A stretch of 64,000 nucleotides of DNA from Natrialba hulunbeirensis JCM 10989 (lineage in GTDB: Archaea > Halobacteriota > Halobacteria > Halobacteriales > Natrialbaceae): the NCBI RefSeq assembly GCF_000337575.1, contig NZ_AOIM01000002.1:8533-72532 (forward strand). Reading direction: 5' to 3'. Numbering within the stretch: the stretch's first letter is position 1; every line of letters begins with the position of its first letter. Under the pieces are notes generated by a model, which did not search any database, was not told the origin of the DNA, and was given only the letters and a program-made list of their open reading frames with translations. Shown here piece by piece: positions 1 to 64,000 of this stretch. The position numbers and the translations under genes were made by a program.

Positions 1-117
1 GTTATCTAGGTCAATCGAGTTTAATGTTTCACGGTTGCGTTCCTCCCACGAACGAGAATCAGCAGAAGTGGATGCAGTAGAAAGAGAGGTGTTTTGTTCC
101 GGGAATCTGTTTGTCAT
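1..117 (-). CDS. 5' end of an unidentified protein, cut by window edge
   Basis: An open frame runs leftward from an ATG at 117-115 to the window edge without a stop. It starts MTNRFPEQNTSLSTASTS and goes on into a Ser/Arg/Glu-rich segment. The visible 39 residues have no signal peptide, membrane segment or motif I recognise. It is divergent from the regulator gene at 367, leaving a 249-bp AT-rich intergenic region that could hold both promoters. Product unknown. The call rests only on the open frame and haloarchaeal-like composition. Confidence 0.4.
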   Translation of the reverse strand, partial: MTNRFPEQNTSLSTASTSADSRSWEERNRETLNSIDLDN

Positions 118-323
118 TACCCCATACTTTCCTGAGTTCGAATAAAAAGTATACGCTCCCAGAGTGAAAGTATAACCCATTACCATCGATTGGGTATTCG
201 ACAACACGTGGTTTCTTTTCCGTTGCTTGACCTGTTGATTATGCGCACAGGGCACGAATGTCGTACGTTATCTAGCCTGACTATGCCATATTGAACACCA
301 CAATTTTAGTTAGCTCTTATCGT

Positions 324-341
324 TATCTCCATTAGCTATAA
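324..341 (+). repeat. 18-bp repeat shared with 4641-4658
   Basis: TATCTCCATTAGCTATAA here recurs as TATCTCCATTAGCTGTAA at 4641-4658 with one mismatch. This copy sits 26 bases upstream of the regulator start codon, where a haloarchaeal promoter is expected (GCTATAAGT resembles a TATA element). The other copy is in decayed DNA near an IS. It could be a duplicated promoter element or an insertion scar. Confidence 0.35.
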
Positions 342-366
342 GTGTATTTTCACAATACATAGAATC

Positions 367-1149
367 ATGGATGCGGAGAAAGCGCACGCCGCCTACATGG
401 TCCTCCACAAACGGTCGTCGATATTCAAACGACTCATCGATGGCCCGGCTTATCAAAACCAACTGGTCGACGAGGTAGACGCCTCACAGTCGACGGTTTA
501 CCGTGGGCTCAAACAACTCGAAGATCACAATCTAGTCAAAAAACAGGATGGTATGTATGCACCGACGACGTTTGGCGAAATCATCTATACACAGTATGAG
601 CGAACCGATGAAATCGTCCAGACGTTTGTAGAATCGAAGCAATTACTCGAAACAAGACAGGAGATTGGATCGGTTCTTGATCCGTCAGTCGCTCTTGATG
701 CAACGACACTTGTAATCGGGAAGACGAGACCAGATCGTGTGTACGAATATCTTGAAGAACAAGTCTCTGAAGCGGCTAAGATTAGCGGTGTTGTGCCAAC
801 TATTTTCTCGGCTATGGTAGAGACGTATTTGACTCAGGCGACAGCGAACCAACTGGATGCCGAATTTGTTTTCGGAAAGAAGGCGACTGAACATGTGCAA
901 ACGGAACTCAGTAACGAATTCAAAACACTCCTTAATACCGGAAATTTCGAGGCTTATTCGTACTCTGGTGAAGTCCCGATGGGAGTCGTCGTGATCACAG
1001 AACCTGTCGAACATGTTCTTGTTGTCCTTCACGACGATATTGGTGTTGTTCGCGGCGTCATTGATTCTAAGGACAAGGCCGCAGTTACGTGGGCGAGAGA
1101 CTGGTATTCAAAATATGAAGCCGAGAGTATGCCGCTAACACTCTCTTGA
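367..1149 (+). CDS. winged-helix transcriptional regulator, FilR1/DUF1724 type
   Basis: A 260-residue regulator. Residues about 10-70 form an ArsR/MarR-like winged helix (IFKRLIDGPAYQNQLVDEV, then SQSTVYRGLKQLEDHNLV as recognition helix, then a short wing). The rest matches the methanogenesis-regulator FilR1 middle-domain architecture common in haloarchaea, which usually ends in an aromatic-rich segment such as the WARDWYSKYE seen here. No membrane segment. It is a single gene with no operon partner, and the start is the first ATG after the AT-rich promoter region. Ligand and target genes are unknown. Regulator assignment is strong from the fold pattern; the family name is from memory of the architecture. 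Confidence 0.8.
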   Translation: MDAEKAHAAYMVLHKRSSIFKRLIDGPAYQNQLVDEVDASQSTVYRGLKQLEDHNLVKKQDGMYAPTTFGEIIYTQYERTDEIVQTFVESKQLLETRQEIGSVLDPSVALDATTLVIGKTRPDRVYEYLEEQVSEAAKISGVVPTIFSAMVETYLTQATANQLDAEFVFGKKATEHVQTELSNEFKTLLNTGNFEAYSYSGEVPMGVVVITEPVEHVLVVLHDDIGVVRGVIDSKDKAAVTWARDWYSKYEAESMPLTLS

Positions 1150-1623
1150 ACCCTCCTAACAACAGTTCTGATTTTGACAGCCATATTTCACTCTATTGGT
1201 GTGTTTAAAAAATATAGTGCTCAAGTTTGAGACTACTGATCGACACTTGTTGAATACTGTGGCTATCAAGACAGTATCGCTGATCAAACACCTTGACTTT
1301 GAGTTTCTGTCGGAATACGACGTGTTTGTTTCCGCTTCAAGGAGACAAATACGAGTGTTCTTCGTGTGTGTTTGTTCCCCCGTCATTGTGACTACCACTC
1401 GGGGGAATGGTATTGATTGAAATACTTTGAAATTAATGTATTTGGGGAATTAATTGAGCTACTATTTCATCCACCTTATTATTGGCTAATAGGTTATTCA
1501 CACATTGATTAATTAGTTGCGGCCTGAATATTTTTTCATGGAGTAAAGTAAAGATAGTTGTCCACAATCGACTAGACGCGATGTCGGACAATGTCCCATC
1601 GAAGAAATGGAGAGTGATCACCG
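1150..1623. other. AT-rich intergenic region, no gene seen
   Basis: 474 bases between the regulator and the metallopeptidase gene. It is clearly more AT-rich than its neighbours. The open frames found on either strand here are short, cysteine-rich or low in acidic residues, and do not look haloarchaeal. It probably holds the promoter of the downstream pair and perhaps a decayed segment. Confidence 0.4.
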
Positions 1624-2427
1624 ATGAGTAGCCACTACAGCATAGGAATATTCCAGACAGAAAAGGCAACAGAAGAAGAGAACTGGTCACCGATGTCTTC
1701 AGCTGAGGATGCGGTAGAAGAGGTATTTGATGACATGGGTGAAGATGCCGTTGTAACATCATATTTCATCGAGATACCGGCACCGACAGAGAACCTCGAT
1801 GAATCATTCCTAACTTGGCGTGAGAGTGATGCTTTTCCCGATCCACCACATCCAGCCGACGACAGAAAAGAATATGATTACTTACTTGACTGGTGGCGTG
1901 ACTATGCGGAGTACCAGCTCGACGCAGGGCAAACATCCAGTGATTCGAATGTCCTCTTGACATACGATGCTGACGACATTTTCGGGAGGGCTGGTGCGGG
2001 AACAAACTCGACATTCGCCACCGCAGGAAAAGCTAACTGGATAGCAAATTTCGAGTGGGATGATGATAGTGGCCAATCAGAATTCCAGGATGATTCGAAT
2101 CCCTACAGAGGCACAAGTACTGTGATTCACGAAATCGGGCATAATATTATCGAATACATGGATCATGAGCCAGATTGCTTCGATGACCCATCGGGAGCGG
2201 GTCATCATGTCATGGGGAATGCTTCATTCTACGAGGACGGTGGGATCATAGGAAGTGATGATTACGCGGGCACGCCAATGTCTCGGAGTGGGTCGTATTT
2301 CCCATGTATGGCTGAGGGTGGAGAAAATCTCTGTGGTAATGAAGTAACCGATGATGTTGATGAGGTTGATGCTAGTGACCTCCGATACAGTGATTGTTCA
2401 CAGAACAATATTCGAGATCCTCTTTAG
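1624..2427 (+). CDS. putative zinc metallopeptidase (HEIGHN motif)
   Basis: 267 residues with a gluzincin/zincin-type HExxH motif in VIHEIGHNIIEYMDH (about residue 170). A second His at +8 after the motif and several Asp residues downstream could supply the third ligand, but the metzincin pattern HExxHxxGxxH is not met. Four cysteines in the C-terminal third (PDCFDD, PCMAEGG, ENLCGN, SDCSQ) suggest disulfides and an extracytoplasmic site. However, no signal peptide is visible at this start, and an in-frame TGA lies just upstream, so the start is fixed. The next gene begins 5 bases after the stop and carries a Tat signal, so the two probably act together (export partner, inhibitor or immunity). 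Substrate unknown. Confidence 0.6.
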   Translation: MSSHYSIGIFQTEKATEEENWSPMSSAEDAVEEVFDDMGEDAVVTSYFIEIPAPTENLDESFLTWRESDAFPDPPHPADDRKEYDYLLDWWRDYAEYQLDAGQTSSDSNVLLTYDADDIFGRAGAGTNSTFATAGKANWIANFEWDDDSGQSEFQDDSNPYRGTSTVIHEIGHNIIEYMDHEPDCFDDPSGAGHHVMGNASFYEDGGIIGSDDYAGTPMSRSGSYFPCMAEGGENLCGNEVTDDVDEVDASDLRYSDCSQNNIRDPL

Positions 2428-2432
2428 AAACA

Positions 2433-3071
2433 ATGACAGATAACACTGACAGCGAAGACAGCCGAATTGACAGGCGAACAGTTCTGAAAGCATCCAGTGC
2501 CTCAATAGCGGGAGCCGCGATTTCGACACCAGTCTCTGCTGATTCCAATGAAGATGATCGAAATACTGCGAATCGCGACTCTCCGTATCAACCCGATGTT
2601 CGTATAATCGACAACTCATCTGATGATAAACCCATAGACGTGTCATATAGGCGGGTAACTGAAGAAGCTGATGCGGATAAGCAGCAACCCGATACAGACA
2701 CCCAACAGGTTGGTACAGATGACCGTGAAATCGACAGCATTACTGTCAATACAGTCGGAATTAACAGTCAACAATTACAGGAAGAACTGGATGCTGCTGT
2801 GGCTAACGCCGATACAGATGGGGATAATATCGGAACCGAATCAACCGATAAAATAGACCCGAGCGCGATTTTGCAGGACGCAAAAGCCGAAATTGAGCGC
2901 ATCGAAATCCCGCATAACGAACAGATCGAATTAGTCGCGATGTACGGTGATGATTCCGATTCTACGCGAATTAACGTAGGAGAGCGCGGTGCAGCTACAG
3001 AGGAAACTGCCCTCGTTACTGTTGATCCCGATGGATCGGTTTCAGTCAATTTGGATATCGCCTGTCACTGA
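2433..3071 (+). CDS. Tat-exported acidic protein paired with the metallopeptidase
   Basis: 212 residues from ATG 2433. A start 13 codons upstream is possible but would overlap the previous stop and push the Tat motif inward. The N-terminus has the twin-arginine signal RIDRRTVLKASSASIAGAA followed by a small-residue cleavage region ending near STPVSA. The mature part is very rich in Asp, Thr and Asn with no recognised fold and no lipobox cysteine, so it is probably released or cell-wall associated. It follows the putative metallopeptidase by 5 bases, so the two are almost surely cotranscribed. A secreted substrate, propeptide-like inhibitor or immunity protein are all possible; no function can be assigned. 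Confidence 0.65.
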   Translation: MTDNTDSEDSRIDRRTVLKASSASIAGAAISTPVSADSNEDDRNTANRDSPYQPDVRIIDNSSDDKPIDVSYRRVTEEADADKQQPDTDTQQVGTDDREIDSITVNTVGINSQQLQEELDAAVANADTDGDNIGTESTDKIDPSAILQDAKAEIERIEIPHNEQIELVAMYGDDSDSTRINVGERGAATEETALVTVDPDGSVSVNLDIACH

Positions 3072-3346
3072 TAATTGACATCTCATTTGGGACTTCCCCG
3101 GTTTCACAGTTTTTTCGAATCTTGTCTTGAGCTATACCCAGTTGCCACTGAGCGATTGATCTTAGAGATGTCGCTCCAAATACACCTGTATGTGTAGTAG
3201 ATGTGATTTTGAAAAGAGTGTAGGATCCGACCGCGCTATTTTCCCCTCAAAAATTCATACTGACTGGCCAATCCCCGCCTTCACTGGGTTAGGTTGAGCG
3301 AATAATCTCAACCACTTCAATATGTTATTTTGTATGGTATTACTGT

Positions 3347-3823
3347 TTAGGGCTCGTCGATTGGTATTGGGACAATATACTCAATGTAATCTCTGTTGGA
3401 AAGTTTCGCAACATTACACTTGTCTATCGGAGTATCTCTAGGAGTCGAATAGCCTCGAGTGTCCTCAGAATGAGTCGCATCATGTCCGAAGATACTCTCT
3501 AACTCTTTCAACTCGTCGTCCTCGATATCCTCTTGATATCCGATTTCCACATTGATTCCGTCATATTCTGGTCGGGTAGTGCTATCCCCTGATGGATCGT
3601 TGTATTGACTCTCATCAAGTGGTGCATTGATCTTCTCATCGTTGAGTTCATAGTCACATGATGAAAAGTCGTATCCTCCAGACATATCCTCTGATTCACC
3701 CTCTTCTTCTGTATCGGTTTCTTCATCGTCGGTATTGGTTTCCTCATCATCTCCACCGGTACATCCTGAAAGACCAACGACAGCAGACGCGCTAGCTAGA
3801 GCAAGCAATGTTCGCCGATTCAT
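3347..3823 (-). CDS. haloarchaeal Tat lipoprotein
   Basis: 158 residues. MNRRTLLALASASAVVGLSGC is a typical haloarchaeal Tat lipoprotein signal: twin Arg at positions 3-4, hydrophobic stretch, lipobox LSGC with Cys21 as the lipidated residue. A run of Asp, Glu and Thr acts as a surface linker. Residues about 48-158 form a small soluble domain with two further Cys that may pair. No family recognised. It faces away from the upstream pair, with a 275-bp convergent gap. Membrane-anchored surface protein of unknown role. Confidence 0.7.
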   Translation of the reverse strand: MNRRTLLALASASAVVGLSGCTGGDDEETNTDDEETDTEEEGESEDMSGGYDFSSCDYELNDEKINAPLDESQYNDPSGDSTTRPEYDGINVEIGYQEDIEDDELKELESIFGHDATHSEDTRGYSTPRDTPIDKCNVAKLSNRDYIEYIVPIPIDEP

Positions 3824-3957
3824 GTTTTTCCATTGTCCATAGTGTCCTAAATGTTTTCTGCTTGGTTTCCTTCGTTTCTGAACCGGGTATTGATTACTTG
3901 AGGATGTCGACCTTTAAGTCTAAACGTCGGGGGTCAACTGTGATGCCCTGAAAGTGC

Positions 3958-4543
3958 TCACTGTCGAGGTGTTTCTCGGCTGATTGAACCGAAATACGTT
4001 AGATCTTTCAGTGAGTTGTTGCAGCGGTGTCGCAATCGCCCACTGGTACAGGCTGACCGCGACTCATGATACGCCTGGGAGCTCGCACTCCTCAACTGTG
4101 ACGTCCAAATCAACTTAACGACCTGGTCACTTCTCAAACGTCACGAGTTCGCTGATGACTGGCGGCAGCTCGCTGCGGGTGGCCTTGAGCAACCAGAGAC
4201 AGACGTGAACCCACCGACCGACGTTGACATAGTCGACCTCGCCAAGTCAGTCGATGTCGATCGCCGCACTCTCGAGTGGAACGGTGATGTTTGGGTGCTG
4301 GCCGATCCCTCGCTGCTCAACCAGGATACGAACGATATGTTTCGTCGAACCCTTCGCGTCGTCACTGATCGGTTGACCGAAGGTGGCACCCACTACCCGT
4401 ACGATCATCTTGAGAACAGCGGTCAGCGTGCCGAGTGGATCGAGCGCTGCCTCGAATCTGGGGAGATCGTCGATCCAAGGTCGATTCGTGCCGGCGGTCG
4501 GAAAGGCGTCACGGACGACCAACGAGGCCTTGATTCTTTCTAG
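3958..4543 (+). pseudogene. decayed ORF with internal stop, transposase-like start
   Basis: One frame stays coding-like from about 3958 to the stop at 4543 apart from an in-frame TGA at 4067-4069. Before the stop it reads LLQRCRNRPLVQADRDS and directly after it YAWELALLNCD. With a Trp codon in place of TGA this would resemble the DxxxWYxW region of haloarchaeal DDE transposases. The downstream part (from about 4205) contains DIVDLAKSVDVDRRTLEWNG and a Glu/Arg-rich end, which I do not recognise. A GTG at 4205 could start a 112-residue protein, but no promoter is evident. Most likely a fusion remnant. Confidence 0.35.
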
Positions 4544-4674
4544 AATCTGGTAGCTACCAGTATCAGATATCGAAGAGTATGGTCTAAATAGCCGGTTCGG
4601 TTGCTCTATCGCTGGAACAAAGCCGTGCTTATCATAGAGGTATCTCCATTAGCTGTAACAACTGCAACTATTCA

Positions 4675-4710
4675 CACACTGATCGCACAGCAGTCGTGCG
4701 ATCAGGTGTG
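4675..4710 (+). repeat. hairpin-forming inverted repeat
   Basis: CACACTGATCGCAC and GTGCGATCAGGTGTG form a 14-bp stem with one bulge around a 7-nt loop. It lies beside ABC-transporter debris and about 200 bases from the IS630 element. Such hairpins occur near the ends of single-strand transposing IS200/IS605 elements or as operators; no gene is attached to it here. Confidence 0.5.
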
Positions 4711-4724
4711 CATTGACTTGCAGT

Positions 4725-4905
4725 GGCTACTATAGCTCGACGATGCCGAGATCCAGTTTGCCGTCCCGTACTGCTCCTCGAGCTCCGGCGTTCGTAGACA
4801 TCCGTTGGTGTTCCGGTCTGCTTGAGCCGGCCGTCGTTGAGAACGGCGATCCGGTCGGACATAGCCATCGTCTCTGTCTGGTCATGGCAACGTAGAAGGC
4901 GGTGA
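4725..4905 (-). pseudogene. fragment of sugar ABC-transporter ATPase (MalK/UgpC type)
   Basis: Read leftward, one frame gives VTAFYV and the next gives [20 protein letters not shown] and [12 protein letters not shown]. These are the switch/H-loop region and the following segment of MalK-type ATPases (normally AFYVTHDQTEAM). A third frame then gives RDGKLDLG, as in the C-terminal regulatory domain. So the fragment contains at least one small frameshift and an internal deletion, and lacks Walker A and B. It is cut at its upstream end by the IS630 left end. Clear relic of a transporter gene. Confidence 0.65.
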
Positions 4906-4908
4906 CAT

Positions 4909-5967
4909 CTGTAGTAGGAATTAGAAACAATCACTCACTTTGGTATAGAGAACTGGTCAAGAGCTGTATCAACGCCGTCGTAAGACCGTCGAGTGACTCA
5001 AAGAAGTGGTTGCTGAGAGCAGCTTGGAGGTCCCTCCAGCACTCCGCAACAGGATTTAGCTCTGGCGAGTACGCCGGTAACGTGACGGAGTCAAGATCGT
5101 CACGAGCCGTCAGGTCCGTGACGGCCGTCGCCTGAAAATACGGCGCTCCATCCAGCATAATGAGCAAGCTCCTTTCAAAATCTTTTCATGACGTAAAAAT
5201 AAAATATTTGGCGTGTTCGGCAGTTACGCACTCTTCGAATCGAGAGAAAAAGCTATCACCGAAGACGGTGGTCGCGCCCAAGAGACACGTCCAGTCACGT
5301 TGACCGGATAATTCCACAGACGGCCACGTTCCGCGGGAAAACCACGCGGCACGCGGCTCGACTTGCACGGGTTTTTTGGTTTGATCGATACAGACTACTG
5401 TGGCGTCCATCTCCCGCCGCTTTTTTTGAACTCTTCGCGGAACGTTTCTTGCTCGTCAGTATCAGATTGGGCAGCTGTACGGCGTGGTTTTTGATAGCTC
5501 AATCCCGCTTCTTTGAGCAACCGCCGGCAACTCGGGATTGAGTACTCAATATCGTAGGTTTCCTCAAGATACTGCTGGACGAGCGCCGGCGTCCACGCCG
5601 GCGCGTCGAGTCCAACTTCCTCAGGAGATTCGTGGACAGTTGCTTCAAACTGGTCTTGCTCTTTTCCCGACAGCTTTCGATTTCTCCCAGATCGATGAGC
5701 ATCAGACACAGCTTGCTCAAGCGACTCATCAGTATCGAGTCGCTTGAGCCAACTGTAGATTGTCCGTCTCTGCACACCGTACCACTCGGCTAATTCAGTC
5801 TGATTAACACCGTTTTTGTACGCTATTGCGGCCAAGAGGCGTTGTGTCGGCTTCTTTTCATCCACATTGTCGAGAGCATCTTGCAACTCTTCAACAGAGA
5901 TTTTGCCGAGGTGATCCACTATCTGTTGCGACACTCTGTGAGCAAGTAGTTCTAACGGTTACTATAG
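4909..5967 (-). mobile_element. IS630-family insertion sequence with imperfect terminal repeats
   Basis: About 1.06 kb. Imperfect ends can be aligned by eye: the left outer end CTGTAGTAGGAATTAGAAAC near 4909 and the reverse complement of the right end (CTATAGTAACCGTTAGAACT, ending at 5967) match at about 20 of 30 positions. Size, one transposase frame with an A7 slippage site, and insertion at a TA-rich position agree with IS630 elements. The left end abuts an ABC-transporter relic and the right end lies 90 bases before the AddB-like gene. The transposase has an internal stop, so this copy is probably inactive in its own right. Confidence 0.65.
4931..5934 (-). pseudogene. IS630 transposase, A7 -1 frameshift plus in-frame TGA
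   Basis: Frame one (5934-5395) is the HTH part: QTELAEWYGVQRRTIYSWLKRL, then a second HTH-like region and SIPSCRRLLKEAGLSYQKPR. At 5421-5427 an A7 run (codons AAA AAA AGC) lets ribosomes slip -1 into the DDE frame beginning RREMDATVVCIDQT, as known for this family. That frame runs to AKYFIFTS, meets a TGA at 5188-5186, then continues in the same frame as KDFERSLLIMLDGAPYFQA and LPAYSPELNPVAECWRDL. These provide the second Asp and the terminal Glu of the DDE triad. Without readthrough of the TGA the enzyme is truncated between the first and second Asp. The slippage site is likely natural; the TGA is the real lesion. Confidence 0.75.
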
Positions 5968-6056
5968 CGATACACTACATCTAGTTTGGCAGAAACTCCC
6001 AAACACCACCCTTGTCACACAAACTTATTGTCCGGTATTTCAATACGCTATACGTT

Positions 6057-8732
6057 GTGTCTCTCAAGCAGTCAAAATCGATCGAGCGGCTGTATCAAGA
6101 GGTCGCCGACTACGACCTCGTGATCGTTCCGGACTCGCCGCTCGCAGACGCTCTCAACAGACGTCTCGAGCGACCACACTTCGGGTCGTTCGCAATCACA
6201 CCTCGACGGCTCGCAACGCGCCGTCGAGAAACCGCTGAGGATCGGACCGCGTTCCTCGAGATAATCGACGAGACCGATCTCAGCTGGAAGGAAATCGCCT
6301 ATACTGTCGGAAACGTGCTTCAGTGTTGGGAGTACCGGGGCAGCGCCGATGCAATACTCGAGTACGATGCATTTGATACACCGGCAACCAGAACTGTCGT
6401 CGATCTCGTCGATTCGCTGCAGACATCCTCTCGACTGCTCACAGAGTACGAAATCGATGGTGGGACAGACAAGTCAGTCGTAGTCGTTGGTGAACGCCAG
6501 TTGACGAACCTCGAGCGGTCGATTCTGCCCAACGAGTATGCTTCGATCGACCGATTTACCGGGAAGACGTTTGATCTCCCAGCGTTTCGGATCTTCGACT
6601 CACCAGCAGCGATTGTCGACGCGGTTCTCGATACCGTCACCCAGGAGAACGCAGACGACGTTGGCATCGTCCTTAACTCGAGTAGCGACTACTCGCCGCT
6701 CATCGAGTCAGCACTCGAGACAGCCGAGATTTCATACTATGGCGGCCCTGGGTTCATGGACGTTCGCGATCACCGAGCGTTCGTCCAGTTGCTTCGCTGT
6801 ACGACAGCTGGGTCTGACACCCGCGTACACTCTGTGAAGCCACTCCTTTCGTGCCTCGGTGCAACAGTGCCGGTCGAACACGACGAGAAGCGGCTTGTGG
6901 ACGTCGATGATCCCGAGATTGACTGGCTTCGGGAGTTTACTAGACAGACGGACGCCCTCACGTTTGAAGCGGCGTTGAACGCGTACGAAGATCGAACAGG
7001 ACGAACGCTCGAGGCGTTTCGTGACGAACTTGAGGAACTGGGCGTACTCGAGGACCCGATCACGGCAGACGCGATTGATCGATTGGCGTTCTACCTCGAG
7101 ACGTACGAAGTGCCGATCGACCGGGATAACGAGGGAGTCCTACTGGCAGATGCAAAATCAGCGTCGTACGTTGACCGGCCAGTTGTCTTCTATCTGGGAC
7201 TCGATGAGGAGTGGACGCATGACTCGCCGAACCGCCCATGGGTCGACCGTGATGCGGAGTACGAACGAAACATCGACAGCTTCCAGTCACTCCTCCAGAG
7301 CGGTGCGACACAGCACTATCTCGTCCAAGATGTGGCCGGTGGGTCACCGATCACACCATGCCTGTACTTCGATGAGTTGCTCGAAACCGAGTTCGAGCGG
7401 TTCAGTGATCTCGAGTCGGTCCGTCACGATCGGTCCAACCGATCACTCGGCGATGGGTTTGATCCGGAACCACTGGATGTAGCTGTCGAACCTGAGCGTG
7501 TGGAGGCGGTTAGTCAATCAAGTCTAAACAGCTATATAAATTCACCACGGGACTACTTCTTCGGTCGACTCGTCGAGACCCCGGACAAGCACTACTTCGT
7601 CGAGGGGAATCTCTTCCATGACTTCGCTGAGTTCGTTGTCAACCATCCCGAGTTCGTCGACGATGCGTGTCTCGAGGAGGTCGTCGATGTCATGATCGAG
7701 GAAACGCGTGCGTTCCATCGAACGCTCGACCTTGAGACACAGCGAACACGGTACCGAATCGGTCTCGAAACGATCTGTGAGTACCTCGACGAGCAGACGC
7801 CGACTGAAATGACGTTTCTGACACCGTCGAGTGGCTGGGGGACTAATTTCTTCGCAGAGTATTTTGATCGGGATGTCGACTCACCAGCGACTGAGCGGTG
7901 GTTCGAAGACGAAGACCTACGGCTCAAGGGAAAAATCGACCTCGTGCAGTCGCCGACACAGCTTGTTGATTTCAAAAGCGGATCCAGAAACTCCGCTTCA
8001 CAGGTGATCAAACACGCATCCATCGAAGAACCGAGTGACAAGCCGAACTTCCAGGCACTGTGCTATCTTACCTACTGGCGCCAGCAACAGCCTGCCGAGC
8101 CACTCGAGTTCACGTTCTTCCACTTCCTCGAAACACTCGATGACGTGGTCGCCGGCGAGGCAACACTCGAGGACTGCCTGACGACGGTGACCTACCATCC
8201 GGCCGCGTTCGATGAGTACGTCCAGTCCCAACTGGTCTATGAGGAACTCTGTGAAGACGCTGCGAACGACTGTAACAAGACGTTCTCGAAAACCGACTAC
8301 GAGACGTATGTGTCGGTGTTCGATACTCACGAAATTCCCAAAACGAGGGACGCAGACGAGATGGCTGACTCTGCCTTCGGCGAGGCGTTAGTCGAACACC
8401 TCGTCGAGGACGTGGGCGACTACAAGTACGTCAAAAATGGCTGTATGCAGGCGTTCAGGCATCTCTGTGGCTATCGCAAAGAAGGCTACTTCGAGGAAGA
8501 CATCGATGCCTTCGAACGCTTCGTCGACGAACAACTTGAGGAGTTGAACCGGTATCGGCGTGGTGAAAATCGCTTCCCGATCTGCGGTCGTGCTGATGAA
8601 CCGAACTATCGATACGTAAACAACCGCGATATGTTACTCACCGAATCCCGGCCGACTCGAGAGACCACTTGTAGTATTCAGATCGAAGAAACGGTTCCAA
8701 CTGATCCAACGGACTCGGAGGTGAGTCGATGA
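6057..8732 (+). CDS. AddB/RecB-like PD-(D/E)XK nuclease with inactive helicase domain
   Basis: About 891 residues from GTG 6057. A TTG at 6012 extends the frame, but the extra 15 codons run towards the IS end, and the protein sense begins at SLKQSKSIERL. The N-terminal two thirds has helicase-like layout without a Walker A motif. The C-terminal nuclease shows LKGKIDLVQ and QLVDFKSGSR (about residues 622-640), giving the Asp and DxK of a RecB-family PD-(D/E)XK site. This matches AddB-type partners that scan and cut DNA during end resection. The AddA-like gene overlaps its stop by 4 bases (ATGA), which indicates translational coupling and a heterodimer. The IS630 end 90 bases upstream may have removed or replaced its promoter. 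Confidence 0.8.
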   Translation: MSLKQSKSIERLYQEVADYDLVIVPDSPLADALNRRLERPHFGSFAITPRRLATRRRETAEDRTAFLEIIDETDLSWKEIAYTVGNVLQCWEYRGSADAILEYDAFDTPATRTVVDLVDSLQTSSRLLTEYEIDGGTDKSVVVVGERQLTNLERSILPNEYASIDRFTGKTFDLPAFRIFDSPAAIVDAVLDTVTQENADDVGIVLNSSSDYSPLIESALETAEISYYGGPGFMDVRDHRAFVQLLRCTTAGSDTRVHSVKPLLSCLGATVPVEHDEKRLVDVDDPEIDWLREFTRQTDALTFEAALNAYEDRTGRTLEAFRDELEELGVLEDPITADAIDRLAFYLETYEVPIDRDNEGVLLADAKSASYVDRPVVFYLGLDEEWTHDSPNRPWVDRDAEYERNIDSFQSLLQSGATQHYLVQDVAGGSPITPCLYFDELLETEFERFSDLESVRHDRSNRSLGDGFDPEPLDVAVEPERVEAVSQSSLNSYINSPRDYFFGRLVETPDKHYFVEGNLFHDFAEFVVNHPEFVDDACLEEVVDVMIEETRAFHRTLDLETQRTRYRIGLETICEYLDEQTPTEMTFLTPSSGWGTNFFAEYFDRDVDSPATERWFEDEDLRLKGKIDLVQSPTQLVDFKSGSRNSASQVIKHASIEEPSDKPNFQALCYLTYWRQQQPAEPLEFTFFHFLETLDDVVAGEATLEDCLTTVTYHPAAFDEYVQSQLVYEELCEDAANDCNKTFSKTDYETYVSVFDTHEIPKTRDADEMADSAFGEALVEHLVEDVGDYKYVKNGCMQAFRHLCGYRKEGYFEEDIDAFERFVDEQLEELNRYRRGENRFPICGRADEPNYRYVNNRDMLLTESRPTRETTCSIQIEETVPTDPTDSEVSR

Positions 8733-11599
8733 CACCACCGACCGATGAAGCAGCCCTTGCAACGCCGACTCCCAACGAGGGCCAGCAGGAACTAATCAGC
8801 AGTACGGATGGACTGTACCTCGTCGACGCCGGTGCCGGTACTGGAAAGACGTTCACAGTCACTCGTCGGTACGCGAATATCGTTGCCCAAGACGACATCG
8901 AACCCGACGATGTCCTGTTGATCACGTTTACCCGGAACGCGGCGACGGAGATGAAAGACAGGATCGTCGCCAGCTGTGACTACGATATGCGAGCGTTGAA
9001 CGATGCACCCATACAGACCTTCCACAGTTTGTGTAACGACATTCTCGACCAGCACGGCTTTCACGCGCCGTCGTATCTCGGAATCGATGACGTGATCACC
9101 GGCTCGACACAGGTCCTTGAGAACGAGACGATCGAGCGGGAGTATTTCCGCGGATACATCGGTCGCTTCAGTGACGATCACGACGAGTACGCCGATCTCC
9201 TTCGGTGTCTCTCCGACCCGACGGAACTGCTCGATCTCATCAACAACCTCGCTTCGAAGGGCATCTTCCCGACATCAGACGACTGGTACCGCGATTCCAG
9301 AGCAGCTCTCGAGGGAAATTTTGACGCGTTCAAAGCGGCGTTCGATGAGATAAATCAGCCGCGAAACGGCGGGAGAAAGCAATCAAAGCTCCGTTCGAGT
9401 CTCGGCGGATACGGGAAGAACAAGTGCTATCTCCCGGATGCACCCGATCGGAACGAAGTACGCGGTGAGTATGGGTCGAAGTCCGTTCCCGAAGATGTCG
9501 CCGAACGGGTCTTTACGGAGAATCGCGACCATCTCATCGAGTTCATCCACGACGTCTACTTCGAGTACCTCGAGTTCGCCCTCGGTCGAAACTACCTGAA
9601 CTTCTCGTTCCTCCAGCTCTTTGCGTTCGTCCTGTGCTGTGAGGATGATGCGCTCCGCGAGTCGCTTGCGTTCGAGTACGTGATGATCGATGAGTTCCAG
9701 GATTCGAGTGAGATCCAGTTCAAACTCGCCTTGTTTCTTTCGGGGACGAACAACTTCTGTGTCGTCGGGGATTGGAAGCAGAGCATCTACTCGTTCCAGT
9801 ACGCTGCCGTCGAGAACATCACCGACTTTGAGTCCAGACTCAAGCGCTTTGCCGGCGAACTAAACGATGATGCCGACCGTGTCTCGTTCCCGCTCGAACC
9901 TGTGACCCGGATCGAACTCGAGCAGAACTATCGCTCGACACAGTCGATTCTGGATTTCTCCGAGAACGCACTCACCGCACCGGGCAGTAGTCGGGAATCC
10001 ATCGATCAAGAGTCGATTCTAGAGCAGATCGTCTCATTGTTTTCGAACACCGATCAGGACCACTCACGGATTGAGGCGATCCAGCACGCTGACGAACACG
10101 AGGCGCTCCTCACGAAGATACAGGAAATCGTCGGCAACGACGAGTATGCAGTCGAAGAGGACGGCGAGTTACGCCCGCCAACGTACGGCGATATCGCTGT
10201 TCTCACTCGAACCCGTGATTACGGTCGGGAACTCCTCTCGACCGCTGAGACGTACAAGTTCCCTATTGCGTACGAGGGTGGGATAGAACTCTTCCGCACT
10301 GATCAGGCGAAACTCTTGCTGGCCTGGTTGCGCATTCTCGAGAACGGATCGGCAGCTAACCGTGGATGGGCAGTCGTCTTAGAGCGTGCCGGTTACACAC
10401 TCGATGAGATTGACTACATCCTCGATCACGAGCGGTATCCGGATGCGATGCAGGAGTTCCGATCCGAACTCAATGCCCTCGAGACGCACACGGCCGTCAC
10501 GCGACGCGTGTTCGATCGCTACGGCTACGACGGAGCGACACCTGACGTTATCCTCACGACGATACAGTCGCTTCACAGTTCGACGACGATGACTCGAGGA
10601 GGCCTGATTCGGATTATCGAGGATGGGATCGAAAACGGCTACACACAGGACGTTCAGGCCGCCGCAGGGGTTGATGCAGTGACGGTGCAGACAATCCACT
10701 CGGTAAAGGGGCTTGAGCATCCGATCGTAATCCTCGGGAATATGAACAGCAGGGCGTTCCCGCCGTCGGGAGGGTCCAGTGGCACCATCACGTACTCCGA
10801 AACGACTGGGCTCCGTCAGCGAAAGTGCTATGACGACACTCACGGCGACCCCCATATCTACGATAACTGGCGAGCCGACGTTCTGCGACGCTGTCAGCCG
10901 ACCGAATACGATGAGGAACGACGGCTTCTCTACGTCGCGATGACCCGTGCTGAAGACCACCTACTATTTGCAGCTGGTGAGGAGCCAAACACCTTCCTCG
11001 AGAAACTCCCAGTCGAGATTGACGTACTCGAGCCGGATGTTTCGCCAGTCGACCGTGACGAGACCTCACGCACGCAGTTTAGTGTTGATATTCCAGCGTC
11101 ACCCGGCCCTGACGGGTATTCACCACACTCGCTCATGGATGACAGCGTCTACGAAGAGGTTTCTGCTGGACGGGGGACGGACTTCGGTTCTCAAGTGCAC
11201 ACGTTCGCCGAAGAGTACGTGCTTGGGAAGGGCGTCACACCTGACAACGACGACGAACGCCACGTGAAGACGTTCCTCGATGAGCTTTCAGGGGAGCTAC
11301 GAGTCGAGGAGCAAGCGTACCTCCCACTCGAGGTCGATGGAGAGCACGTCACGATTTCGGGTATCGTCGATCTGGTTCACGTGACTGACGACGCTGTTGA
11401 GATTGTCGATTTCAAAACGGATCTCAGTCGCCATGCCGAGTCTGAGTATCGAATCCAACTCAGTGTCTACTACCACGCCCTCGATGAGTGGTTTCGCGAT
11501 CACGCTGTCTCTGCATCTCTCTTCTATACGGCAGAGGGTACTCGAGTCGAAATTGATCCGTTATCGGAAGCGGAACTTGCAAGACTCACAGACAGTTAG
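8729..11599 (+). CDS. AddA/RecB-like UvrD-family helicase-nuclease
   Basis: 956 residues with all superfamily 1 helicase motifs: Walker A VDAGAGTGKTFT (about residue 35), Ia LITFTRNAA, II MIDEFQDSS, III VVGDWKQSIYSFQ, IV ELEQNYRSTQSIL, V VQTIHSVKGLEHP, VI RRLLYVAMTRAEDHLL. A C-terminal RecB-type nuclease domain shows GIVDLVH, EIVDFKTD (about residue 894) and IQLSVYYHAL, so Asp, DxK and the QxxxY motif are present. Together with the preceding gene it forms an AddAB-like heterodimer predicted to unwind and resect double-strand ends. Motor and nuclease look intact. It lies in a four-gene end-processing group with the Mre11- and Rad50-like genes downstream. Confidence 0.88.
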   Translation: MTPPTDEAALATPTPNEGQQELISSTDGLYLVDAGAGTGKTFTVTRRYANIVAQDDIEPDDVLLITFTRNAATEMKDRIVASCDYDMRALNDAPIQTFHSLCNDILDQHGFHAPSYLGIDDVITGSTQVLENETIEREYFRGYIGRFSDDHDEYADLLRCLSDPTELLDLINNLASKGIFPTSDDWYRDSRAALEGNFDAFKAAFDEINQPRNGGRKQSKLRSSLGGYGKNKCYLPDAPDRNEVRGEYGSKSVPEDVAERVFTENRDHLIEFIHDVYFEYLEFALGRNYLNFSFLQLFAFVLCCEDDALRESLAFEYVMIDEFQDSSEIQFKLALFLSGTNNFCVVGDWKQSIYSFQYAAVENITDFESRLKRFAGELNDDADRVSFPLEPVTRIELEQNYRSTQSILDFSENALTAPGSSRESIDQESILEQIVSLFSNTDQDHSRIEAIQHADEHEALLTKIQEIVGNDEYAVEEDGELRPPTYGDIAVLTRTRDYGRELLSTAETYKFPIAYEGGIELFRTDQAKLLLAWLRILENGSAANRGWAVVLERAGYTLDEIDYILDHERYPDAMQEFRSELNALETHTAVTRRVFDRYGYDGATPDVILTTIQSLHSSTTMTRGGLIRIIEDGIENGYTQDVQAAAGVDAVTVQTIHSVKGLEHPIVILGNMNSRAFPPSGGSSGTITYSETTGLRQRKCYDDTHGDPHIYDNWRADVLRRCQPTEYDEERRLLYVAMTRAEDHLLFAAGEEPNTFLEKLPVEIDVLEPDVSPVDRDETSRTQFSVDIPASPGPDGYSPHSLMDDSVYEEVSAGRGTDFGSQVHTFAEEYVLGKGVTPDNDDERHVKTFLDELSGELRVEEQAYLPLEVDGEHVTISGIVDLVHVTDDAVEIVDFKTDLSRHAESEYRIQLSVYYHALDEWFRDHAVSASLFYTAEGTRVEIDPLSEAELARLTDS

Positions 11600-12519
11600 C
11601 CTGAGGTGCCAATAGCTGAAAGTACCTAGGTAGTCTGGAATTCAACGTCGGCACGGGATTTAATTTTACTATATCTGACACAATAACATTAATGGTTTTC
11701 AATGTTTCAAACACTCTTAAACTGTTCTAATGGATTGGACGTTTCTACAGAGTAGCCACGTTCGGTAGAAGGTCGTTTCGCCTGTTTGGTGATGGGTTTT
11801 CGTTTTGCGGAGGGTGCTGTCCCAGTTTCGAAGTGGGTGGGGTGTATGGCAGGAGCGGCAGACCCCGCCAACACCGGGGAGACTGATGGAATCGCGGTCG
11901 GTGGTGTGGCCACACTCGAGTGTGTTGCTGGACGGACTGCGTGCTTCGTTAATTTCAATCACTCCTTTTCCGGATAGAGGGGCAAAAAGAACGCTGCGGG
12001 GCGGTGTCCTGGGCTGTTCCCCAGCGCAGCCGAGCGACCGGGCAGTGTAGAGAGGCCGCGGGGAGGGGGAGGTTGACCTAGAAGTTATCGGCGCTGTTCG
12101 TCGATTGCTTGTTTCGCTCCAGTATAAGCAGCGTTCTCAACGTCAGTAATGATGTCTTCCGTGGATACTGGTAGTTCCTCAGCGTCGTTAATACTCTATT
12201 GTAAATGGAATCCAGCTCTGGATTCCCACCCAAGTCAAAGGGTATGATTTACAGGTACTCTCCACACTGGTGACGATAGTTCTTGCAGCGTCCGCTACCT
12301 TGGTGCTCTTTCGGTCGCTCAATGGAGGTACTGGCAACGACTAACTCGGAATATGCGGAGGTACGGCTCCTCAGGCTCTGTTTCTGTTGGTTTCAGTTTC
12401 ACTGTGGCTGGATTGCTTATATCTTGCTCTGGGTTCGATACTGATTGTAGAGGGGGCGGACACACCACACCCTGTCGCAGTCACACGCTCTCCCCCTTTC
12501 ACACCACTTTCAGTAACTC
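11600..12519. other. 920-bp gap with decayed coding fragments
   Basis: 11640-11710 is AT-rich. On the minus strand 11962-11717 is an open frame with LECGHTTD and GVCRSCH, a possible degenerate zinc-ribbon, but its remainder is not haloarchaeal in composition. Minus 12195-12085 is a coding-like tail (DAEELPVSTEDIITDVENAA, ending AIDEQRR stop) with no start, so probably the C-terminus of a lost gene. 11990-12070 is very GC-rich. I see no complete gene; the stretch looks like a junction between the AddAB pair and the small-gene cassette. Confidence 0.35.
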
Positions 12520-12672
12520 ATGTCCACGGCGAACCCACCATCTCTCGGTACATGCCCGTTCTGTAACGCCGCGATCACGACGACCAACGTGATCCTCGAG
12601 TACGAAACAGAAACGGGACCGGCAGTATACGCCGAGTGTCCGGAGTGCCGAGACGTCGTGAACCCACAATAA
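12520..12672 (+). CDS. 50-residue zinc-ribbon protein
   Basis: Begins MSTANPPSLGTCPFCNAAIT and ends AECPECRDVVNPQ. Two CPxC knuckles (CPFC and CPEC) 27 residues apart form a classic one-domain zinc ribbon. Between them is a short beta-rich stretch. Such tiny zinc-finger proteins are abundant in haloarchaea and on their plasmids; some affect transcription or translation, but the role of this one is unknown. It is the first of three short same-strand genes spaced by 3-25 bases. Confidence 0.6.
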   Translation: MSTANPPSLGTCPFCNAAITTTNVILEYETETGPAVYAECPECRDVVNPQ

Positions 12673-12697
12673 CCGCCGTCCTATGCTATTTGGAGGT

Positions 12698-12835
12698 ATG
12701 AGTCGGTCGCTGGCCCGGACATCCCAGACAGAAGTCGTGTACGAATGCCGGCGCTGCGGAACCACTGTCGATAGAGAGACTGAAGTCTGTTCAGCATGCG
12801 AATCAGATGCGATTGTCCAGCACCGAATCTCCTGA
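12698..12835 (+). CDS. 45-residue zinc-finger protein
   Basis: Reads MSRSLARTSQTEVVYECRRC and goes on to CSACESDAIVQHRIS, with CRRC and CSAC knuckles 14 residues apart, the compact zinc-ribbon pattern of many haloarchaeal small proteins. An in-frame ATG at 12683 would add MLFGG. GGAGGT lies directly before the 12698 ATG, too close to act as its ribosome site, so the start is uncertain. Stop 12833-12835 is 3 bases before the next ATG, suggesting a polycistronic unit. Function unknown. Confidence 0.55.
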   Translation: MSRSLARTSQTEVVYECRRCGTTVDRETEVCSACESDAIVQHRIS

Positions 12836-12838
12836 CAC

Positions 12839-13066
12839 ATGCCAGCAGAATACGACCGGATTCTGGATGTTGTGGCGGAGAACCCGGGAGCCACTGTCGA
12901 GGAGATCACGGACCTGGCACATCATCACGGCATCACCGACACACGTATCCCGGATCTCCTCTCAAAAGCGGAGAGCAACGACGACCTTCTCGAGTTTGAC
13001 GGACGGTACTGGGTAATGCGGACAGGCAAGTATCGGTTCCATCTCTACGATCACCCGGAAACCTGA
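12839..13066 (+). CDS. small winged-helix-like protein
   Basis: 75 residues. The first 55 fit a helix-turn-helix with a wing: YDRILDVVAENPGATVEEIT, a turn, TRIPDLLSKAESNDDLLEF, then DGRYWVM. No membrane segment or cysteines. It closes the three-gene cassette of tiny proteins and may be a DNA-binding regulator of it. Start is the first ATG after the previous stop. Not assigned to a named family. Confidence 0.55.
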   Translation: MPAEYDRILDVVAENPGATVEEITDLAHHHGITDTRIPDLLSKAESNDDLLEFDGRYWVMRTGKYRFHLYDHPET

Positions 13067-13081
13067 CTCCCCTTCCAGGTT

Positions 13082-13489
13082 TCACAGGGAGGAAGTGGTA
13101 TCGAGACCAGTTGTCAACTGCTGTTGCGTCTGAAGCCCTGTGTGGAACCGCTGAACGATCTTTGACTGATGCTTCGGACACGCCATTGGGATGAGAGCTC
13201 CATCCTGGACCTGAATCAAGGGATGCGACGAATTGTACGGGGCGAGACGGCAACCGGGACACGATACTCCGCCGGCTGGTCGATGATGCAGGAGATCAGC
13301 TGTGTCCTCGGACGTTAATCCACAGACCGACGAGAACTGCTCGAGGTGTTCGTCACAGCTGAGGACAGAGATCGTCAGCTGATCCAGGAGGAGAAACGCT
13401 ACGTCTTGCTGCCCGTCAGACTGGACGACAGACTGGCACGCATCACATCCGATCGCCGACAACGGCTGCTGGACATCTGGTGCTGCCAT
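13082..13489 (-). CDS. haloarchaeal cysteine-rich protein of unknown function
   Basis: 135 residues from ATG 13489; another ATG 7 codons upstream is possible but would overlap the divergent gene. Begins MAAPDVQQPLSAIGCDACQ and contains CDAC, SCDEH, SCPGC and ACPKH, four regularly placed Cys/His pairs that could hold two zinc ions. No catalytic motif seen. It converges on the winged-helix gene at 12839 and diverges from the gene starting at 13491. Probably a plasmid-borne nucleic-acid or protein binding zinc protein. Confidence 0.55.
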   Translation of the reverse strand: MAAPDVQQPLSAIGCDACQSVVQSDGQQDVAFLLLDQLTISVLSCDEHLEQFSSVCGLTSEDTADLLHHRPAGGVSCPGCRLAPYNSSHPLIQVQDGALIPMACPKHQSKIVQRFHTGLQTQQQLTTGLDTTSSL

Positions 13490-13490
13490 C

Positions 13491-13799
13491 GTGTATCCGC
13501 ATGCCGCCATACAGGTAAGTCATGGGGTGTTACACCTCCCTGCAACCGCTGGTGGGGACAACTTCCTCGAGTCTAGAAGAGCGCTCCAACAGCTGACCAG
13601 ATGCTTGTGCAACATTGTCCTGTCCCTTCTCGACGAGGACGACCTCCGAGCGCAAGATGTGAAGTACGGACTCGAAGACGAGATCAACGCTCTGCTCCGG
13701 TACCTCGAGACACGCAGCGAGACTGAAGACGGCTTGTTTCCCAAGTGGATCGGGTTCCAAGAGCTTGCGGCTGACTACGAGGTGGACCTCCCACGATAA
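13491..13799 (+). CDS. hypothetical protein, mainly helical
   Basis: Up to 102 residues. The first 25 codons from GTG 13491 look atypical, and the reliable part starts around NFLESRRALQQLTRCLCNIV. From there it is acidic and helical (LLDEDDLRAQDVKYGLEDEI, ALLRYLETRS), ending in a basic-aromatic patch FPKWIGFQELAADYEVDL. No motif recognised. It is divergent from the cysteine-rich gene, and the start could be further in. Confidence 0.45.
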   Translation: MYPHAAIQVSHGVLHLPATAGGDNFLESRRALQQLTRCLCNIVLSLLDEDDLRAQDVKYGLEDEINALLRYLETRSETEDGLFPKWIGFQELAADYEVDLPR

Positions 13800-13898
13800 A
13801 CAGAGCGCGAATGTTGCACTTGATTTGACTTAGTTTGCGCAGGATAGTCATCGCTCGGTACAGACAGTATATTTATCAAGAAGGTTGAAGATGAGCAG

Positions 13899-14132
13899 AT
13901 GATGGTGACTGTACAGGAAGATTCGCACCGAGGCAAAGTCTGCAAAGCACTCTCAACTACGAATTGGATGACTTGCTACGATGTTGCCGATGCTATAGGA
14001 TACTCGGTAGAGGGTACCTCAAGTGTTCTGTCAGACGTATATAGGGCCGAATACGTGGAACGAAGAGAGGTCAGAAACAATCAGTCTGTGGAGTACGAAT
14101 ACCAGTTGAAATCCAACGTCAGCGTTCAATAA
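13899..14132 (+). CDS. small winged-helix DNA-binding protein
   Basis: 77 residues. GKVCKALSTTNWMTCYDVAD, then IGYSVEGTSSVLSDVYRAEY and VERREV form a compact winged helix resembling haloarchaeal MarR/PhiH1-type regulators. Two adjacent ATG codons (13899, 13902) can start it. TATATTTATC at about 13868-13877 gives a plausible TATA box 22-31 bases upstream, so the transcript would be nearly leaderless. It precedes the Mre11-like gene by 133 bases and may regulate it. Confidence 0.6.
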   Translation: MMVTVQEDSHRGKVCKALSTTNWMTCYDVADAIGYSVEGTSSVLSDVYRAEYVERREVRNNQSVEYEYQLKSNVSVQ

Positions 14133-14265
14133 GCATACCTACGTACCGGCTAATTCACCGTGTGAGAAAGCAATAATTCCCATGAGAGTCTTCTATACTA
14201 CCCTGCTTTCGAACTAGCTCAAACATCAATCCATTTATGACACTCTTCACGAATGAGAGCTACCA

Positions 14266-15591
14266 ATGAGCGTCCGGTTCCTACATACAGCAGATTTGCA
14301 TTTAGGAAGTCAACTTAAAACACAGCATCGGCAGGCGACCGGATCGATCGAGACACTCAATTCTGCTATTTACACTGCTGTCGAACGGCTGTTCGACACT
14401 GCGATTAACGAGGATATCGACTTCGTGGTCATCGTTGGCGACCTTTACGACGAAGATTCTCGGAGTGTCAAGGCTAATGCGTTCCTGAAAGAGCAGTTCG
14501 ATCGACTTGCGGATCAAGATATTCCAGTGTACGTCACCTACGGGAACCACGATCCAGTCGGCAGTGCAACGACGTATGTCGATCTGCCGGACAACGTCTA
14601 CGAGTTCGATCACGAGGACCCCGAGGAATTTCACTACCCTAGCGAGGAGTCACCAGAAGCTCGGATCTGGGGCCAGTCCTACCGTGATCGCCATGAAAAT
14701 CGGTCGATGTATCACCGGTTTACGCCAGCTGACGATCGAATCCCGAACATCGGTGTCCTCCATACAGGTCTGAACCCCGATGGCCGCCGGTACGTGCCAG
14801 TCTCCCGGAGCGACCTCGAGAGCAAGGACAATATCCACTACTGGGCGCTCGGACACATCCACGACCCACGAATCTACGAAAACGAACAGCCGATTGCCTA
14901 CTCGGGCGTCCCGCAGGGCCGCCAAATCACGGAGCCAGGACTCGGCGGCGGCTATCTCGTTGAACTCGATGCTGACGGCGACTACGAGATCGAGTTCGTC
15001 CCGACGAGTCCGGTCGTCTGGCGAACCGTCGATGTCGACGTGGGAAGCGACGACATCGCTTCGATCCCGGACATCGAGCGTCGGGTCGAACAGAGCCTCA
15101 AGGAGTTTTCAGCGCCGACCGATCTGTTCGATGGCACCACCGTAGCTGTTCGCGGCCCTGACTGGGATATCGACGGTTACGTCTGCCGATGGAAACTGAC
15201 CGGGAACGGCCCGGTTCACGAGACGCTATCGAACGACGACGAGGCAATCCACGAACTCACTCGACGGCTCAGGGATGGATTACCATCACGGCGGCCGTTC
15301 GTCTGGACTGAGGCCGTTCGAGACGAGACTGGACCTCCGATCCCAGCCATTGACGACCTCCGTGGCAGCGATCGGGTGATCAACGAGTACCTCGAGCTCG
15401 TCGACGAACTCGATGGAGAGAAGGCTCGCGACCAATACCGAGACGACGTCGGCATGGTTTGGGAGGCGGTGGCGGACCACGAAGACGGACGACCGGATGA
15501 ACTGTCACTCACAGACGATCGACTCGACGACCTCATCGAGCGGGCACAAGAGCGTGTGCTCGAGGAGTTAGCACGTCGGAGGGCGACATAA
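14266..15591 (+). CDS. Mre11/SbcD/YhaO-like metallophosphoesterase nuclease
   Basis: 441 residues. All calcineurin-type phosphoesterase motifs are present in order: LHTADLHLG (residues about 6-14), VGDLYDED (57), TYGNHDP (91), GVLHTGLN (162) and LGHIHDP (194). The capping region after residue 260 is acidic. This is a DNA-end nuclease of the Mre11/SbcD group, and the pairing with a Rad50-like ATPase starting one base after the stop supports that. The partner has a membrane segment, so the pair resembles Bacillus YhaO/YhaN more than Mre11/Rad50. The 130 bases upstream form its own promoter region. Confidence 0.85.
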   Translation: MSVRFLHTADLHLGSQLKTQHRQATGSIETLNSAIYTAVERLFDTAINEDIDFVVIVGDLYDEDSRSVKANAFLKEQFDRLADQDIPVYVTYGNHDPVGSATTYVDLPDNVYEFDHEDPEEFHYPSEESPEARIWGQSYRDRHENRSMYHRFTPADDRIPNIGVLHTGLNPDGRRYVPVSRSDLESKDNIHYWALGHIHDPRIYENEQPIAYSGVPQGRQITEPGLGGGYLVELDADGDYEIEFVPTSPVVWRTVDVDVGSDDIASIPDIERRVEQSLKEFSAPTDLFDGTTVAVRGPDWDIDGYVCRWKLTGNGPVHETLSNDDEAIHELTRRLRDGLPSRRPFVWTEAVRDETGPPIPAIDDLRGSDRVINEYLELVDELDGEKARDQYRDDVGMVWEAVADHEDGRPDELSLTDDRLDDLIERAQERVLEELARRRAT

Positions 15592-15592
15592 C

Positions 15593-18472
15593 ATGTATCT
15601 AAACGAACTCCGAATCGACGATTTCGGCTGTTACAGGAACGCACGGCTCGACAATCTCGACGACAGTCTCGTCGTCATCGGCGGCCCACAACGAGCCGGA
15701 AAAACGACGTTCATGCAGGCGCTGCGGCAGTTCCGTGACGGCGTCAGTCAAAGCGACGGCCTTCCACCAGCAACTGACGAGTATCGGATCGACGCCGAGA
15801 TCACACACGACGGGCAGGAGTACCGATACGTACTGAGTGGGCATTCGTCACCGTCGGTCTCCCCAATTAGTGGCGGACCAGAGATTGACGTCAACGATAT
15901 CTTCGGACCCGTTACAGAACGCCAGTACAAGAACCTCTATACGATTAGCCTCGACGAGCTTCGACGGCTCCCACCTGGAATCGACGATTCGGAAGATCTG
16001 GCTCGTGTCCTGCTCGGTGGGGCATACGGTGATATCGCTGAAATCCCGGACATAGAGGAGTCGTTCAGCGATCGAGCCCATACAATTGGACTCTCGAAGG
16101 GGAATCCGAACACCAAAACGTCGCAACTCAACAGCCCATACCAGACGATTCGAGACGGAATCGAAGCCCGGAAAGAAGCGAGTCAGCAGGTCGATGAGTA
16201 CAGATCAGTAACGGAGAACCTCGAAGACAAACGCGCTGAACAAGCCGAAATCGATGAAGAAATTGCCCGCAAACAGCAGACGCGCGACCGGCTGAACGTT
16301 CTCAAGGAGCTTTTCGAGCCACTACAGGAGCTCGAGACGCTGAACGCACGGCTCGAAGATGCCGATCTCGATGCGATCGACGAATTCCCGACTCACCTAA
16401 CGGATCGACTCGAACACTTCGGGGAAGAATTCGAGACGGCCACAGTGGACTTCGCTGAAGCACGTCAGGAGTTCGACCAGGAAGCCACGATCGATACGAC
16501 CGACGACTACTACGACTGGCTCCTGGAACACAAGACGGAGATCGACACCCAAACGGCTGATCGGAAGTTGTTGGCCAAGACCGCCGAGGAACTCATAGAG
16601 CGTGGGGAGGATCTTGAGACGAAAAAACAGGACATCAAGCGGAAGATATCGTCCTTACACTCCGAGTGGGACGGGTCGTTCGCCCACATCGACGAGATAG
16701 AAACCAGCACTGTCGACACAGCGCGAGTTGCTGAGCTTGCGTCGACGATCGAGGAGCTTCAGAGTGAACGGTCTGAGTTGCAGACCTCCATCGAATCAGC
16801 GCGGACACGAAAGCAGAAATTCGAGTCAGAACTCGAAGGGATGGAAGAAGAACACGAGGAAACCAGAGAGATTACCGTTCCGAAGCGCAAGCCAGCGATC
16901 GTCGCAGGAATCGCGCTTGCTGTCGGGACGGGCGTTGGATTTGCAGCCACACCTATCGCTGGCGGAATCGTTGGACTCGCCGTCCTCGCCGTCGGTCTCT
17001 ATGCAATCGATTCGACGGTGACTGTCGAAACGACCGTCAATGCTGATCCATATCGCGAAGTCAAAGGCCAGGTAACGACGCTTGAAGGCGATATTCAGGC
17101 CAAATCGGAACGACTTGCAGAACTCAACGACGAAATCGAAAATAAGCAGGTGAAGCTCACTGCGCTCGTCACCGAGCTGGGACTCCCAGAAACGCTCCCG
17201 GCAAGCGAGGTACCAGGGTTCTACGAGCAGATTGTCGAACTCGACGGAGAAATTGCCGCCTATCGCGCGGAGCGAACCGAATGGGAAGGAGACAAAGAGC
17301 AATTCGCCACCGACCTCGAAGAGGTCGCGACGCTCCTTGCAGACGTAACTGACGTTTCATGGACGGCTGAAGCGCCGCTGAAAGATGTCGGCAACGTGTT
17401 GAACACACTCGAGTCGGTCGCCGACGATCTCGAACTGGCACGGGATGTCCGACGTGCCGAACGCGAACGCACTGAGTGTATCGAGGACATCGACGCCGTC
17501 CTGACTGAATGGGACGAAGACCGGTCGGTTGACCCGACTACTGACGACGAGGAAATTCTCCAGCATATCCAGGCATTCAATGACGAGGCCGAGCGAATCA
17601 ACGAACTCGAGGATACAGTCGAGACACGCGGCCAAGTCGAAACCCAAGTTACCACCCGGCTCGAGAACGAGTCGGCACGAGATGCGTTTGAGCCGCTTCG
17701 AGAAGACGACGAGCCGTGGATCGATGTCGTTCACAATACTGCTACGAAGTATGCCGACACCGGCGCGATTGCAGATGAGATCCGCGTGCAAAACACGCAA
17801 ATAACAGAACTGAAGGATCGACGAGATACGCTACGAGAAGCCTGTATCGGACTTAAACAGCGACAGGACGACCTCGCATCTGAAGACGATCTGCAGGAGG
17901 CCCAAGCACAAATTGACGAAGGCCGCGTCGAATTCGAACGGCTCGGTGAAGCATATGCGGTCAACCGGATTGCCGAGACGATGGTGAGACAGATTCACGA
18001 ACGACTGATGGAAAATGTCGTTCATTCACTCGTCGATGATGCTAGCACGGTTTTCCGTAAGATCACACAGGAATACGAAGGCATCGAGCTCGAAGGTGAC
18101 GTTCAGGACCTCAAGTTCCGAGCGCTCCGAGACGAGAAGCCTGCACACGGCGTTGGTGAATTGAGTCGGGCGACTGCCGAACAACTCTTCCTTGCTGTTC
18201 GCCTGGCACGGATTCGACAAACTGACGTGTCACTTCCTGTCGTTCTGGATGATGCTGCGACCAACTTTGATCCGAATCACATGAGTCGCGTATTTGATGT
18301 CATCGATGAGCTAACAGCGACGAATCAGGTGTTTTTCCTCACATGCCATCCACAATGCGTTCGAATCACAGCATCGAACGAGTGTGCTGCACAGTACTGG
18401 TCGCTCAACAGCGGACAGTTCACCCGACGAGAAACCGCGGATACGCTCGAACAGCAACTTTCCGCTGACTAG
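15593..18472 (+). CDS. Rad50/SbcC-like ATPase with membrane hairpin (YhaN type)
   Basis: 959 residues. N-terminal ATPase half: ELRIDDFGCYRNARLDNL and Walker A GGPQRAGKTTF (about residue 33). C-terminal half: signature-like GELSRATAEQLFLAVRLAR (about 857) and Walker B SLPVVLDDAATNFD (about 880). Long coiled coils lie between, with no CxxC zinc hook. Instead, residues about 436-473 hold two hydrophobic spans (IVAGIALAVGTGVGFAATPI, GGIVGLAVLAVGLYAI), as in YhaN-type proteins. I infer that the coiled-coil apex is anchored in the membrane. Cotranscribed with the Mre11-like nuclease. Confidence 0.82.
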   Translation: MYLNELRIDDFGCYRNARLDNLDDSLVVIGGPQRAGKTTFMQALRQFRDGVSQSDGLPPATDEYRIDAEITHDGQEYRYVLSGHSSPSVSPISGGPEIDVNDIFGPVTERQYKNLYTISLDELRRLPPGIDDSEDLARVLLGGAYGDIAEIPDIEESFSDRAHTIGLSKGNPNTKTSQLNSPYQTIRDGIEARKEASQQVDEYRSVTENLEDKRAEQAEIDEEIARKQQTRDRLNVLKELFEPLQELETLNARLEDADLDAIDEFPTHLTDRLEHFGEEFETATVDFAEARQEFDQEATIDTTDDYYDWLLEHKTEIDTQTADRKLLAKTAEELIERGEDLETKKQDIKRKISSLHSEWDGSFAHIDEIETSTVDTARVAELASTIEELQSERSELQTSIESARTRKQKFESELEGMEEEHEETREITVPKRKPAIVAGIALAVGTGVGFAATPIAGGIVGLAVLAVGLYAIDSTVTVETTVNADPYREVKGQVTTLEGDIQAKSERLAELNDEIENKQVKLTALVTELGLPETLPASEVPGFYEQIVELDGEIAAYRAERTEWEGDKEQFATDLEEVATLLADVTDVSWTAEAPLKDVGNVLNTLESVADDLELARDVRRAERERTECIEDIDAVLTEWDEDRSVDPTTDDEEILQHIQAFNDEAERINELEDTVETRGQVETQVTTRLENESARDAFEPLREDDEPWIDVVHNTATKYADTGAIADEIRVQNTQITELKDRRDTLREACIGLKQRQDDLASEDDLQEAQAQIDEGRVEFERLGEAYAVNRIAETMVRQIHERLMENVVHSLVDDASTVFRKITQEYEGIELEGDVQDLKFRALRDEKPAHGVGELSRATAEQLFLAVRLARIRQTDVSLPVVLDDAATNFDPNHMSRVFDVIDELTATNQVFFLTCHPQCVRITASNECAAQYWSLNSGQFTRRETADTLEQQLSAD

Positions 18473-18507
18473 CAAGTTCTCCTCCTTCTCGTCAAGAAGA
18501 ACTGGGT

Positions 18508-19890
18508 CTAGACATGCCGCACAATGGCATCTAAATCGAACAAACGGACGTCATCACGCTCTGACACAGCCTCCTGGACAGACAGCGTTGCACCATTTCG
18601 TGTGAATAATGCGTATTTTTTCTCTTTCTCACCATTATCCGGAGTCCAGCGGATTTCAGCAGCATGATCCTCGAGTGAGGCAAGGGCTCCGTAGTCAAGC
18701 GGCGCATTGGTGAACTTGCACTCCCCCACGACCATCGTCCCATCTGTGGTAAATCCAACAACATCAACTTCATGCTCTTTGTACCACCAGCGGCCGATAT
18801 CGAGAAACGTTTGCTCTGGGTAGAGGTTTGGGAGGGCGTCCTGGCATAGTGTCTCGAACTCCGGACTAACGAAATTCGGAAGCTCTGGTTCAATAATCGC
18901 CTCGACTGCATCTTCACCTAAGCGTTCGTATCTGTCTTCTTTCCCGTAGACGAAGCGGAACCAGAAACGAAACAGGGGATCCAAGAGACGATAGCGTCCA
19001 CGGCGTGACTTTGCTTTCTCTTCAGTGATGGGGACCTCTCGTTCGATAAGCCGTAGCCGTTCTAACTTTTGGGTATACGTCGAGATCTGCTTCCCATCGA
19101 TACCGACTGCTTGGGCGATTTCGTTTGATGTCGTCTTCCCCGCCGCAATTGCGGTGAGGATCGCAAAGTACCGGTTTGGATTTGTCAGTTCGGTCCGGAG
19201 TACATACTCTGGCTCGTTGTGGAGATACCCCTTCTGGGAGAGTACTTCTTCAGCGAGGACTGTCCTGAGGTGCTGGTCGAGATCGACGCCGTCGAGATAG
19301 TATGGCACACCGCCGAAGATACCCCATGTGAAGATTTGCTCCTCGGGAGTGTAGTCGTCTGGAACAAACTCCTGTGCAGCAGCGAAGTTGAGGGGGCGGA
19401 GATCAATTTTTTCCGTGAATCGCCCATACAGAGGACTGTTCCCCAGAAGGGTCGCTTCTTCCATCATACTAATTGATGAACCGACCAGAATGAGTGTTCC
19501 TGAGGTGTGCTGGAGTCGCTGGTCCCACAACCGCTGGATGACCGATGGAAGACTTTCGTCGGCGTCGATAAGGTAGGGGAATTCGTCGAGAACTACGACT
19601 CCGTCTTGGTCACCGATGTATCCGAGCAGTGCTTCCCAGTCCTGTTTAATCTGTGTGATGCCGGGGAAGGTCTCAGATGCGACGTCAACGAACTCATCAA
19701 GTTGTATCTGGGAGGTGGTTTCTGTGGCCTGATAGACGACCGCATCATCCCGATCTGAGAGTGAGTGCTGGACAAGCTGGGTTTTCCCGAGGCGTCGCCG
19801 ACCGAAGATGACGACCATCTCGCCGTCATCGGACTCGTAGCACCCACGCAATCGGGAGAGTTCGTCCTCCCGGTCTACGAAGTGGCTCAT
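18508..19890 (-). CDS. archaeal ATPase with C-terminal DUF234 nuclease-like domain
   Basis: 460 residues. Starts MSHFVDREDELSRL, then Walker A IFGRRRLGKTQL (about residue 30) and Walker B VVVLDEFPYLID. Middle winged helix: TSNEIAQAVGIDGKQISTYT. C-terminal DUF234/PD-(D/E)XK-like domain: EHEVDVVGFTTDG and VVGECKFTNAPLDYGALASL, with Asp and ExK. Family members are STAND-like NTPases of archaea without settled function. A paralog with the same layout is at 49522-50937. It is divergent from the Fic gene, and a GGATAG-N16-CTATCC palindrome lies 51-78 bases upstream of its ATG. Confidence 0.75.
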   Translation of the reverse strand: MSHFVDREDELSRLRGCYESDDGEMVVIFGRRRLGKTQLVQHSLSDRDDAVVYQATETTSQIQLDEFVDVASETFPGITQIKQDWEALLGYIGDQDGVVVLDEFPYLIDADESLPSVIQRLWDQRLQHTSGTLILVGSSISMMEEATLLGNSPLYGRFTEKIDLRPLNFAAAQEFVPDDYTPEEQIFTWGIFGGVPYYLDGVDLDQHLRTVLAEEVLSQKGYLHNEPEYVLRTELTNPNRYFAILTAIAAGKTTSNEIAQAVGIDGKQISTYTQKLERLRLIEREVPITEEKAKSRRGRYRLLDPLFRFWFRFVYGKEDRYERLGEDAVEAIIEPELPNFVSPEFETLCQDALPNLYPEQTFLDIGRWWYKEHEVDVVGFTTDGTMVVGECKFTNAPLDYGALASLEDHAAEIRWTPDNGEKEKKYALFTRNGATLSVQEAVSERDDVRLFDLDAIVRHV

Positions 19891-19940
19891 AGGTGTACAC
19901 CGACCCAGCGAAGAATAATAGTTTCGACTAACCTATTTTG

Positions 19941-19968
19941 GGATAGGCTAATTGGGAATTGGCTATCC
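19941..19968. promoter_or_regulatory. palindrome GGATAG-N16-CTATCC
   Basis: Perfect 6-bp dyad with a 16-nt spacer, located 51-78 bases before the minus-strand ATPase start, just upstream of a TATA-like stretch. A related copy at the same spacing and with a similar spacer sequence (AATTGGGAATT against ATTGGGATTTC) lies before the Fic gene. Likely operator for a shared regulator. Confidence 0.5.
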
Positions 19969-19989
19969 TCGAGTTCGTTAGTAACCGAG

Positions 19990-20177
19990 TTGGGTCAATG
20001 GCACGGCCCGTGGGTGCAAGCGGATACCCAAGCAAACCACGCTTCCTTCGAGGCCCGACGCACAAGTCCACAAACCACAGCTAGATCCCACGGTCTAGTC
20101 AGGGTGCCTTCGGGGGCTCAAGACCGACTCGCTGTCCCACGAAGGAATCCTCGCGCTTCAACGCGGGGAGGATGTCA
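19990..20177 (+). mobile_element. solo IS200/IS605 right end (TnpB-type 3' end), no tnpB
   Basis: The segment ends GAATCCTCGCGCTTCAACGC followed by GGGGAGGATGTCA. This contains a CCTCGCG / CGCGGGG hairpin that in haloarchaeal IS605-type elements marks the 3' end of tnpB and of its guide-like omega RNA. Upstream bases are rich in tnpB-tail-like sequence, but no TnpB frame is present on either side. So this is a remnant that inserted, or was left, between two divergent genes. Confidence 0.5.
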
Positions 20178-20295
20178 CCTCTGGGCACGCTGTTCCGGCT
20201 AGGCGACCGTAGTCCGTTATCTGCTGATGGCGTTGGTGGTCAGCTCCATAACGAAATCCTTCTCCTCTATCTTGAAACGGTTTAGGCAGAATTTT

Positions 20296-20323
20296 GGATA
20301 GGCATATTGGGATTTCGTTATCT
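20296..20323. promoter_or_regulatory. second GGATAG-N16-TTATCT element before the Fic gene
   Basis: Imperfect dyad with the same 16-nt spacer as the copy at 19941-19968. It ends 31 bases before the Fic ATG and overlaps TTATCTATATC, the probable TATA element. The bases around it (TTTTGGATAGGC, TTGGGATTTCG) also match the first copy in direct orientation, so it is either a duplicated operator or an old duplication split by the IS605 remnant. Confidence 0.45.
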
Positions 20324-20354
20324 ATATCTCTTTGTCGGTGTGAATTGGATAACG

Positions 20355-21515
20355 ATGCGACCTGAAGACTTTGTCGAGGGGGCTCCAGGCGAGGTGGAGA
20401 TGGTTGACGGCATCTTCGCATTCAGCCCGGACCCGCTCCCCCCAGATCTCGACGCCACACACAATCTGGTTGATAAGAACGGGGATGCGATGTATGCCGT
20501 GGGTCAACTCTCCGATCTGGATACATGGCTCGATTCGCCGGAGGTCATTCTGAGCCCTCTCATCCATCGTGAGGCTGTCGACTCCTCAAACATTGAGACG
20601 ACGACGCGACTCACGCTCTCGGATATCTACCGGCGGGAAGCCGGCGAAGAGCCTGGACAAACGGCAACGGAACGCGCTGATATTACGGAAGCACAAAACT
20701 ACGTCAAGGCAATTACGACCGGGATTGAAGCGCTCCGCGAGGGTGCTGACTTGGACCGGGACTTACTGTGCCAACTGCATGAAATATTGCTGCAAGGTGC
20801 CCGTGGAGAAAAAAAGAGCCCAGGTGAATTTCGTGAAGACCTCGTGGGGATCGATCAGCCAGGAACGCCGCTCAGTGAGGCTCGGTTCGTTCCAACACCG
20901 CCGGCGAGTATTCCGTATGCACTCCGGAGTCTGCTCCAATATATTCGGTCAGGACCTACGTACGCGCCGCTAGTCGACCTAGCGTTGATCCATTACCAAT
21001 TCGAGACGATACATCCATTTCAGGATGGCAACGGGCGACTTGGTCGCCTCCTCGTGATGCTGGCGCTCTACAAGTGGGAGCTATTGCCCGGGCCGTATCT
21101 GTATCCGTCGTCGTATTTCAACGCGAACCGTGATGCCTATCTCAACAGGCTGTTGGCCGTGAGTCGTGATGGTGCCTGGACAGAGTGGGTGTCGTTCTTC
21201 ATTCAGGCGATCGCCGAACAGGGACGTGAGGCATATACTGTCGCCCGGGAACTTCTTGCTCTGCGTGATCGTTATCGGGAGCAATATCAAGACCAGGGCG
21301 TCGTCATCCGCGAACTCATCGATTTCATCATCGAACACCCGTATCTCACCGAACCACAGGCGGTCGACGAGCTAAATCGATCACAACCAGCAGTCAATCA
21401 GGCCATTCGACGCCTCTGGGACGACGATGTGCTACGAGAGACAACAGGCCAACAACGAAACCGCCGATACGAAGCCCCTGATGTCCTTGAGGTCGTCGAA
21501 CCATACAACCCTTAA
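20355..21515 (+). CDS. Fic-domain protein (predicted AMPylase)
   Basis: 386 residues from ATG 20355; a longer frame adds a non-conserved stretch over the promoter. The Fic_N domain contains HREAVDSSNIETT, the place of the inhibitory motif S/TxxxE(G/N). Here the last position is Thr, so autoinhibition may be weak. The catalytic motif HPFQDGNGRLGR is complete (His, Asp, Asn, Arg), so transfer of AMP or another nucleotide to a protein is likely. The C-terminal 70 residues form a winged helix (LTEPQAVDELNRSQPAVNQA). Target unknown. Divergent from the DUF234 ATPase, with a related operator. Confidence 0.85.
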   Translation: MRPEDFVEGAPGEVEMVDGIFAFSPDPLPPDLDATHNLVDKNGDAMYAVGQLSDLDTWLDSPEVILSPLIHREAVDSSNIETTTRLTLSDIYRREAGEEPGQTATERADITEAQNYVKAITTGIEALREGADLDRDLLCQLHEILLQGARGEKKSPGEFREDLVGIDQPGTPLSEARFVPTPPASIPYALRSLLQYIRSGPTYAPLVDLALIHYQFETIHPFQDGNGRLGRLLVMLALYKWELLPGPYLYPSSYFNANRDAYLNRLLAVSRDGAWTEWVSFFIQAIAEQGREAYTVARELLALRDRYREQYQDQGVVIRELIDFIIEHPYLTEPQAVDELNRSQPAVNQAIRRLWDDDVLRETTGQQRNRRYEAPDVLEVVEPYNP

Positions 21516-21526
21516 AAGGTGAGATC

Positions 21527-21665
21527 CCCCGGCAGCGAGGAGCTGCACGCAGAATACGCAGAACGGGGTCACCTTGAAGCGGGCTCGTGATCGGGATCTT
21601 GCTCTCCACCCCGGACAGGACATCGAGTACGTGGTCGTCGACGATGAGAAGACCTCGCGGAGACA
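21527..21665 (+). pseudogene. fragment resembling C-terminal part of family B DNA polymerase
   Basis: In one frame SEELHAEYAERGHLEAG, then after a shift HPGQDIEYVVVDDEKTSR. This pattern (acidic helix, then a GxDIEYVVVDD strand) resembles the thumb/C-terminal region of haloarchaeal PolB. It is only about 45 residues, frameshifted and without start. It follows the Fic stop by 11 bases. Identification is by eye and moderate at best. Confidence 0.35.
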
Positions 21666-21706
21666 TGGGTACCGGAGTTGACGGCGTTCGCGAACACGAA
21701 GTAGAA

Positions 21707-21748
21707 TTAACCAACACGAGAGTCATCACGAAAAGGTTTGTTGGTTAA
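21707..21748. promoter_or_regulatory. inverted repeat TTAACCAACA-N22-TGTTGGTTAA, copy A
   Basis: Perfect 10-bp arms with a 22-nt spacer. The same arms occur at 36097-36138 (22-nt spacer) and 51548-51588 (21-nt spacer). Spacers differ in sequence. This copy lies between a polymerase-like relic and the 3' end of TFB1 and has no obvious intact target gene. Confidence 0.65.
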
Positions 21749-21899
21749 CCGTGACCCCTGCGAGGACGAACCCCCACACCCCGTGTGCGAAATGAAATTG
21801 GGAAGATGACGGGAGGAGTGTTTAAGCAGAGAGCCCATGAAACACGCAGAACAGAGGATTTCATCGTGGAAAGACCTCAAGGAGAGAAAATAGAAGTAA

Positions 21900-22841
21900 C
21901 TACTGTTGGTCCTTAAGGGCCCCAAGCAAACAGTCACGATGTGCTCGAATCGTCGCCGGCGACGTGTTTGCACTGTCTGCAACCTCTTGCTGTGAGAGCC
22001 CGTAGCCAAACTCGTGGCTGGCTCGGTATAGACAGGTTGCAGCGAACCCTCGGGGATGACGTCCAACCGTGACCCCAGCATCTTCTGCGAGCGTTGCCAA
22101 CTCGAGTGCTCGGTGTCGAATCTCGTCTGGTACCCCCAATGTGGCAGCGAGTTGCGGGAGGAAATTCTGTGGCTGTGGAATCGTTGTAGGAAGCTCGAGT
22201 TCGGTGTTCATCACCGAGTACGCACATTCGAGGTCTGACCGTGAGCACGTCGCCAGCTGACTGATCTCCTCAAGGGTCCGTCCGAGTCCGTTGCATCGAC
22301 ACACTGCGTAGACGCTCGCTGCTGCAACTCCATCGAGTGACCGGCCCTGACAGAGGTCCTCTGCTTGAGCACGCCGAAAGAGCGTACACGCCTGTTCGCA
22401 TAGGGAATCCGGTAATTCGAGCGCACTTACGATCCGACGGACTTCGCCGAGACCGTATCCAAGATTCCATTCACGCTTCGTTCGCCACTGGCTGCGGCGA
22501 TGCTCCCGCCGAAGGCGGTTGAGTTGACTCTGTTTTCGTCCGGGGATTGTGTTCCCTCTCCCATCTTTCTGCCATCCAATCACAGTTGACAGTCCGCGGT
22601 CGTGTCGGCCCGCTGTGAGCGGAGTACCAGTTCGGCGCCGGCTCAAGTTCTCAGGTGAGTCGAACCACTCCGGCCCGTAGTCGAGGTGGTCTTCATCAAC
22701 GATCAAGCCACACTCTCGACAGCGTGTTTCGTGGTCTGCTGTGATGACCTCTCCTCGGCACTCAGGGCACGATGTCGTCGATCGCGTTGTTTGCGCTGTC
22801 TCTTGAGTACAGTGACTGCTGGATATCTCGTCTGTAGCCAT
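21900..22841 (-). CDS. tfb: transcription initiation factor B (TFB) paralog 1
   Basis: 313 residues from ATG 22841; the frame is open further upstream but crosses the promoter, so the longer form is rejected. N-terminal zinc ribbon: SCPECRGEVITADHETRC then CRECGLIVDE. The B-finger/linker region has GPEWF. Two cyclin folds follow: SALELPDSLCEQACTLFRRA with QGRSLDGVAAASVYAVCRC, then LGVPDEIRHRALELA with HPRGFAATCLYRASHEFGYG. TFB recruits RNA polymerase to TATA/BRE with TBP. Plasmid TFBs are divergent and probably serve specific promoters. It diverges from Orc1. Confidence 0.87.
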   Translation of the reverse strand: MATDEISSSHCTQETAQTTRSTTSCPECRGEVITADHETRCRECGLIVDEDHLDYGPEWFDSPENLSRRRTGTPLTAGRHDRGLSTVIGWQKDGRGNTIPGRKQSQLNRLRREHRRSQWRTKREWNLGYGLGEVRRIVSALELPDSLCEQACTLFRRAQAEDLCQGRSLDGVAAASVYAVCRCNGLGRTLEEISQLATCSRSDLECAYSVMNTELELPTTIPQPQNFLPQLAATLGVPDEIRHRALELATLAEDAGVTVGRHPRGFAATCLYRASHEFGYGLSQQEVADSANTSPATIRAHRDCLLGALKDQQ

Positions 22842-22902
22842 CTTGCTCCGACGAGGCAACTGTCTGTGCACCCCGTCACCCCTTTCGGGGCCATAAACTG
22901 TC
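22803..22902. repeat. 100-bp duplication, copy 1 (TFB1 5' end and promoter)
   Basis: About 92 percent identical by eye to 24655-24753 in the same orientation. It includes the first TFB codons, CATCTTGCTCCGACGAGGCA, and the CCCC/GGGG element. Together the two copies bracket orc1 and the origin. Confidence 0.8.
22872..22899 (-). promoter_or_regulatory. TFB1 promoter: TATA-like box and CCCC/GGGG element
   Basis: On the minus strand: GTTTATGGCCCCGAAAGGGG followed by TGACGGGGTG, ending about 31 bases before the TFB1 ATG. GTTTATG suits a haloarchaeal TATA box and the C/G blocks can pair. Similar elements are at 24723-24749, 39771-39802 and 49465-49498. Confidence 0.45.
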
Positions 22903-22950
22903 GCAAGACTACAGGAAACCCACCAACGGGCGTAATCGCGCACATCTTCA

Positions 22951-23012
22951 CCGGAAGTGGTGGTGTCTGGCGTATATATACAAAGCCGATCACCGGAAAC
23001 AGCGGAAGCAAA
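22951..23012 (+). promoter_or_regulatory. orc1 promoter flanked by ORB-like boxes
   Basis: CCGGAAGTGGTGGTGT (22951-22966) and CAGCGGAAGCAAAGG (23000-) match the origin box core CAGCGGAAGTAGTGGTGT. They flank the strong TATA sequence GTATATATAC (22972-22981). This suggests that Orc1 binds its own promoter. GGAGGT at 23019-23024 lies 21 bases before the ATG, longer than usual for a ribosome site. Confidence 0.55.
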
Positions 23013-23045
23013 GGTTAAGGAGGTTGCCTCGAGAATTCTGCCATA

Positions 23046-24233
23046 ATGGCCGAGTTTGGTTTCCAACCCACTGGAAACATATTCCGCGAACGCGAGGCGC
23101 TGCTTGAGGAGTGGACGCCCGACGAACTAGTTGGTCGGGACGAGGAGTTACGACAGTACCACGCTGCCCTCCAACCCGTGATCGAGGGGGAGACGCCATC
23201 CAATATCTTCCTCTATGGGAAAAGCGGCGTTGGGAAGACCGCCGCAACCCGGTTTCTCCTCGAGTTGCTCGAACGTGATTCCCGAGGCGTCGACGGGCTC
23301 GACCTTCATACCATCGAGATCAATTGCGACGGGCTCAACTCGAGTTACCAGACAGCCGTTACGCTGGTGAACGAATTGCGCGATCCGCGACAGCAGATCT
23401 CCAATACCGGCTATCCCCAGGCGTCGGTGTACGAATTTCTATTCGAGGAACTCGACAAACTCGGCGGTACGATTCTGATCGTCCTCGACGAGGTCGATCA
23501 CATACAGGACGATAGCTTGCTATACAAACTGCCTCGAGCACGGTCAAACGGCGATATTGAGGAGGCACGACTTGGCGTGATCGGGATCTCAAACGATCTC
23601 AACTTTCAAGACCAACTCAATTCGAAGGTCCGCTCGAGTCTGTGTGAGAAACGAGTGTCATTCAGCGCCTACAACGCGAACGAACTCTGTGAAGTACTAC
23701 GCCAGCGCGAGAGCGTGGCTTTCGAGGATGGCGTCCTCGACAACGGCGTAATCCAGATGTGTGCGGCCTATGGGGCGAAAGACTCCGGAGACGCTCGTCA
23801 GGCACTCGACCTCTTGCTCGAGAGTGGTGATATCGCCAGAGAACACAATGTCGAGATGGTCACGGAAGCCCACGTTCAGAAAGCCAGAGAGCGCCTGCAA
23901 CGCGACCAGATTATCGAGGGGATCCGGAACTACTCTAGGCACGGACAACTTGTCTTGTGGGCGTTGACGTTGCTCGCCGAGGAAGGAAAGACGCCCGCCC
24001 GGACTCGAGAGGTTCGCCAGCCATACGAAGTGCTCTGTGAGAAAGAGATGAGTAATCCGGTCTCCGATCGGGCCGTTCGCGAGTATCTGGCCGAACTCGA
24101 GACACTAGGAATCATCAGTTCGAATCAGATCAACCGCGGAAAAAGCGGCGGGAAGTACAAAGAACACGAGTTAGAACAGTCGGTTGCGAGTGTCAAAGCC
24201 GGGTTGTCAGAACTGTTGGATACCGAGGCCTGA
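23046..24233 (+). CDS. orc1/cdc6: Orc1/Cdc6 replication initiator
   Basis: 395 residues. AAA+ domain with Walker A FLYGKSGVGKTAATR (about residue 58), Walker B LIVLDEVDHIQD, sensor 1 region VIGISNDLNF and sensor 2 KDSGDARQALDLL. A C-terminal winged helix (about 300-395) includes TLLAEEGKTPARTREV and SDRAVREYLAELETLG. It binds origin recognition boxes and loads MCM. Located directly beside the ORB-like array at 24234-24640, as is usual for haloarchaeal initiators and their cognate origins. Intact. Confidence 0.9.
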   Translation: MAEFGFQPTGNIFREREALLEEWTPDELVGRDEELRQYHAALQPVIEGETPSNIFLYGKSGVGKTAATRFLLELLERDSRGVDGLDLHTIEINCDGLNSSYQTAVTLVNELRDPRQQISNTGYPQASVYEFLFEELDKLGGTILIVLDEVDHIQDDSLLYKLPRARSNGDIEEARLGVIGISNDLNFQDQLNSKVRSSLCEKRVSFSAYNANELCEVLRQRESVAFEDGVLDNGVIQMCAAYGAKDSGDARQALDLLLESGDIAREHNVEMVTEAHVQKARERLQRDQIIEGIRNYSRHGQLVLWALTLLAEEGKTPARTREVRQPYEVLCEKEMSNPVSDRAVREYLAELETLGIISSNQINRGKSGGKYKEHELEQSVASVKAGLSELLDTEA

Positions 24234-24640
24234 CCCCACCACTTCCGCTGCTAGCGTGGTATGTTTTTGAGGACCGGTGAAACTTGAGCGGCGGGGGAGA
24301 CACACCACTACTTCCGCTGCTAGCGTGGTATGTTTTTGAGGACCGGTGAAACTTGAGCGGCGGGGGAGACACACCACTACTTCCGCTGTTAGCAACGAGT
24401 TGTTCGGGGGATACTAGCGGGGGAGACACACCACTACTTCCGCTGTTTGTGTTGCCCGGTCGAGAGAGCGGAAAGTCAATCGTTGCTGGTACATTTCTAG
24501 TTATTAGAGATAAGTTTAAGTAGCATCCAAAATAACCGAAACCGTACGCTGTTATCACCGGACTCAAATCATCCTCTCAAAGAGAGGTGATGTAGTTGTT
24601 TTCACTCCTAACAGCGGAAGTAGTGGTGTGGGTGGGCTAC
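24234..24640. other. replication origin with ORB-like repeats and AT-rich element
   Basis: The box CCACTACTTCCGCTG (first copy CCACCACTTCCGCTG) starts near 24237, 24306, 24375 and 24432, the latter three preceded by GGGGGAGACACA or close to it. The first two lie in exact 69-bp tandem units containing TAGCGTGGTATGTTTTTGAG. An opposite-facing box CAGCGGAAGTAGTGGTGTG is at 24612-24630. Between the facing arrays, about 24480-24600 is AT-rich (TTATTAGAGATAAGTTTAAG) and suits an unwinding element. The G-run beside each box and proximity to orc1 fit haloarchaeal origins. An ORF readable across the repeats on the minus strand is an artefact. Confidence 0.78.
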
Positions 24641-24654
24641 TTCAGGTTTGTTCC

Positions 24655-24753
24655 TTGAGTGAAGTGACTGCTGAATATCTCGTTGCAGCCATCTTGCTCC
24701 GACGAGGCAACTGTCTGTGCACCCCGTCACCTCTTTCGGGGTCATAAACCGTC
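24655..24753. repeat. 100-bp duplication, copy 2 (orphan TFB start region)
   Basis: Direct repeat of 22803-22902 including the CCCC/GGGG promoter element (24723-24749) and the orphan first codons of a TFB. It is not followed by a TFB frame: leftward reading enters the origin. It marks the other side of the orc1-origin block. Confidence 0.75.
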
Positions 24754-24823
24754 TTGAGCAATGGAATCGCTGGCAATCTGACTGAGCGAAACGTTTGTAT
24801 ACATTGTAAACATAGCATACTTC

Positions 24824-25114
24824 ATGGGAACGATATCGACGCGAGTTCCAGACGAGCTCGAGGGGGAACTGGAAGAATACCTCGAGGAGGAACGTCTGGA
24901 CCGGAGCACAGCAGTACGAAAACTTCTCTCAGAGGGGCTCGAGGAGTGGCGTCGTGAGCAAGCGCTCAAACGGCTCGCTGCTGATGAAATCTCGTTCACC
25001 AAGGCCGCCCAACTTGCAGAGATGTCCGTCTGGGAGTTTGCCCAACTCGCAAAAGAGCATGACATCACGTGGGTCTCTGGCGACCATCTCGAAGACGACC
25101 TCGAGGACCTGTGA
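24824..25114 (+). CDS. UPF0175/ribbon-helix-helix antitoxin
   Basis: 96 residues. The N-terminal STRVPDELEGELEEYLEEER then LDRSTAVRKLLSEGLEEW is a ribbon-helix-helix DNA-binding unit. The C-terminal ISFTKAAQLAEMSVWEFAQL then LAKEHDITW is the UPF0175 signature. It stops exactly where the PIN toxin ATG starts, the usual antitoxin-first layout. Expected to repress the operon and neutralise the toxin. TATA-like GTATACATTG at about 24798-24807 supports a near-leaderless start. Confidence 0.8.
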   Translation: MGTISTRVPDELEGELEEYLEEERLDRSTAVRKLLSEGLEEWRREQALKRLAADEISFTKAAQLAEMSVWEFAQLAKEHDITWVSGDHLEDDLEDL

Positions 25115-25627
25115 ATGTGGGTTTTCGACGCGACGCCGCTCATCTACCTCGCGAAGGTCAATCAACTTCAACTTGTCTCAAATCTCGATGCGCAGTGTTA
25201 TATCCCTCAACAAGTCCACTCGGAAGTCGTTACCACCGGTCTTGAAGAGGGTTATACTGATGCCCGCCGTATCGAGCAGTGCATTGATTCCGGACTTCTC
25301 GAGGTCGTCTCAGTCGATGACTCTCAGCTTGTGGGCCAGCTACAGCAGAATCCGAACATGAGTGACCCCGATGTGGCAGCCCTTGGATGTGCTGCATCTC
25401 GTGATGCGATTGCCGTCATGGACGAAGCCTATCGGAGGACGGCTGCAGAAATTGAGGGTATCGAGACTCGAGGGACAGCATACATCGTTCTCTTGTGTGC
25501 GAAGCAGGGAGACATCAGCGTCTCCAAAGCGCGTGAGATCATTGACTCAATGATCGAAGCAGGCTGGTACTGTGCACCCAATTTGTACACGAAGCTCGTT
25601 CGAAAACTCGAGGCGTTCGAGCAATGA
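25115..25627 (+). CDS. PIN-like toxin (DUF3368 type)
   Basis: 170 residues. MWVFDATPLIYLAKV gives the first PIN acid (Asp5). QVHSEVVT gives a central Glu, SDPDVAALGCA the third, and AVMDEAYRR the fourth. The spacing fits DUF3368 PIN nucleases that pair with UPF0175 antitoxins. Predicted ribonuclease held inactive by the upstream gene. Back-to-back ATG after TGA, so coupled. The downstream boundary is a truncated cysteine desulfurase, so this module probably inserted as a unit. Confidence 0.78.
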   Translation: MWVFDATPLIYLAKVNQLQLVSNLDAQCYIPQQVHSEVVTTGLEEGYTDARRIEQCIDSGLLEVVSVDDSQLVGQLQQNPNMSDPDVAALGCAASRDAIAVMDEAYRRTAAEIEGIETRGTAYIVLLCAKQGDISVSKAREIIDSMIEAGWYCAPNLYTKLVRKLEAFEQ

Positions 25628-25717
25628 CGACGCTATACATTATAAAGAAGATAGGAGTATACAGAACCACCACAATTGCCGACGCGTTGAGAACACGTCC
25701 AACATACGGAACGTAAT

Positions 25718-26198
25718 TGAAGTTGGTGAGTATAGGCGAGGTTTGCGATCCGGAACGCTGAATGTCCCTGGAATCGTTGGTATGGGAAAGGCCGTTGAAC
25801 TCGCTAACGCTGAACAACAGAAACGTATTGAGCACACACAAGAACTTCGGGATTATATGTGGTCAGAACTCAACGCTCGACTCGATGACATCGTGCTCAA
25901 CGGACCCTCCACTGACGGAGAACGACTTCAAAACAATCTAAACGTCAGCTTCCTCGGTGTCGAAAATAAAGCTCTCGTCCGTAAGCTCCGTTCCGATATC
26001 GCGGTCTCAGCTGGTTCAGCCTGTACGACAGGATCCGTTGAAGCGTCACATGTTCTGCAGGCAATAGGAGGGGCAGAAGACCAACTACATTCAGCAATTC
26101 GGTTTGGGTTCGGTAAAGACAATACGGAGAAAGAGATCGATCAAGCGATCGATTGTATTGAGGATGCAGTAACAAGACTTCGAAGGTTTTCATTTTGA
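25718..26198 (+). pseudogene. C-terminal fragment of cysteine desulfurase (IscS/NifS/DndA type)
   Basis: Recognisable from GEYRRGLRSGTLNVPGIVG to the stop at 26198. It includes LNVSFLGVENKALV and the catalytic Cys loop SAGSACTTGSVEASHVLQAI, so the sulfur-carrying Cys remains. The PLP-lysine domain (about 220 N-terminal residues) is missing; the upstream bases are AT-rich and unrelated. Family length is about 390 residues, so only the last 160 are left. It may have belonged to a sulfur-based DNA modification (dnd) locus or to Fe-S biosynthesis; no dnd gene is seen here. Confidence 0.7.
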
Positions 26199-26486
26199 GT
26201 TGTGGCCAAATTCATTAAACAGATATGCACATAGTATAATTATGGATTCGGGTGGGTAGATTTCTGAATTGTTGGAAGAAATACCGTCGATTAATACTCT
26301 ACTTTTATGCGTTTGAATAATGGTGAGGAATAAATTTTGTGGTGCTGGAACATCGTCGAATGACGACAGAGAATTACTTGTTGTTGCTGACTAATAATCT
26401 CTAGAAGATAGTTGCTCGACCAACTCAGGCAGACATTGGTGACTAACAGTCGAGATGTCTGTAGTGAAACGGAGGCCAGCGAGTAG

Positions 26487-26496
26487 ATTTATATTA
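26487..26496 (+). promoter_or_regulatory. TATA box of the SMC-like ATPase operon
   Basis: ATTTATATTA lies 27-36 bases before ATG 26523, so transcription would start at or next to the start codon (leaderless), typical of haloarchaea. The 290 bases before it (26199-26486) are AT-rich with no gene visible. Confidence 0.5.
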
Positions 26497-26522
26497 TGAT
26501 GCACTCATGAAGTTGGTATCGC

Positions 26523-26720
26523 ATGAGTGAGGGTCCGAAGTCTGTGAAAGAGGAGATCCTTGATCGGTTTGAACAAAAAATTGAGAAGAATGAGGATATA
26601 CCTGAAGAAATAGTCGCACTACTAAAAAGCGACTACGATAACGACTCTTTTGGAAAAGACGAAGAAGTTCGAGAGGTAATTGAGCAGATTATTGTGGAAA
26701 GTTCTGAGAGCGAATCATAA
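26523..26720 (+). CDS. 65-residue acidic first gene of the Zn-hook ATPase operon
   Basis: Sequence MSEGPKSVKEEILDRFEQKI then acidic helices (EDIPEEIVALLKSDYDND, REVIEQIIVESSESES). All helical, no HTH or zinc ligands. Its TAA overlaps the ATG of the ATPase by one base (TAATG), so it is translationally coupled and probably a partner or regulator of it. No family recognised. Confidence 0.65.
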   Translation: MSEGPKSVKEEILDRFEQKIEKNEDIPEEIVALLKSDYDNDSFGKDEEVREVIEQIIVESSESES

Positions 26721-28654
26721 TGCGGATTGATAAACTAACTCTGAAAAACTTTCGAGGGTATAAAGAGACTCAAAAGTTCGAAATCGGGGGTGAGCACGCA
26801 CTCATCTCTGGTGGGAATGGTGCTGGGAAATCGTCGGCACTGGAAGCAATCGAGTTCATCCTGACTGGTAAGATTGACCGCCTGCATGGGTCTGGCACGC
26901 AGGGGATTCGTGCAAAAGAGCACCTTCCGCACCGCGATGCTTCTCCCCGCGATGTACAGGCTAGTGTTGGGTTCCAAACAGGAAACGACATTAAAGTAAC
27001 AGCCTCACGTAGATTCACCGACCAAACAGTCGACATCAACCCTACCTCACCGCCAGCTGAATTTAATGACGTGAAGCGTCTCGTTGAACATGGACTCCAT
27101 AAGCTAACTCGATCCGACATGATTGAATTGGTGGTCTCGACGCCGACAGATCGCGGGTCTTTGATAGATGAACTCCTCAACTTAGAAGGGGTGGATAACC
27201 GTCGAAAACAGCTTCGACGCCTCCGAAACCAGCATTATATAAGTAATATTAAACGAATCCAGAGAAGTATTGAGGAACAGGAAGAATTATTGCGAGAAAC
27301 ACTTGAGATATCAGAGGTTGAAGATTCTAAGCTACGTGATGCGGTGAACAGGGCTCGAGCGACGCTTGGTGGTGACGCTATCGACTCACTTGGAGACTGG
27401 GAATCGCTTGATTTCCGCCGTGACCTCGCAGGGCCCGAAGCACAAGAGATTAGCGCGTTCCAGCGAGAGGACGTAAAGAACCAACTCCGCCGGCAAGGAA
27501 AGTGGTTTGATCAAACGGAGACGGATCTGATTAGTGAGTTAGAAGAGCTGGAAACTGCTCGCCGGGAGTTGGCGGCTCAGGAGGCACGGGTTAATACAGA
27601 TGTACTGTCCGTATTGGAACGCGGCCAAGGGGTAATCGATAATGAGACGGACGCTTGTCCCCTTTGTGGGACTAATTGGGACTCTGAAGAATTGATTGCT
27701 GTTGTTGAACGGCGACAACAGCAGTTCGAAGAGATTGCAGATCAGCGACAGAGCCTCCACTCTACCGGTGAGTCAGTGTTGAGTACTATCCAGTCGTATC
27801 TCAGCCGTTCTGAAGTGTTACTGGCGGTCCTTGGTGGTGAAATTGATGTTGGGGAAGACGAGTCGCTAAGGGCATACATGAACGCCCTTGGTGAGATCCA
27901 GAAAGTAGTCGAAATGATTAGGCAAGAGGAGTCTCAGGAGGTTCCCGATTTACGGGAGTTGACTGGAGAGTTGCCATCGGAAAGGGCTTCGAGGGCAAGT
28001 GAGCAGCTTCGTTCGAAGGTGGAGGATCAGCCAGCGAAGTCGGAGATGGAAAGGGCGTGGGAAGTACTTTCTACCGCGGAGTCACGGCTCAGCCAGATTG
28101 CGAAGCTTCAGAGCGAATTGGAAGTCAAGCAAGGGGCGAAGAAGGTGTGCACGGCAGCGCGCGATGAGCTTGTTCAAGCTCGAACGGAAGTGTTGGAAGA
28201 CCGGTATTCAAGTGTTGAATCAACCTTCAAGAAGTATTATGAATCAACCAATCCTGATGAAGCAGATGTCAACGTTCAAATGGAGCAAACCAATGCCGGT
28301 GTGAAGTTCCGGATTGGGTTTTTCGATGACGAGCTTCATCCGCCGCACGCGATGCATAGTGAAGGCCATCAGGATATGATGGGCATTTGTTTGTTTCTGG
28401 CCTTGTCTAAGGAATTAAGCGAGCACCAGGATCGGTTCGTCCTCTTAGATGACGTAGTGATGTCCATTGATGGAGACCATCGCGAAGAGATTGCAAAGTT
28501 GTTTCAAGGCACGATTAGCGATGAGTTCCAGTTTATTATCACGACACACGATGAGATATGGGAAGAGCAGCTTCGACGACTGGGTGTGATCCCACTTGAG
28601 AATCAGTATCGAGTTGACTGGAGCAGAGAGAACGGAACAGTTGTGAGGAACTGA
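26720..28654 (+). CDS. SMC/Rad50-like ATPase with zinc hook, defence-type
   Basis: 644 residues. Starts MRIDKLTLKNFRGYKETQKF with Walker A SGGNGAGKSSALEA (about residue 31). Coiled coil, then CPLCGTNWDSEE (about 313), a CxxC zinc hook at the apex. The second coil ends near 500. The head returns with EGHQDMMGICLFLAL (about 547, signature-like), Walker B FVLLDDVVMSID (573) and switch TTHDE (607). Size and layout resemble the SMC subunit of Lamassu/ABC three-component defence systems more than chromosomal Rad50 (about 880 residues). No Mre11-type nuclease follows. Expected to sense DNA ends or replication intermediates. Confidence 0.78.
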   Translation: MRIDKLTLKNFRGYKETQKFEIGGEHALISGGNGAGKSSALEAIEFILTGKIDRLHGSGTQGIRAKEHLPHRDASPRDVQASVGFQTGNDIKVTASRRFTDQTVDINPTSPPAEFNDVKRLVEHGLHKLTRSDMIELVVSTPTDRGSLIDELLNLEGVDNRRKQLRRLRNQHYISNIKRIQRSIEEQEELLRETLEISEVEDSKLRDAVNRARATLGGDAIDSLGDWESLDFRRDLAGPEAQEISAFQREDVKNQLRRQGKWFDQTETDLISELEELETARRELAAQEARVNTDVLSVLERGQGVIDNETDACPLCGTNWDSEELIAVVERRQQQFEEIADQRQSLHSTGESVLSTIQSYLSRSEVLLAVLGGEIDVGEDESLRAYMNALGEIQKVVEMIRQEESQEVPDLRELTGELPSERASRASEQLRSKVEDQPAKSEMERAWEVLSTAESRLSQIAKLQSELEVKQGAKKVCTAARDELVQARTEVLEDRYSSVESTFKKYYESTNPDEADVNVQMEQTNAGVKFRIGFFDDELHPPHAMHSEGHQDMMGICLFLALSKELSEHQDRFVLLDDVVMSIDGDHREEIAKLFQGTISDEFQFIITTHDEIWEEQLRRLGVIPLENQYRVDWSRENGTVVRN

Positions 28655-28693
28655 TTCGAGGTCGTCCCCCAGGTCGTAATCGGAGTTGTTATA

Positions 28694-29173
28694 ATGGCAT
28701 CAAATGACACCGACGCTACGGCAGATAATCCCTCGGATCAGCTACTGGTGCCATTAGCGTTTCTCCGCCTCAATCACCAAACAGCGATCCGGGGCGTGAC
28801 GAGATTTCAGGCCCTCATCTTCTTAGCACAACAGGGAGGCCTGCCATCCGACCCAATCAACCATTCGATCGACGAAGTGTTTCAGTTCACGCCGCACAAG
28901 CGTGGCCCGTATTCATCGACTTTGACGGAGACACTAGATACTGCATCACCTCATTATATAAGCCGTTCAGAGGTCCAAGGCGCTGAAACAGCGAGTGCCG
29001 AGCTCGAAATTACCGACGACGGAATCACGGTCTTAAATGCGAATGCAGAGGTCTTGCCCATAGAATTGATTCAGGTCCTGAAACTGACGAAGTCCCTGTA
29101 CAACAGTATGCCGGTGGTTGAATTATTGGACAAAATATCGGCGGCCTATCCTGAGTATGTGAGTAATAAATGA
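28694..29173 (+). CDS. winged-helix-like middle component of ATPase operon
   Basis: 159 residues. RFQALIFLAQQGGLP then FQFTPHKRGPYSSTLTETLD and ELEITDDGITVLN resemble the small winged-helix proteins (SocA/DUF4065-like or ABC-3C middle components) in which a helix, the phrase HKRGPYS and a wing follow one another. The C-terminus is a helical pair. Starts 39 bases after the ATPase and ends overlapping (ATGA) a 21-codon frame that leads to the membrane gene. Likely adaptor between ATPase and effector; the family name is uncertain. Confidence 0.6.
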   Translation: MASNDTDATADNPSDQLLVPLAFLRLNHQTAIRGVTRFQALIFLAQQGGLPSDPINHSIDEVFQFTPHKRGPYSSTLTETLDTASPHYISRSEVQGAETASAELEITDDGITVLNANAEVLPIELIQVLKLTKSLYNSMPVVELLDKISAAYPEYVSNK

Positions 29174-29235
29174 CCGATGGATTGGGACTCTTCCGATTGT
29201 ACGCCCCAGCAAACCGGGTGAGGACGAGGCCGTGA
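29170..29235 (+). CDS. 21-codon bridging ORF (possible coupling peptide)
   Basis: ATG 29170 overlaps the previous stop (ATGA) and its TGA (29233-29235) overlaps the next ATG (TGATG at 29235). It encodes MTDGLGLFRLYAPANRVRTR plus Pro. Such exact overlaps at both ends are typical of translational coupling, but the peptide has no recognised function and this may be chance. Confidence 0.35.
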   Translation: MTDGLGLFRLYAPANRVRTRP

Positions 29236-30956
29236 TGGGCACGTTAGTTGGACAAACTGGCGGGGTCTCATTTTCCCCCGCAGACGGAATTATCACGTTA
29301 TTCATCCCTCTCTTGTTAGTTGTTCCTGGTCTCGTCGCAGTTCGATTGGGCCTGTGGACTGCTCGCCGTGAGAACCCATTCACCCAACTTGAAACACTAG
29401 TAGTAAGTGCACTCGTGAGTTTAGCATCATTATTTTTTATTTATGTGGGCCTATCCATCTGGCATTGGCATCCAACCGTCTTGAGCGATATTCAATCGCA
29501 ATCCTTACCCTGGTTTGTCATTGGGTATTGCGTCCACGTATTTGTTGCAGCCTGCACCGGAATGGCTCTCGGCTCGTTCGCCTACAACTATTTGCTAGAT
29601 AATGAAGCCCGAAGCCGGTACGACCCCTGGCAGTATGTGTTTCGACAGCTCACTGACTCTGCAACCATTGATGTACGGACCACCTCTGGGCTTTGGGTAC
29701 GAGGCCACCTGACGAAAGCAGAAGAGTCTACAGAAACTCGTGACCTCCTGCTAACGTCTGTCAACTTCCTTGATAAAACACCAGAAAGGGATCCTCACGA
29801 GGCTGCAAATCAGAGTACTGAAACACTTGACAGAAATTCGATGACCACGGATTCTAAATCAAGTGAAATTCAGGATCATGATGAAAGACCAATACTGGCC
29901 GAAAGAACGGATGATACAAACACGGGTTCTTGGGAAACCATCGAACAGAACTTAGATGAATACTTTGAAGCAAATGATGAGATACAGGCTGCACTGGATG
30001 ACAATAGTGCCGGGTATATGCAACTTGATGGAGCGGCTATTGAAGCAATTCGAGTTCCAGATAGCACAGACGTCAACACTAATGAGGTGTATGAAGAACT
30101 AAGTAATACGGATCGAGTTCATAAGCGGGCAGCACTGTTGGGCGACGAATTTGGATATTTCAGTATAGAGGCGTGCCTGCGGAGCTACTGCGCGGGCTTG
30201 AATCGAGCCATATTACGTTGGATTATTACGCTGCTGCTATGGATTACGATGCTGATAGTAACCATTGGATCGGTCGGAGTAATCGAAATCAGTGGAGAGG
30301 TTAGTGTACACCGAGCTGGACTAACCTGGATCGCATTGTGTACGGGGATTAGTACTGTTGAACTGATCCAACACTATTCGGACTCACCGATGCAATGGGC
30401 TGAGATCCCGCGCAGGATTGGTGCACTAACCCCATTTATCGCCAGCGTATTAGTGATCGAATGGTGGGTCGTTGGCAATTGGGAGATCTTACTTGATGCC
30501 CTTGCAGTGCTCGCAGGACTCCTTGGTGGGGTTACAGTTGGCACTGTTCTCCACCACCTTCGAGACGAATATACCGCGACAGCAGCCTTGGCGGTCGGTA
30601 TAATTTCCACGAGCCTGTTGGCGCTTGTCACACTATACGCTTTCAGAGTCGTTGTCAAACCGGCTGTCGGACAAACCTTGCTTCTTGTTGCAGGTGCGGG
30701 TACTCTTGGATTGTTTTGTGAACGGATTCGGGTCGGAAAGGCAGGTGCATATGAGGACTGGGCGACCGTTTTAGCAGATACTGTCGCCATGGCTCTTGCA
30801 ATTGGTGCTGCAGGACTGGTCTTCTGGAGTGTTGGAATTGCATCATCCCCAGGGACACCAGGGTTCTTTGCCGCGGTTATATTAGCGAGTATTGGGTTTC
30901 TCGCTGGAGGAGCTGCATTACACGGCGTTGTCGGAGTATCTCAATCGAAGAGATAA
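29235..30956 (+). CDS. polytopic membrane protein with DUF6338-like N-terminus, putative effector
   Basis: 573 residues from ATG 29235 (a GTG directly before is possible). The N-terminal part has about three membrane spans (LFIPLLLVVPGLVAVRLGLW, LETLVVSALVSLASLFFIYV, WFVIGYCVHVFVAACTGMAL), then YDPWQYVFRQL and VRTTSGLWVRGHL. This layout is similar to DUF6338 membrane proteins of defence loci. A long acidic cytoplasmic segment (about 160-330) follows, then about eight more spans. As last gene of the operon it is the best candidate for a membrane-acting effector. No enzyme motif seen. Confidence 0.6.
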   Translation: MGTLVGQTGGVSFSPADGIITLFIPLLLVVPGLVAVRLGLWTARRENPFTQLETLVVSALVSLASLFFIYVGLSIWHWHPTVLSDIQSQSLPWFVIGYCVHVFVAACTGMALGSFAYNYLLDNEARSRYDPWQYVFRQLTDSATIDVRTTSGLWVRGHLTKAEESTETRDLLLTSVNFLDKTPERDPHEAANQSTETLDRNSMTTDSKSSEIQDHDERPILAERTDDTNTGSWETIEQNLDEYFEANDEIQAALDDNSAGYMQLDGAAIEAIRVPDSTDVNTNEVYEELSNTDRVHKRAALLGDEFGYFSIEACLRSYCAGLNRAILRWIITLLLWITMLIVTIGSVGVIEISGEVSVHRAGLTWIALCTGISTVELIQHYSDSPMQWAEIPRRIGALTPFIASVLVIEWWVVGNWEILLDALAVLAGLLGGVTVGTVLHHLRDEYTATAALAVGIISTSLLALVTLYAFRVVVKPAVGQTLLLVAGAGTLGLFCERIRVGKAGAYEDWATVLADTVAMALAIGAAGLVFWSVGIASSPGTPGFFAAVILASIGFLAGGAALHGVVGVSQSKR

Positions 30957-31324
30957 AATTATATTTATGCTTTGTATTTAAAATTGTGTGGTTGATTACC
31001 ATACTACATCGATTTACGGTATGGGATTTTTTCTGCTCGAATTTTTATGGTGAAGATGTTTGGTAGCATACTCGAGAGACCCGTAGTACTGGAGCGGCCA
31101 AACGTTGGTAAAGGGAGTACAAAGGGGTCAGACCTCCCCTCCAACACTGTATGACCGTTCACCAAAGCCCATTTTGTCATTAACATGGAGGGGAATCTCG
31201 CAATCGGCTACTCAAACGTTGGTGTGGCTCCGAAAAGTCACAGCTTGGCACTTCGCGGGCGTTCTAAGAGGCCCAACGACCGAGTGAATGGAGGTGTGTT
31301 AGTACTTGTATTCTCGATCTTTGA
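30957..31324. other. 368-bp gap between convergent units, no clear gene
   Basis: AT-rich at first (30957-31060), then mixed. CAAACGTTGGT occurs twice (about 31099 and 31212), 113 bases apart. A 59-codon plus-strand frame (31185-31364) overlaps the neighbouring 3' end and looks non-acidic, so it is not called. Probably a terminator and junction region. Confidence 0.35.
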
Positions 31325-32365
31325 TCAGTACTGCGGTTTGAACGAGAGCTCATCGTGCCCGTAGGAGTACGACTTGATACTTGCCTCATCATAACGTGAT
31401 TCGAGCTCCGCCGGCGGAACGTACGTCTGCTCACCAAACTCTTTTTCGAGGTGTTTGCAAAACACGATGGTAATATCCCGGTCGTCGTCATCGTCTTCTG
31501 CGACCTCGAGAACGACTGCTAAATCTGGATCATCATAGTCCGGTTTGATGACGTAGTCACCTGGAGTGAACGGATTCTCGGCGTACTCGAGGTTTGTGTG
31601 TTTGTAGGTATAGAGCTGAATATCCTGATCGTCACAGTAGGAGGCAAGCTTCGCTGGATGGATTTCACGCCAGTTCCCTGGCCCGTCATCAAGCATATTC
31701 GGGAATGCAACACTGACGGCTTCACCATCCATCGTCTGACCATAGAGAGAAACGTCCTTCTCAGGCGGTACAACCTCCACGACGACTGCAACTGACGCGT
31801 CATCATCGCCTGCTTTTCTCACTCTATCGCCGGGTTTGAACGGATTCTGCGGCTTCTGGTTCATATGGGCCATGTTCGGCCCTAGATCCTGCAACTCGTT
31901 CATTGGGCGAGCAGCGAGATGGGCGAGTTTCTCAGGCTCCTCACCAGAATACGCGTCCTGTGTCCTGACTTTCGACTTGAGGGTTTCAGTTCGTTCCCAG
32001 CCGAGAAGAATCAGTGCATCTTCGTTGTCGCGATGCCAAACCATCACAATGATGTCGTCGTCGGGGTCGTTCTCGAGGAGATTCGCTGGACGAAACGCCG
32101 AGACGTCTCTCGAGGTCTTCACGTCGATCTCGTAGCCAAAGACCTCGAAGTCGTGACCCGAGAAACTCTCGGCATTACAGCGGCGAATTGCTTCTTCGTT
32201 TTCCCACTCCCACATCTCCACCGGGAGATACTCCCGACAGAATTGCTCGAACGCGAGTTCACCAAGATTTCCGATCCGTTTGACGTCTAGATTGTCTGCA
32301 CCCTGTATGACTGCCTGGTGATGGGCTCGCTCTCTATCGATTTCATCCGGCGTATAGAGATACAT
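31325..32365 (-). CDS. PD-(D/E)XK restriction-like protein with two repeated Tudor/KOW-like domains
   Basis: 346 residues. N-terminal nuclease-like part: IGNLGELAFEQFCREYLP, then DFEVFGYEIDVKTSRDV (about 72-88), which supplies Asp and DxK of a PD-(D/E)XK fold. After about residue 170 two similar segments follow: NPFKPGDRVRKAGDDDASVA with VVVEVVP, and NPFTPGDYVIKPDYDDPDLA with VVLEVAE. They look like a tandem duplication of a small beta-barrel that could read modified DNA or bind RNA. Next to other defence-type genes. No methyltransferase partner is seen, so if it is a nuclease it may target modified or foreign DNA. Confidence 0.6.
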   Translation of the reverse strand: MYLYTPDEIDRERAHHQAVIQGADNLDVKRIGNLGELAFEQFCREYLPVEMWEWENEEAIRRCNAESFSGHDFEVFGYEIDVKTSRDVSAFRPANLLENDPDDDIIVMVWHRDNEDALILLGWERTETLKSKVRTQDAYSGEEPEKLAHLAARPMNELQDLGPNMAHMNQKPQNPFKPGDRVRKAGDDDASVAVVVEVVPPEKDVSLYGQTMDGEAVSVAFPNMLDDGPGNWREIHPAKLASYCDDQDIQLYTYKHTNLEYAENPFTPGDYVIKPDYDDPDLAVVLEVAEDDDDDRDITIVFCKHLEKEFGEQTYVPPAELESRYDEASIKSYSYGHDELSFKPQY

Positions 32366-32653
32366 TACATTTCGATTAGTTGTTTCCGTAATATATCTTA
32401 TGCATTGGTCAGCGCTAATACAAGAAGCCTTCCAGACCTACCAGATCACCGTCTTACTCGATAGTGCTGGGAGCACACAAGATTCGAGCACTGAAATGGC
32501 CAAAATACGCCCCTACTTTCATTGTAGTGGTCCGGACTCGACGGAACCACATTGGAACGATTATCGCGGAAGCGGCCTCGTGGGGGACGTGAATACGCTC
32601 CGTACGGTGTCTCTTTTCCACAACCTTTTATGAATTAGACTACAGGTTAGAAT

Positions 32654-33289
32654 ATGGAAGAATTTGTTGAACACGAAAAATTGGCTTCTCTTTTAAATAG
32701 TATTGGAAATCAGGTAGAAGACGACCACTCTGAGCGGGAGGTCGAGTTGATGTTCTTAAATCAGGGGTTTTTCCGGCTTCTTGGCTATGAGGATGTCGGA
32801 ACGACGCTTCGGAGCGAATACACGCTACCGAGTGGGAAGAAAGCTGATTTCATCACATCCGGGCAGAAAGACGAGATACGAGATTCACAGACAGTCGTGT
32901 ACGAGTTCAAATCACCTGGAAGGAAACTAACCCGTCACGAGGACCAACTATTCGGGTATATGACAGAGATTTCTGCAGAGTACGGGGTACTCACGAATGG
33001 CCAGCAATTGCGGCTGTATCAAAACACACCAACTGGACCCAGGCTGTTCCCTCAAGCCGAATTGATACTAGAAACGGTAACTGAAGGCGAAGCGAGTATG
33101 CTGATTATGCCGTTGGGATACCTGAGTATTGAAGAACGAAATATTCGTACAGTTGCCGAACATGCTGCCGAAGAGGTCGTAGAGACGATCTCTCCGAATC
33201 TTCAATTAGACTATTCTGAGCCACAGTTGGATGTCTTTGCCGATCACTTTGCAGACTATCTCCGGGACAAATACCGGGAGGCACGGTAA
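32654..33289 (+). CDS. PD-(D/E)XK protein similar to type I restriction HsdR N-terminal domain
   Basis: 211 residues. REVELMFLNQGFFRLLGYED, then LPSGKKADFITSG and TVVYEFKSPGRKLTRHEDQL. Asp of KADF and ExK of YEFK give the nuclease site typical of HsdR N-termini and related stand-alone nucleases. YGVLTNGQQLRLYQ matches the conserved segment after it. No helicase follows, so it is either a solo nuclease or the nuclease half of a two-gene system with the downstream gene, which starts one base after its TAA. TATA-like CCTTTTATGA lies about 25 bases upstream. Confidence 0.65.
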   Translation: MEEFVEHEKLASLLNSIGNQVEDDHSEREVELMFLNQGFFRLLGYEDVGTTLRSEYTLPSGKKADFITSGQKDEIRDSQTVVYEFKSPGRKLTRHEDQLFGYMTEISAEYGVLTNGQQLRLYQNTPTGPRLFPQAELILETVTEGEASMLIMPLGYLSIEERNIRTVAEHAAEEVVETISPNLQLDYSEPQLDVFADHFADYLRDKYREAR

Positions 33290-33290
33290 T

Positions 33291-33821
33291 ATGTCGTCAG
33301 AGGAGGCAACTAGCGATGGTTTTCCGTATCCACCGTATCTGATTCGCCTTCTTCCCAATGAGGCCATTCCACAACAAATCGTTCCTGTAGGGTCACGTCC
33401 TATCTATTACTACGAGTGGGTTCCGGTAGCAGCCGATAATGAAGAGCAACCCGGTGATGTGCAGTCCGCTATCGATGTACTCCTTGGTAGTGGGCCTCCA
33501 GAACTATCCATAGAGGGGACACAACAGCCAATTGTCGGAGACGTAGATCGGACCGAAGATGACCAGCTACGAGTGAACTACGTTAGGCTGGGCGAGTCGA
33601 AACCGCCAGGAACGTATGAATTCACGTTCCGACTCAAGTTGGACGAACCACTCCGTCTGTACCGGGGGGACGGTGTCAAAGATGTGTGGGCTGGCCAATA
33701 CGAGTATTCCGGATCGTTTTCAGTGAGGCAGGTCGAGCGCCGAGGCCCGCTTCCAACGATAGAAAAGAGAATCACGACGACGAAACAGTTCGTCGACCCA
33801 GACTGGCATTGCTCGAGGTAA
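33291..33821 (+). CDS. unknown partner of the HsdR-N-like nuclease
   Basis: 176 residues from ATG 33291; the open frame continues upstream into the nuclease gene, so the first ATG after that stop is used. Rich in Pro and beta-branched residues (PYPPYLIRLLPNEAIPQQIV, YYYEWVPVAADNEE, PPGTYEFTFRLKLDEPL), suggesting a beta-sandwich. No membrane segment, no catalytic motif. One base from the nuclease stop, so coupled; may be a specificity, inhibitor or structural partner. Confidence 0.55.
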   Translation: MSSEEATSDGFPYPPYLIRLLPNEAIPQQIVPVGSRPIYYYEWVPVAADNEEQPGDVQSAIDVLLGSGPPELSIEGTQQPIVGDVDRTEDDQLRVNYVRLGESKPPGTYEFTFRLKLDEPLRLYRGDGVKDVWAGQYEYSGSFSVRQVERRGPLPTIEKRITTTKQFVDPDWHCSR

Positions 33822-34003
33822 CCGCAGTTCTCACCGACCTATATAGTACTGTTACCGATTGTTCCACTTGCCCCTGAGTAGGTGTAGAAAACGGACACTG
33901 TTTTCTCGAGTCAGTAGGTTTCTGTCTTCCCGTTTTCGGGGTCTATCTCGTTACGATTTGGGAAGAACGTATGCGAGCGAAGATTGCTCGTCGTCAATCA
34001 ACT

Positions 34004-35695
34004 TCAGCTATGCCCGTGCTCCTCGAACACGGCCCCGAACCCTTCATCAAGAACCTGCTGCACAAGGTCAGCGAACGCGTCGCGATTGCCTGGGTCCTCA
34101 ACGAATGAGCGAAAGGTGCTCTCGAAGTGATGTCCATGCGACGGTCGATTCGCACTTGAGGTCTGGTGCGCTGCTTCGTGCAGCAACACCAGATACAGGT
34201 CATGCATCCAGACTGCGCGCTGGCGACTCGTTACCGCCGAGTCAGTGATCACGATATACGACCTGCCATCGGTCCAGGCATCGGCACTGGCCTCACCATA
34301 ATACACATCTCGATCGATACCAAGTTCTGAGGCCAACACGCGAGCAAAGCGGAGATAGCGTCGCTGATCGGCGTTCAGTTGTGACTCATCGTCGATTCGA
34401 TGATACCCGGTCCACACGCCTTCTGACTCGGCTTGCTTCCCGACATCGAACGTCGACGGAAGGTCGATCGATGTCTCATCAGCAGTAGCCAGCTCACGAA
34501 GCCGATGTGTTGCTGTGTCGCTCGTATCGAGGACGACGTAGCCTCGCTCAACGAGTTTGTCCGCACCTTTCTCCGCGCCAGTGACCCAACCAATCTCCGG
34601 AGCAGCCTGGATCTCCTCGAGGCTAATACGGGACTCCGTTGCCAACTGGAACAGCTTCCGACTGGCCCATTGGTCCTCTCTCTTGGAATTAGCTGCCAGC
34701 TCTTCGACCATCACTTCCCGGCTCTCGGCTGTCAATCGGTCGTCCGAGACGTCTGAGTACAGATCGTCACGCGCCTGCTCGAGTGCGCGTTCGATCCGCT
34801 GCCAGCGCTTACAGCCAGACTGGATGTCGTTGCGCGCAAAGTTCAGCGTGAGATTCCCTTTCGAGACGATGACGCCACCGAGTCCGTACTCGCGTTTCGT
34901 CGTCACGTACAACCCGTTACTGTAGATGTCGAGTCCCTCATGGGGAGCGTACTCGAGTGCGAGGATTGCATCGTCGGTTACTCGAGTGAGTGAGGGACGG
35001 TTCGAGTCTGTCACCGACTCGAGTGGATCGCCCTTATCGACCGACTCGCCATTGATTACGACCGAGACGCCGGTTCGTGACCGCACGTACGCGAAGCGCT
35101 TGCGAAGATCGCGAACGTAGCGCCGCCAGCGGTAGCTATCCGAATCAGGGACTTCGTCCTCGTAGTGATCGATCTCGACGAGCATCCCCTCAAGGTGATG
35201 ATCAGTATCCTCGAGCTGGCCATCGCGGCCGTTGATCTCTGCCCACGGTCCAGAGTCGCGTCGATCTCGGTAGTCAAAGTGGAGTGCAGTGTCGTGGCTC
35301 CAGATCCGAACCGCGCCTTTTGCGATGATTGCTCCCTTGCCGATTCCCCACTCACCGATTGTCTCGTCGTCCGATCGCTGCTTGCTCCCCGCGCCAAGTA
35401 CCGAGAGGTTGCGTCGTCCCTCAGTGGATTTGAGATTGACACCAGCGCCATCATCGAGGATGAGCGACCGCTCTGGTGAGATGCTGACCAAGACGCGAGA
35501 CGAACCAGGACTATCAATTCCGTTTTGAACTGCTTCACGAATCGCATCGGTAAGATCCGCCATCTGATCTTCGATGAGATACGTTGCGACCCGCTCGTCA
35601 GCCGTCATCGTCACGGTCTCGTCAGTCAGTTTCGAAGCGATCGTTCTCTCGCTTGCGAACTCAGACAAGGTCAGATGCTCTGTCATGGTGTCCAC
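34004..35695 (-). CDS. GHKL ATPase fused to HExxH metallopeptidase-like domain
   Basis: 563 residues (a second ATG 3 codons in is possible). N-terminal Bergerat fold: DAIREAVQNGIDS (N box), LILDDGAGVN (G1) and GEWGIGKGAII (G2), as in Hsp90/MutL/histidine-kinase ATPases; no kinase His box follows. The C-terminal domain has YLVLLHEAAHQTSS with HGHHFESTF downstream, a zinc-peptidase motif with a third His after 10 or more residues as in SprT/WLM-like proteins. An ATP-driven sensor or chaperone coupled to a protease is inferred. It lies on the minus strand downstream of a small acidic gene with the TTAACCAACA operator. Confidence 0.65.
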   Translation of the reverse strand: MDTMTEHLTLSEFASERTIASKLTDETVTMTADERVATYLIEDQMADLTDAIREAVQNGIDSPGSSRVLVSISPERSLILDDGAGVNLKSTEGRRNLSVLGAGSKQRSDDETIGEWGIGKGAIIAKGAVRIWSHDTALHFDYRDRRDSGPWAEINGRDGQLEDTDHHLEGMLVEIDHYEDEVPDSDSYRWRRYVRDLRKRFAYVRSRTGVSVVINGESVDKGDPLESVTDSNRPSLTRVTDDAILALEYAPHEGLDIYSNGLYVTTKREYGLGGVIVSKGNLTLNFARNDIQSGCKRWQRIERALEQARDDLYSDVSDDRLTAESREVMVEELAANSKREDQWASRKLFQLATESRISLEEIQAAPEIGWVTGAEKGADKLVERGYVVLDTSDTATHRLRELATADETSIDLPSTFDVGKQAESEGVWTGYHRIDDESQLNADQRRYLRFARVLASELGIDRDVYYGEASADAWTDGRSYIVITDSAVTSRQRAVWMHDLYLVLLHEAAHQTSSANRPSHGHHFESTFRSFVEDPGNRDAFADLVQQVLDEGFGAVFEEHGHS

Positions 35696-35859
35696 CCCTG
35701 TGGCACCACAAAAACCGAACAGAGCAACTCAGGTGCCTTCGCTAGTCGCGGTTACTATTGGAATTACTGGATGACTCGGATAACCATACTGTCTGTCCCG
35801 TCAATCATTCCTGCAAAACAGCTGTCGATAGCTAAGGAGATGCTGAAAATCCTGTTGAG

Positions 35860-36051
35860 TCACTCGTCTTCGAGCGCTGCGTAGATCTCTGCGTGGCGGC
35901 GTCCGTCAAGCTTCCCCATCTCAAGGGCAATCTCGTGACGTTCGGCGTCGCTCTCGGCCGCCTGATACCGTTCGTACAGTCGGCGGACTTCTTCGTCGAT
36001 CGTCGCCGAGGAATCGGTGCTGGACGCCATCTCTGTATCGAATGTGCTCAT
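35860..36051 (-). CDS. 63-residue acidic protein under TTAACCAACA operator
   Basis: MSTFDTEMASSTDSSATIDE then EVRRLYERYQAAESDAERHE and a helical end. A simple helical pair, no cysteine. Starts 46 bases downstream of inverted repeat copy B. Followed after 165 bases by the GHKL protein. Possibly a small regulator or antitoxin-like partner. Unrecognised family. Confidence 0.5.
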   Translation of the reverse strand: MSTFDTEMASSTDSSATIDEEVRRLYERYQAAESDAERHEIALEMGKLDGRRHAEIYAALEDE

Positions 36052-36096
36052 TGTATCCCTTTATCAGTTGCGACGAGCACACGCTCGAAATTGGAC

Positions 36097-36138
36097 TTAA
36101 CCAACAGAAGGCGTGATAATTGAGTTCGTGTTGGTTAA
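36097..36138. promoter_or_regulatory. inverted repeat TTAACCAACA-N22-TGTTGGTTAA, copy B
   Basis: Perfect 10-bp arms, spacer 22 nt. Lies 46-87 bases before the ATG at 36051 (minus strand), where a regulator or upstream activating site is expected. Copies A and C share arms, but not the spacer sequence. Confidence 0.7.
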
Positions 36139-36142
36139 AGGT

Positions 36143-36397
36143 CTACTTTTGACCTCGAAGTTCACGAACTGCTTTGCGGCTGACTGATGCTTTGTGCCAG
36201 CCGAGATGCTCGTCGAAGTACCACTTCTTGAACTCCCTCGCCGACGTCGTCAACGGCGATGAAGAGACATTTGTACGAGAGGAAATCTCGAGCGTTCAGT
36301 CTCAAGTACTGACGAAGTCAGTGGCAAGTTGCATAATTACGCCGCTCGGGTCGCACTGACATCCGAATTCGCAAACCCGTCTCTCGAATTATCTGCG
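36143..36397 (-). other. gap with coding-like tail (relic)
   Basis: Minus-strand frame ending at 36143 reads SAREFKKWYFDEHLGWHKA then VSRKAVRELRGQK and stop. There is no ATG; upstream it reaches TGA near 36300. The composition is protein-like (Trp, Tyr, basic end as in a DNA-binding C-terminus), so this is likely the last 40-50 residues of a lost gene. The rest, to the TFB2 stop, shows nothing clear. Confidence 0.3.
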
Positions 36398-37363
36398 CTA
36401 GTCGTGAATTCCCATTTCGGCGATTTGCTCTTGATACCGATTTCGAATAGTGACCTCAGTTACCTGAGCAACATCAGCAACTTCCCGTTGGGTCTTTTTC
36501 TTATTGCAAAGGAGGGCAGCAGCATAGATGGCAGCTGCGGCATACCCTGTTGGTGACTTCCCCGATAACAGCCCTTTCTCGGCCGTCGTATCGATGATTT
36601 CGTTGGCCTTCGATTGTACTTCGTCTGGAAGTTCGAGTTCGGAACAGAAGCGAGGGACGTACTTTTTGGGGTCAACAGGCTGCATTTCAAGACTCAGTTC
36701 CTTCGAAATGTATCGATACGTGCGGCCGATCTCCATCCGGTCAACCCGTGAGACGGCGGCAATTTCATCGAGAGATCGTGGAATGCCTTCCATCCGACAA
36801 GCTGCATACAGCGTACTCGTGGCCACACCCTCGATTGAGCGTCCTCGGATGAGATCTTCATCGAGTGTACGTCGATAGAGGACGCTTGCGACTTCGCGAA
36901 CAGAGCGGGGAACGCCCAGGGCAGAAGCCATCCGGTCGGTCTCAGAGAGCGCAAACTGGAGGTTTCGCTCGCCAGCGTCCTTTGTTCGGATCCGCTCTTG
37001 CCATTTCCGCAGCCGATTCATCTGGCTGCGTTTCTCCGAGGAGAGAGACCGGCCGTAGGCGTCCTGGTTTTTCCAGTCGATCGTGGTGGTCAATCCCTTA
37101 TCGTGCATCGTCTGGGTCGTCGGCGCACCAACGCGTGATTTGCTGTCACGTTCGGCCGCGTTGAACGCCCGCCATTCTGGCCCTCGATCGATAGACTCCT
37201 CTTCCAAAATTAGTCCACAGTCCTCACAACTGATTTCACTCTCATCAGCACTCCTTGCGAGCGCTGTTGAATCACATTCAGGACAGCTTCGAACACCCTC
37301 TTGCTCAGTGGTTTCTTGCCCGGTTTCAGTATCACGCTCTTTCTGCTGGGGCAGGCGTTCCAT
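36398..37363 (-). CDS. tfb: transcription initiation factor B (TFB) paralog 2
   Basis: 321 residues from ATG 37363; a longer open reading to 37597 is an artefact of a frameshift in the upstream small gene. Zinc ribbon [20 protein letters not shown] then [11 protein letters not shown], followed by GPEWRAF and the conserved [16 protein letters not shown] segment of the B-reader region. Two cyclin repeats: [20 protein letters not shown] and [20 protein letters not shown], with a terminal HTH-like [18 protein letters not shown]. More canonical than TFB1. Expected to direct a subset of promoters on this replicon. Confidence 0.9.
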
Positions 37364-37597
37364 TACCCAGAATAATGTTCTCTGTCGGGTTAAGCGCTGG
37401 GTACAATACTTCCTTGTCAGCATTGTGGGCTGCTGTCCAGCCTTGATGGAAAAAGCAAGCTGAATGCTTGAATCAAAAGCGGCCCCACTTGGTTCGTGGA
37501 CGTACACCCGCTTGCCAGGGACTGGTGTCACCAGATCGTTATCGACAAGTTCGGTAACGAGCTTTCGGGCGGCTATGTCGCCAATATCCGCTGTCAT
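37332..37597 (-). pseudogene. small haloarchaeal protein broken by T-run frameshift
   Basis: Starts [20 protein letters not shown] and [20 protein letters not shown]. After SSIQLA the frame should continue [15 protein letters not shown], as in haloarchaeal relatives, but the T5 run at about 37449-37453 is one base short. Restoring one T gives a continuous frame that ends with TGA at 37334-37332, overlapping the TFB2 start by about 30 bases. Either a true mutation or a sequencing error in the homopolymer. Function unknown; about 88 residues if intact. Confidence 0.55.
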
Positions 37598-37750
37598 GAC
37601 GCGAGTTGCATCCTGATCATGGGCAACGAGTCTGGCTTCGAATCGTCTGTAACAATAAAAACCGTGCTACCAACTACAGGTACCACTCATTGCAAGACCG
37701 GTTCAAGGGTTATGAATGGTCCTCTGATACCCTTGTCTCGGTAGCCCGTT

Positions 37751-37969
37751 CTACGAGGTCTTGACCACGGCCACATCGGATGGTGTCACGACCACACAGA
37801 ATTCACCAACCGAGAATTGAATCTCGAGTTCAGTATGTGGACTCGTCGAATCCACAAGTTGCTCGAGTGCTTCAACATCGATCACTCGCTGCAGCTGGTA
37901 CTCATCTCGGCCGAGCCCCTGTTCTTCGAGAGCGTCGATAATCTCAAACAACAACCGCTGATCACTCAT
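37751..37969 (-). CDS. HalOD1-like output domain protein
   Basis: 72 residues. LLFEIIDALEEQGLGRDEYQ then RVIDVEALEQLVD and ELEIQFSVGEFCVVVTPSDV match the short haloarchaeal HalOD1 alpha/beta domain (a stand-alone regulatory output domain). The start overlaps the stop of the ArdC-like gene by 8 bases, so it is cotranscribed with it. No DNA-binding motif of its own. Confidence 0.6.
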   Translation of the reverse strand: MSDQRLLFEIIDALEEQGLGRDEYQLQRVIDVEALEQLVDSTSPHTELEIQFSVGEFCVVVTPSDVAVVKTS

Positions 37970-38894
37970 CGCTCATCACCTCCTCAACGACATCGATGAT
38001 CTCCTGAACGGTCGAGCTAATGCGCTCGAGTCGATCGAGGATCGTCTCTGGTTCGTCACCTTCCCACGCGGCGAGGTAGAACGCTGACCCACTCGTGTCC
38101 AATCCGAAATACCGACCGACAATGTAACCGACGGCTTCGGCCTCGAGTTCGCGTTTCGATCGTTCGTCTTCAGTATCGGTACCGCTGTGCAGCAGTGCGT
38201 GAGCGTACTCGTGAACGAGTGTAATGGAGAGATCAGCCTCGTTTTCATGATCACGGACTTCCACGAGTGGCTGCTTTCCTAGACGGTACTGACAGATGCC
38301 CTTGGCGCTGCCGTGAGACCATTCCTGAGGAGGTACGAGGCCAACATCCAACTCGAGTGCGGACGCTACCTCAAGGAGTACTGAGACCAGCTCGTCGGCG
38401 TCGCCGTTCGCCTCAGTCTCGAGCTCTGGGAGTGGCTCTCCCTCGGTCTGCGACACATCGAAGACCGACGCTGGTCGAAAGCCTACGAGTCCCTTCTCCC
38501 ACTCGTCGGGTTCAGTGTCGTCGTACTCACAACCACTCCGTTCGTGGTATGAAGGTGAATTCTCGCATTCAGGGCACTGTCTCGCGATGATCGGTGCCCA
38601 GATCCAGATTGCCTTCTCACCCTCTTTCACATGCCGGTCGAACTCGTTTTGCCATGTTCGATAGCCGGCGACTTTGGTCGCGTGCGGACACTGGAGTTTG
38701 ATCAACAACGTGTTCCGGTGAGAGTAGTCGTGGAACCGGCTCTGGACGTCGAGCCACGCTCTGAATTGCTCGCTCGAAACAGCGTCGTCAACCTCGCAGA
38801 CGAGGTCTTCGAGCCACGTTTCTATCGTACTGTGCATTTCATCGTGCCGGGTGTCAGAATCGTCGAACGTCTCCCGGGTGCTGCTCGTAGCCAT
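37962..38894 (-). CDS. ArdC-like antirestriction protein with zinc-peptidase domain
   Basis: 310 residues. The N-terminal ssDNA-binding type domain shows FHDYSHRNTLLIKLQ, KVAGYRTWQNEFDRHVKEGE and KAIWIWAPI, the classic ArdC/DUF1738 pattern. A CPEC...C pair follows. The C-terminal ImmA/IrrE-like peptidase shows SITLVHEYAHALLHSG with ELEAEAVGYIVGRYFG (Glu ligand). ArdC proteins protect incoming single-stranded plasmid DNA from restriction during conjugation, which fits the transfer genes at 53-64 kb. Third gene of a minus-strand set (39673 to 37751). Confidence 0.82.
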   Translation of the reverse strand: MATSSTRETFDDSDTRHDEMHSTIETWLEDLVCEVDDAVSSEQFRAWLDVQSRFHDYSHRNTLLIKLQCPHATKVAGYRTWQNEFDRHVKEGEKAIWIWAPIIARQCPECENSPSYHERSGCEYDDTEPDEWEKGLVGFRPASVFDVSQTEGEPLPELETEANGDADELVSVLLEVASALELDVGLVPPQEWSHGSAKGICQYRLGKQPLVEVRDHENEADLSITLVHEYAHALLHSGTDTEDERSKRELEAEAVGYIVGRYFGLDTSGSAFYLAAWEGDEPETILDRLERISSTVQEIIDVVEEVMSDE

Positions 38895-38973
38895 GATTGA
38901 TTCATGCCTCTCGAAGCGATCTCGAGAAGGCCGTCACCTATTCTCGGCTGAAAAAACCGACAGAGTCTCGCTG

Positions 38974-39279
38974 TCAGAGTACCATCCGCTGGAACTGCCG
39001 CTCTCGTTCACGTTCCATTTGCCACCATTGCTCTCGCTGCCGACGTTCGTCGACAGGACTATCCCTAGCTGCCTGCTCAAGCGCCCGCCAGAGACGGTTC
39101 CTTCGTCGCTCGAGTTCATCGATGACTGCAACAGGAATCCCATCGCTATTGCGAGCTACCTCAATTTCCCTGGTTACCAGTTTGAGCTTCGCAGCACCTT
39201 CGTACAAGAACGGTGTCTGCTCTATCCCTGCGACGGCTTGTGCTTCCTCGAGCGATGGCTGAGACTCAGGTACCGTCAT
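38974..39279 (-). CDS. hypothetical basic helical protein
   Basis: 101 residues from ATG 39279, one base after the previous stop; a longer frame to 39303 overlaps that gene and is not chosen. MTVPESQPSLEEAQAVAGIE, then a central KLVTREIEVARNSDGIPVAV, and a strongly Arg/Gln-rich helix RRQREQWWQMERERERQFQR at the end. This may bind nucleic acid. Cotranscribed with neighbours upstream of ArdC. No named family. Confidence 0.55.
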   Translation of the reverse strand: MTVPESQPSLEEAQAVAGIEQTPFLYEGAAKLKLVTREIEVARNSDGIPVAVIDELERRRNRLWRALEQAARDSPVDERRQREQWWQMERERERQFQRMVL

Positions 39280-39280
39280 T

Positions 39281-39673
39281 TCAGAGTTCGTCTTTGAGCA
39301 CATCTTGGAGTTGGTCGGCTACCGAGACTGGACGAGATTTCCAGCCGCTTTCATCGCCATCACCACACACTTCGCTTCCGATGAACTCGATCCAACGTCG
39401 AACGTCAGCTCCGCCGGCTCCATTCGAAGCGAGAGCGATATCTTCTGTGTGGAGAACCGGTCCTCGAAGCCTGAATCGAGGTACCGCCCCAGTGTCATCA
39501 CGGTCGGCGCGAGTTCTCGTTACGATGATACGCTCACGCTTGCGATCGACGTGATGGTGACGACCATCTTGATCCTCGCCGAGATAGGCGTAATTCCACG
39601 ATCGGGGTTCGAGGATGATGTTGCGATCACTACTCGTGGAACGCTTCTCGTGGTGAGTGAGTTGGTTGGTCAT
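39281..39673 (-). CDS. hypothetical plasmid protein, first of ArdC operon
   Basis: 130 residues. MTNQLTHHEKRSTSSDRNII, then beta-rich NYAYLGEDQDGRHHHVDRKR and RIIVTRTRADRDD, suggesting a small beta-barrel with charged loops. C-terminal helix SVADQLQDVLKDEL. It has a leader of about 100 bases with a hairpin just before the ATG, and a CCCC/GGGG promoter-like element at its far end. No known family. Confidence 0.55.
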   Translation of the reverse strand: MTNQLTHHEKRSTSSDRNIILEPRSWNYAYLGEDQDGRHHHVDRKRERIIVTRTRADRDDTGAVPRFRLRGPVLHTEDIALASNGAGGADVRRWIEFIGSEVCGDGDESGWKSRPVSVADQLQDVLKDEL

Positions 39674-39685
39674 CAGAGCTCTCCT

Positions 39686-39702
39686 CGTCTCGAAACGAGA
39701 CG
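39686..39702 (-). promoter_or_regulatory. 5'-leader hairpin before the ArdC operon
   Basis: CGTCTCG-AAA-CGAGACG, 13 bases before ATG 39673. A compact 7-bp stem with 3-nt loop close to the start may modulate translation. Confidence 0.4.
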
Positions 39703-39770
39703 TCTCTCAGCGTCTGTTTGGGTTTGTTTGCTATCGGTCGATTTCATCGATATCTTCGGGTGGGTTGTGT

Positions 39771-39802
39771 ACGCCCCGCACCCCTTCTGGGGACGATAAA
39801 CC
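39771..39802 (-). promoter_or_regulatory. TTTAT-CCCC/GGGG promoter-like element
   Basis: Minus strand: GGTTTATCGTCCCCAGAAGG followed by GGTGCGGGGC. Same layout as the TFB1 promoter element. Lies about 100 bases before the ArdC operon's first ATG. Confidence 0.4.
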
Positions 39803-39930
39803 AAGCGAGGCTCTAGACATGTACGAACCCCAGCTTCGTGTCAGATCGCCTCAAAACTGGACTGACGATTCACTATTCGTTGGGGATATTCTTAAGCGGA
39901 CAAACGTGGAGAACCCAGCACGAAGACGCA

Positions 39931-40194
39931 ATGAACGACATCATCGATCCACGACCACCGCTCCCAGAGTGGATTCTAGACGCCTACGATGTCATTTGTA
40001 CTCAGGGAACCGACCCGGGGAATCACGGAACCCCGCAATCGGTTCCTCGAGAACAGGCTCACGATATTCTTCTTAGCACTGATGAACTTGCGCTCGAACC
40101 CATGGATGCAGACCACGCACTCACCCGACTACTCGAGAGAGGATATTTCTACGAAGTCGATGGCGAACTTCGTGTGACGACACCCGGGAACTGA
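39931..40194 (+). CDS. small winged-helix-like protein
   Basis: 87 residues from ATG 39931 (upstream frame open but not protein-like). MNDIIDPRPPLPEWILDAYD, a middle SVPREQAHDILLSTDELALE, and DADHALTRLLERGYFYEVDG then LRVTTPG, the last a typical wing. Similar short wHTH proteins follow many haloarchaeal plasmid genes. GGGGATATTCTTAAGCGG before it includes a TATA-like element. Regulatory role presumed. Confidence 0.55.
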   Translation: MNDIIDPRPPLPEWILDAYDVICTQGTDPGNHGTPQSVPREQAHDILLSTDELALEPMDADHALTRLLERGYFYEVDGELRVTTPGN

Positions 40195-40288
40195 AATCGT
40201 GAAGTACAACTGTTTACTATAGTGCTTACTGGCCAGTCCAGAACCGTCTCTACACAAAATCCATTGTTATTCAGACACATTATGTAGT

Positions 40289-40450
40289 ATGCAGCGACGG
40301 TCATTCCTCGGTATGGGAGTGGGAATAGTCGGTATCATTAGCGAAGACCGATTCAAGTTTGCGTCGTTCCGTGACGATTCGGTTCCTGTTGGACTGATCT
40401 CGATTCGCTGTAAGCAGCTGGCTGCAGAGTTATCGATTTCTGAGGAGTAG
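40289..40450 (+). CDS. 53-codon Tat-signal-like small ORF
   Basis: MQRRSFLGMGVGIVGIISED begins like a Tat signal (twin Arg, hydrophobic core) but the hydrophobic part is short and no lipobox follows. It ends KQLAAELSISEE. Could be a small exported protein or the remains of a Tat lipoprotein that lost its mature domain. TTATGTAG lies upstream. Confidence 0.4.
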   Translation: MQRRSFLGMGVGIVGIISEDRFKFASFRDDSVPVGLISIRCKQLAAELSISEE

Positions 40451-40790
40451 TGCGGCGCACAGACTGAATCGATAGTAGTGCATCCGTGTGCCTCTGACAA
40501 ATCGGCCCTGGGAGGGCCGAGCGATGGTTGGTGGTGGATCAGGGATGCATCCCATCGAATGGCTATCGTGGGTATGCAAGGGACTTGCCTTTGGACAGGC
40601 TTGTCCGGTGGGGGACGACCGGCGATGGATGTGGTCCCCTGCATTCGACCATATATGCGATGCTACGTAAATATATCGGCTATTTTAATAATATCGTCTG
40701 GAAATCATCTTCGCGTTCGAGGCACGTCCAATTTCACCTTCGTTAGTGAAGGTTCCAATAGTCGTGGTTCGTGGTTATTAGTCACTTGGC
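40451..40790. other. 340-bp gap, no supported gene
   Basis: A 60-codon frame from 40488 (MVGGGSGMHPIEWLSWVCKG) is Cys/Trp-rich and unlike its surroundings, so not called. 40640-40710 is AT-rich (ATATATCGGCTATTTTAATA). Confidence 0.35.
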
Positions 40791-41089
40791 CAATAAGTTG
40801 ATGGGCGGGCGTACTAACCAGTGTACCGGCGGGGAAGTCGAGGATTGTCGTTGCCAACAACGAACTTCCGACGAGACAGCTTCCTCGCCACTCCGACGTC
40901 TTCGGACGGATGCACGCGTTTGCGATCGTCTCTGGGACAGATCGCACGCAGCGGATTGCCAGCAGTTCTCCCACTGCCCTGCTGGCAACCGTATTCGACA
41001 CGTGCGTTTCAGCACTCTATTCCAACCAAGAGTTTGTCGACGGCCTCGCGGAGCAGCATGTTGTGAATGCGTTGGATCACTACCAGTGA
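40791..41089 (+). pseudogene. coding-like fragment without start
   Basis: Frame after a TGA near 40800 reads VPAGKSRIVVANNELPTRQL, then DVFGRMHAFAIVSGTD, PTALLATVFDTCVSALYSN and ends VVNALDHYQ stop at 41089. Even composition, helix-strand pattern and lack of stops suggest real protein sense, but there is no credible start before the internal ATG 40910. Unrecognised; probably the 3' end of a lost gene or a 59-residue protein from 40910. Confidence 0.35.
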
Positions 41090-41192
41090 GTCCTGGTTTG
41101 GTATAAGAAAGCGATCTATTCGAGGCAGGTGTGTGCAATAAATACCACAAGGTGGCAAGAACAGTTATATTACTTACTTGAGAAATGGGGGT

Positions 41193-41594
41193 ATGGCGAC
41201 TGATGACACGGATCCTACAGAAGCAGTAGTTGGACAGGCAAGTTCAAGTAAAGAAATCGATATCGAGACCGAATACAAGGGGATTCTTCTAACGGCAGTT
41301 ATTGCAATTTCTGGTGCTTTCCTTCCGTGGTACACGATCTTAGGGACGTCAATACGCGGATTCGAAGGGGACGGAATGATCTCACTCATTGTCGCTGCTA
41401 TCGTCCTTGCTATAGTGTGGTTTTCTAACAATGAGAAGCGTCTACTGCTGGCAGGGATCATTGGCGGGGCAATCATTACGTTCGTAGGAATGTACCACAT
41501 CACTGGTGTCTCTGCTATGGGTGTCTACGTAACGGTGTTCGCCGGTCTGGGAATGCTTGTTGCAGGTGGAAGCGGATATCGGAAATTACCCTAA
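41193..41594 (+). CDS. small membrane protein with about four spans
   Basis: 133 residues from ATG 41193 (ATG-less longer frame from 41178 possible). After an acidic N-terminus come hydrophobic segments GILLTAVIAISGAFLPWYTI, MISLIVAAIVLAIVWF, LLLAGIIGGAIITFVGMY and VYVTVFAGLGMLVAGG. Similar four-span proteins are common in haloarchaea. GTTATATTAC upstream gives a TATA box. No specific function. Confidence 0.65.
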   Translation: MATDDTDPTEAVVGQASSSKEIDIETEYKGILLTAVIAISGAFLPWYTILGTSIRGFEGDGMISLIVAAIVLAIVWFSNNEKRLLLAGIIGGAIITFVGMYHITGVSAMGVYVTVFAGLGMLVAGGSGYRKLP

Positions 41595-41678
41595 TGAGGG
41601 GGAAGGACACAACCCACTGAGTACGTGTTTTGTTTTGAGATCGTTCGCGAAACTAAGAATTGAAAAGCGGCGTGAGTA

Positions 41679-42419
41679 TTACCAGGCAGAATCCTTGACG
41701 AGAATCTCGTGGTCTGCCGCGTCCTGAGCGCGATCGCGAACATCCCGTGAGGAGTAATCGAAGTCAAACGCCCACGTCTCACCGTCGCGAAGGTCGGTCA
41801 CATTAGTCCACTGATCACCAAGAACGTTCCCGTCATCATCGTAGATTGTTGCAACCACTTCAACGTACGACTGTTCCTCACCAGTGTTATTTTCGACTTC
41901 ACCTTCAACAGTCAGTTCGTCAGCCTGAACCTCCATATTGCTGTCAGCGAGTGATAGACCCTCTGTCGGTTCATAGTCGTCTTCATCAAACTCTCCCTCA
42001 AGTTCGTAATCGTCGACATCCTCCGCATCGGTGCCTAAGAAATAGATTCGTGCAAGCCATGTCTCACCGTCTTTGAGTGACGTAAGGCGCGCGTTGTCGT
42101 TATCGAGGTAGTTTCCATCCTCGTCATACCAGTCTGCCTGGAGTTCGATGTCTCCACTGGGGACCTCACCGCTGTTCTCAACGGTTGCTTCAACGTAGAC
42201 ATCAGTCGACCAAGAGCCTGGTTCGATAACAAGCTCACTATCGAGAATCTCTACATCTGCGCTTTCACTGGATTCTGTGTCTCCGTTCCCAGACCCGTTT
42301 TCGCCACCGTTTTCGTCACGTGTTCCACCCTCAACTTCTTCGGTCCCGTCCGAAGCACAACCAGCTAACGCAGTTGAAAGTGCAACGCTACTTCCAAGAA
42401 GGAACTTTCGTCGGTTCAC
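41679..42419 (-). CDS. Tat lipoprotein with FxLYD-type beta domains
   Basis: 246 residues from GTG 42419, which places RRKFLLGSSVALSTALAGC right at the N-terminus; the longer frame has 26 unlikely residues before it. Lipobox LAGC then acidic linker. The mature part has two repeats with VEATVENSGEVPSGDIELQA ... WYDEDGNYLDND and VEGEVENNTGEEQSYVEVVA ... IYDDDGNVLGDQW, the FxLYD pattern. Each is followed by a DGETW phrase. Surface lipoprotein, role unknown. Confidence 0.75.
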   Translation of the reverse strand: MNRRKFLLGSSVALSTALAGCASDGTEEVEGGTRDENGGENGSGNGDTESSESADVEILDSELVIEPGSWSTDVYVEATVENSGEVPSGDIELQADWYDEDGNYLDNDNARLTSLKDGETWLARIYFLGTDAEDVDDYELEGEFDEDDYEPTEGLSLADSNMEVQADELTVEGEVENNTGEEQSYVEVVATIYDDDGNVLGDQWTNVTDLRDGETWAFDFDYSSRDVRDRAQDAADHEILVKDSAW

Positions 42420-42778
42420 ATCAACAAAACTGTATTTCTGCCTGATGTGTCTTTTGAAACTCCCGTCAACGTGTTTCGAAATAACCTCCGTCAGCACTTT
42501 CAGATCCCCACAGAAAGGGTGAAGTAGACATTGCTAAAGTGCTGCATCAATTCTCACTATGCACAGGCGTATTTGACAGAATCCGCCGAGACAGATTGCT
42601 GCGCTGGTAACTGCTTGTCCCATACTTTCCACATCTATCATAAGCGTTCACCCTATAGAACGTTCTGTAAGCGAAAGCCCGGCAGCGAAACGGGCTACAG
42701 CCGTGAGCAGCCGGGAACGTGGAGGTGGTGGACGGTGGCGGTGCACGCACCCATCAGCAAAAAAGGGGCCAAGAACGG

Positions 42779-43642
42779 CTACTCCCACCACGCGTTACGC
42801 TCAGGGAAGATGACCTCCGACCACCGAGTAAGCGCGATTGAACACCGACCGTTGTACCAGTTCTTCTTGACTGCGCGCATCCGTACCCGCTCACCCTCTC
42901 GAACGATGTTAGGCCGCGACCGCTTCCAAGAGGTCCACTTCGTCCTTCCACTGTCGTCTTCGATAAGGCCAACTTGTTCAATCTTGGGTGAACTAGGCTC
43001 CCACAGTTCGATCACACGCCCTTCAACGCTGACCTCGCCGCGATTGATCTCCTCGAGTTTCCCAATCGGTACGACCGTCCCTGCCTCGTGGAGTAGTTCC
43101 TCTTTCGTCTCCATCACGGCCTCGAACAACGCTGTACCCGCAAGGATGCGGCTAGCGATTCGCTTCGCGATAACCGCTCGACTGTAGCCACCTTGGACGT
43201 TGTCGGCCAACCGCTGTGCCTGCTGATTGACCTCTGCCAACTGATTGCGATCGAGTTGTTCTCGGGGATCGGTTCGGGATTCCGACCGGCGCTGTTCACG
43301 GCGCATCGCTTCGACTTCCTGCCGGGTTCGTCGTGCCCGTCCATTCTGTTGACCGAACTCGGCCTGGGCACTGATACGCTCGAGTTCTTCCTCTCTGGCA
43401 CGAATGCGCTCTTCCTGAGCCAGGGTCACGCCGTAGATCCGTTCATCATTCGTGTCGACGATCCCGTCAGGGTGGTTCGCATCCACCTTCGCCTGAATCT
43501 CCATCTCGACCGTCGCCCGGAACTCCGGGGTTTCGTCGACAATGTATTCTGCATCGGGATCGCGCTCCACTCGAGTGCCTGCCTGTTCGTATGCCTGTTC
43601 ATCGACCGAAACGACCTTACTAGCTGAATTCTTAGTAGACAT
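42779..43642 (-). CDS. RPA-like OB-fold DNA-binding protein
   Basis: 287 residues from ATG 43642. N-terminal half is charged and coiled (EERIRAREEELERISAQAEF, RRTRQEVEAMRREQRR). The C-terminal half has GTVVPIGKLEEINRGEVSVE, VIELWEPSSPKIEQVGLIED, DSGRTKWTSWKRS and VRMRAVKKNWYNGRCSIAL, a complete OB-fold in the haloarchaeal RPA manner (SGxxKxTxW). Binds single-stranded DNA; useful in plasmid replication or transfer. Upstream lies a strand-biased GC-rich tract. Confidence 0.7.
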   Translation of the reverse strand: MSTKNSASKVVSVDEQAYEQAGTRVERDPDAEYIVDETPEFRATVEMEIQAKVDANHPDGIVDTNDERIYGVTLAQEERIRAREEELERISAQAEFGQQNGRARRTRQEVEAMRREQRRSESRTDPREQLDRNQLAEVNQQAQRLADNVQGGYSRAVIAKRIASRILAGTALFEAVMETKEELLHEAGTVVPIGKLEEINRGEVSVEGRVIELWEPSSPKIEQVGLIEDDSGRTKWTSWKRSRPNIVREGERVRMRAVKKNWYNGRCSIALTRWSEVIFPERNAWWE

Positions 43643-43734
43643 CGTTGTTACACCGAAGGCGCTCACTCGGCGTCTTCTTCTGACACCACGACTCTCCAGC
43701 CGTGGCTCTCGACGTCGACCGACTCATCCAACAT

Positions 43735-44150
43735 GTGCGCTCTCGCTCGCGCCTTCGCTCGCGTCCCTGTAGGGCGCGAGCGAGAGCGCCTCTGGAGAAC
43801 ATTCAACCAGCACCGCGCGTCGTTCTGCCGAGCGGAGTGAGGCAGAACTCGAGGCGCAAACGGAGTGAGCGACTCGGCGACCCGCCCGGAGCGAGCGGCC
43901 AGCACACAAGCCGGTTTTGTGTCCGTCGAGCGAGCATCGGAGCGAGTGAGACGCAACCGAAAGCGCGCTTGGTGCTGGCGTCGAAACCAGATGCCCGGCA
44001 GGAACCGCACCGACTGGAGCGGAAGCCCGCCCGGAATGGTCGGTCGCGAGCGAAGCGAGGCGCGACCATTGGGGAGCGCCTCGAGGCGAACGGTGAACGG
44101 AGTGAACCGTGAGCAAGCGGAGGGCGGCAGCGACGAGCGGGGCGAGCCGT
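43735..44150. repeat. strand-biased GAGCGA-rich low-complexity tract
   Basis: Dense short words GAGCGA, GCGAGC, GGAGCG on the plus strand (and CTCGCT before about 43785). Several overlapping long frames on both strands read Arg/Ala/Ser-rich, non-acidic proteins quite unlike the others here, so I treat them as artefacts of composition. Possibly an untranslated structured region or regional repeat expansion next to the RPA-like gene. Confidence 0.55.
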
Positions 44151-44272
44151 AAACGTAGAACAGTCAACCGGTTCAGACAGCCCCAATCAAACCACGTGGG
44201 TGAGATTAAAAGGGGCTGACGCGCTTGGGGAACCCCGACGACATCCTCGCGAACGAAGTGATTGAGGGGTCA

Positions 44273-44402
44273 GCGAGACGCACAGCGTCTCGCAGAGCAA
44301 GCACCGCAACTGTGTGAGGAGCGTGGTTCGGAAGACGCGATGCGTCTTCCGTCATCACGAGAGAGCGACGCTCTCTGGAACGACAGCGAGTCGCAGGACT
44401 CG
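44273..44402. repeat. array of four short perfect hairpins
   Basis: GCGAGACGC-ACA-GCGTCTCGC (44273-44293), CGGAAGACGC-GAT-GCGTCTTCCG (44329-44351), AGAGAGCG-A-CGCTCTCT (44360-44376), CGAGTC-GCAG-GACTCG (44387-44402). Stems 6-10 bp, loops 1-4 nt, spacing 10-36 bases. No coding frame with acidic composition covers it. Could be a structured RNA, REP-like element or protein-binding array. Confidence 0.6.
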
Positions 44403-44728
44403 AGCACGTCAGGGACTTTCAGTGGCTACGTGTTGGTTTTACCTTGTTAGTAGGTCGTAGCACGATCTCTTTATTCAGAATATCCTGGGAATGAATCGGG
44501 TGAGCGGTAACTATGTGTGTGTACTGACACTTGACGTTCTACCAGCTACAATAGATGTTCTCGGTGTCGTGCAAGATACAGAGCGCGAGTCGATCGACGA
44601 GGAAATAAATCCGAGCAAAAGAGAACGACGGCGTGAGGCCGAGTACGATTGACGAATAATTGGCACGTGCGAACTGATAATAGACGTACTCCACGAAGAA
44701 CAGGACTCATGAAAACTGGAGGGTGTCA
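44403..44728. other. gap, no gene recognised
   Basis: 326 bases of average composition. Contains ACCTTGTTAG and TCTTTATTCAG AT-rich parts. No convincing frame. Confidence 0.3.
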
Positions 44729-45148
44729 CTACCGACGCCCGTATCCTCCCCGACCGCCGCGTCGACTATTCGATAAAAAATGCTTGATGACTGGCATCCA
44801 CCGCCAAAACTTCGATCCGACAACGATGAAGCCTGCACCGAGGAGTATGAAAACAAGTCCGGTCGTCGGATCAACGAACAGGAGACGGAGTCCACCGAGT
44901 TCGAAGATGAACCCAATGAATCCGAGCGGCCCCGCTGCTGCGACAACGAAAAGGAGACCGCCTATTGTGATGAGGGCGGGGTATGCTTGGATGAACGCTA
45001 AGAGGGCGTTTACCGACGTGTCGTCTGGAGTGGCTGGTGATTCGGACATCACTTCGCCAACGAGGGCGAGCGCACCGGCGATGATGGAGACGGCGAGGCC
45101 TTCGAAGTTACCAGCCACGCGTTGGTTGTAGTCTTGAGCGAGGGACAT
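44729..45148 (-). CDS. small integral membrane protein, Gly/Arg-rich tail
   Basis: 139 residues. Three or four spans: FEGLAVSIIAGALALVGEVM, LITIGGLLFVVAAAGPLGFI, GLVFILLGAGFIVVGSKFW. The tail SRRGGRGGYGRR is basic and could face nucleic acid or the membrane surface. First codon ATG with LAQDYNQRVAGNF before the first span. No family. Divergent region of 300 bp follows. Confidence 0.6.
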   Translation of the reverse strand: MSLAQDYNQRVAGNFEGLAVSIIAGALALVGEVMSESPATPDDTSVNALLAFIQAYPALITIGGLLFVVAAAGPLGFIGFIFELGGLRLLFVDPTTGLVFILLGAGFIVVGSKFWRWMPVIKHFLSNSRRGGRGGYGRR

Positions 45149-45449
45149 TCCTGTTGTTCTACAACTTCTGACTTATTGAATTCCGGGGTGGGTAAAATTC
45201 GAGCTCGTTCGTGCTGTTGGAAGTGGGAGAACACAATGTGGACTACTGATGAAATGATCGACTTATTCTCTATATTCAGCAGATCGTTTCTGACGCCTAT
45301 CAAAGAGGTGGGTAGCTGCTCTGGCAACTGTACTTCCTGTACTGACCGCGAGTGTCACACTTCATTCTAAATGCAGATACCATACTACCAACTACGCCTA
45401 ACATAAAAGCTGAAATTCACGTAGTGCTGAATTGAAATCGTCCTCCACA

Positions 45450-47099
45450 ATGCGTGTCTCCTACCAACATGCGAACGTTCACAGCGGTAACGAATCGACG
45501 CTCTTGCGCTTCACCACTGAGGATGGCACGCGTGCGTGTGTTCTCGTCGATGCTGGCGACGGTGTCGACGTCGAATCCATGCTCGGTGACGACGAGTATC
45601 TGAACGCGATTTTGCTCACTCACGCCCACATCGATCACTACCGAACACTCGCGGGAAACGTTCACCACAGCGCTTCTATTCACACCTCACCTGCAACGGC
45701 GACAGTCCTCGAGCAGGCGTTACCTGAAGCCCAGAAGGACAACGACCTCGGCGATATCTCAGTTGCGCTCGACGCTCTCGAACCGATCGACGACTGGACA
45801 TCGATCCTCCCCACACTCGAGGTTCGACCGATTGCAGTTGGACACACCCCTGGTGCTGCCGGATTCATACTCAGATTTCGTGACGAGAACTCGAGTGACG
45901 GCCCCCTCACTGGCGAACAGCATATCCTCGTCACCGGCGATTTCACAACTCGACCGTGTGCCGGGTTTCCGGGCCTCGAGACCACGTATCCGTTCGATAT
46001 CGACTGTGTGTTGCTAAATGTCTCAAGCGACGATTCGTACACGGCCGCACTTAACGAGTCACTCGAGACAGTGCTCGAGCGTGCGTTCGCCGGTTCACAG
46101 GTCGTGATCGCAACGAGCTCGCTCACCGGCGTCCACTACGCGACGCTCCTCGCCCACGTTGCAACAGCACTCGAGCGCGAGTTACCGATTACCATCGTCG
46201 GGCAGGCTGCCAAACTGTACAACGCACTCGAGTACGACGAGCCATCAGTCACACCTGTTGAAGTGTTCGAACGACCTTCGGAGGTACTCGAGAACGGTGG
46301 TGTGACGATTACAGGCCCGGAGTCGGCGACGACTGGAAGTTCTCGGCGACTGCTCGAAACAATTGGCGACGATCCAGGAGCGCTGTTTCTCCAACTCGCG
46401 ACAGGAAACGGTGACGGCATCCCGAATACTCAGTGTACGACGCAATCGGTTCGGCTATGCAATCATCCCACACTCGAGACGATCGACGACATCGTCCGCT
46501 CACTCGCTCCGACCGAGGTCGTGATCAAACACGCGAGAGGCGATACGCTCAACCGGTTTCAACGCCGCTACGATCGGTGTTTCACCTGGGGGACGAACGA
46601 CCAGGACGTTCACCGACTCTACGAAGATGGACGCTGGAACGCCCCCGGGTGGATCGCGGACACGACTGCGAGACGGATTCGCAGACGCCACTGGGAGGCG
46701 GTACAGGAACAGTCTCTCGAGACTGATACCACGCTGGATAGCAACCGTGGCGAATCGATCAATCTCGAGGCTGAAGGCGTCAACCTCGACGTCCTCGAGG
46801 AAACGTTTGCACGGACTGCGGCAGATCCATATGCGTCGACGGACTCCGATGGTGTGACAGCTGACACTGAGACCCTTCCTACAGAAACCGAATCACCTGA
46901 AGAAGAGTCGCTTGAGGCGGAGCTCCTCGCTCGACTCGATGCGATCGACGCGAAACTCGAGTGTTCCGAGGACACAGTCAGGGCTCGCGTGTTAAGTGGG
47001 GAAGAAGGCGATCACTTTCTGCACCTTCTGGATCCGACGGAACTCGAACCTGGGGAGATTATCGAAATAACGCTCAAGACAGATCCACACAGCGAGTAG
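45450..47099 (+). CDS. metallo-beta-lactamase-fold hydrolase (nuclease-like)
   Basis: 549 residues from ATG 45450; an ATG six codons earlier is possible. MBL motifs: ILLTHAHIDHYRTL (HxHxDH), AVGHTPGAAGFILR (second His), LVTGDFTT (metal-bridging Asp), and a later IKHARGD resembling a beta-CASP motif. Then an acidic linker and a short C-terminal module (LDAIDAKLECSEDTVRARVL, LDPTELEPGEIIEITL). This could be an RNA/DNA exonuclease of beta-CASP type or another hydrolase. That C-terminal module recurs in a deleted copy at 49042-49215. Confidence 0.7.
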   Translation: MRVSYQHANVHSGNESTLLRFTTEDGTRACVLVDAGDGVDVESMLGDDEYLNAILLTHAHIDHYRTLAGNVHHSASIHTSPATATVLEQALPEAQKDNDLGDISVALDALEPIDDWTSILPTLEVRPIAVGHTPGAAGFILRFRDENSSDGPLTGEQHILVTGDFTTRPCAGFPGLETTYPFDIDCVLLNVSSDDSYTAALNESLETVLERAFAGSQVVIATSSLTGVHYATLLAHVATALERELPITIVGQAAKLYNALEYDEPSVTPVEVFERPSEVLENGGVTITGPESATTGSSRRLLETIGDDPGALFLQLATGNGDGIPNTQCTTQSVRLCNHPTLETIDDIVRSLAPTEVVIKHARGDTLNRFQRRYDRCFTWGTNDQDVHRLYEDGRWNAPGWIADTTARRIRRRHWEAVQEQSLETDTTLDSNRGESINLEAEGVNLDVLEETFARTAADPYASTDSDGVTADTETLPTETESPEEESLEAELLARLDAIDAKLECSEDTVRARVLSGEEGDHFLHLLDPTELEPGEIIEITLKTDPHSE

Positions 47100-47141
47100 C
47101 CGAAAAGCGGATCATATCGGAGGGGTTTCCAATCGACTGAC

Positions 47142-47579
47142 CTAGACACCATCCTCACGAAATCGGACTAAATCGACATCGATCGGAAGTGCCTCAAAGT
47201 CGTCATCAGCACCGGCGATGAGTGTTGCATCCCTCTCGTGGGCGAGTGCAACGCCATGAGCATCCGCGAACGAAATGTGACCATCCGCCTTCACTTCCGC
47301 GGCAAGTCGCCAGTCAGCTCGTTCGATGTGAATTCCCCACCGCTCGAGCGCACGGAGATCGCGATCGGCAGTCCGAAGTGAGTCTGTCGTGGGTTTGTCG
47401 TCGACTCCTTCAAAGCGTGCAACCAGATAGAGTACTTCACCAGCGTTGGTCTCTGCCAGCAGCCCTTCGACATCCCCGTCACGAACGTCTCGAAGATACT
47501 CTTCGACGACGCTCCGACCTGGCTCGTCGTAGAGATATGCGATGATCGCTTCGGTGTCAAAGACGTACTGGTCGCTCAT
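47142..47579 (-). CDS. vapC: PIN-domain ribonuclease toxin (VapC family)
   Basis: 145 residues. YVFDTEAIIAYLYDEPG supplies the first Asp; LLAETNAGEVLYLV the Glu; HISFADAHGVALAHERD the third and fourth acids; then TLIAGADDDFEAL. Classic VapC layout. Start ATG 47579 overlaps the stop of the upstream AbrB-type antitoxin by 4 bases (ATGA). Predicted RNA-cleaving toxin for plasmid stability. Confidence 0.85.
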   Translation of the reverse strand: MSDQYVFDTEAIIAYLYDEPGRSVVEEYLRDVRDGDVEGLLAETNAGEVLYLVARFEGVDDKPTTDSLRTADRDLRALERWGIHIERADWRLAAEVKADGHISFADAHGVALAHERDATLIAGADDDFEALPIDVDLVRFREDGV

Positions 47580-47881
47580 TCATCCTCCGAGTCAGCCGGT
47601 CGGAGTCGGTCAGCACGGGCTTCTTCACGCTGCCGTTCCTCGTGTTTCAGTTCGCGAACCCGCTCGAGCACCTCGCCGCGGTTGCGGTCGGTGTCGGCGT
47701 GAATCCCACCTAACTCTTCGAGTGACGGGATTGGTTCGACGATGATCCGCTCGTCTTCCTCGTAAATGAACACCTCGCCAGGGGTGTCAATCCCGAACCT
47801 CTCTCGGAGCGTCTTCGGGATCGTTGCCTGTCCCTTCTGCGAGACGCGTACTACCTCTGGGTCTCGAGTACTACTCGACAT
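47576..47881 (-). CDS. vapB: AbrB/SpoVT-fold antitoxin (VapB type)
   Basis: 101 residues. VVRVSQKGQATIPKTLRERF then VFIYEEDERIIVEPIPS is the swapped-hairpin AbrB DNA-binding domain. The C-terminal Glu/Arg-rich helix (ERVRELKHEERQREEARADR) would wrap the toxin. First gene of the operon, likely autorepressed. Its promoter lies in the 69-bp gap to the regulator gene at 47951. Confidence 0.85.
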   Translation of the reverse strand: MSSSTRDPEVVRVSQKGQATIPKTLRERFGIDTPGEVFIYEEDERIIVEPIPSLEELGGIHADTDRNRGEVLERVRELKHEERQREEARADRLRPADSEDE

Positions 47882-47950
47882 GTTATGTTGTACTATGGCC
47901 TCAGGGTACTACTAACTGTCGGTGAAAACCTCCCGGCTCATCCAATGTCC

Positions 47951-48703
47951 TCACTCGGGAGAATCTGACTCTGCTGGGGCGCCATCTACCTCGTCAAGGG
48001 AAGAAAGATCCATCTGATCGTGGACATCCGGAAACAGATGCTTGAAGAAGGGATCATGCGTCCGGCCAACAGTCAGCGCTGGCTCGAGTGCGTAGATAAT
48101 CATCATCGCTTCGGTGTCGCGAACGTCAATATCGGTCGCGACCCTTCGTTGGGTCGTCTTTCCTGCAAAGTGAAGCCCTGCACCCCGTAACGCAGCGATG
48201 AGCTTCCCGGCACCATACCGATCCATGAAGTACTCGACGTCCTCGTCAACTTCCTGGAGCGCAAGTGCGTGCAGGACCGTCGGCGTGATGACGATGGGGA
48301 CGTACTGCTCAACGATGATGATCGGATCGGCCGTCAATTGCTGCGGACGTGTCGAGTCATCTCGATCGACGAGACCGAGGTCGACCAGTTGGTCGACGTA
48401 TTCGTAGGTCGTCGATTTCGATAGCTCGAGACCGTCCATAATCTCCGGCGGCGAAACAGGCCCCCAATAGCAGACGTAGACATACACACGAGCGAGTGCT
48501 GGCTGATTGAGGAGCTGAACAACTGTCTCGAGGCGAGGTGCGTTCTGGGCAAGCGCTGCCGGGTCGAGCGTCTCTTCGTCCATGATGTCTGTCGGTGGTG
48601 GGTCCAACGCGTCGATTCCACCATCGGGACGAATGCGATCCGTATTGGTCATACTCGTTTGTTCGAAGTCCATGTACTTCAGACTACCGCCGATTCTTCT
48701 CAC
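47951..48703 (-). CDS. winged-helix transcriptional regulator
   Basis: 250 residues from GTG 48703, which overlaps the previous stop; ATG 48673 gives 240. Central winged helix: ARVYVYVCYWGPVSPPEIMD, LELSKSTTYEYVDQLVDLGL, VDRDDSTRPQQL. Flanked by an acidic N-terminus and a C-terminal ligand or dimer domain (AALRGAGLHFAGKTTQRRVA, DTEAMMIIYALE). Same architecture as many haloarchaeal DUF7437-like regulators. Coupled with the 94-residue gene before it. Confidence 0.75.
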   Translation of the reverse strand: MRRIGGSLKYMDFEQTSMTNTDRIRPDGGIDALDPPPTDIMDEETLDPAALAQNAPRLETVVQLLNQPALARVYVYVCYWGPVSPPEIMDGLELSKSTTYEYVDQLVDLGLVDRDDSTRPQQLTADPIIIVEQYVPIVITPTVLHALALQEVDEDVEYFMDRYGAGKLIAALRGAGLHFAGKTTQRRVATDIDVRDTEAMMIIYALEPALTVGRTHDPFFKHLFPDVHDQMDLSSLDEVDGAPAESDSPE

Positions 48704-48984
48704 GAGGTCAACTCGAGCTTCCTAACGGAGCTTTGGAGGCGGATGGCAAGCTGAAGCGCTTCCCGCATCTGGATATTGGACTCCCATTCGTCGATAGTTT
48801 CGAGGCCCTCACTTCGATCGCTGGACGACAGATCCTCACATCCAATACTCCGGCGAAGTTCTTCGAGTGACTCGATGTCGTACATTTGGGACGAGAAGTT
48901 GAGGAACGCCGTCGGCTTCCCAAGCTGTACGATTTCGAAGCGCTTCTGACTCACTGCTAACTGGTTGTGATCTCTGAGACCCAT
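48700..48984 (-). CDS. 94-residue partner of winged-helix regulator
   Basis: MGLRDHNQLAVSQKRFEIVQ, FLNFSSQMYDIESLEELRRS, IDEWESNIQMREALQLAIRL. Helical, no cysteine cluster; overlaps the regulator start by 4 bases. Might be a cofactor or small sensor. I know no family for it. Confidence 0.55.
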   Translation of the reverse strand: MGLRDHNQLAVSQKRFEIVQLGKPTAFLNFSSQMYDIESLEELRRSIGCEDLSSSDRSEGLETIDEWESNIQMREALQLAIRLQSSVRKLELTS

Positions 48985-49041
48985 GGTTCAGAGGGAGAAT
49001 TCTATAACTCCCTCGCCCCTCAGGGAGCAAAAAACACCAGT

Positions 49042-49215
49042 TACCCCACACTCGAGACGATTGACGCGAAACTCGAGTGTTCCGAGGAGACAATTAGCGC
49101 TCGTGTGCTGAGTGGCGGAGAGGATGAGCAGTTTCTCCAACTGCTGGATCCGACAGAACTCGAAGCAGGGGAGGTCATTGAATTATCGATTAAACCAGAT
49201 TCGCGCAAGGAATGA
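49042..49215 (+). pseudogene. internally deleted copy of the MBL gene 3' end
   Basis: Encodes YPTLETIDAKLECSEETISA, then FLQLLDPTELEAGEVIELSI and KPDSRKE. In the intact gene HPTLETID (about 46465-46489) and AIDAKLECSED (about 46945) lie about 465 bases apart; here they are fused in frame. Both places share CGATCGACG, so a deletion by short homology is likely. An open frame extends upstream to 48967, with unrelated sequence. Not expected to be functional alone, though the small C-terminal module could fold. Confidence 0.7.
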
Positions 49216-49302
49216 CACCCCCATAACCGCATAGAAGAGCACTTCTGTGTTGAATATAAGGGAGAAATAAGAGTTCGTTCCAAACAGGGACCGCGATCTG
49301 AC

Positions 49303-49437
49303 CTACTCAGAAAACAGATCCTGTGCTCGCCGGTAAATCGGCGATTCAAGCCAGTCACGAGTTTCTGCCAGTGTTTCTACCCTGCTCTTTACCTCTCTTT
49401 CAGTGAGCCGGTTCCGTTTGACCAATGCTTTCAGCAT
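49303..49437 (-). CDS. 44-residue helical protein
   Basis: MLKALVKRNRLTEREVKSRV then ETLAETRDWLESPIYRRAQD and LFSE. From ATG 49437; the longer open frame includes promoter-like bases. Helical, charged, no motif. A CCCC/GGGG element lies about 30-60 bases upstream. Confidence 0.4.
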   Translation of the reverse strand: MLKALVKRNRLTEREVKSRVETLAETRDWLESPIYRRAQDLFSE

Positions 49438-49464
49438 AGGCTGTCGCACCGGGTATGTTCGATT

Positions 49465-49498
49465 CCCCCGTACTCCCTCCCGGGGGGTCAAAAAACTA
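49465..49498 (-). promoter_or_regulatory. CCCC/GGGG promoter-like element
   Basis: Minus strand: AGTTTTTTGACCCCCCGGGA followed by GGGAGTACGGGGG. T-rich box then C/G blocks as at 22872, 24723 and 39771, but less exact. Confidence 0.35.
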
Positions 49499-49521
49499 TT
49501 CCCAGCTGTTACCCTCTGGCG

Positions 49522-50937
49522 TTACTGGTCTGCTTTACTCTCAAGAACAGCAACGATATCGGATAGATCGAAGAGACGAAGATCATCACGCTCGTCTGCA
49601 GCTTCCTCAACCGAGCGTTTGAACCCAGAGCGGCTGAATAGGGCGAGTTCATACGTCGGCTCACCGCCTGTGGTGGGCGTCCAGTCGATGTGCTCCACGT
49701 CGTCTTCGAGGTCAGCGAGTACATCGTAACCGAGGGGAGTGCTGGTGAATTTCGCTTCGCCAGCGATCAGCGTTGACTCGTCAGTTGGTGCGACGACATC
49801 GACCTCTCGGCCCTTGTACCACCACTGGCTTGGCACCTGTGTGAGCTGGTAGTCTGCATAGAGCGCCGGCACCGCCTGGTGACAGAGTGATTCGAACGTT
49901 TCACTGACGAAGTCGGGCAATTCCGGTTCGATGAGATCCGCGTAGGCGTTCTCGCCGTAGAGTTCGTACTGTCCCCCGCGGCCATAGAGATAGCGAAAGT
50001 AAAACCGGAACACTGGATCCCGGATCTGGTATCGAGTCCGCTTGCTGCGTGCCGGGTCGGCGAGTGCTGGATGGTGTTTCTCGATGATCTGGAGGGTTTC
50101 CAGCCGGTCGAAGTAGTACGACGTGTTGGTGCTCTCGATGCCGGCTCCCTGGGCGATCTCGTTTCGACTGCGGTTCCCGCTGGCCATCGATTCCAGTACG
50201 GAGAAATACGTGTTCACCTCGTTGAGCTCCATCTGGAGGACGGTTTCGGGCTCGTCGTGGAGTGGGCCATCCGGGTCACACAACAGCCGCGTGATGTTCT
50301 CTCCGAGGCTCTGTGATGGATCGAGAGGGCTGAGATATCGGGGTGTGCCGCCGAAGACGCCATAGACGAACACTCGTTCTTCGGGATCGTACGTCGGCAC
50401 GAACTCTTGGATGGAACGAAACGGCAGCTGGGTGAGTTCGAGGCGGCCATTCGGTGTCTGGGATACCCGGCCGTAGAGTGGCGCACCGCCATCGAGGACG
50501 TGGGTATGAATCATGCCGATTGCAGAGCCTGTGAGTACGAGCGTCGCCTGACTCTCGTCGACAGCAGTATCCCACAGGTGTTGAATGACCGACGGAAGCC
50601 CCTCGTTCGATTCAATGAGGTACGGGAATTCGTCGATGACGATGATGGCGTCTCTGTCGGTGAGGTACGTTAAGAGCGGTTCCCATTCCTCTTTGACGGC
50701 TGTGATGTCTGGATAGGTCGTCGCTGCTGCCTCGACGAATCGCCTGAGCTGTGTCGTCGCTGTTCCTTGGACTGCCTGATAGTATACGGCATCGTCGCGG
50801 TCGGCAATCGATTGGCGGACGAGTTCGCTCTTGCCGATCTGGCGGCGCCCATAGATAATTGCGAGTTCTGCAGCGTCACTCTCATAGAGGGCCTGCAACC
50901 GATCGAGTTCATCGATACGATTGACGAACTGGTCCAT
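49522..50937 (-). CDS. archaeal ATPase with C-terminal DUF234 nuclease-like domain, paralog 2
   Basis: 471 residues, collinear with the protein at 18508-19890: MDQFVNRIDELDRLQALYES, Walker A IYGRRQIGKSEL, Walker B IIVIDEFPYLIES, middle winged helix SRNEIAQGAGIESTNTSYYF, C-terminal REVDVVAPTDEST and LIAGEAKFTSTPLGYDVLAD with Asp and ExK. Two 13-bp palindromes sit 50-77 bases upstream of its ATG, nearly the same place as the single palindrome of the paralog. Possible role in defence or element stability; unknown. Confidence 0.75.
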   Translation of the reverse strand: MDQFVNRIDELDRLQALYESDAAELAIIYGRRQIGKSELVRQSIADRDDAVYYQAVQGTATTQLRRFVEAAATTYPDITAVKEEWEPLLTYLTDRDAIIVIDEFPYLIESNEGLPSVIQHLWDTAVDESQATLVLTGSAIGMIHTHVLDGGAPLYGRVSQTPNGRLELTQLPFRSIQEFVPTYDPEERVFVYGVFGGTPRYLSPLDPSQSLGENITRLLCDPDGPLHDEPETVLQMELNEVNTYFSVLESMASGNRSRNEIAQGAGIESTNTSYYFDRLETLQIIEKHHPALADPARSKRTRYQIRDPVFRFYFRYLYGRGGQYELYGENAYADLIEPELPDFVSETFESLCHQAVPALYADYQLTQVPSQWWYKGREVDVVAPTDESTLIAGEAKFTSTPLGYDVLADLEDDVEHIDWTPTTGGEPTYELALFSRSGFKRSVEEAADERDDLRLFDLSDIVAVLESKADQ

Positions 50938-50986
50938 ACTCCCAGTCGTGGTGGGAGATACATACGCGTTCCGAATTTAGGAGCAA

Positions 50987-51014
50987 GACTATAATAGTCT
51001 GAACTATAATAGTT
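50987..51014. promoter_or_regulatory. tandem 13-bp palindromes upstream of ATPase paralog 2
   Basis: GACTAT-A-ATAGTC (50987-50999) and AACTAT-A-ATAGTT (51002-51014), each a perfect dyad with one central base, repeat distance 15. Likely operator pair, 50-77 bases before ATG 50937. The rest of 51015-51208 shows no gene. Confidence 0.55.
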
Positions 51015-51208
51015 TAAGCTCTAATTTAGCGGGCCAACGATTCGAGCTACCACCCACTAAGGCTCCGGCAGACGTTTCCGAATGTCCCGTCAGTCCCCTT
51101 GTGAGCGGGTTTCGTTGGCCTGCTGTTCAAGCCGACGGAGGATCTAAACGCATCCCCGGTTTGCATTCTACTGACATCCTCCGACCAACCAACCAACCTA
51201 AACAGGGA

Positions 51209-51532
51209 CTAGTTCTCCGGATCAACTGGGCCTTTGTATTTTGAGCGTATCTTTTCTCCATCCCGCCACTGCCAGTAGTAGTAGCGGTTGTCGTTAATCT
51301 CCTTCACTGTGATTGTCGCCTTCGAGGGGACGCCATCTGGACGGTCCTCTGATCGCTCTTCAATCTGGTTGTTCTCTTCGTTTTCCGCTAGTCGTGCTTC
51401 TCGCTCATGGTATTCCGCGAGCTCCTCGGTATACCTGGCGACGTGCCGAAGGAGTTCAGGCGAGTAGTCGTTGAGTGTATCGACGACATCGGCGGGAAGT
51501 TCCTGTGGAGGTGACGGTGGCTCGTAGGACAT
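51209..51532 (-). CDS. DUF6788-like small protein under TTAACCAACA operator
   Basis: 107 residues from ATG 51532 (ATG 51541 also possible). Helical start VVDTLNDYSPELLRHVARYT, then TITVKEINDNRYYYWQWRDG and KIRSKYKGPV: the short beta unit of DUF6788-type proteins, found in haloarchaeal mobile elements and thought to bind nucleic acid. Inverted repeat copy C lies 16 bases upstream and would cover the promoter. Confidence 0.6.
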   Translation of the reverse strand: MSYEPPSPPQELPADVVDTLNDYSPELLRHVARYTEELAEYHEREARLAENEENNQIEERSEDRPDGVPSKATITVKEINDNRYYYWQWRDGEKIRSKYKGPVDPEN

Positions 51533-51547
51533 GTAACTCAATCCACG

Positions 51548-51588
51548 TTAACCAACAAGGGCGTTACTACCGTAGGATTGTTGGTTAA
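51548..51588. promoter_or_regulatory. inverted repeat TTAACCAACA-N21-TGTTGGTTAA, copy C
   Basis: Perfect 10-bp arms, 21-nt spacer, between divergent genes (51532 minus and 51665 plus). Only 16 bases from the minus-strand start, so binding there would control that gene directly and perhaps the winged-helix gene on the other side. Confidence 0.7.
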
Positions 51589-51664
51589 GTCTGTGTGAGA
51601 CGGCTCTCGTTCGACTCTCGCCTCTGGTGTAACACTACTCGAAACTCGTTTAAATACATGTTTC

Positions 51665-52006
51665 GTGCTGTGTCACAACGCGCTGCGACGAATCGAACTT
51701 GAAGTCCTCGCCACCATCGAACGTGGCGATACAATCTCGAAGCTCGCGACAAAGCTTGACCACAGCAAGAGTTACCTCTCCCGTGCTGTCGGAGATCTCG
51801 TCGAGAAGAGACTGGTCTACACGGGACGTGACGGCCGTCGGAAATGCGTTGTTCCCTCGGATTCCCGGGCAGTTGAAATATTTCAGGATCTCGTCCGCCA
51901 GCACTCTCACATCGACTTTCCCGAGTTGTTGACGGGCAAAGCTCTCGAGGTACTGTATTACCCGCAGAGGAAGTCAACAAAGAGGTTTGAGAAGAACTCA
52001 AGTTAA
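51665..52006 (+). CDS. winged-helix DNA-binding protein, probably truncated
   Basis: 113 residues from GTG 51665. HNALRRIELEVLATIERGDT, ISKLATKLDHSKSYLSRAVG, LVEKRLVYTGRDGRRKCVVP form a full winged helix. HSHIDFPELLTGKALEVLYY follows and then the frame turns into PQRKSTKRFEKNSS. Related haloarchaeal regulators go on for another 150-200 residues after ALEVLYY, so this copy is cut at its 3' end. It may still bind DNA. Divergent from the DUF6788 gene across copy C. Confidence 0.6.
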   Translation: MLCHNALRRIELEVLATIERGDTISKLATKLDHSKSYLSRAVGDLVEKRLVYTGRDGRRKCVVPSDSRAVEIFQDLVRQHSHIDFPELLTGKALEVLYYPQRKSTKRFEKNSS

Positions 52007-53229
52007 CTGCCGCGGAGCAACCGCTTCATGCGATTACGGACAGATCGCTCATCTACAAGTTGATCGCGAGTGTTCTCCAGTTCTTCCTCTCGCTGATCAA
52101 GGAGCGTACGCAGCTCGTCACGTTCTGCAGTGAGCATTTCGAGTTGCTCACGTTGCTCAGCGATGGCCCCCTCGAGTTCATCGACTCGTTGCTCGAGCAG
52201 TCGGTTTTTCTCCTCGAGGTAGGTCTGCTCAGGCCTCGAAGCATCGTTCTGGATATGGCCCTCGAACGGAGAGTCAACTCCAATTTCCGTCGTCTCTCCT
52301 GAGCCGACTGCTGACGGATCGTAGAACTCGTCCGTTGCACCGATAGCCCGTTCGATCGTTTTCTCACCATACGTCGACCCATCCGCATAGTGAACCTCGT
52401 CCCACTTTTCGCGGATCAATCCTGACTGTCGAAACAGATGGTCTATCCGTGTGCGATCCCCGCCCGTCCAGAACGCAAGCAAACAACACAGCGCCATATC
52501 GGCTTCCGACTGGCTGTCGTAGCCAGCTGTTGATCCTCGCCACAGTCGATCAAACTTCTCCCCGTTGCTCGCAGACCGTGCTTTCTCGAGGAGGTCCTCA
52601 TCCTCGAGTTCCAGTGATTGATCAAGAGTCCCTGTGTTCGGCGGATCGGCATCAGCAGCGTCAGCCCCGTCACTCACCTGGGATGCGATGAATTCCTCGT
52701 GAACCTCCTCGAGTGCCTCCTGGCGCTCGTTGATCGACGTCGGTGTTCCGTCGACGTGGTCTGCGGTCACCGTAAAGAAGCGAGCTTGATCGTACATCTC
52801 GATCGAGCCATGTCGGTTCCGACCATCGGGAAGATCCCCCTCGATGAGTACGTGATACCCCGTTCCCGACGGCGAGACCTCGGTGAACGAATCTAGCTGT
52901 TCGATGATTGACGGCGCCGGCTCGAGTGGCTCGCCTGTCTCAGGATCGCGGCAGTCATCCAGATCGACGCCGACCAGTGGATCCGTCGCCGTGAATACGA
53001 AACCGATCCCATCGGCTGCACCAGTAGCTGCGTACTCGAGTGCCTGTTCGAGAGTAGTCCACGTCCGATCATCTGTAGTCGAGGCAAAGCTCTCAGTCGC
53101 AGGATCCACTGGTACCTTTGTCGCCTTTCCATCGCGGTCCTCTGTTCGCCAGCAAATCCACTGTGTTCGCTCGGCGAGTGTGTCCGGTAATGCTTCGATA
53201 TCGATTATAGGTGCTGTCTGATCACTCAT
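52003..53229 (-). CDS. primase-polymerase-like protein (NrS-1/AEP type), no helicase domain
   Basis: 408 residues from ATG 53229. N-terminal archaeo-eukaryotic primase elements: DGIGFVFTATDPLVGVDLDD (metal-binding DxD), EVSPSGTGYHVLIEG (SxGTGxH) and EMYDQARFFTVTADH. A middle SNGEKFDRLWRGSTAGY then EADMALCCLLAFWTGGD ... LFRQSGL matches the helicase-binding domain of NrS-1-like polymerases. The C-terminus is a coiled coil. An SF3 helicase normally fused is absent. Likely primes or fills DNA in plasmid replication or after transfer. Confidence 0.75.
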   Translation of the reverse strand: MSDQTAPIIDIEALPDTLAERTQWICWRTEDRDGKATKVPVDPATESFASTTDDRTWTTLEQALEYAATGAADGIGFVFTATDPLVGVDLDDCRDPETGEPLEPAPSIIEQLDSFTEVSPSGTGYHVLIEGDLPDGRNRHGSIEMYDQARFFTVTADHVDGTPTSINERQEALEEVHEEFIASQVSDGADAADADPPNTGTLDQSLELEDEDLLEKARSASNGEKFDRLWRGSTAGYDSQSEADMALCCLLAFWTGGDRTRIDHLFRQSGLIREKWDEVHYADGSTYGEKTIERAIGATDEFYDPSAVGSGETTEIGVDSPFEGHIQNDASRPEQTYLEEKNRLLEQRVDELEGAIAEQREQLEMLTAERDELRTLLDQREEELENTRDQLVDERSVRNRMKRLLRGS

Positions 53230-53412
53230 GGTCGACCTCCATCGATGATGACTCTCCATCCCTGACGGAGTCGAAAAACTCGAGGCTCCGAACTGATGCT
53301 TTATTTCGAACCCCCTGACCGACGGGGTGACCTCCCTCTATACTAGTCGGTTTTGGCCTCGAGGTTACCCGGACATCCGCCGCAGTCTTGCGGTTTTTAT
53401 CTGGACACCCCT

Positions 53413-53448
53413 GTCCAGGCATTTTTCTACTCTTCAAAATGCCTGGAC
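53413..53448. promoter_or_regulatory. perfect 13-bp stem hairpin
   Basis: GTCCAGGCATTTT-N10-AAAATGCCTGGAC between the coupling ATPase stop and prim-pol start. No T-run after the stem on either strand, so more likely a protein-binding or regulatory site than a simple terminator. The remaining gap (53230-53500) shows GGACACCCCTGTCC and no gene. Confidence 0.5.
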
Positions 53449-53500
53449 GACGACTGTTACAGATAACGTCCAACCAGATCATGCGTATGGATACCATGAT

Positions 53501-56500
53501 TTATTCGAGGAAGGTCCGACCATAGGCAGACAGCGTGATACCAGTATAGTGGCGCACACGCTTGCCGTCACGTGTCGGGCGGTACTCGTCGTACGAAACA
53601 TACTCGTTCAGCTTCCGGCCGAACCAGGATTTCGCGTACGCCTCTTGGCCGTGTGTGTCTGCCCACGCTTCGTAGGCGTTGTAGAGTTCGTCTTTTGCGA
53701 TCTCGGCATGTTCCTGTTCAACGAGACAGTCCTCGACAAACGTTCCGAAATCCACGTCTTGTGGTCTATCTGACGGTTTGCTTTCGGATAGGTTCTCTGA
53801 AGGGTCAGGAGTGGGTGGTCCACATTCAGATTCTGAGTGAAAAGTCGAGACGGACTCATTGGACTGCTCCTGTTCAGCGAAACTGAGAAAGGGGTCAGTG
53901 GCTAGCGAGTCCAGTTCTTCGACAAGACCATCAAGGGAGTGTAGCTGTCCATCACGATAGACCCGTAGTGCGTCGGTATCCCTGTCGAGCACAGCAATCA
54001 CATATGGCGCGAGAGGTTCATCCGATTTCGACGTGACTGCATCAGGGACGAATGGTTCACGGATCGCCACCCACTCTTGTTCGAACGCCGATCTACTCTC
54101 GTAGCGATGGCGTTTGATCGGCTCGTAGACAACGTACTCATCGGCAGTTCTGTCATAGCTGTACACGGCAGGAACATCACTTCGTGAGAGCGAGTCCAAC
54201 GACGAAACGGTCGCGAATTCAGTTCCCGTTCCGTCGCTTAGACGGTACTCTCCTTCTTGCCGAGTCCACACAGAGCGTCTCGAGTCACCAGTCGCTGGTC
54301 GAACTGCAGTCACGCCGTCCCGAGCGTTCGCACCGCCATTGAACGTGACGTGCGAGTCAGACGTGTATAATCGGACGTCGCCGGACTCGAGTTCGTTGAC
54401 TGGTGAAGAAAGGATATCCTCAAGACGAGCAGCAGCCTGCAGTTCGTCATCACTGTCTTCAGAGGTGGCAACGACGAACAGAGGGACGTGACCAGCATCT
54501 CGAGCCCGCTGGAAGTTTCGAAGGATCTTCACCGGTTTGTCGACCGTCGTTGACTCGACCTCAATATCGAAGATGTGCTCGCAGTCGGGATGAACCGCTC
54601 TTCCATCCGGTTTCTCGCTTCCATCCTGTGTGAAGACCGTGACATCGAAGCCCTGCCGAGAGAGTTCCCGCTCGACGACGAACAACAACTCATCGTGAAG
54701 ATCACTTCCCGAAGATCGGACATCACCCGTATCTGGTTTGGTCACCGCTTGGCCCTCGCCGGTCAATCGAACGACGATCTCGCCGTGTTCCTGATCGAGC
54801 GTTACCTCAAGCAATCGTGAACGGCCCCGTATTTCTCCAAGCTCTTCGATCGACGGTGGTGACGCATCGGCGGCCTCGAATTGTGTTTGAAGTACCTGAT
54901 CGACCGGCTGAACAGGAACCCATCCGTTCTCTTCACGAGTATCTTGTCGGAGTTGGATCGTCCGAACTGCGTTTGCGAGGGCAATATCGATATCCATAGA
55001 CGCTAATTCGAACGTCTCGCGAACGGTATCCGGAGTCCGACTCGTTGGAGGGGACTCAGAGACAGTACCGTACTCGGTCTCTGCTCGCTCGTGAATCCGC
55101 TCGAGTGCGTTCTGGAATGCCTGTTCCTCGCAGTCAGTGAGCGGCTCATCACTCTCGGGGTGTCCTGGCGGAATCGGTAGCGGAGCCAGACTGAACGGCT
55201 CTGGGCCAGTCTCGCCGAATGTTGGACTCGATAAGCGAACGATCCACTCCCCACGTGGAAGTGACCGGATCCGATTGGCGAACTCGACGGGGTCCATGTC
55301 TTCGTGGGCCATCACCTTCGCAATCTCATTGTCGACGGCGATCTTGCCGATAATCGGACTCCCCACGTCGTTCAGAACGTTCAGGTAGACTTCACGGCCA
55401 CCCTTGACATCGAGTTGCTCGGGGAACTGCAGTGAAAGACCAACTGAGAGCCGGAAGCTTCGCCCTTTCTCCAAGAGCGTGTTCATCACGTCAGAAACAG
55501 CCAGACTCGAGGCCTCGTCGATGAGCAGGTTGATCACGTAGTCGTCCGGCTTCTGTTGAATATCGTCACCACGCTCTCTCAGCGCGTTGTAGAGCTCCGT
55601 CAAAATCACACCCGTCATCGCCTTCGCCGAGTCATCTCGAAGTCCACTGAGGTCGAACAGGATTACCGTGCGATCGTCGAGGACGTCGCGGAAGTCGAAC
55701 TGTGGCTCAGTGTTATTGAACACTCGCCGGAGATGCTCGTCCTGGGAAATGTAGTCCAGACGGTTACTGACGCCACCCATTACGGTCGCAAATGTGTTCG
55801 GATCGAGCTGGAGTTGCCGGTCAATCCGCCGCTGTACCTGTGGATGACTCGAGTGTGGCGCAGCACCTTCCTCTGGCTCTGGTGGTCCGGCACGCCAGAG
55901 TTGATCGACAATGTACTCGAGTTGATCGTGAGCGAAGTAGTCGACACTCTCACGGTAGCGGCCGTTCTCACGGCCATGTTCGTCGTCGTAGAGCGTTTTG
56001 ATGAGATACTTGATGAGCGTTGGCGCGACGACTGCCCGCTCGTAGCGCTCTACACCCATCACCATCTTCAGAATTTCCTCGTAGTGATCGGCCTTGTTCT
56101 GGACCGCGTCGACGCGTCGAACCCCGTTCTCGAGCTGTCTCTCGATGTTGAAGAACGCGAATCCAGGCAGTACCTCGGGAATCGGGAAATGGACGACGTT
56201 CTCCTCGAGGTCGTCGACACCGAATCGACGAGCGTGGGCTCGCATGTAGTCCTCACAGAGGCCATCACCCTTTGCGTCGATCAGGATGATCGGGCCGTCA
56301 GTCTGCTCGTAGAGTGAGAGCTTGTCGTTGGTCAGCGATTTCGACTTCCCGCCGCCGGTCGTTGCTGCACGGACGTAGTGAGTCGGAAGCAACGACGGCG
56401 GGATACGGACTGGCTCCTCTTCCGGCTCGCCGTTCTCATCGATCGCATACCCGATTGTCATGCCCTCTCGGAACTCGTCCATGAGATCCGGATGCGGCCG

Positions 56501-57886
56501 TGGGAGCGGATTCCGAGAGCGTTGCTCGGAACGTGTCCCTCGGCTTCCTTCGACCGTCAGATCTTGGGACGATGGGACAACAGTGAGGTTCGCAAGTTCA
56601 TCAGCGTTCAACACGAGGTCTGGTCTACATTTCCCCCGACCAGTGGCCAGTTCTCCATCGAGCATGTTTTCGAGGACCGCTCGAGCACGTTTTCGCTTCG
56701 TTCGATTCAACACGCCCTTCGATCGGAGTCGGTGCCCCTCGAGTTCGTAGAACGGGCCATCCAAGGCGTTCAGCGATTGAGCGAGTTGATCAAGTTGGGT
56801 TTCGAGATCGTTGTTCGCCTTACCGGTCTCAGTAGGTGGAAGTGCGACTGCTCTAGCATTGACGGTGAAGGTTCGTTTTGAGTGTTTAGCTTCGATCCGG
56901 TCGATCCGGTTTTGGGCTTCAGTTCCGATATTCCGCTGTTGGTCCTCTGGGTCAATCTCGCCAATCTCGAACAACGGACCGATGTAGCGCTGCCCGAACG
57001 TATCTCGTCCGTCTCGAAGGTCTTCGATTCGCAACTTTGCATCGGCGTCCCACTCGGGTTTGCGTTGCCAGACTACCTGGAACGCAATCGGATACTCGAG
57101 TTCGGTGAGGTGATCGATCAACGTCGCGAGTGGGGGCTGCTCAGTATCGTACTCGGTTGGATCCGGATCCCGGTTCGCGAACGGTTTGATCGTCGTCATC
57201 CAGTCGCGTTTGCGCTCGGCCCGGCCGTGCCACTGGACACCGATTGGTTCGATTTCCTCGAGTGATGGTCGGGTGAAGGTGGTCGCGGACTCTGAAGTGG
57301 GCGACGCTCCTTCATTAAGCGCTGAATCCGCGTCTTTAGTAGACTCGTCGGAGGTGTACTCGAGGACCGATTCATCATCAAATTCAGCGTCGACAGCATC
57401 GGTCTCGGGGTCAGTGAACTCAGACCCGTCGCCGGTCGAACGACCACCGTCAGTTCTCTCGACTGCGTCTTGCTCGTGGTCTACCTGTTCATCAGTGTCC
57501 GGAGACTCCAGCAGCCTTCTATCCTCAGATTGCTCGTCATACTCGTCCTGCGTGTACTCAACTGGTTGGACGAGTTTTCGCTCGAGTTCCATCTCACACC
57601 GAGCGACATCGAACGTTTGCGGGTAGATCGTCTTGAGCTGTTTCCCGAGCGTCTCGAGATGGGCTGGTTGGTCAACACCGTAGTAGAACTCGACTGGCTC
57701 GTCTTCCCCTTCGCTGACCGCGAGGAATTCGAACGTCGGCGGAGTAGTATCAGCAAACGGATTTAGTCTGTCCGACAACCCCCGTACATTTGGGTTCGTT
57801 AGTTTGTGGAGGCTCTCGAGTGCGGCTGGAATCTCTGCGGTATGAAGTTCTTCAGAGGTTGGGGTCACTCGGATATATTCACTCAT
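53501..57886 (-). CDS. giant conjugative coupling ATPase with nuclease-like and primase-C-terminal-like domains
   Basis: 1461 residues from ATG 57886; GGAGGT 10 bases before supports this start over the ATG at 57904. Acidic linker about 110-220. The VirD4/TraD-like motor has Walker A RAATTGGGKSKSL (about residue 509) and Walker B NLLIDEASSLAVSD (789). Around 1110-1170 HIFDIEVESTTVDKPVKIL then RNFQRARDAGH resembles a PD-(D/E)XK or DNA-end-binding fold. The last 90 residues (FGTFVEDCLVEQEHAEIAKD, LYNAYEAWADTHG, FGRKLNEYV, YTGITLSAYG) look like the DNA-binding C-terminus of phage/plasmid primases. Couples DNA to the secretion channel. Confidence 0.75.
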   Translation of the reverse strand: MSEYIRVTPTSEELHTAEIPAALESLHKLTNPNVRGLSDRLNPFADTTPPTFEFLAVSEGEDEPVEFYYGVDQPAHLETLGKQLKTIYPQTFDVARCEMELERKLVQPVEYTQDEYDEQSEDRRLLESPDTDEQVDHEQDAVERTDGGRSTGDGSEFTDPETDAVDAEFDDESVLEYTSDESTKDADSALNEGASPTSESATTFTRPSLEEIEPIGVQWHGRAERKRDWMTTIKPFANRDPDPTEYDTEQPPLATLIDHLTELEYPIAFQVVWQRKPEWDADAKLRIEDLRDGRDTFGQRYIGPLFEIGEIDPEDQQRNIGTEAQNRIDRIEAKHSKRTFTVNARAVALPPTETGKANNDLETQLDQLAQSLNALDGPFYELEGHRLRSKGVLNRTKRKRARAVLENMLDGELATGRGKCRPDLVLNADELANLTVVPSSQDLTVEGSRGTRSEQRSRNPLPRPHPDLMDEFREGMTIGYAIDENGEPEEEPVRIPPSLLPTHYVRAATTGGGKSKSLTNDKLSLYEQTDGPIILIDAKGDGLCEDYMRAHARRFGVDDLEENVVHFPIPEVLPGFAFFNIERQLENGVRRVDAVQNKADHYEEILKMVMGVERYERAVVAPTLIKYLIKTLYDDEHGRENGRYRESVDYFAHDQLEYIVDQLWRAGPPEPEEGAAPHSSHPQVQRRIDRQLQLDPNTFATVMGGVSNRLDYISQDEHLRRVFNNTEPQFDFRDVLDDRTVILFDLSGLRDDSAKAMTGVILTELYNALRERGDDIQQKPDDYVINLLIDEASSLAVSDVMNTLLEKGRSFRLSVGLSLQFPEQLDVKGGREVYLNVLNDVGSPIIGKIAVDNEIAKVMAHEDMDPVEFANRIRSLPRGEWIVRLSSPTFGETGPEPFSLAPLPIPPGHPESDEPLTDCEEQAFQNALERIHERAETEYGTVSESPPTSRTPDTVRETFELASMDIDIALANAVRTIQLRQDTREENGWVPVQPVDQVLQTQFEAADASPPSIEELGEIRGRSRLLEVTLDQEHGEIVVRLTGEGQAVTKPDTGDVRSSGSDLHDELLFVVERELSRQGFDVTVFTQDGSEKPDGRAVHPDCEHIFDIEVESTTVDKPVKILRNFQRARDAGHVPLFVVATSEDSDDELQAAARLEDILSSPVNELESGDVRLYTSDSHVTFNGGANARDGVTAVRPATGDSRRSVWTRQEGEYRLSDGTGTEFATVSSLDSLSRSDVPAVYSYDRTADEYVVYEPIKRHRYESRSAFEQEWVAIREPFVPDAVTSKSDEPLAPYVIAVLDRDTDALRVYRDGQLHSLDGLVEELDSLATDPFLSFAEQEQSNESVSTFHSESECGPPTPDPSENLSESKPSDRPQDVDFGTFVEDCLVEQEHAEIAKDELYNAYEAWADTHGQEAYAKSWFGRKLNEYVSYDEYRPTRDGKRVRHYTGITLSAYGRTFLE

Positions 57887-60065
57887 CGGAGTGGTTACCT
57901 CCATCAGTCCACGTTAGCACCTCGTTGCCTGTCTCTCGCTGCTCTTCGGGGCCTGTCTCGTCTGGTCGCGTGTCCTCTTCGGGTTGTCGTCCAACTTCTT
58001 CAGAGACTCCGGGCAGCTCTGTTCGAGATTGCGCTTTGGCGTCGAAGTCGATCACGTCCGTCTCCTTCTCAAGTGCGTGGACCTCGATACCCCGCCAGTC
58101 ACCGTCGACACCGACGAGCGCTTCCGAATACCCGATGTCCTCACTTCCCGGGACAGCGTCCTGGACGAACCGCATCTGCGCCGAGTTCAGCCCGAACTCG
58201 TTGGCCCAGTGCTGGTCCATCCCATCGAGATGGTGGAATTGCTTGATCGCACACTGATCGAGGATCGCCTCGGACTCAGTGTGCTGGAAGAACTCATCGA
58301 CAGTCTGGGTTATCATCCGAATGGAGAGATCGTGATGACGGTGGTGACGGAACACGATCTCGAGGTACTCGAGACTCGCTGCATCCTGCATCAAGTATCG
58401 AGCCTCGTCAATGACGAACACGACTTCCTTATCCGTCTCTTTCGCTCGCTCGTAGACTAACGTGATCAACAGCTGCATGATGAGACTCGTGCTGCCCCCG
58501 AGACTGCCCTCCTGTTGGGCCAGGTCAAGGTAGATCACCTTCTCGTCGCGAAGGTCGAACTCGGTTGGTCGCCCAAGATTTTCGTAGCGACCGTCCGCTG
58601 CAAAGGATCGTAACTGGTCAATCAGCCACGTTGCATCCGACTCGATCTTTCGAGCTTCCTCGTCTGTCCGAACGACGAACCCCTCCGGATTGTTGACCAT
58701 CTCCTCGAGGATATCGAGGACATCTCGCATCGTCGGACTTTGGTTGTCATGTGTCGCGATGTCGTCTGTGATTCCCTTTCGAACGTACGCTTCTTCGATG
58801 GCCGTCTCGAGTGTCGTTCGTTTATCGCCGAGTTGGATGCCACGAAGGGCGAAGTAGTTCGAGAGGAAGCTCATCACACTGTCGAGCTTTTCTCGGTACG
58901 GGCTCGCGTCCTCACCCATCGCTCGCTGGATCCGTTCGGGAGTTGGCTTGATCTCGAGTGGGTTCAGTCCCATATCGCCACCGACCGTAATTCGCGTTCC
59001 ACCGAGGGCTTCGGCGACGCCAGCCCAGTTGTTCAGTGGCTCGAGGATGATCCCGATTCGATCCTCACTCTGTTCGATCGAGCGGATGAAGTTCTGTTTC
59101 GCGCCAAACGACTTTCCGGAGCCGGGATCACCGATGGTGAACATTGCGTACCCGTTTTCGCGAGCGAACGGATCGATCACGACGGGACTTTCGTTCTTCC
59201 AGTGGGTTCCAAACTCCACACCACCGTCCTCGAGAATCGTTGCGTTATGCGGTGACGCGAGTAACGCGCCAACGGCGCCACCGAGTGAGATTGCTTCGCG
59301 GCCAAACGGATTCGAACCGATCGGTGCCGCGGCCTGGAGCGCAAGATCCTGCTTACAGATCCCTGTCTTCGGTGAGAGGCCAGCGGGTTGCTCACGAAGC
59401 CGGCTCCGGATTGTTCGAACAGTCTCTCGAAGTTCGTCTCTCGTATCCGCTCGGACAGTGACGAACATCCCCTGATCGAACACACGGCTGCCGTTCTCGA
59501 CCGCCTTGTACGTCGACACCGCCTCGTTGGCCCGCTCCTGCAGGTACGCACCACGAACGCTCTGCTCGAGGTCAGCGTCAACCTGAAGATCGTCCGCGAC
59601 CCGCTGGAGTTCGTCACGAGCTTTCTGCTGATTCTTCGGTGTGATATGGACGGTGAGATCGAACTCGATGTCGGTCAGTTCGAACAGTTCGTTCAGATAG
59701 CCGTCTTTGGGATAGTCGGGATAGTCAGCAATGTACAGCGTGGACGTCCACTGCTCACCGACCTGCGCAGTTCGGGTTTCCCACGTGATCGCCGATGGAG
59801 CAACAGCGCTCTTGTGCCGTTCAGCAATATCTTCGAGGAGTGTTCCTTCGACATCACCGGCTTCGAGTGTCTCCTCATCCAGGAGGTCTGAGAGGTCGAC
59901 TTCCTCCTCGTCGTCGTTCGATCGTCCCCGATAGGCCTTCACGCCAACACCGAGGAGAACAGCAACCAGAACCAGCCCTGCAACGATGTGAGTCGGCTCA
60001 AGTGACGCGAGATACTGCTCGAGATCGGCGACAGAGACGTCGACAACGGTGATTGAACTACTCAT
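57879..60065 (-). CDS. VirB4-like conjugation ATPase
   Basis: 728 residues from ATG 60065, chosen because GGAGGG lies 6 bases before it and it overlaps the previous stop (ATGAGTAG). One N-terminal membrane span (HIVAGLVLVAVLLGVGVKAY), then a VirB4-type N-domain and motor with Walker A FTIGDPGSGKSFGAKQ (about 308) and Walker B VVFVIDEARYLMQD (548), with TQTVDEFF as a later conserved motif. Powers assembly or operation of a type IV secretion channel. The next gene overlaps its end by 8 bases. Confidence 0.85.
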   Translation of the reverse strand: MSSSITVVDVSVADLEQYLASLEPTHIVAGLVLVAVLLGVGVKAYRGRSNDDEEEVDLSDLLDEETLEAGDVEGTLLEDIAERHKSAVAPSAITWETRTAQVGEQWTSTLYIADYPDYPKDGYLNELFELTDIEFDLTVHITPKNQQKARDELQRVADDLQVDADLEQSVRGAYLQERANEAVSTYKAVENGSRVFDQGMFVTVRADTRDELRETVRTIRSRLREQPAGLSPKTGICKQDLALQAAAPIGSNPFGREAISLGGAVGALLASPHNATILEDGGVEFGTHWKNESPVVIDPFARENGYAMFTIGDPGSGKSFGAKQNFIRSIEQSEDRIGIILEPLNNWAGVAEALGGTRITVGGDMGLNPLEIKPTPERIQRAMGEDASPYREKLDSVMSFLSNYFALRGIQLGDKRTTLETAIEEAYVRKGITDDIATHDNQSPTMRDVLDILEEMVNNPEGFVVRTDEEARKIESDATWLIDQLRSFAADGRYENLGRPTEFDLRDEKVIYLDLAQQEGSLGGSTSLIMQLLITLVYERAKETDKEVVFVIDEARYLMQDAASLEYLEIVFRHHRHHDLSIRMITQTVDEFFQHTESEAILDQCAIKQFHHLDGMDQHWANEFGLNSAQMRFVQDAVPGSEDIGYSEALVGVDGDWRGIEVHALEKETDVIDFDAKAQSRTELPGVSEEVGRQPEEDTRPDETGPEEQRETGNEVLTWTDGGNHSDE

Positions 60066-61173
60066 CGTCATCCCTCCGTTGGTGACCGATAACAGGCTGT
60101 TCGCGAACGGCGTTGCTCGCGTCGTCGTAATCGTGCTCTTCGCCGTTCCAGAAATCCATCGCAAGGACAAACAACTCGACCGTACTCAGGCGACGAGCCG
60201 ACCATCCGGGTGCCTTCTGGACCAGTTCGGTCTGGACAGCCCGACAGCGACGGTCGAGTTTATCGAACATCTTGGCGCGAACTTCCGCATCGTTCAGATC
60301 CTCACGGCGGGTGACGAAGGGGTTGAACAGAAACCCAACGACTGGTAACGCAGTCAGTTTCTCAGCAGGTGACTGTTCGTCACGATATCGATTGTAGACC
60401 TCGAGTGGGTTGACCTGAACGCCGATGAAGTATCGAATCTGCTGAGCACCGTCGAGATCACGAGGACGTTGCTCGCGGTATTCTGCTAGTAATTCCTCAA
60501 AAATTGGGTTCTCAGAAACGTCTTCGTCCTCGAGTCGCTCATCGATCTGCGTGATCAGGTCCTCAACGGGGAACGACCGAGTCGTCGCATGGAACTTCAG
60601 GTTGTAATCGAGTTCTTTGTTCGCGAACTCGGCGGCGACGTCCTGAACATGGGCCCAGTCGCCGCTCATCGCGAAGTCCATATTCCCCGGGTCAATCTCG
60701 AGGAACGCCTCCATTGTCCCGTCGGTACGTTGAACGGTCCTTGCACCGGGCCACGCTCGCTTAATATTGGTTAGATCCTGCGTTCGCTCGTCCGGTGCGA
60801 AAGGTGTGTAGTTGACCAGTCCACCTTCGTTCTTCGTCGAATTTGAGTGATCGTGGCCGTGTTCGTCCTTTTCGGGGACACTGTATGTCACCCGAGGGCG
60901 TTTGCAGTAGTGGCGATAGACATCGATGAGCCACGTTGCAGCCGACAGATGCGACGGACTGGCATAGACGGAGGCCACACCGAGAACGACACCAACCAGT
61001 ACGAGCGGGAAAACAAGTGCGTCGATGCCGCTGAAGCCGCCAATGAGTAATCCCGCAATCGGGAATCCGAGGAGGACATAGACATCACCCTCGTCGACGT
61101 TGACGATCGGAACGCGATTCTCTTCACCCAGTTCGTCCATAATCCGTCGGGAAGCTGCTTCTCGGTCTGCCAT
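60058..61173 (-). CDS. PrgI-like membrane protein of archaeal T4SS
   Basis: 371 residues. Two spans near the N-terminus (VYVLLGFPIAGLLIGGFSGI, LVFPLVLVGVVLGVASVYAS) followed by a large soluble part (KRAWPGARTVQRTDGTMEAF, QQIRYFIGVQVNPLEVYNRY, LPVVGFLFNPFVTRREDLN). In bacteria PrgI-type proteins sit next to VirB4; here the soluble part may equal the VirB4 N-domain region split off. Overlaps VirB4 by 8 bases and follows the TrbL-like gene by 2. Confidence 0.65.
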   Translation of the reverse strand: MADREAASRRIMDELGEENRVPIVNVDEGDVYVLLGFPIAGLLIGGFSGIDALVFPLVLVGVVLGVASVYASPSHLSAATWLIDVYRHYCKRPRVTYSVPEKDEHGHDHSNSTKNEGGLVNYTPFAPDERTQDLTNIKRAWPGARTVQRTDGTMEAFLEIDPGNMDFAMSGDWAHVQDVAAEFANKELDYNLKFHATTRSFPVEDLITQIDERLEDEDVSENPIFEELLAEYREQRPRDLDGAQQIRYFIGVQVNPLEVYNRYRDEQSPAEKLTALPVVGFLFNPFVTRREDLNDAEVRAKMFDKLDRRCRAVQTELVQKAPGWSARRLSTVELFVLAMDFWNGEEHDYDDASNAVREQPVIGHQRRDDDE

Positions 61174-61175
61174 GG

Positions 61176-62324
61176 TTAGTAGTATCCAGGATCGTTCTCT
61201 GTACGTCGATACTGTGGAACCCCTCGCTGACCGTAGGCGTCCGTCACGACGTTATCGTGAGCTGTTCCACCGTTTCCACCTGAACTCGAGTGGTCGCTAC
61301 TCGAGTGACGAGTTGGGGCATGATGCCGGCTGTTAATCTGCTGGCCAGCGACTTGCCAGGCGGCTGCTTTCGGTCCCCAGCGAGCGGCCGTCGCAGCTGC
61401 AAGCGGCCCAGCCACTTTCGCAGCACCGATCGTCGCACCCACCGTGACCGCGCCTTTCGTGGCGCCTCCAATGGCCTTCGCCGTCAGCGGACTCGCATAA
61501 GCGAAGAGCTTCCAAATCAAGATGAGTGCGAATACTGGAAGCGATGCTCCGATGAGATAGCTCAGGAAGGAACTGTCCGGTGCAAGTGAGGATTCTGCCC
61601 CGGTACCAAAGAGAAGGTCATATCCACGGAAGAGGATCGCAACCGGAAGTGGCATAATCGCCAGTGGAACGAATTTGATGGCGATCTGCTTCCCGATACG
61701 AGAGACGACAGGAAGATACCCGTACGCAACTGCGATCGCAATCGGCATCGTGTACAAATAGATGTACAAGAGGATCTCTCGGATGAAAAACAGCGCCTGT
61801 AAGATCCACATCGCAATACCACCGATCGCGGCCATCAACAACGCCAGAGCGGGATTAGAGATGGAAACCTCAAGGAAAGATATCAAAGCCTCTCTGAGCG
61901 CATCGAAGTCGGGTACTAAAGCAATAGTAAAACCATTAACGAGGAATAAGATAAGAACCGCAATCCAGTACCAGGTCACGATCAAGAAAGCTCCGGTCCA
62001 CGCAGAACGCCGAGCCTTTCGAGCTCCATAGACGCCTCCAAAATCAAAAATGCGGATAGTATGATGCCCTTGGACGAATATCAGTAAGAGAAGGAGGGAA
62101 AGGAGCATAATCTCACCGGTGACAAGTGCATTATGGAGGCCTACCCAAGGGTCATTTGTTGGGGTTCCAAAGACGAAGTTCCCAGACGTTTCAGGTACTG
62201 GTGTTCCGAACACTGACTCAGTGAAATCGTGGTACCCCTCAACAACACCCTCCTGAAACCACTCAATTATCGTCTCAATAATATCTTCGAACCATCGGCG
62301 GCCGAATTCTAGGAGGGAACTCAT
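61176..62324 (-). CDS. TrbL/VirB6-like polytopic channel protein
   Basis: 382 residues. About seven spans, for example EIMLLSLLLLLIFVQGH, WTGAFLIVTWYWIAVLILFL, ALALLMAAIGGIAMWILQAL, IREILLYIYLYTMPIAIAVA, FLSYLIGASLPVFALILIWK. Then an Ala/Gly-rich stretch (GATKGAVTVGATIGAAKVAG) and a hydrophilic tail. Spacing of spans and neighbours match TrbL/VirB6 inner-membrane channel proteins. Overlaps the lipoprotein gene upstream by 4 bases. Confidence 0.75.
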   Translation of the reverse strand: MSSLLEFGRRWFEDIIETIIEWFQEGVVEGYHDFTESVFGTPVPETSGNFVFGTPTNDPWVGLHNALVTGEIMLLSLLLLLIFVQGHHTIRIFDFGGVYGARKARRSAWTGAFLIVTWYWIAVLILFLVNGFTIALVPDFDALREALISFLEVSISNPALALLMAAIGGIAMWILQALFFIREILLYIYLYTMPIAIAVAYGYLPVVSRIGKQIAIKFVPLAIMPLPVAILFRGYDLLFGTGAESSLAPDSSFLSYLIGASLPVFALILIWKLFAYASPLTAKAIGGATKGAVTVGATIGAAKVAGPLAAATAARWGPKAAAWQVAGQQINSRHHAPTRHSSSDHSSSGGNGGTAHDNVVTDAYGQRGVPQYRRTENDPGYY

Positions 62325-63160
62325 GAGTTTACCTCAATTTCGATTGTACAGTCATTCAACTCCTCACCTGTGAACGATACGCCATATTCCTTGGAGGGAG
62401 AGTTTTCTTGGACAACAGTCTCAAGAATTACTCGAAACGCTCCTTCTTCAGTCTCTGGAGAACATGAGGCATTCTCTCCCGATGCAGAGAAGGGCATCAG
62501 CTGACTATAGAGGATGATTCCTTCACCGGGTGGAAGCTCTATGCTGTCGGCTTCTCTACGGATACTGCTCTCTTCATCGTAGATACCACTCCCATCATAC
62601 TCATCTGGAGTTGGTCTGGGTGCATCTCCGGAAAAAGTAAGCCTAACAGCTTCATCCGGACCAGTACCCAAATTCTCGACCGAAATTATCGTTTCCGTTC
62701 GGATATCGATATCACTCGCACCCTCGAACATCTCATCCGGGTGGTTTCGAGCGAGGCGGAGATCGGTGATACGAACATCTGGCTTGATTGTCACTGACTG
62801 CGTTGTCTGTTCGTCACCTCCCTCAAGTGCGACGACATCGTAGTCACCGGGTTCGTATTCGGTCCCGATTTCGATTGTCTCACGATCAACACCGGCTGCA
62901 ATGGACCGCTCAGCGAACGACTCACCGTTTGGATCGATCACGTTCACCTGCTCGACCGACGAGTTCTCCGTGAACTCGAGTACGAGTTCGGTTCCCTCGA
63001 CGAAGATGTCCTCAAAGAGTTCGTCATCATCGAGGTCAGGGACACCATTTTCTGAGCCACCATTCTCGGAGCCACTGAGGCAACCACTCACGGCGACAGC
63101 TGCGCCGGTCACGATTCCACTAAGGACTGTACGTCGGGTAGTGTGCTTTTGTTGAGTCAT
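62321..63160 (-). CDS. Tat lipoprotein of the conjugation operon
   Basis: 279 residues. TTRRTVLSGIVTGAAVAVSGC: Tat signal and lipobox VSGC. Acidic linker (SGSENGGSENGVPDLDDD). Then beta-rich segments (GTELVLEFTENSSVEQVNVI, YEPGDYDVVALEG, ETIISVENLGTGPDEAVRLT) resembling immunoglobulin-like or CARDB domains. Likely surface component of the mating apparatus. Overlaps both neighbours by 4 bases. Confidence 0.75.
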   Translation of the reverse strand: MTQQKHTTRRTVLSGIVTGAAVAVSGCLSGSENGGSENGVPDLDDDELFEDIFVEGTELVLEFTENSSVEQVNVIDPNGESFAERSIAAGVDRETIEIGTEYEPGDYDVVALEGGDEQTTQSVTIKPDVRITDLRLARNHPDEMFEGASDIDIRTETIISVENLGTGPDEAVRLTFSGDAPRPTPDEYDGSGIYDEESSIRREADSIELPPGEGIILYSQLMPFSASGENASCSPETEEGAFRVILETVVQENSPSKEYGVSFTGEELNDCTIEIEVNS

Positions 63161-64000
63161 GGATTGTATTCATCTGGTGTTCGGAGGAACGAGCCGAGTT
63201 TCAGACCTGCATACAGCGCGACCAAGAACGGAATTGAGAGCCAGAAGACATCGACAAAGAGTGTGAACCAGCCACTGGCCGTCGCCAGTGGATGCCACGA
63301 GACACTCGCCGTATCTCCGACGTAAGCAGGGTCGTGTGTTCGCCACGAGCCAGGATGGTATGTTGCGGTGTGGATCCCTGGTTGGGAGATGGTGACTGTC
63401 GCACGACCAGCCGAATCCGTCTGAACATATTCGTCGGCAATCGCGATGTAGCCATCACGTGTGTCGATACCGATCGGTGCAAATCGACTGTTGCTCTGGA
63501 GTGCGATCGGATCACCGGTCTTGGCATCACGAAGTTCAAGCTCGACCGTTACTGCAGACTCGTTTTGCTCGAGAATCTCCACTGAGAGATTACTCTCTCG
63601 GATTTCGCGCTCTGTTCCACCGTCCGGTTCGATGAGTGTGGCAGTCGTGCCTCGAACGATGCCTTGAACCTCGAGATGGTCACGATCAACCGCATCGTGA
63701 CGAATTGCAAGGCCAGAGGAGCGAGTATATGGCACCTCAACGACGTCGATTTCGACGTTCTCGTGGATGGTTGCGTTTGGTGAGGAACTTTCTGTTCCCC
63801 ACACCTCTGCAATATCTGGCCCATCACGAATAGGATCTGCACGGGGCCCAATATCTGACGGGTACGCTCGCACGTACACTGGCAGCGCGTCAGAGTGGGC
63901 TACATCCTCGTCAGTTGCCGACGATTCAACGAGTCGATCCCAATCCGTATCCCGAGCGGTGTAATAACGCCAATTCCCGCGAACAACAGCATCACCGTCT
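63157..64000 (-). CDS. surface protein with C-terminal membrane anchor, 5' part outside window
   Basis: Open to the window end with no start in view: the frame continues as GDAVVRGNWRYYTARDTDWD through VESSATDEDVAHSDALPVYV. A GTG near 63879 is internal. Extracellular beta-rich part (VTISQPGIHTATYHPGSW) and one C-terminal span (WFTLFVDVFWLSIPFLVALY) followed by GLKLGSFLRT. At least 280 residues. Upstream of the lipoprotein with a 4-base overlap, so part of the conjugation operon; probably envelope-exposed mating factor. Confidence 0.65.
   Translation of the reverse strand, partial: DGDAVVRGNWRYYTARDTDWDRLVESSATDEDVAHSDALPVYVRAYPSDIGPRADPIRDGPDIAEVWGTESSSPNATIHENVEIDVVEVPYTRSSGLAIRHDAVDRDHLEVQGIVRGTTATLIEPDGGTEREIRESNLSVEILEQNESAVTVELELRDAKTGDPIALQSNSRFAPIGIDTRDGYIAIADEYVQTDSAGRATVTISQPGIHTATYHPGSWRTHDPAYVGDTASVSWHPLATASGWFTLFVDVFWLSIPFLVALYAGLKLGSFLRTPDEYNP

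Follow-up and report, generated by a model that had tools for sequence, protein, structure and literature searches.

The review and survey literature published between 2011 and 2025 describes the conjugative plasmids of archaea as having no recognisable relaxase and allows that undiscovered relaxases may exist (PMC3158045, PMC6563490, PMC9905601, PMC12857230). A pNOB8-like plasmid requires its traG gene both to conjugate and to direct Hfr-like transfer, which runs in one direction from the plasmid (PMC9899855). PMC4390865 describes conjugation of the pSOG plasmids without a recognised relaxase, and PMC6563490 suggests dsDNA transfer for archaeal plasmids. In bacteria, the Replic_Relax family PF13814 corresponds to the MobC profile of CONJscan (PMC5357655), and MOBC relaxases are related to PD-(D/E)XK enzymes, the MOBC protein TraX having a winged helix at its N-terminus (PMC12857230).

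The window analysed here is a stretch of 64,000 nucleotides from Natrialba hulunbeirensis JCM 10989. On this plasmid-like element, a single reading frame encodes a VirD4-like coupling ATPase together with a nuclease-like segment and, behind it, a winged helix of the primase type (Pox_D5). A plus-strand reading of 53501-57886 was dropped owing to stop codons throughout, and the gene lies on the minus strand. An upstream alternative ATG at 57904 gives a 1467-aa version (P0001); the GGAGGT ribosome-binding site precedes the second ATG (57886), which overlaps the VirB4 stop and yields the 1461 residues that the sequence-only reading had assigned to the coupling ATPase. Residue numbers below follow the 1467-aa P0001, from which six are subtracted for the 1461-aa protein. 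The gene and its parts are as follows:

53501..57886, minus strand: coupling-ATPase gene, 1461 aa (open frame; GGAGGT upstream of ATG 57886)
55130..56467, minus strand: VirD4/HerA-type motor, about residues 480-925, boundaries approximate (weak DUF87, TraG-D_C and SXT_TraD matches; invariant motor residues)
56342..56365, minus strand: Walker A-like ATTGGGKS, 514-521 (sequence; conservation in relatives)
55514..55528, minus strand: Walker B LLIDE, 793-797 (sequence; conservation in relatives)
54725..55009, minus strand: linker, about 966-1060, with a winged-helix-like segment at its end (conserved in 40 relatives; directly precedes the nuclease)
54335..54709, minus strand: PD-(D/E)XK-like nuclease domain, about 1066-1190 (conservation; signature in alignments)
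54605..54610, minus strand: putative active-site PD, P1099-D1100 (40/40; D 24/24 in the diverse set)
54554..54562, minus strand: putative active-site E-x-E, E1115 and E1117 (40/40 and 24/24)
54527..54529, minus strand: K1126 on the next helix, possibly a displaced lysine (40/40 in the close set)
53915..54322, minus strand: strand-rich conserved segment, about 1195-1330, function not assigned (conservation)
53579..53740, minus strand: Pox_D5/primase C-terminal winged helix, 1389-1442 (Pfam PF03288 over cut-off)

The identity of the coupling motor, claimed earlier from the letters alone, holds: Walker A-like and Walker B motifs are both present, and G517, G519, K520, D796 and E797 are invariant in the alignment of 40 relatives. 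The Pfam matches of the N. hulunbeirensis motor itself are weak, and the relatives L095, L122 and L128 exceed the cut-offs for T4SS-DNA_transf and TrwB_AAD_bind. As expected of a type IV coupling protein (T4CP), the motor carries Walker A and B motifs and is of the FtsK/HerA/VirD4 class, and the gene sits with VirB4 and other T4SS genes. Hydropathy analysis of the coupling protein found no transmembrane segment (best 19-residue value 1.09, none above 1.6); an N-terminal anchor occurs in most T4CPs, though not all (PMC7431656). The VirB4 and TrbL_3 genes lie upstream in the same direction, other plasmids show a similar order, and the conserved block ends at the 418-aa gene, where alignment to relatives stops near 52003:

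57879..60170, minus strand: VirB4-like ATPase gene (P-loop_TraG and CagE_TrbE_VirB over cut-off in Pfam; overlaps the coupling-gene start)
60058..61173, minus strand: conserved operon gene, 371 aa, without a family (ORF list, Pfam)
61176..62324, minus strand: TrbL_3/VirB6-like membrane protein (PF19590, 713 bits)
62321..63879, minus strand: two more operon genes, 279 and 240 aa, without a confident family (block conserved in relatives)
52003..53259, minus strand: downstream gene, 418 aa, NrS-1-type primase-polymerase helix-bundle domain (PF22763)

Inspection of repeats and of blocks conserved with relatives identified no transfer origin, and a search of the contig for a terminal overlap indicating circularity found none. 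PADLOC returned only stray matches, which lends no support to a defence role. AddA/AddB-like and Mre11/Rad50-like genes are found on the same contig.

A nuclease-like tail behind the motor had also been proposed, and the conservation of its acidic signature residues is consistent with such a domain. The HIFDIEVEST...KILRNFQ segment on which the proposal was based corresponds to residues 1110-1132. In 40 aligned tails with identities down to 35-40%, the PD-x14-ExE spacing and the accompanying H, Q, P, K and N are kept without exception (H1070, D1071, Q1093, P1099, D1100, E1115, E1117, T1120, P1124, K1126 and N1130, each 40/40). H, D, ExE and P are likewise invariant in 24 of 24 tails from several motor families, a diverse set covering smaller T4CPs of haloarchaea as well as L094, L095 and L097, T4CPs whose family lies outside the class; position 1126 is K in 13 of these, Q in 10 and G in one. 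The canonical PD-(D/E)XK lysine position is occupied by E (ExE) instead of K. The nuclease part has no match in Pfam, PADLOC or the PDB, the last searched by profile, and AlphaFold models built from five close sequences (the window and four relatives) reached pLDDT values of 34 and 41, which lends the fold no support. The winged-helix character of about 966-1060 is weakly suggested by the helix/strand pattern and an LTxxGE segment. The primase-type DNA-binding domain foreseen at the C-terminus was confirmed by Pfam, since the last approximately 80 residues match Pox_D5 (PF03288) with 27.8 bits against a cut-off of 21.4 (E 3.6e-6), and 38 of the 40 relatives match at E<=1.

The coupling protein belongs to a widespread haloarchaeal family and is not an oddity: 173 plasmid records match it, 43 over nearly full length, and 172 of the 173 matching plasmids are typed as non-mobilizable by MOB-suite. 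The full-length relatives, at 43-87% identity, have the same architecture, which is therefore not due to chance. Scans of viral contigs found no relatives, so the gene is not one that viruses commonly carry. The tail is exchanged between motors: in group C proteins the match is confined to about 714-1467, and group B carries a different tail with its own D...ExE. The group B and haloarchaeal tails reach a profile-profile score of 37.1 against a shuffle maximum of 18.0.

Related tails are found on archaeal plasmids outside the Halobacteria. Q...PD...ExES...N is kept in seven of seven T4CP tails, from pNOB8, pT33-3, pAH1, pARN3, pSOG1, pTC and pB12E5, and hhalign profile-profile comparison of these with the haloarchaeal tails gave Prob 70, E 4e-5 and a score of 40.3 (60 shuffles: mean 12.4, sd 2.0, max 19.4). 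By these alignments, bona fide conjugative plasmids (pNOB8, pSOG1, pT33-3 and others) encode T4CPs with a homologous tail.

The earlier statement that the window holds no separate relaxase was borne out, and none was found on the contig or in the rest of the 98.8%-complete assembly by profile searches with seven Pfam families of canonical relaxases, in which Mob_Pre had no positive control and Replic_Relax was detected in controls only below its cut-off. Replic_Relax gave no match in 97 haloarchaeal genomes, in a search without a positive control. This family was absent from three arbitrarily chosen bacterial plasmids and turned up instead through motor homologues. Similarity to the motor led to eight annotated relatives in bacteria, of which six have Replic_Relax as the next gene and two have no adjacent Replic_Relax gene; in Bacillus, Niallia and Streptomyces/Kitasatospora it directly follows the related motor, and Pfam confirmed PF13814 in both adjacent genes tested (2/2). 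PF13814 did not match the tail, its 40 relatives or the archaeal T4CPs scanned, and hhalign of the tail nuclease core against six Replic_Relax proteins stayed at shuffle level and was not significant. Against MOBC, a score above shuffle level was limited to the winged-helix portion of the group B tail (27.6 versus a maximum of 17.4 in 60 shuffles). A merged archaeal profile aligned to MOBC over 17 winged-helix columns at 15.9 against a shuffle maximum of 14.8 (Prob 0.2, not significant) and was discarded. A winged-helix-like segment precedes the nuclease in haloarchaeal and Sulfolobus tails, and the D...Ex(E/D) order also occurs in the six MOBC sequences compared. On these comparisons, we would not file the haloarchaeal tail as a MOBC member. 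The idea that coupling and DNA processing may be joined in one protein gains weight from the fusion and adjacency pattern with bacterial MOBC genes and from the presence of the tail on experimentally conjugative archaeal plasmids; the activity, fold and origin cleavage that it supposes are predictions. The family-wide, cross-phylum nature of the tail and the relevance of MOBC as a comparator extend past the sequence-only reading.

The architecture, its conservation, the tail homology across archaea and the bacterial gene adjacency are observations; from them we infer the nuclease activity of the tail, its origin specificity and the type of cut, nick or double-strand. We lean towards a type IV coupling ATPase that belongs to a haloarchaeal conjugative element, has its own DNA-processing nuclease and probably cuts the transfer origin. 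The ATPase, with the adjacent VirB4 and VirB6/TrbL-like proteins, would pump DNA from the donor. Its tail, made up of the winged-helix-like segment, the PD-(D/E)xE nuclease and the primase-type winged helix, would bind element DNA at the transfer origin and cut it. The cut would most likely be a nick that depends on metal and forms no covalent tyrosine intermediate, the mechanism proposed for MOBC relaxases. The cut end would then be loaded straight into the motor, and the tail would stand in for the missing relaxase. The wider reading extends this across the archaea, to Halobacteria, to another family in their phylum, to Sulfolobales and to Thermococcales: the relaxase would be the coupling ATPase itself, its VirD4-built-in PD-(D/E)xE nuclease cutting the origin and feeding the motor. 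In our judgement this reading has a little under an even chance.

The tail might instead be an active nuclease other than an origin nickase, whose work at the motor is to trim, resect or sever the DNA, so that linear dsDNA or resected DNA is pumped. NurA with HerA and the nuclease domains of viral packaging motors are models for such an enzyme. For archaeal Ced/Ted import, HerA-NurA is the proposed source of the ssDNA (PMC9905601), and Thermus TdtA, a HerA-like protein, donates DNA efficiently only together with a NurA-like nuclease and works without a relaxase (PMC5365140). The suggested dsDNA transfer of archaeal plasmids (PMC6563490) and the AddA/AddB-like and Mre11/Rad50-like genes on the contig would also fit. 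However, winged-helix-type DNA-binding domains flank the nuclease as in a site-specific enzyme, the bacterial neighbour genes belong to a relaxase family, and an integrated pNOB8-like element transfers one-directionally from the plasmid, which implies a defined start (PMC9899855); we regard this role as unlikely, though to be taken seriously.

That the protein is an ordinary long VirD4 whose resemblance to a nuclease arose by chance is scarcely credible, since the signature is invariant in 40 and 24 sequences and the homology to other archaeal T4CP tails is shuffle-controlled, even though searches of Pfam, PADLOC and the PDB matched nothing in the nuclease part. Numerous PD-(D/E)XK-like domains lack activity and C-terminal extensions of bacterial T4CPs recruit substrates, which, together with the missing canonical lysine, would suit a fold-keeping receptor or regulator that binds DNA or an undiscovered relaxase without cutting. 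Such a role is improbable, because D, E, E and H stay strictly unchanged among widely diverged tails and in several motor families, a pattern to be expected from catalysis and not from folding alone. A machine for other DNA or protein export (vesicle loading, exclusion or antagonism) would accord with the non-mobilizable typing of nearly all matching plasmids and with haloarchaeal plasmids such as pR1SE, which travel between cells in vesicles and have a gene for a VirB4-like ATPase (PMC10818511), and we found no demonstration of haloarchaeal transfer by this system. Yet the VirB4 and TrbL/VirB6 genes adjoin the coupling gene and the tail also occurs on plasmids with proven conjugation, leaving this reading decidedly improbable.

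The tail nuclease is a good candidate for the enzyme that starts archaeal mating by cutting DNA. If the origin-cutting reading is true, it would explain the absence of relaxases found on archaeal conjugative elements. A conserved nuclease within a protein already known to be essential for archaeal plasmid transfer offers a residue-level target, and with named residues the start of archaeal conjugation becomes testable by point mutation. Typing tools could then pick out the conjugative plasmids of archaea, which MOB-suite at present types almost without exception as non-mobilizable.

Among known systems, the TraG/VirD4 proteins encoded by Thermococcus pT33-3 and by Sulfolobus plasmids of the pNOB8 type share the order of VirD4/HerA-like motor, winged-helix-like segment and PD...ExE tail, and these plasmids likewise carry no recognised relaxase; their nuclease tail is not described in the available parts of PMC9899855, PMC4390865, PMC6563490 and PMC12857230. 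Unlike the Sulfolobus proteins, those of haloarchaeal group A are about 400 aa longer, with a large N-terminal region, an extra strand-rich segment and the Pox_D5 winged helix. The last resembles the C-terminal domain of phage and plasmid primases (Pox_D5, P4 alpha type) by the PF03288 match over the final approximately 80 residues, whereas the haloarchaeal protein contains neither primase nor D5 helicase, and the coupling ATPase seems to have borrowed this domain. MOBC relaxases (pAD1 TraX, CloDF13 MobC; PF13814) are paired with a VirD4 coupling protein, as is the haloarchaeal tail, and differ as separate proteins from a tail that is fused to its motor and has no PF13814 match (PMC5357655, PMC12857230). 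HerA-NurA and Thermus TdtA-NurA similarly combine a HerA/VirD4-class pump with a nuclease and no relaxase (PMC9905601, PMC5365140); NurA is not part of the pump protein and adopts an RNase H-like fold (PMC9905601), whereas the haloarchaeal nuclease would act in cis and would be of the PD-(D/E)XK type.

The coupling ATPase (P0001) is encoded on the minus strand in a frame with two candidate starts, ATG 57904 (1467 aa, the numbering used here) and ATG 57886 (1461 aa); the latter is preceded by a GGAGGT ribosome-binding site and yields the 1461 aa stated in the sequence-only reading. The source contig comprises 97,467 bases, of which the window covers bases 8533-72532, and belongs to a haloarchaeal assembly of 4.16 Mb in 48 contigs (98.8% complete). 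P0001 is strongly acidic, and no transmembrane segment was found in it. Pfam placed Pox_D5 at residues 1389-1442 above cut-off and gave only weak matches for the motor, while NCBIfam returned partial matches to TraD-type and primase C-terminal models. Co-directional genes for a VirB4-like ATPase, a 371-aa protein and a TrbL_3/VirB6 protein, as well as two more genes, lie 5' of the coupling gene. The conserved block, common to Natribaculum, Natrialba, Natrarchaeobius and Natronoglomus contigs, extends from ~52003 to ~65,300, beyond the window end, and begins with a 418-aa gene with an NrS-1-type helix-bundle domain; within the stretches compared, the closest relatives gave no alignment below 52003. 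Other features of this T4SS contig, by window position, are as follows.

1-4000, GC 45% against ~55% across most of the window, likely of different origin
6012-11599, AddB/AddA-like pair: PDDEXK_1 protein (906 aa), then UvrD helicase with PDDEXK_1 (956 aa)
14266-18472, Mre11/Rad50-like pair: metallophosphatase, then 959-aa AAA_23/SMC-like protein
18508-19890 and 49522-50937, two ATPase_2 + DUF234 genes, same strand and comparable length
24236-24393, tandem repeat, 69-bp unit, 2.3 copies, 97% matches
36398-37597, TFIIB gene

TFIIB genes also lie downstream of the coupling gene in two relatives' loci (L124, L125), and their proximity to T4SS genes was reported in other archaea (PMC6563490).

Relatives of P0001 were detected by tblastn in 173 plasmid records, 43 of them covering at least 80% of its length. 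A match was present in 133 of 194 haloarchaeal genomes. MOB-suite typed 172 of the 173 plasmids as non-mobilizable. Group A (~1400-1540 aa) matches P0001 over its full length, group B (~1220-1320 aa) loses similarity at ~955 and carries a different tail, and group C (~1000-1090 aa) matches over ~714-1467 behind a different N-terminal part. Since the groups match different parts of P0001, the tail is a module that has become joined to different motors. At L127:17387-19794, a group B coupling gene is followed by a transposase and then by DNA primase and primase-associated genes; unlike this layout, group A has the primase-type winged helix built into the coupling protein. A relative in genome G104 (L032) is broken into two ORFs at ~residue 1127, within the nuclease domain, by a frameshift or sequencing error.

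PD-(D/E)XK nucleases share the element order helix - strand - PD - strand - helix - strand, and in BamHI, a member of this fold, E replaces the lysine. The nuclease part of the tail runs through these elements in that sequence, its ExE lying on the strand after PD, and H1070, D1071, Q1093, P1099, D1100, E1115, E1117, T1120, P1124, K1126 and N1130 are kept in all 40 tails of groups A and C (identity down to 35-40%). Judged by sequence, it thus follows the PD-(D/E)XK order, with the lysine position apparently taken by E. The domain profile also matched more haloarchaeal T4CP-sized proteins, two short haloarchaeal VirD4 proteins (L090, L091) and VirD4 proteins from a family outside the class Halobacteria (L094-L098); among 24 diverse tails of this kind, none departs from H, D, E, E and P. 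A 772-aa protein (L099:1584-3899) has a tail-like C-terminal part (TQPDQ...EPE) without a recognised coupling motor and adjoins a weakly similar 656-aa protein.

Group B and D tails bear their own D...ExE...D(Y/F)DK downstream of a winged-helix-like stretch, and Q...PD...ExES...N occurs in 7/7 coupling proteins from pNOB8, pAH1, pARN3, pSOG1, pTC, pB12E5 and a 103-kb plasmid of Thermococcus nautili 33-3 that is presumed to be pT33-3. Against 60 column-shuffled controls, the Sulfolobales/Thermococcus tail scored 40.3 with the haloarchaeal tail (shuffles: mean 12.4, sd 2.0, max 19.4) and the group B tail scored 37.1 with the haloarchaeal tail (shuffle max 18.0), in profile-profile alignments co-linear over ~120 columns; the direct comparison of Sulfolobales and group B profiles was not significant. 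No earlier account of the nuclease tail was found in the open literature searched, and a prior description outside it (e.g. in Francia 2013, Catchpole 2023 or Iyer 2004) is possible.

Profile search gave no accepted match in the genome for MobA_MobL, Relaxase, TrwC, TraI_2, Rep_trans or Replic_Relax (best Replic_Relax match E 0.034, below cut-off), nor any match for Mob_Pre in a search run without a positive control. Conjugation without a recognised relaxase is known from pSOG plasmids (PMC4390865). Conjugation of the pNOB8-like pM164 requires traG, the deletion donor delivering the plasmid to 1/99 recipients, as does the Hfr-like, one-directional mobilisation of flanking chromosome (PMC9899855); a defined start of transfer is therefore likely. 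A motor-held nuclease between DNA-binding domains could cut at the origin, possibly in an origin-specific way and by either a nick or a double-strand break, and the tail could then pass the cut end to the pore. As the main rival, the tail would process DNA ends in the fashion of HerA-NurA (PMC9905601) or TdtA-NurA (PMC5365140).

The putative origin cutting by the tail can be compared with MOBC relaxases, which are related to PD-(D/E)XK enzymes and, in TraX, carry an N-terminal winged helix; no covalent intermediate was observed (PMC12857230). CONJscan recognises PF13814 as MobC, and in streptococcal IMEs this family is accompanied by a VirD4 protein (PMC5357655). Eight annotated bacterial plasmids were opened among those reached with a motor-only query from L095; a replication-relaxation gene comes straight after the motor gene in six of them, from Niallia, Bacillus subtilis, Streptomyces (three) and Kitasatospora, and in neither the Rhodococcus nor the Aneurinibacillus plasmid. 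Replic_Relax PF13814 was confirmed by Pfam in both next-door proteins tested, and D...Ex(E/D) appears in 6/6 Replic_Relax sequences in the order of the archaeal tail. In hhalign, the sole part standing out was the winged helix of group B against MOBC (27.6, shuffle max 17.4); membership in MOBC is not claimed because the nuclease part stays at shuffle level. Adjacent genes in bacteria and a fused gene in archaea are a classical sign of a common pathway, and by this analogy the tail would work like a MOBC relaxase beside its motor.
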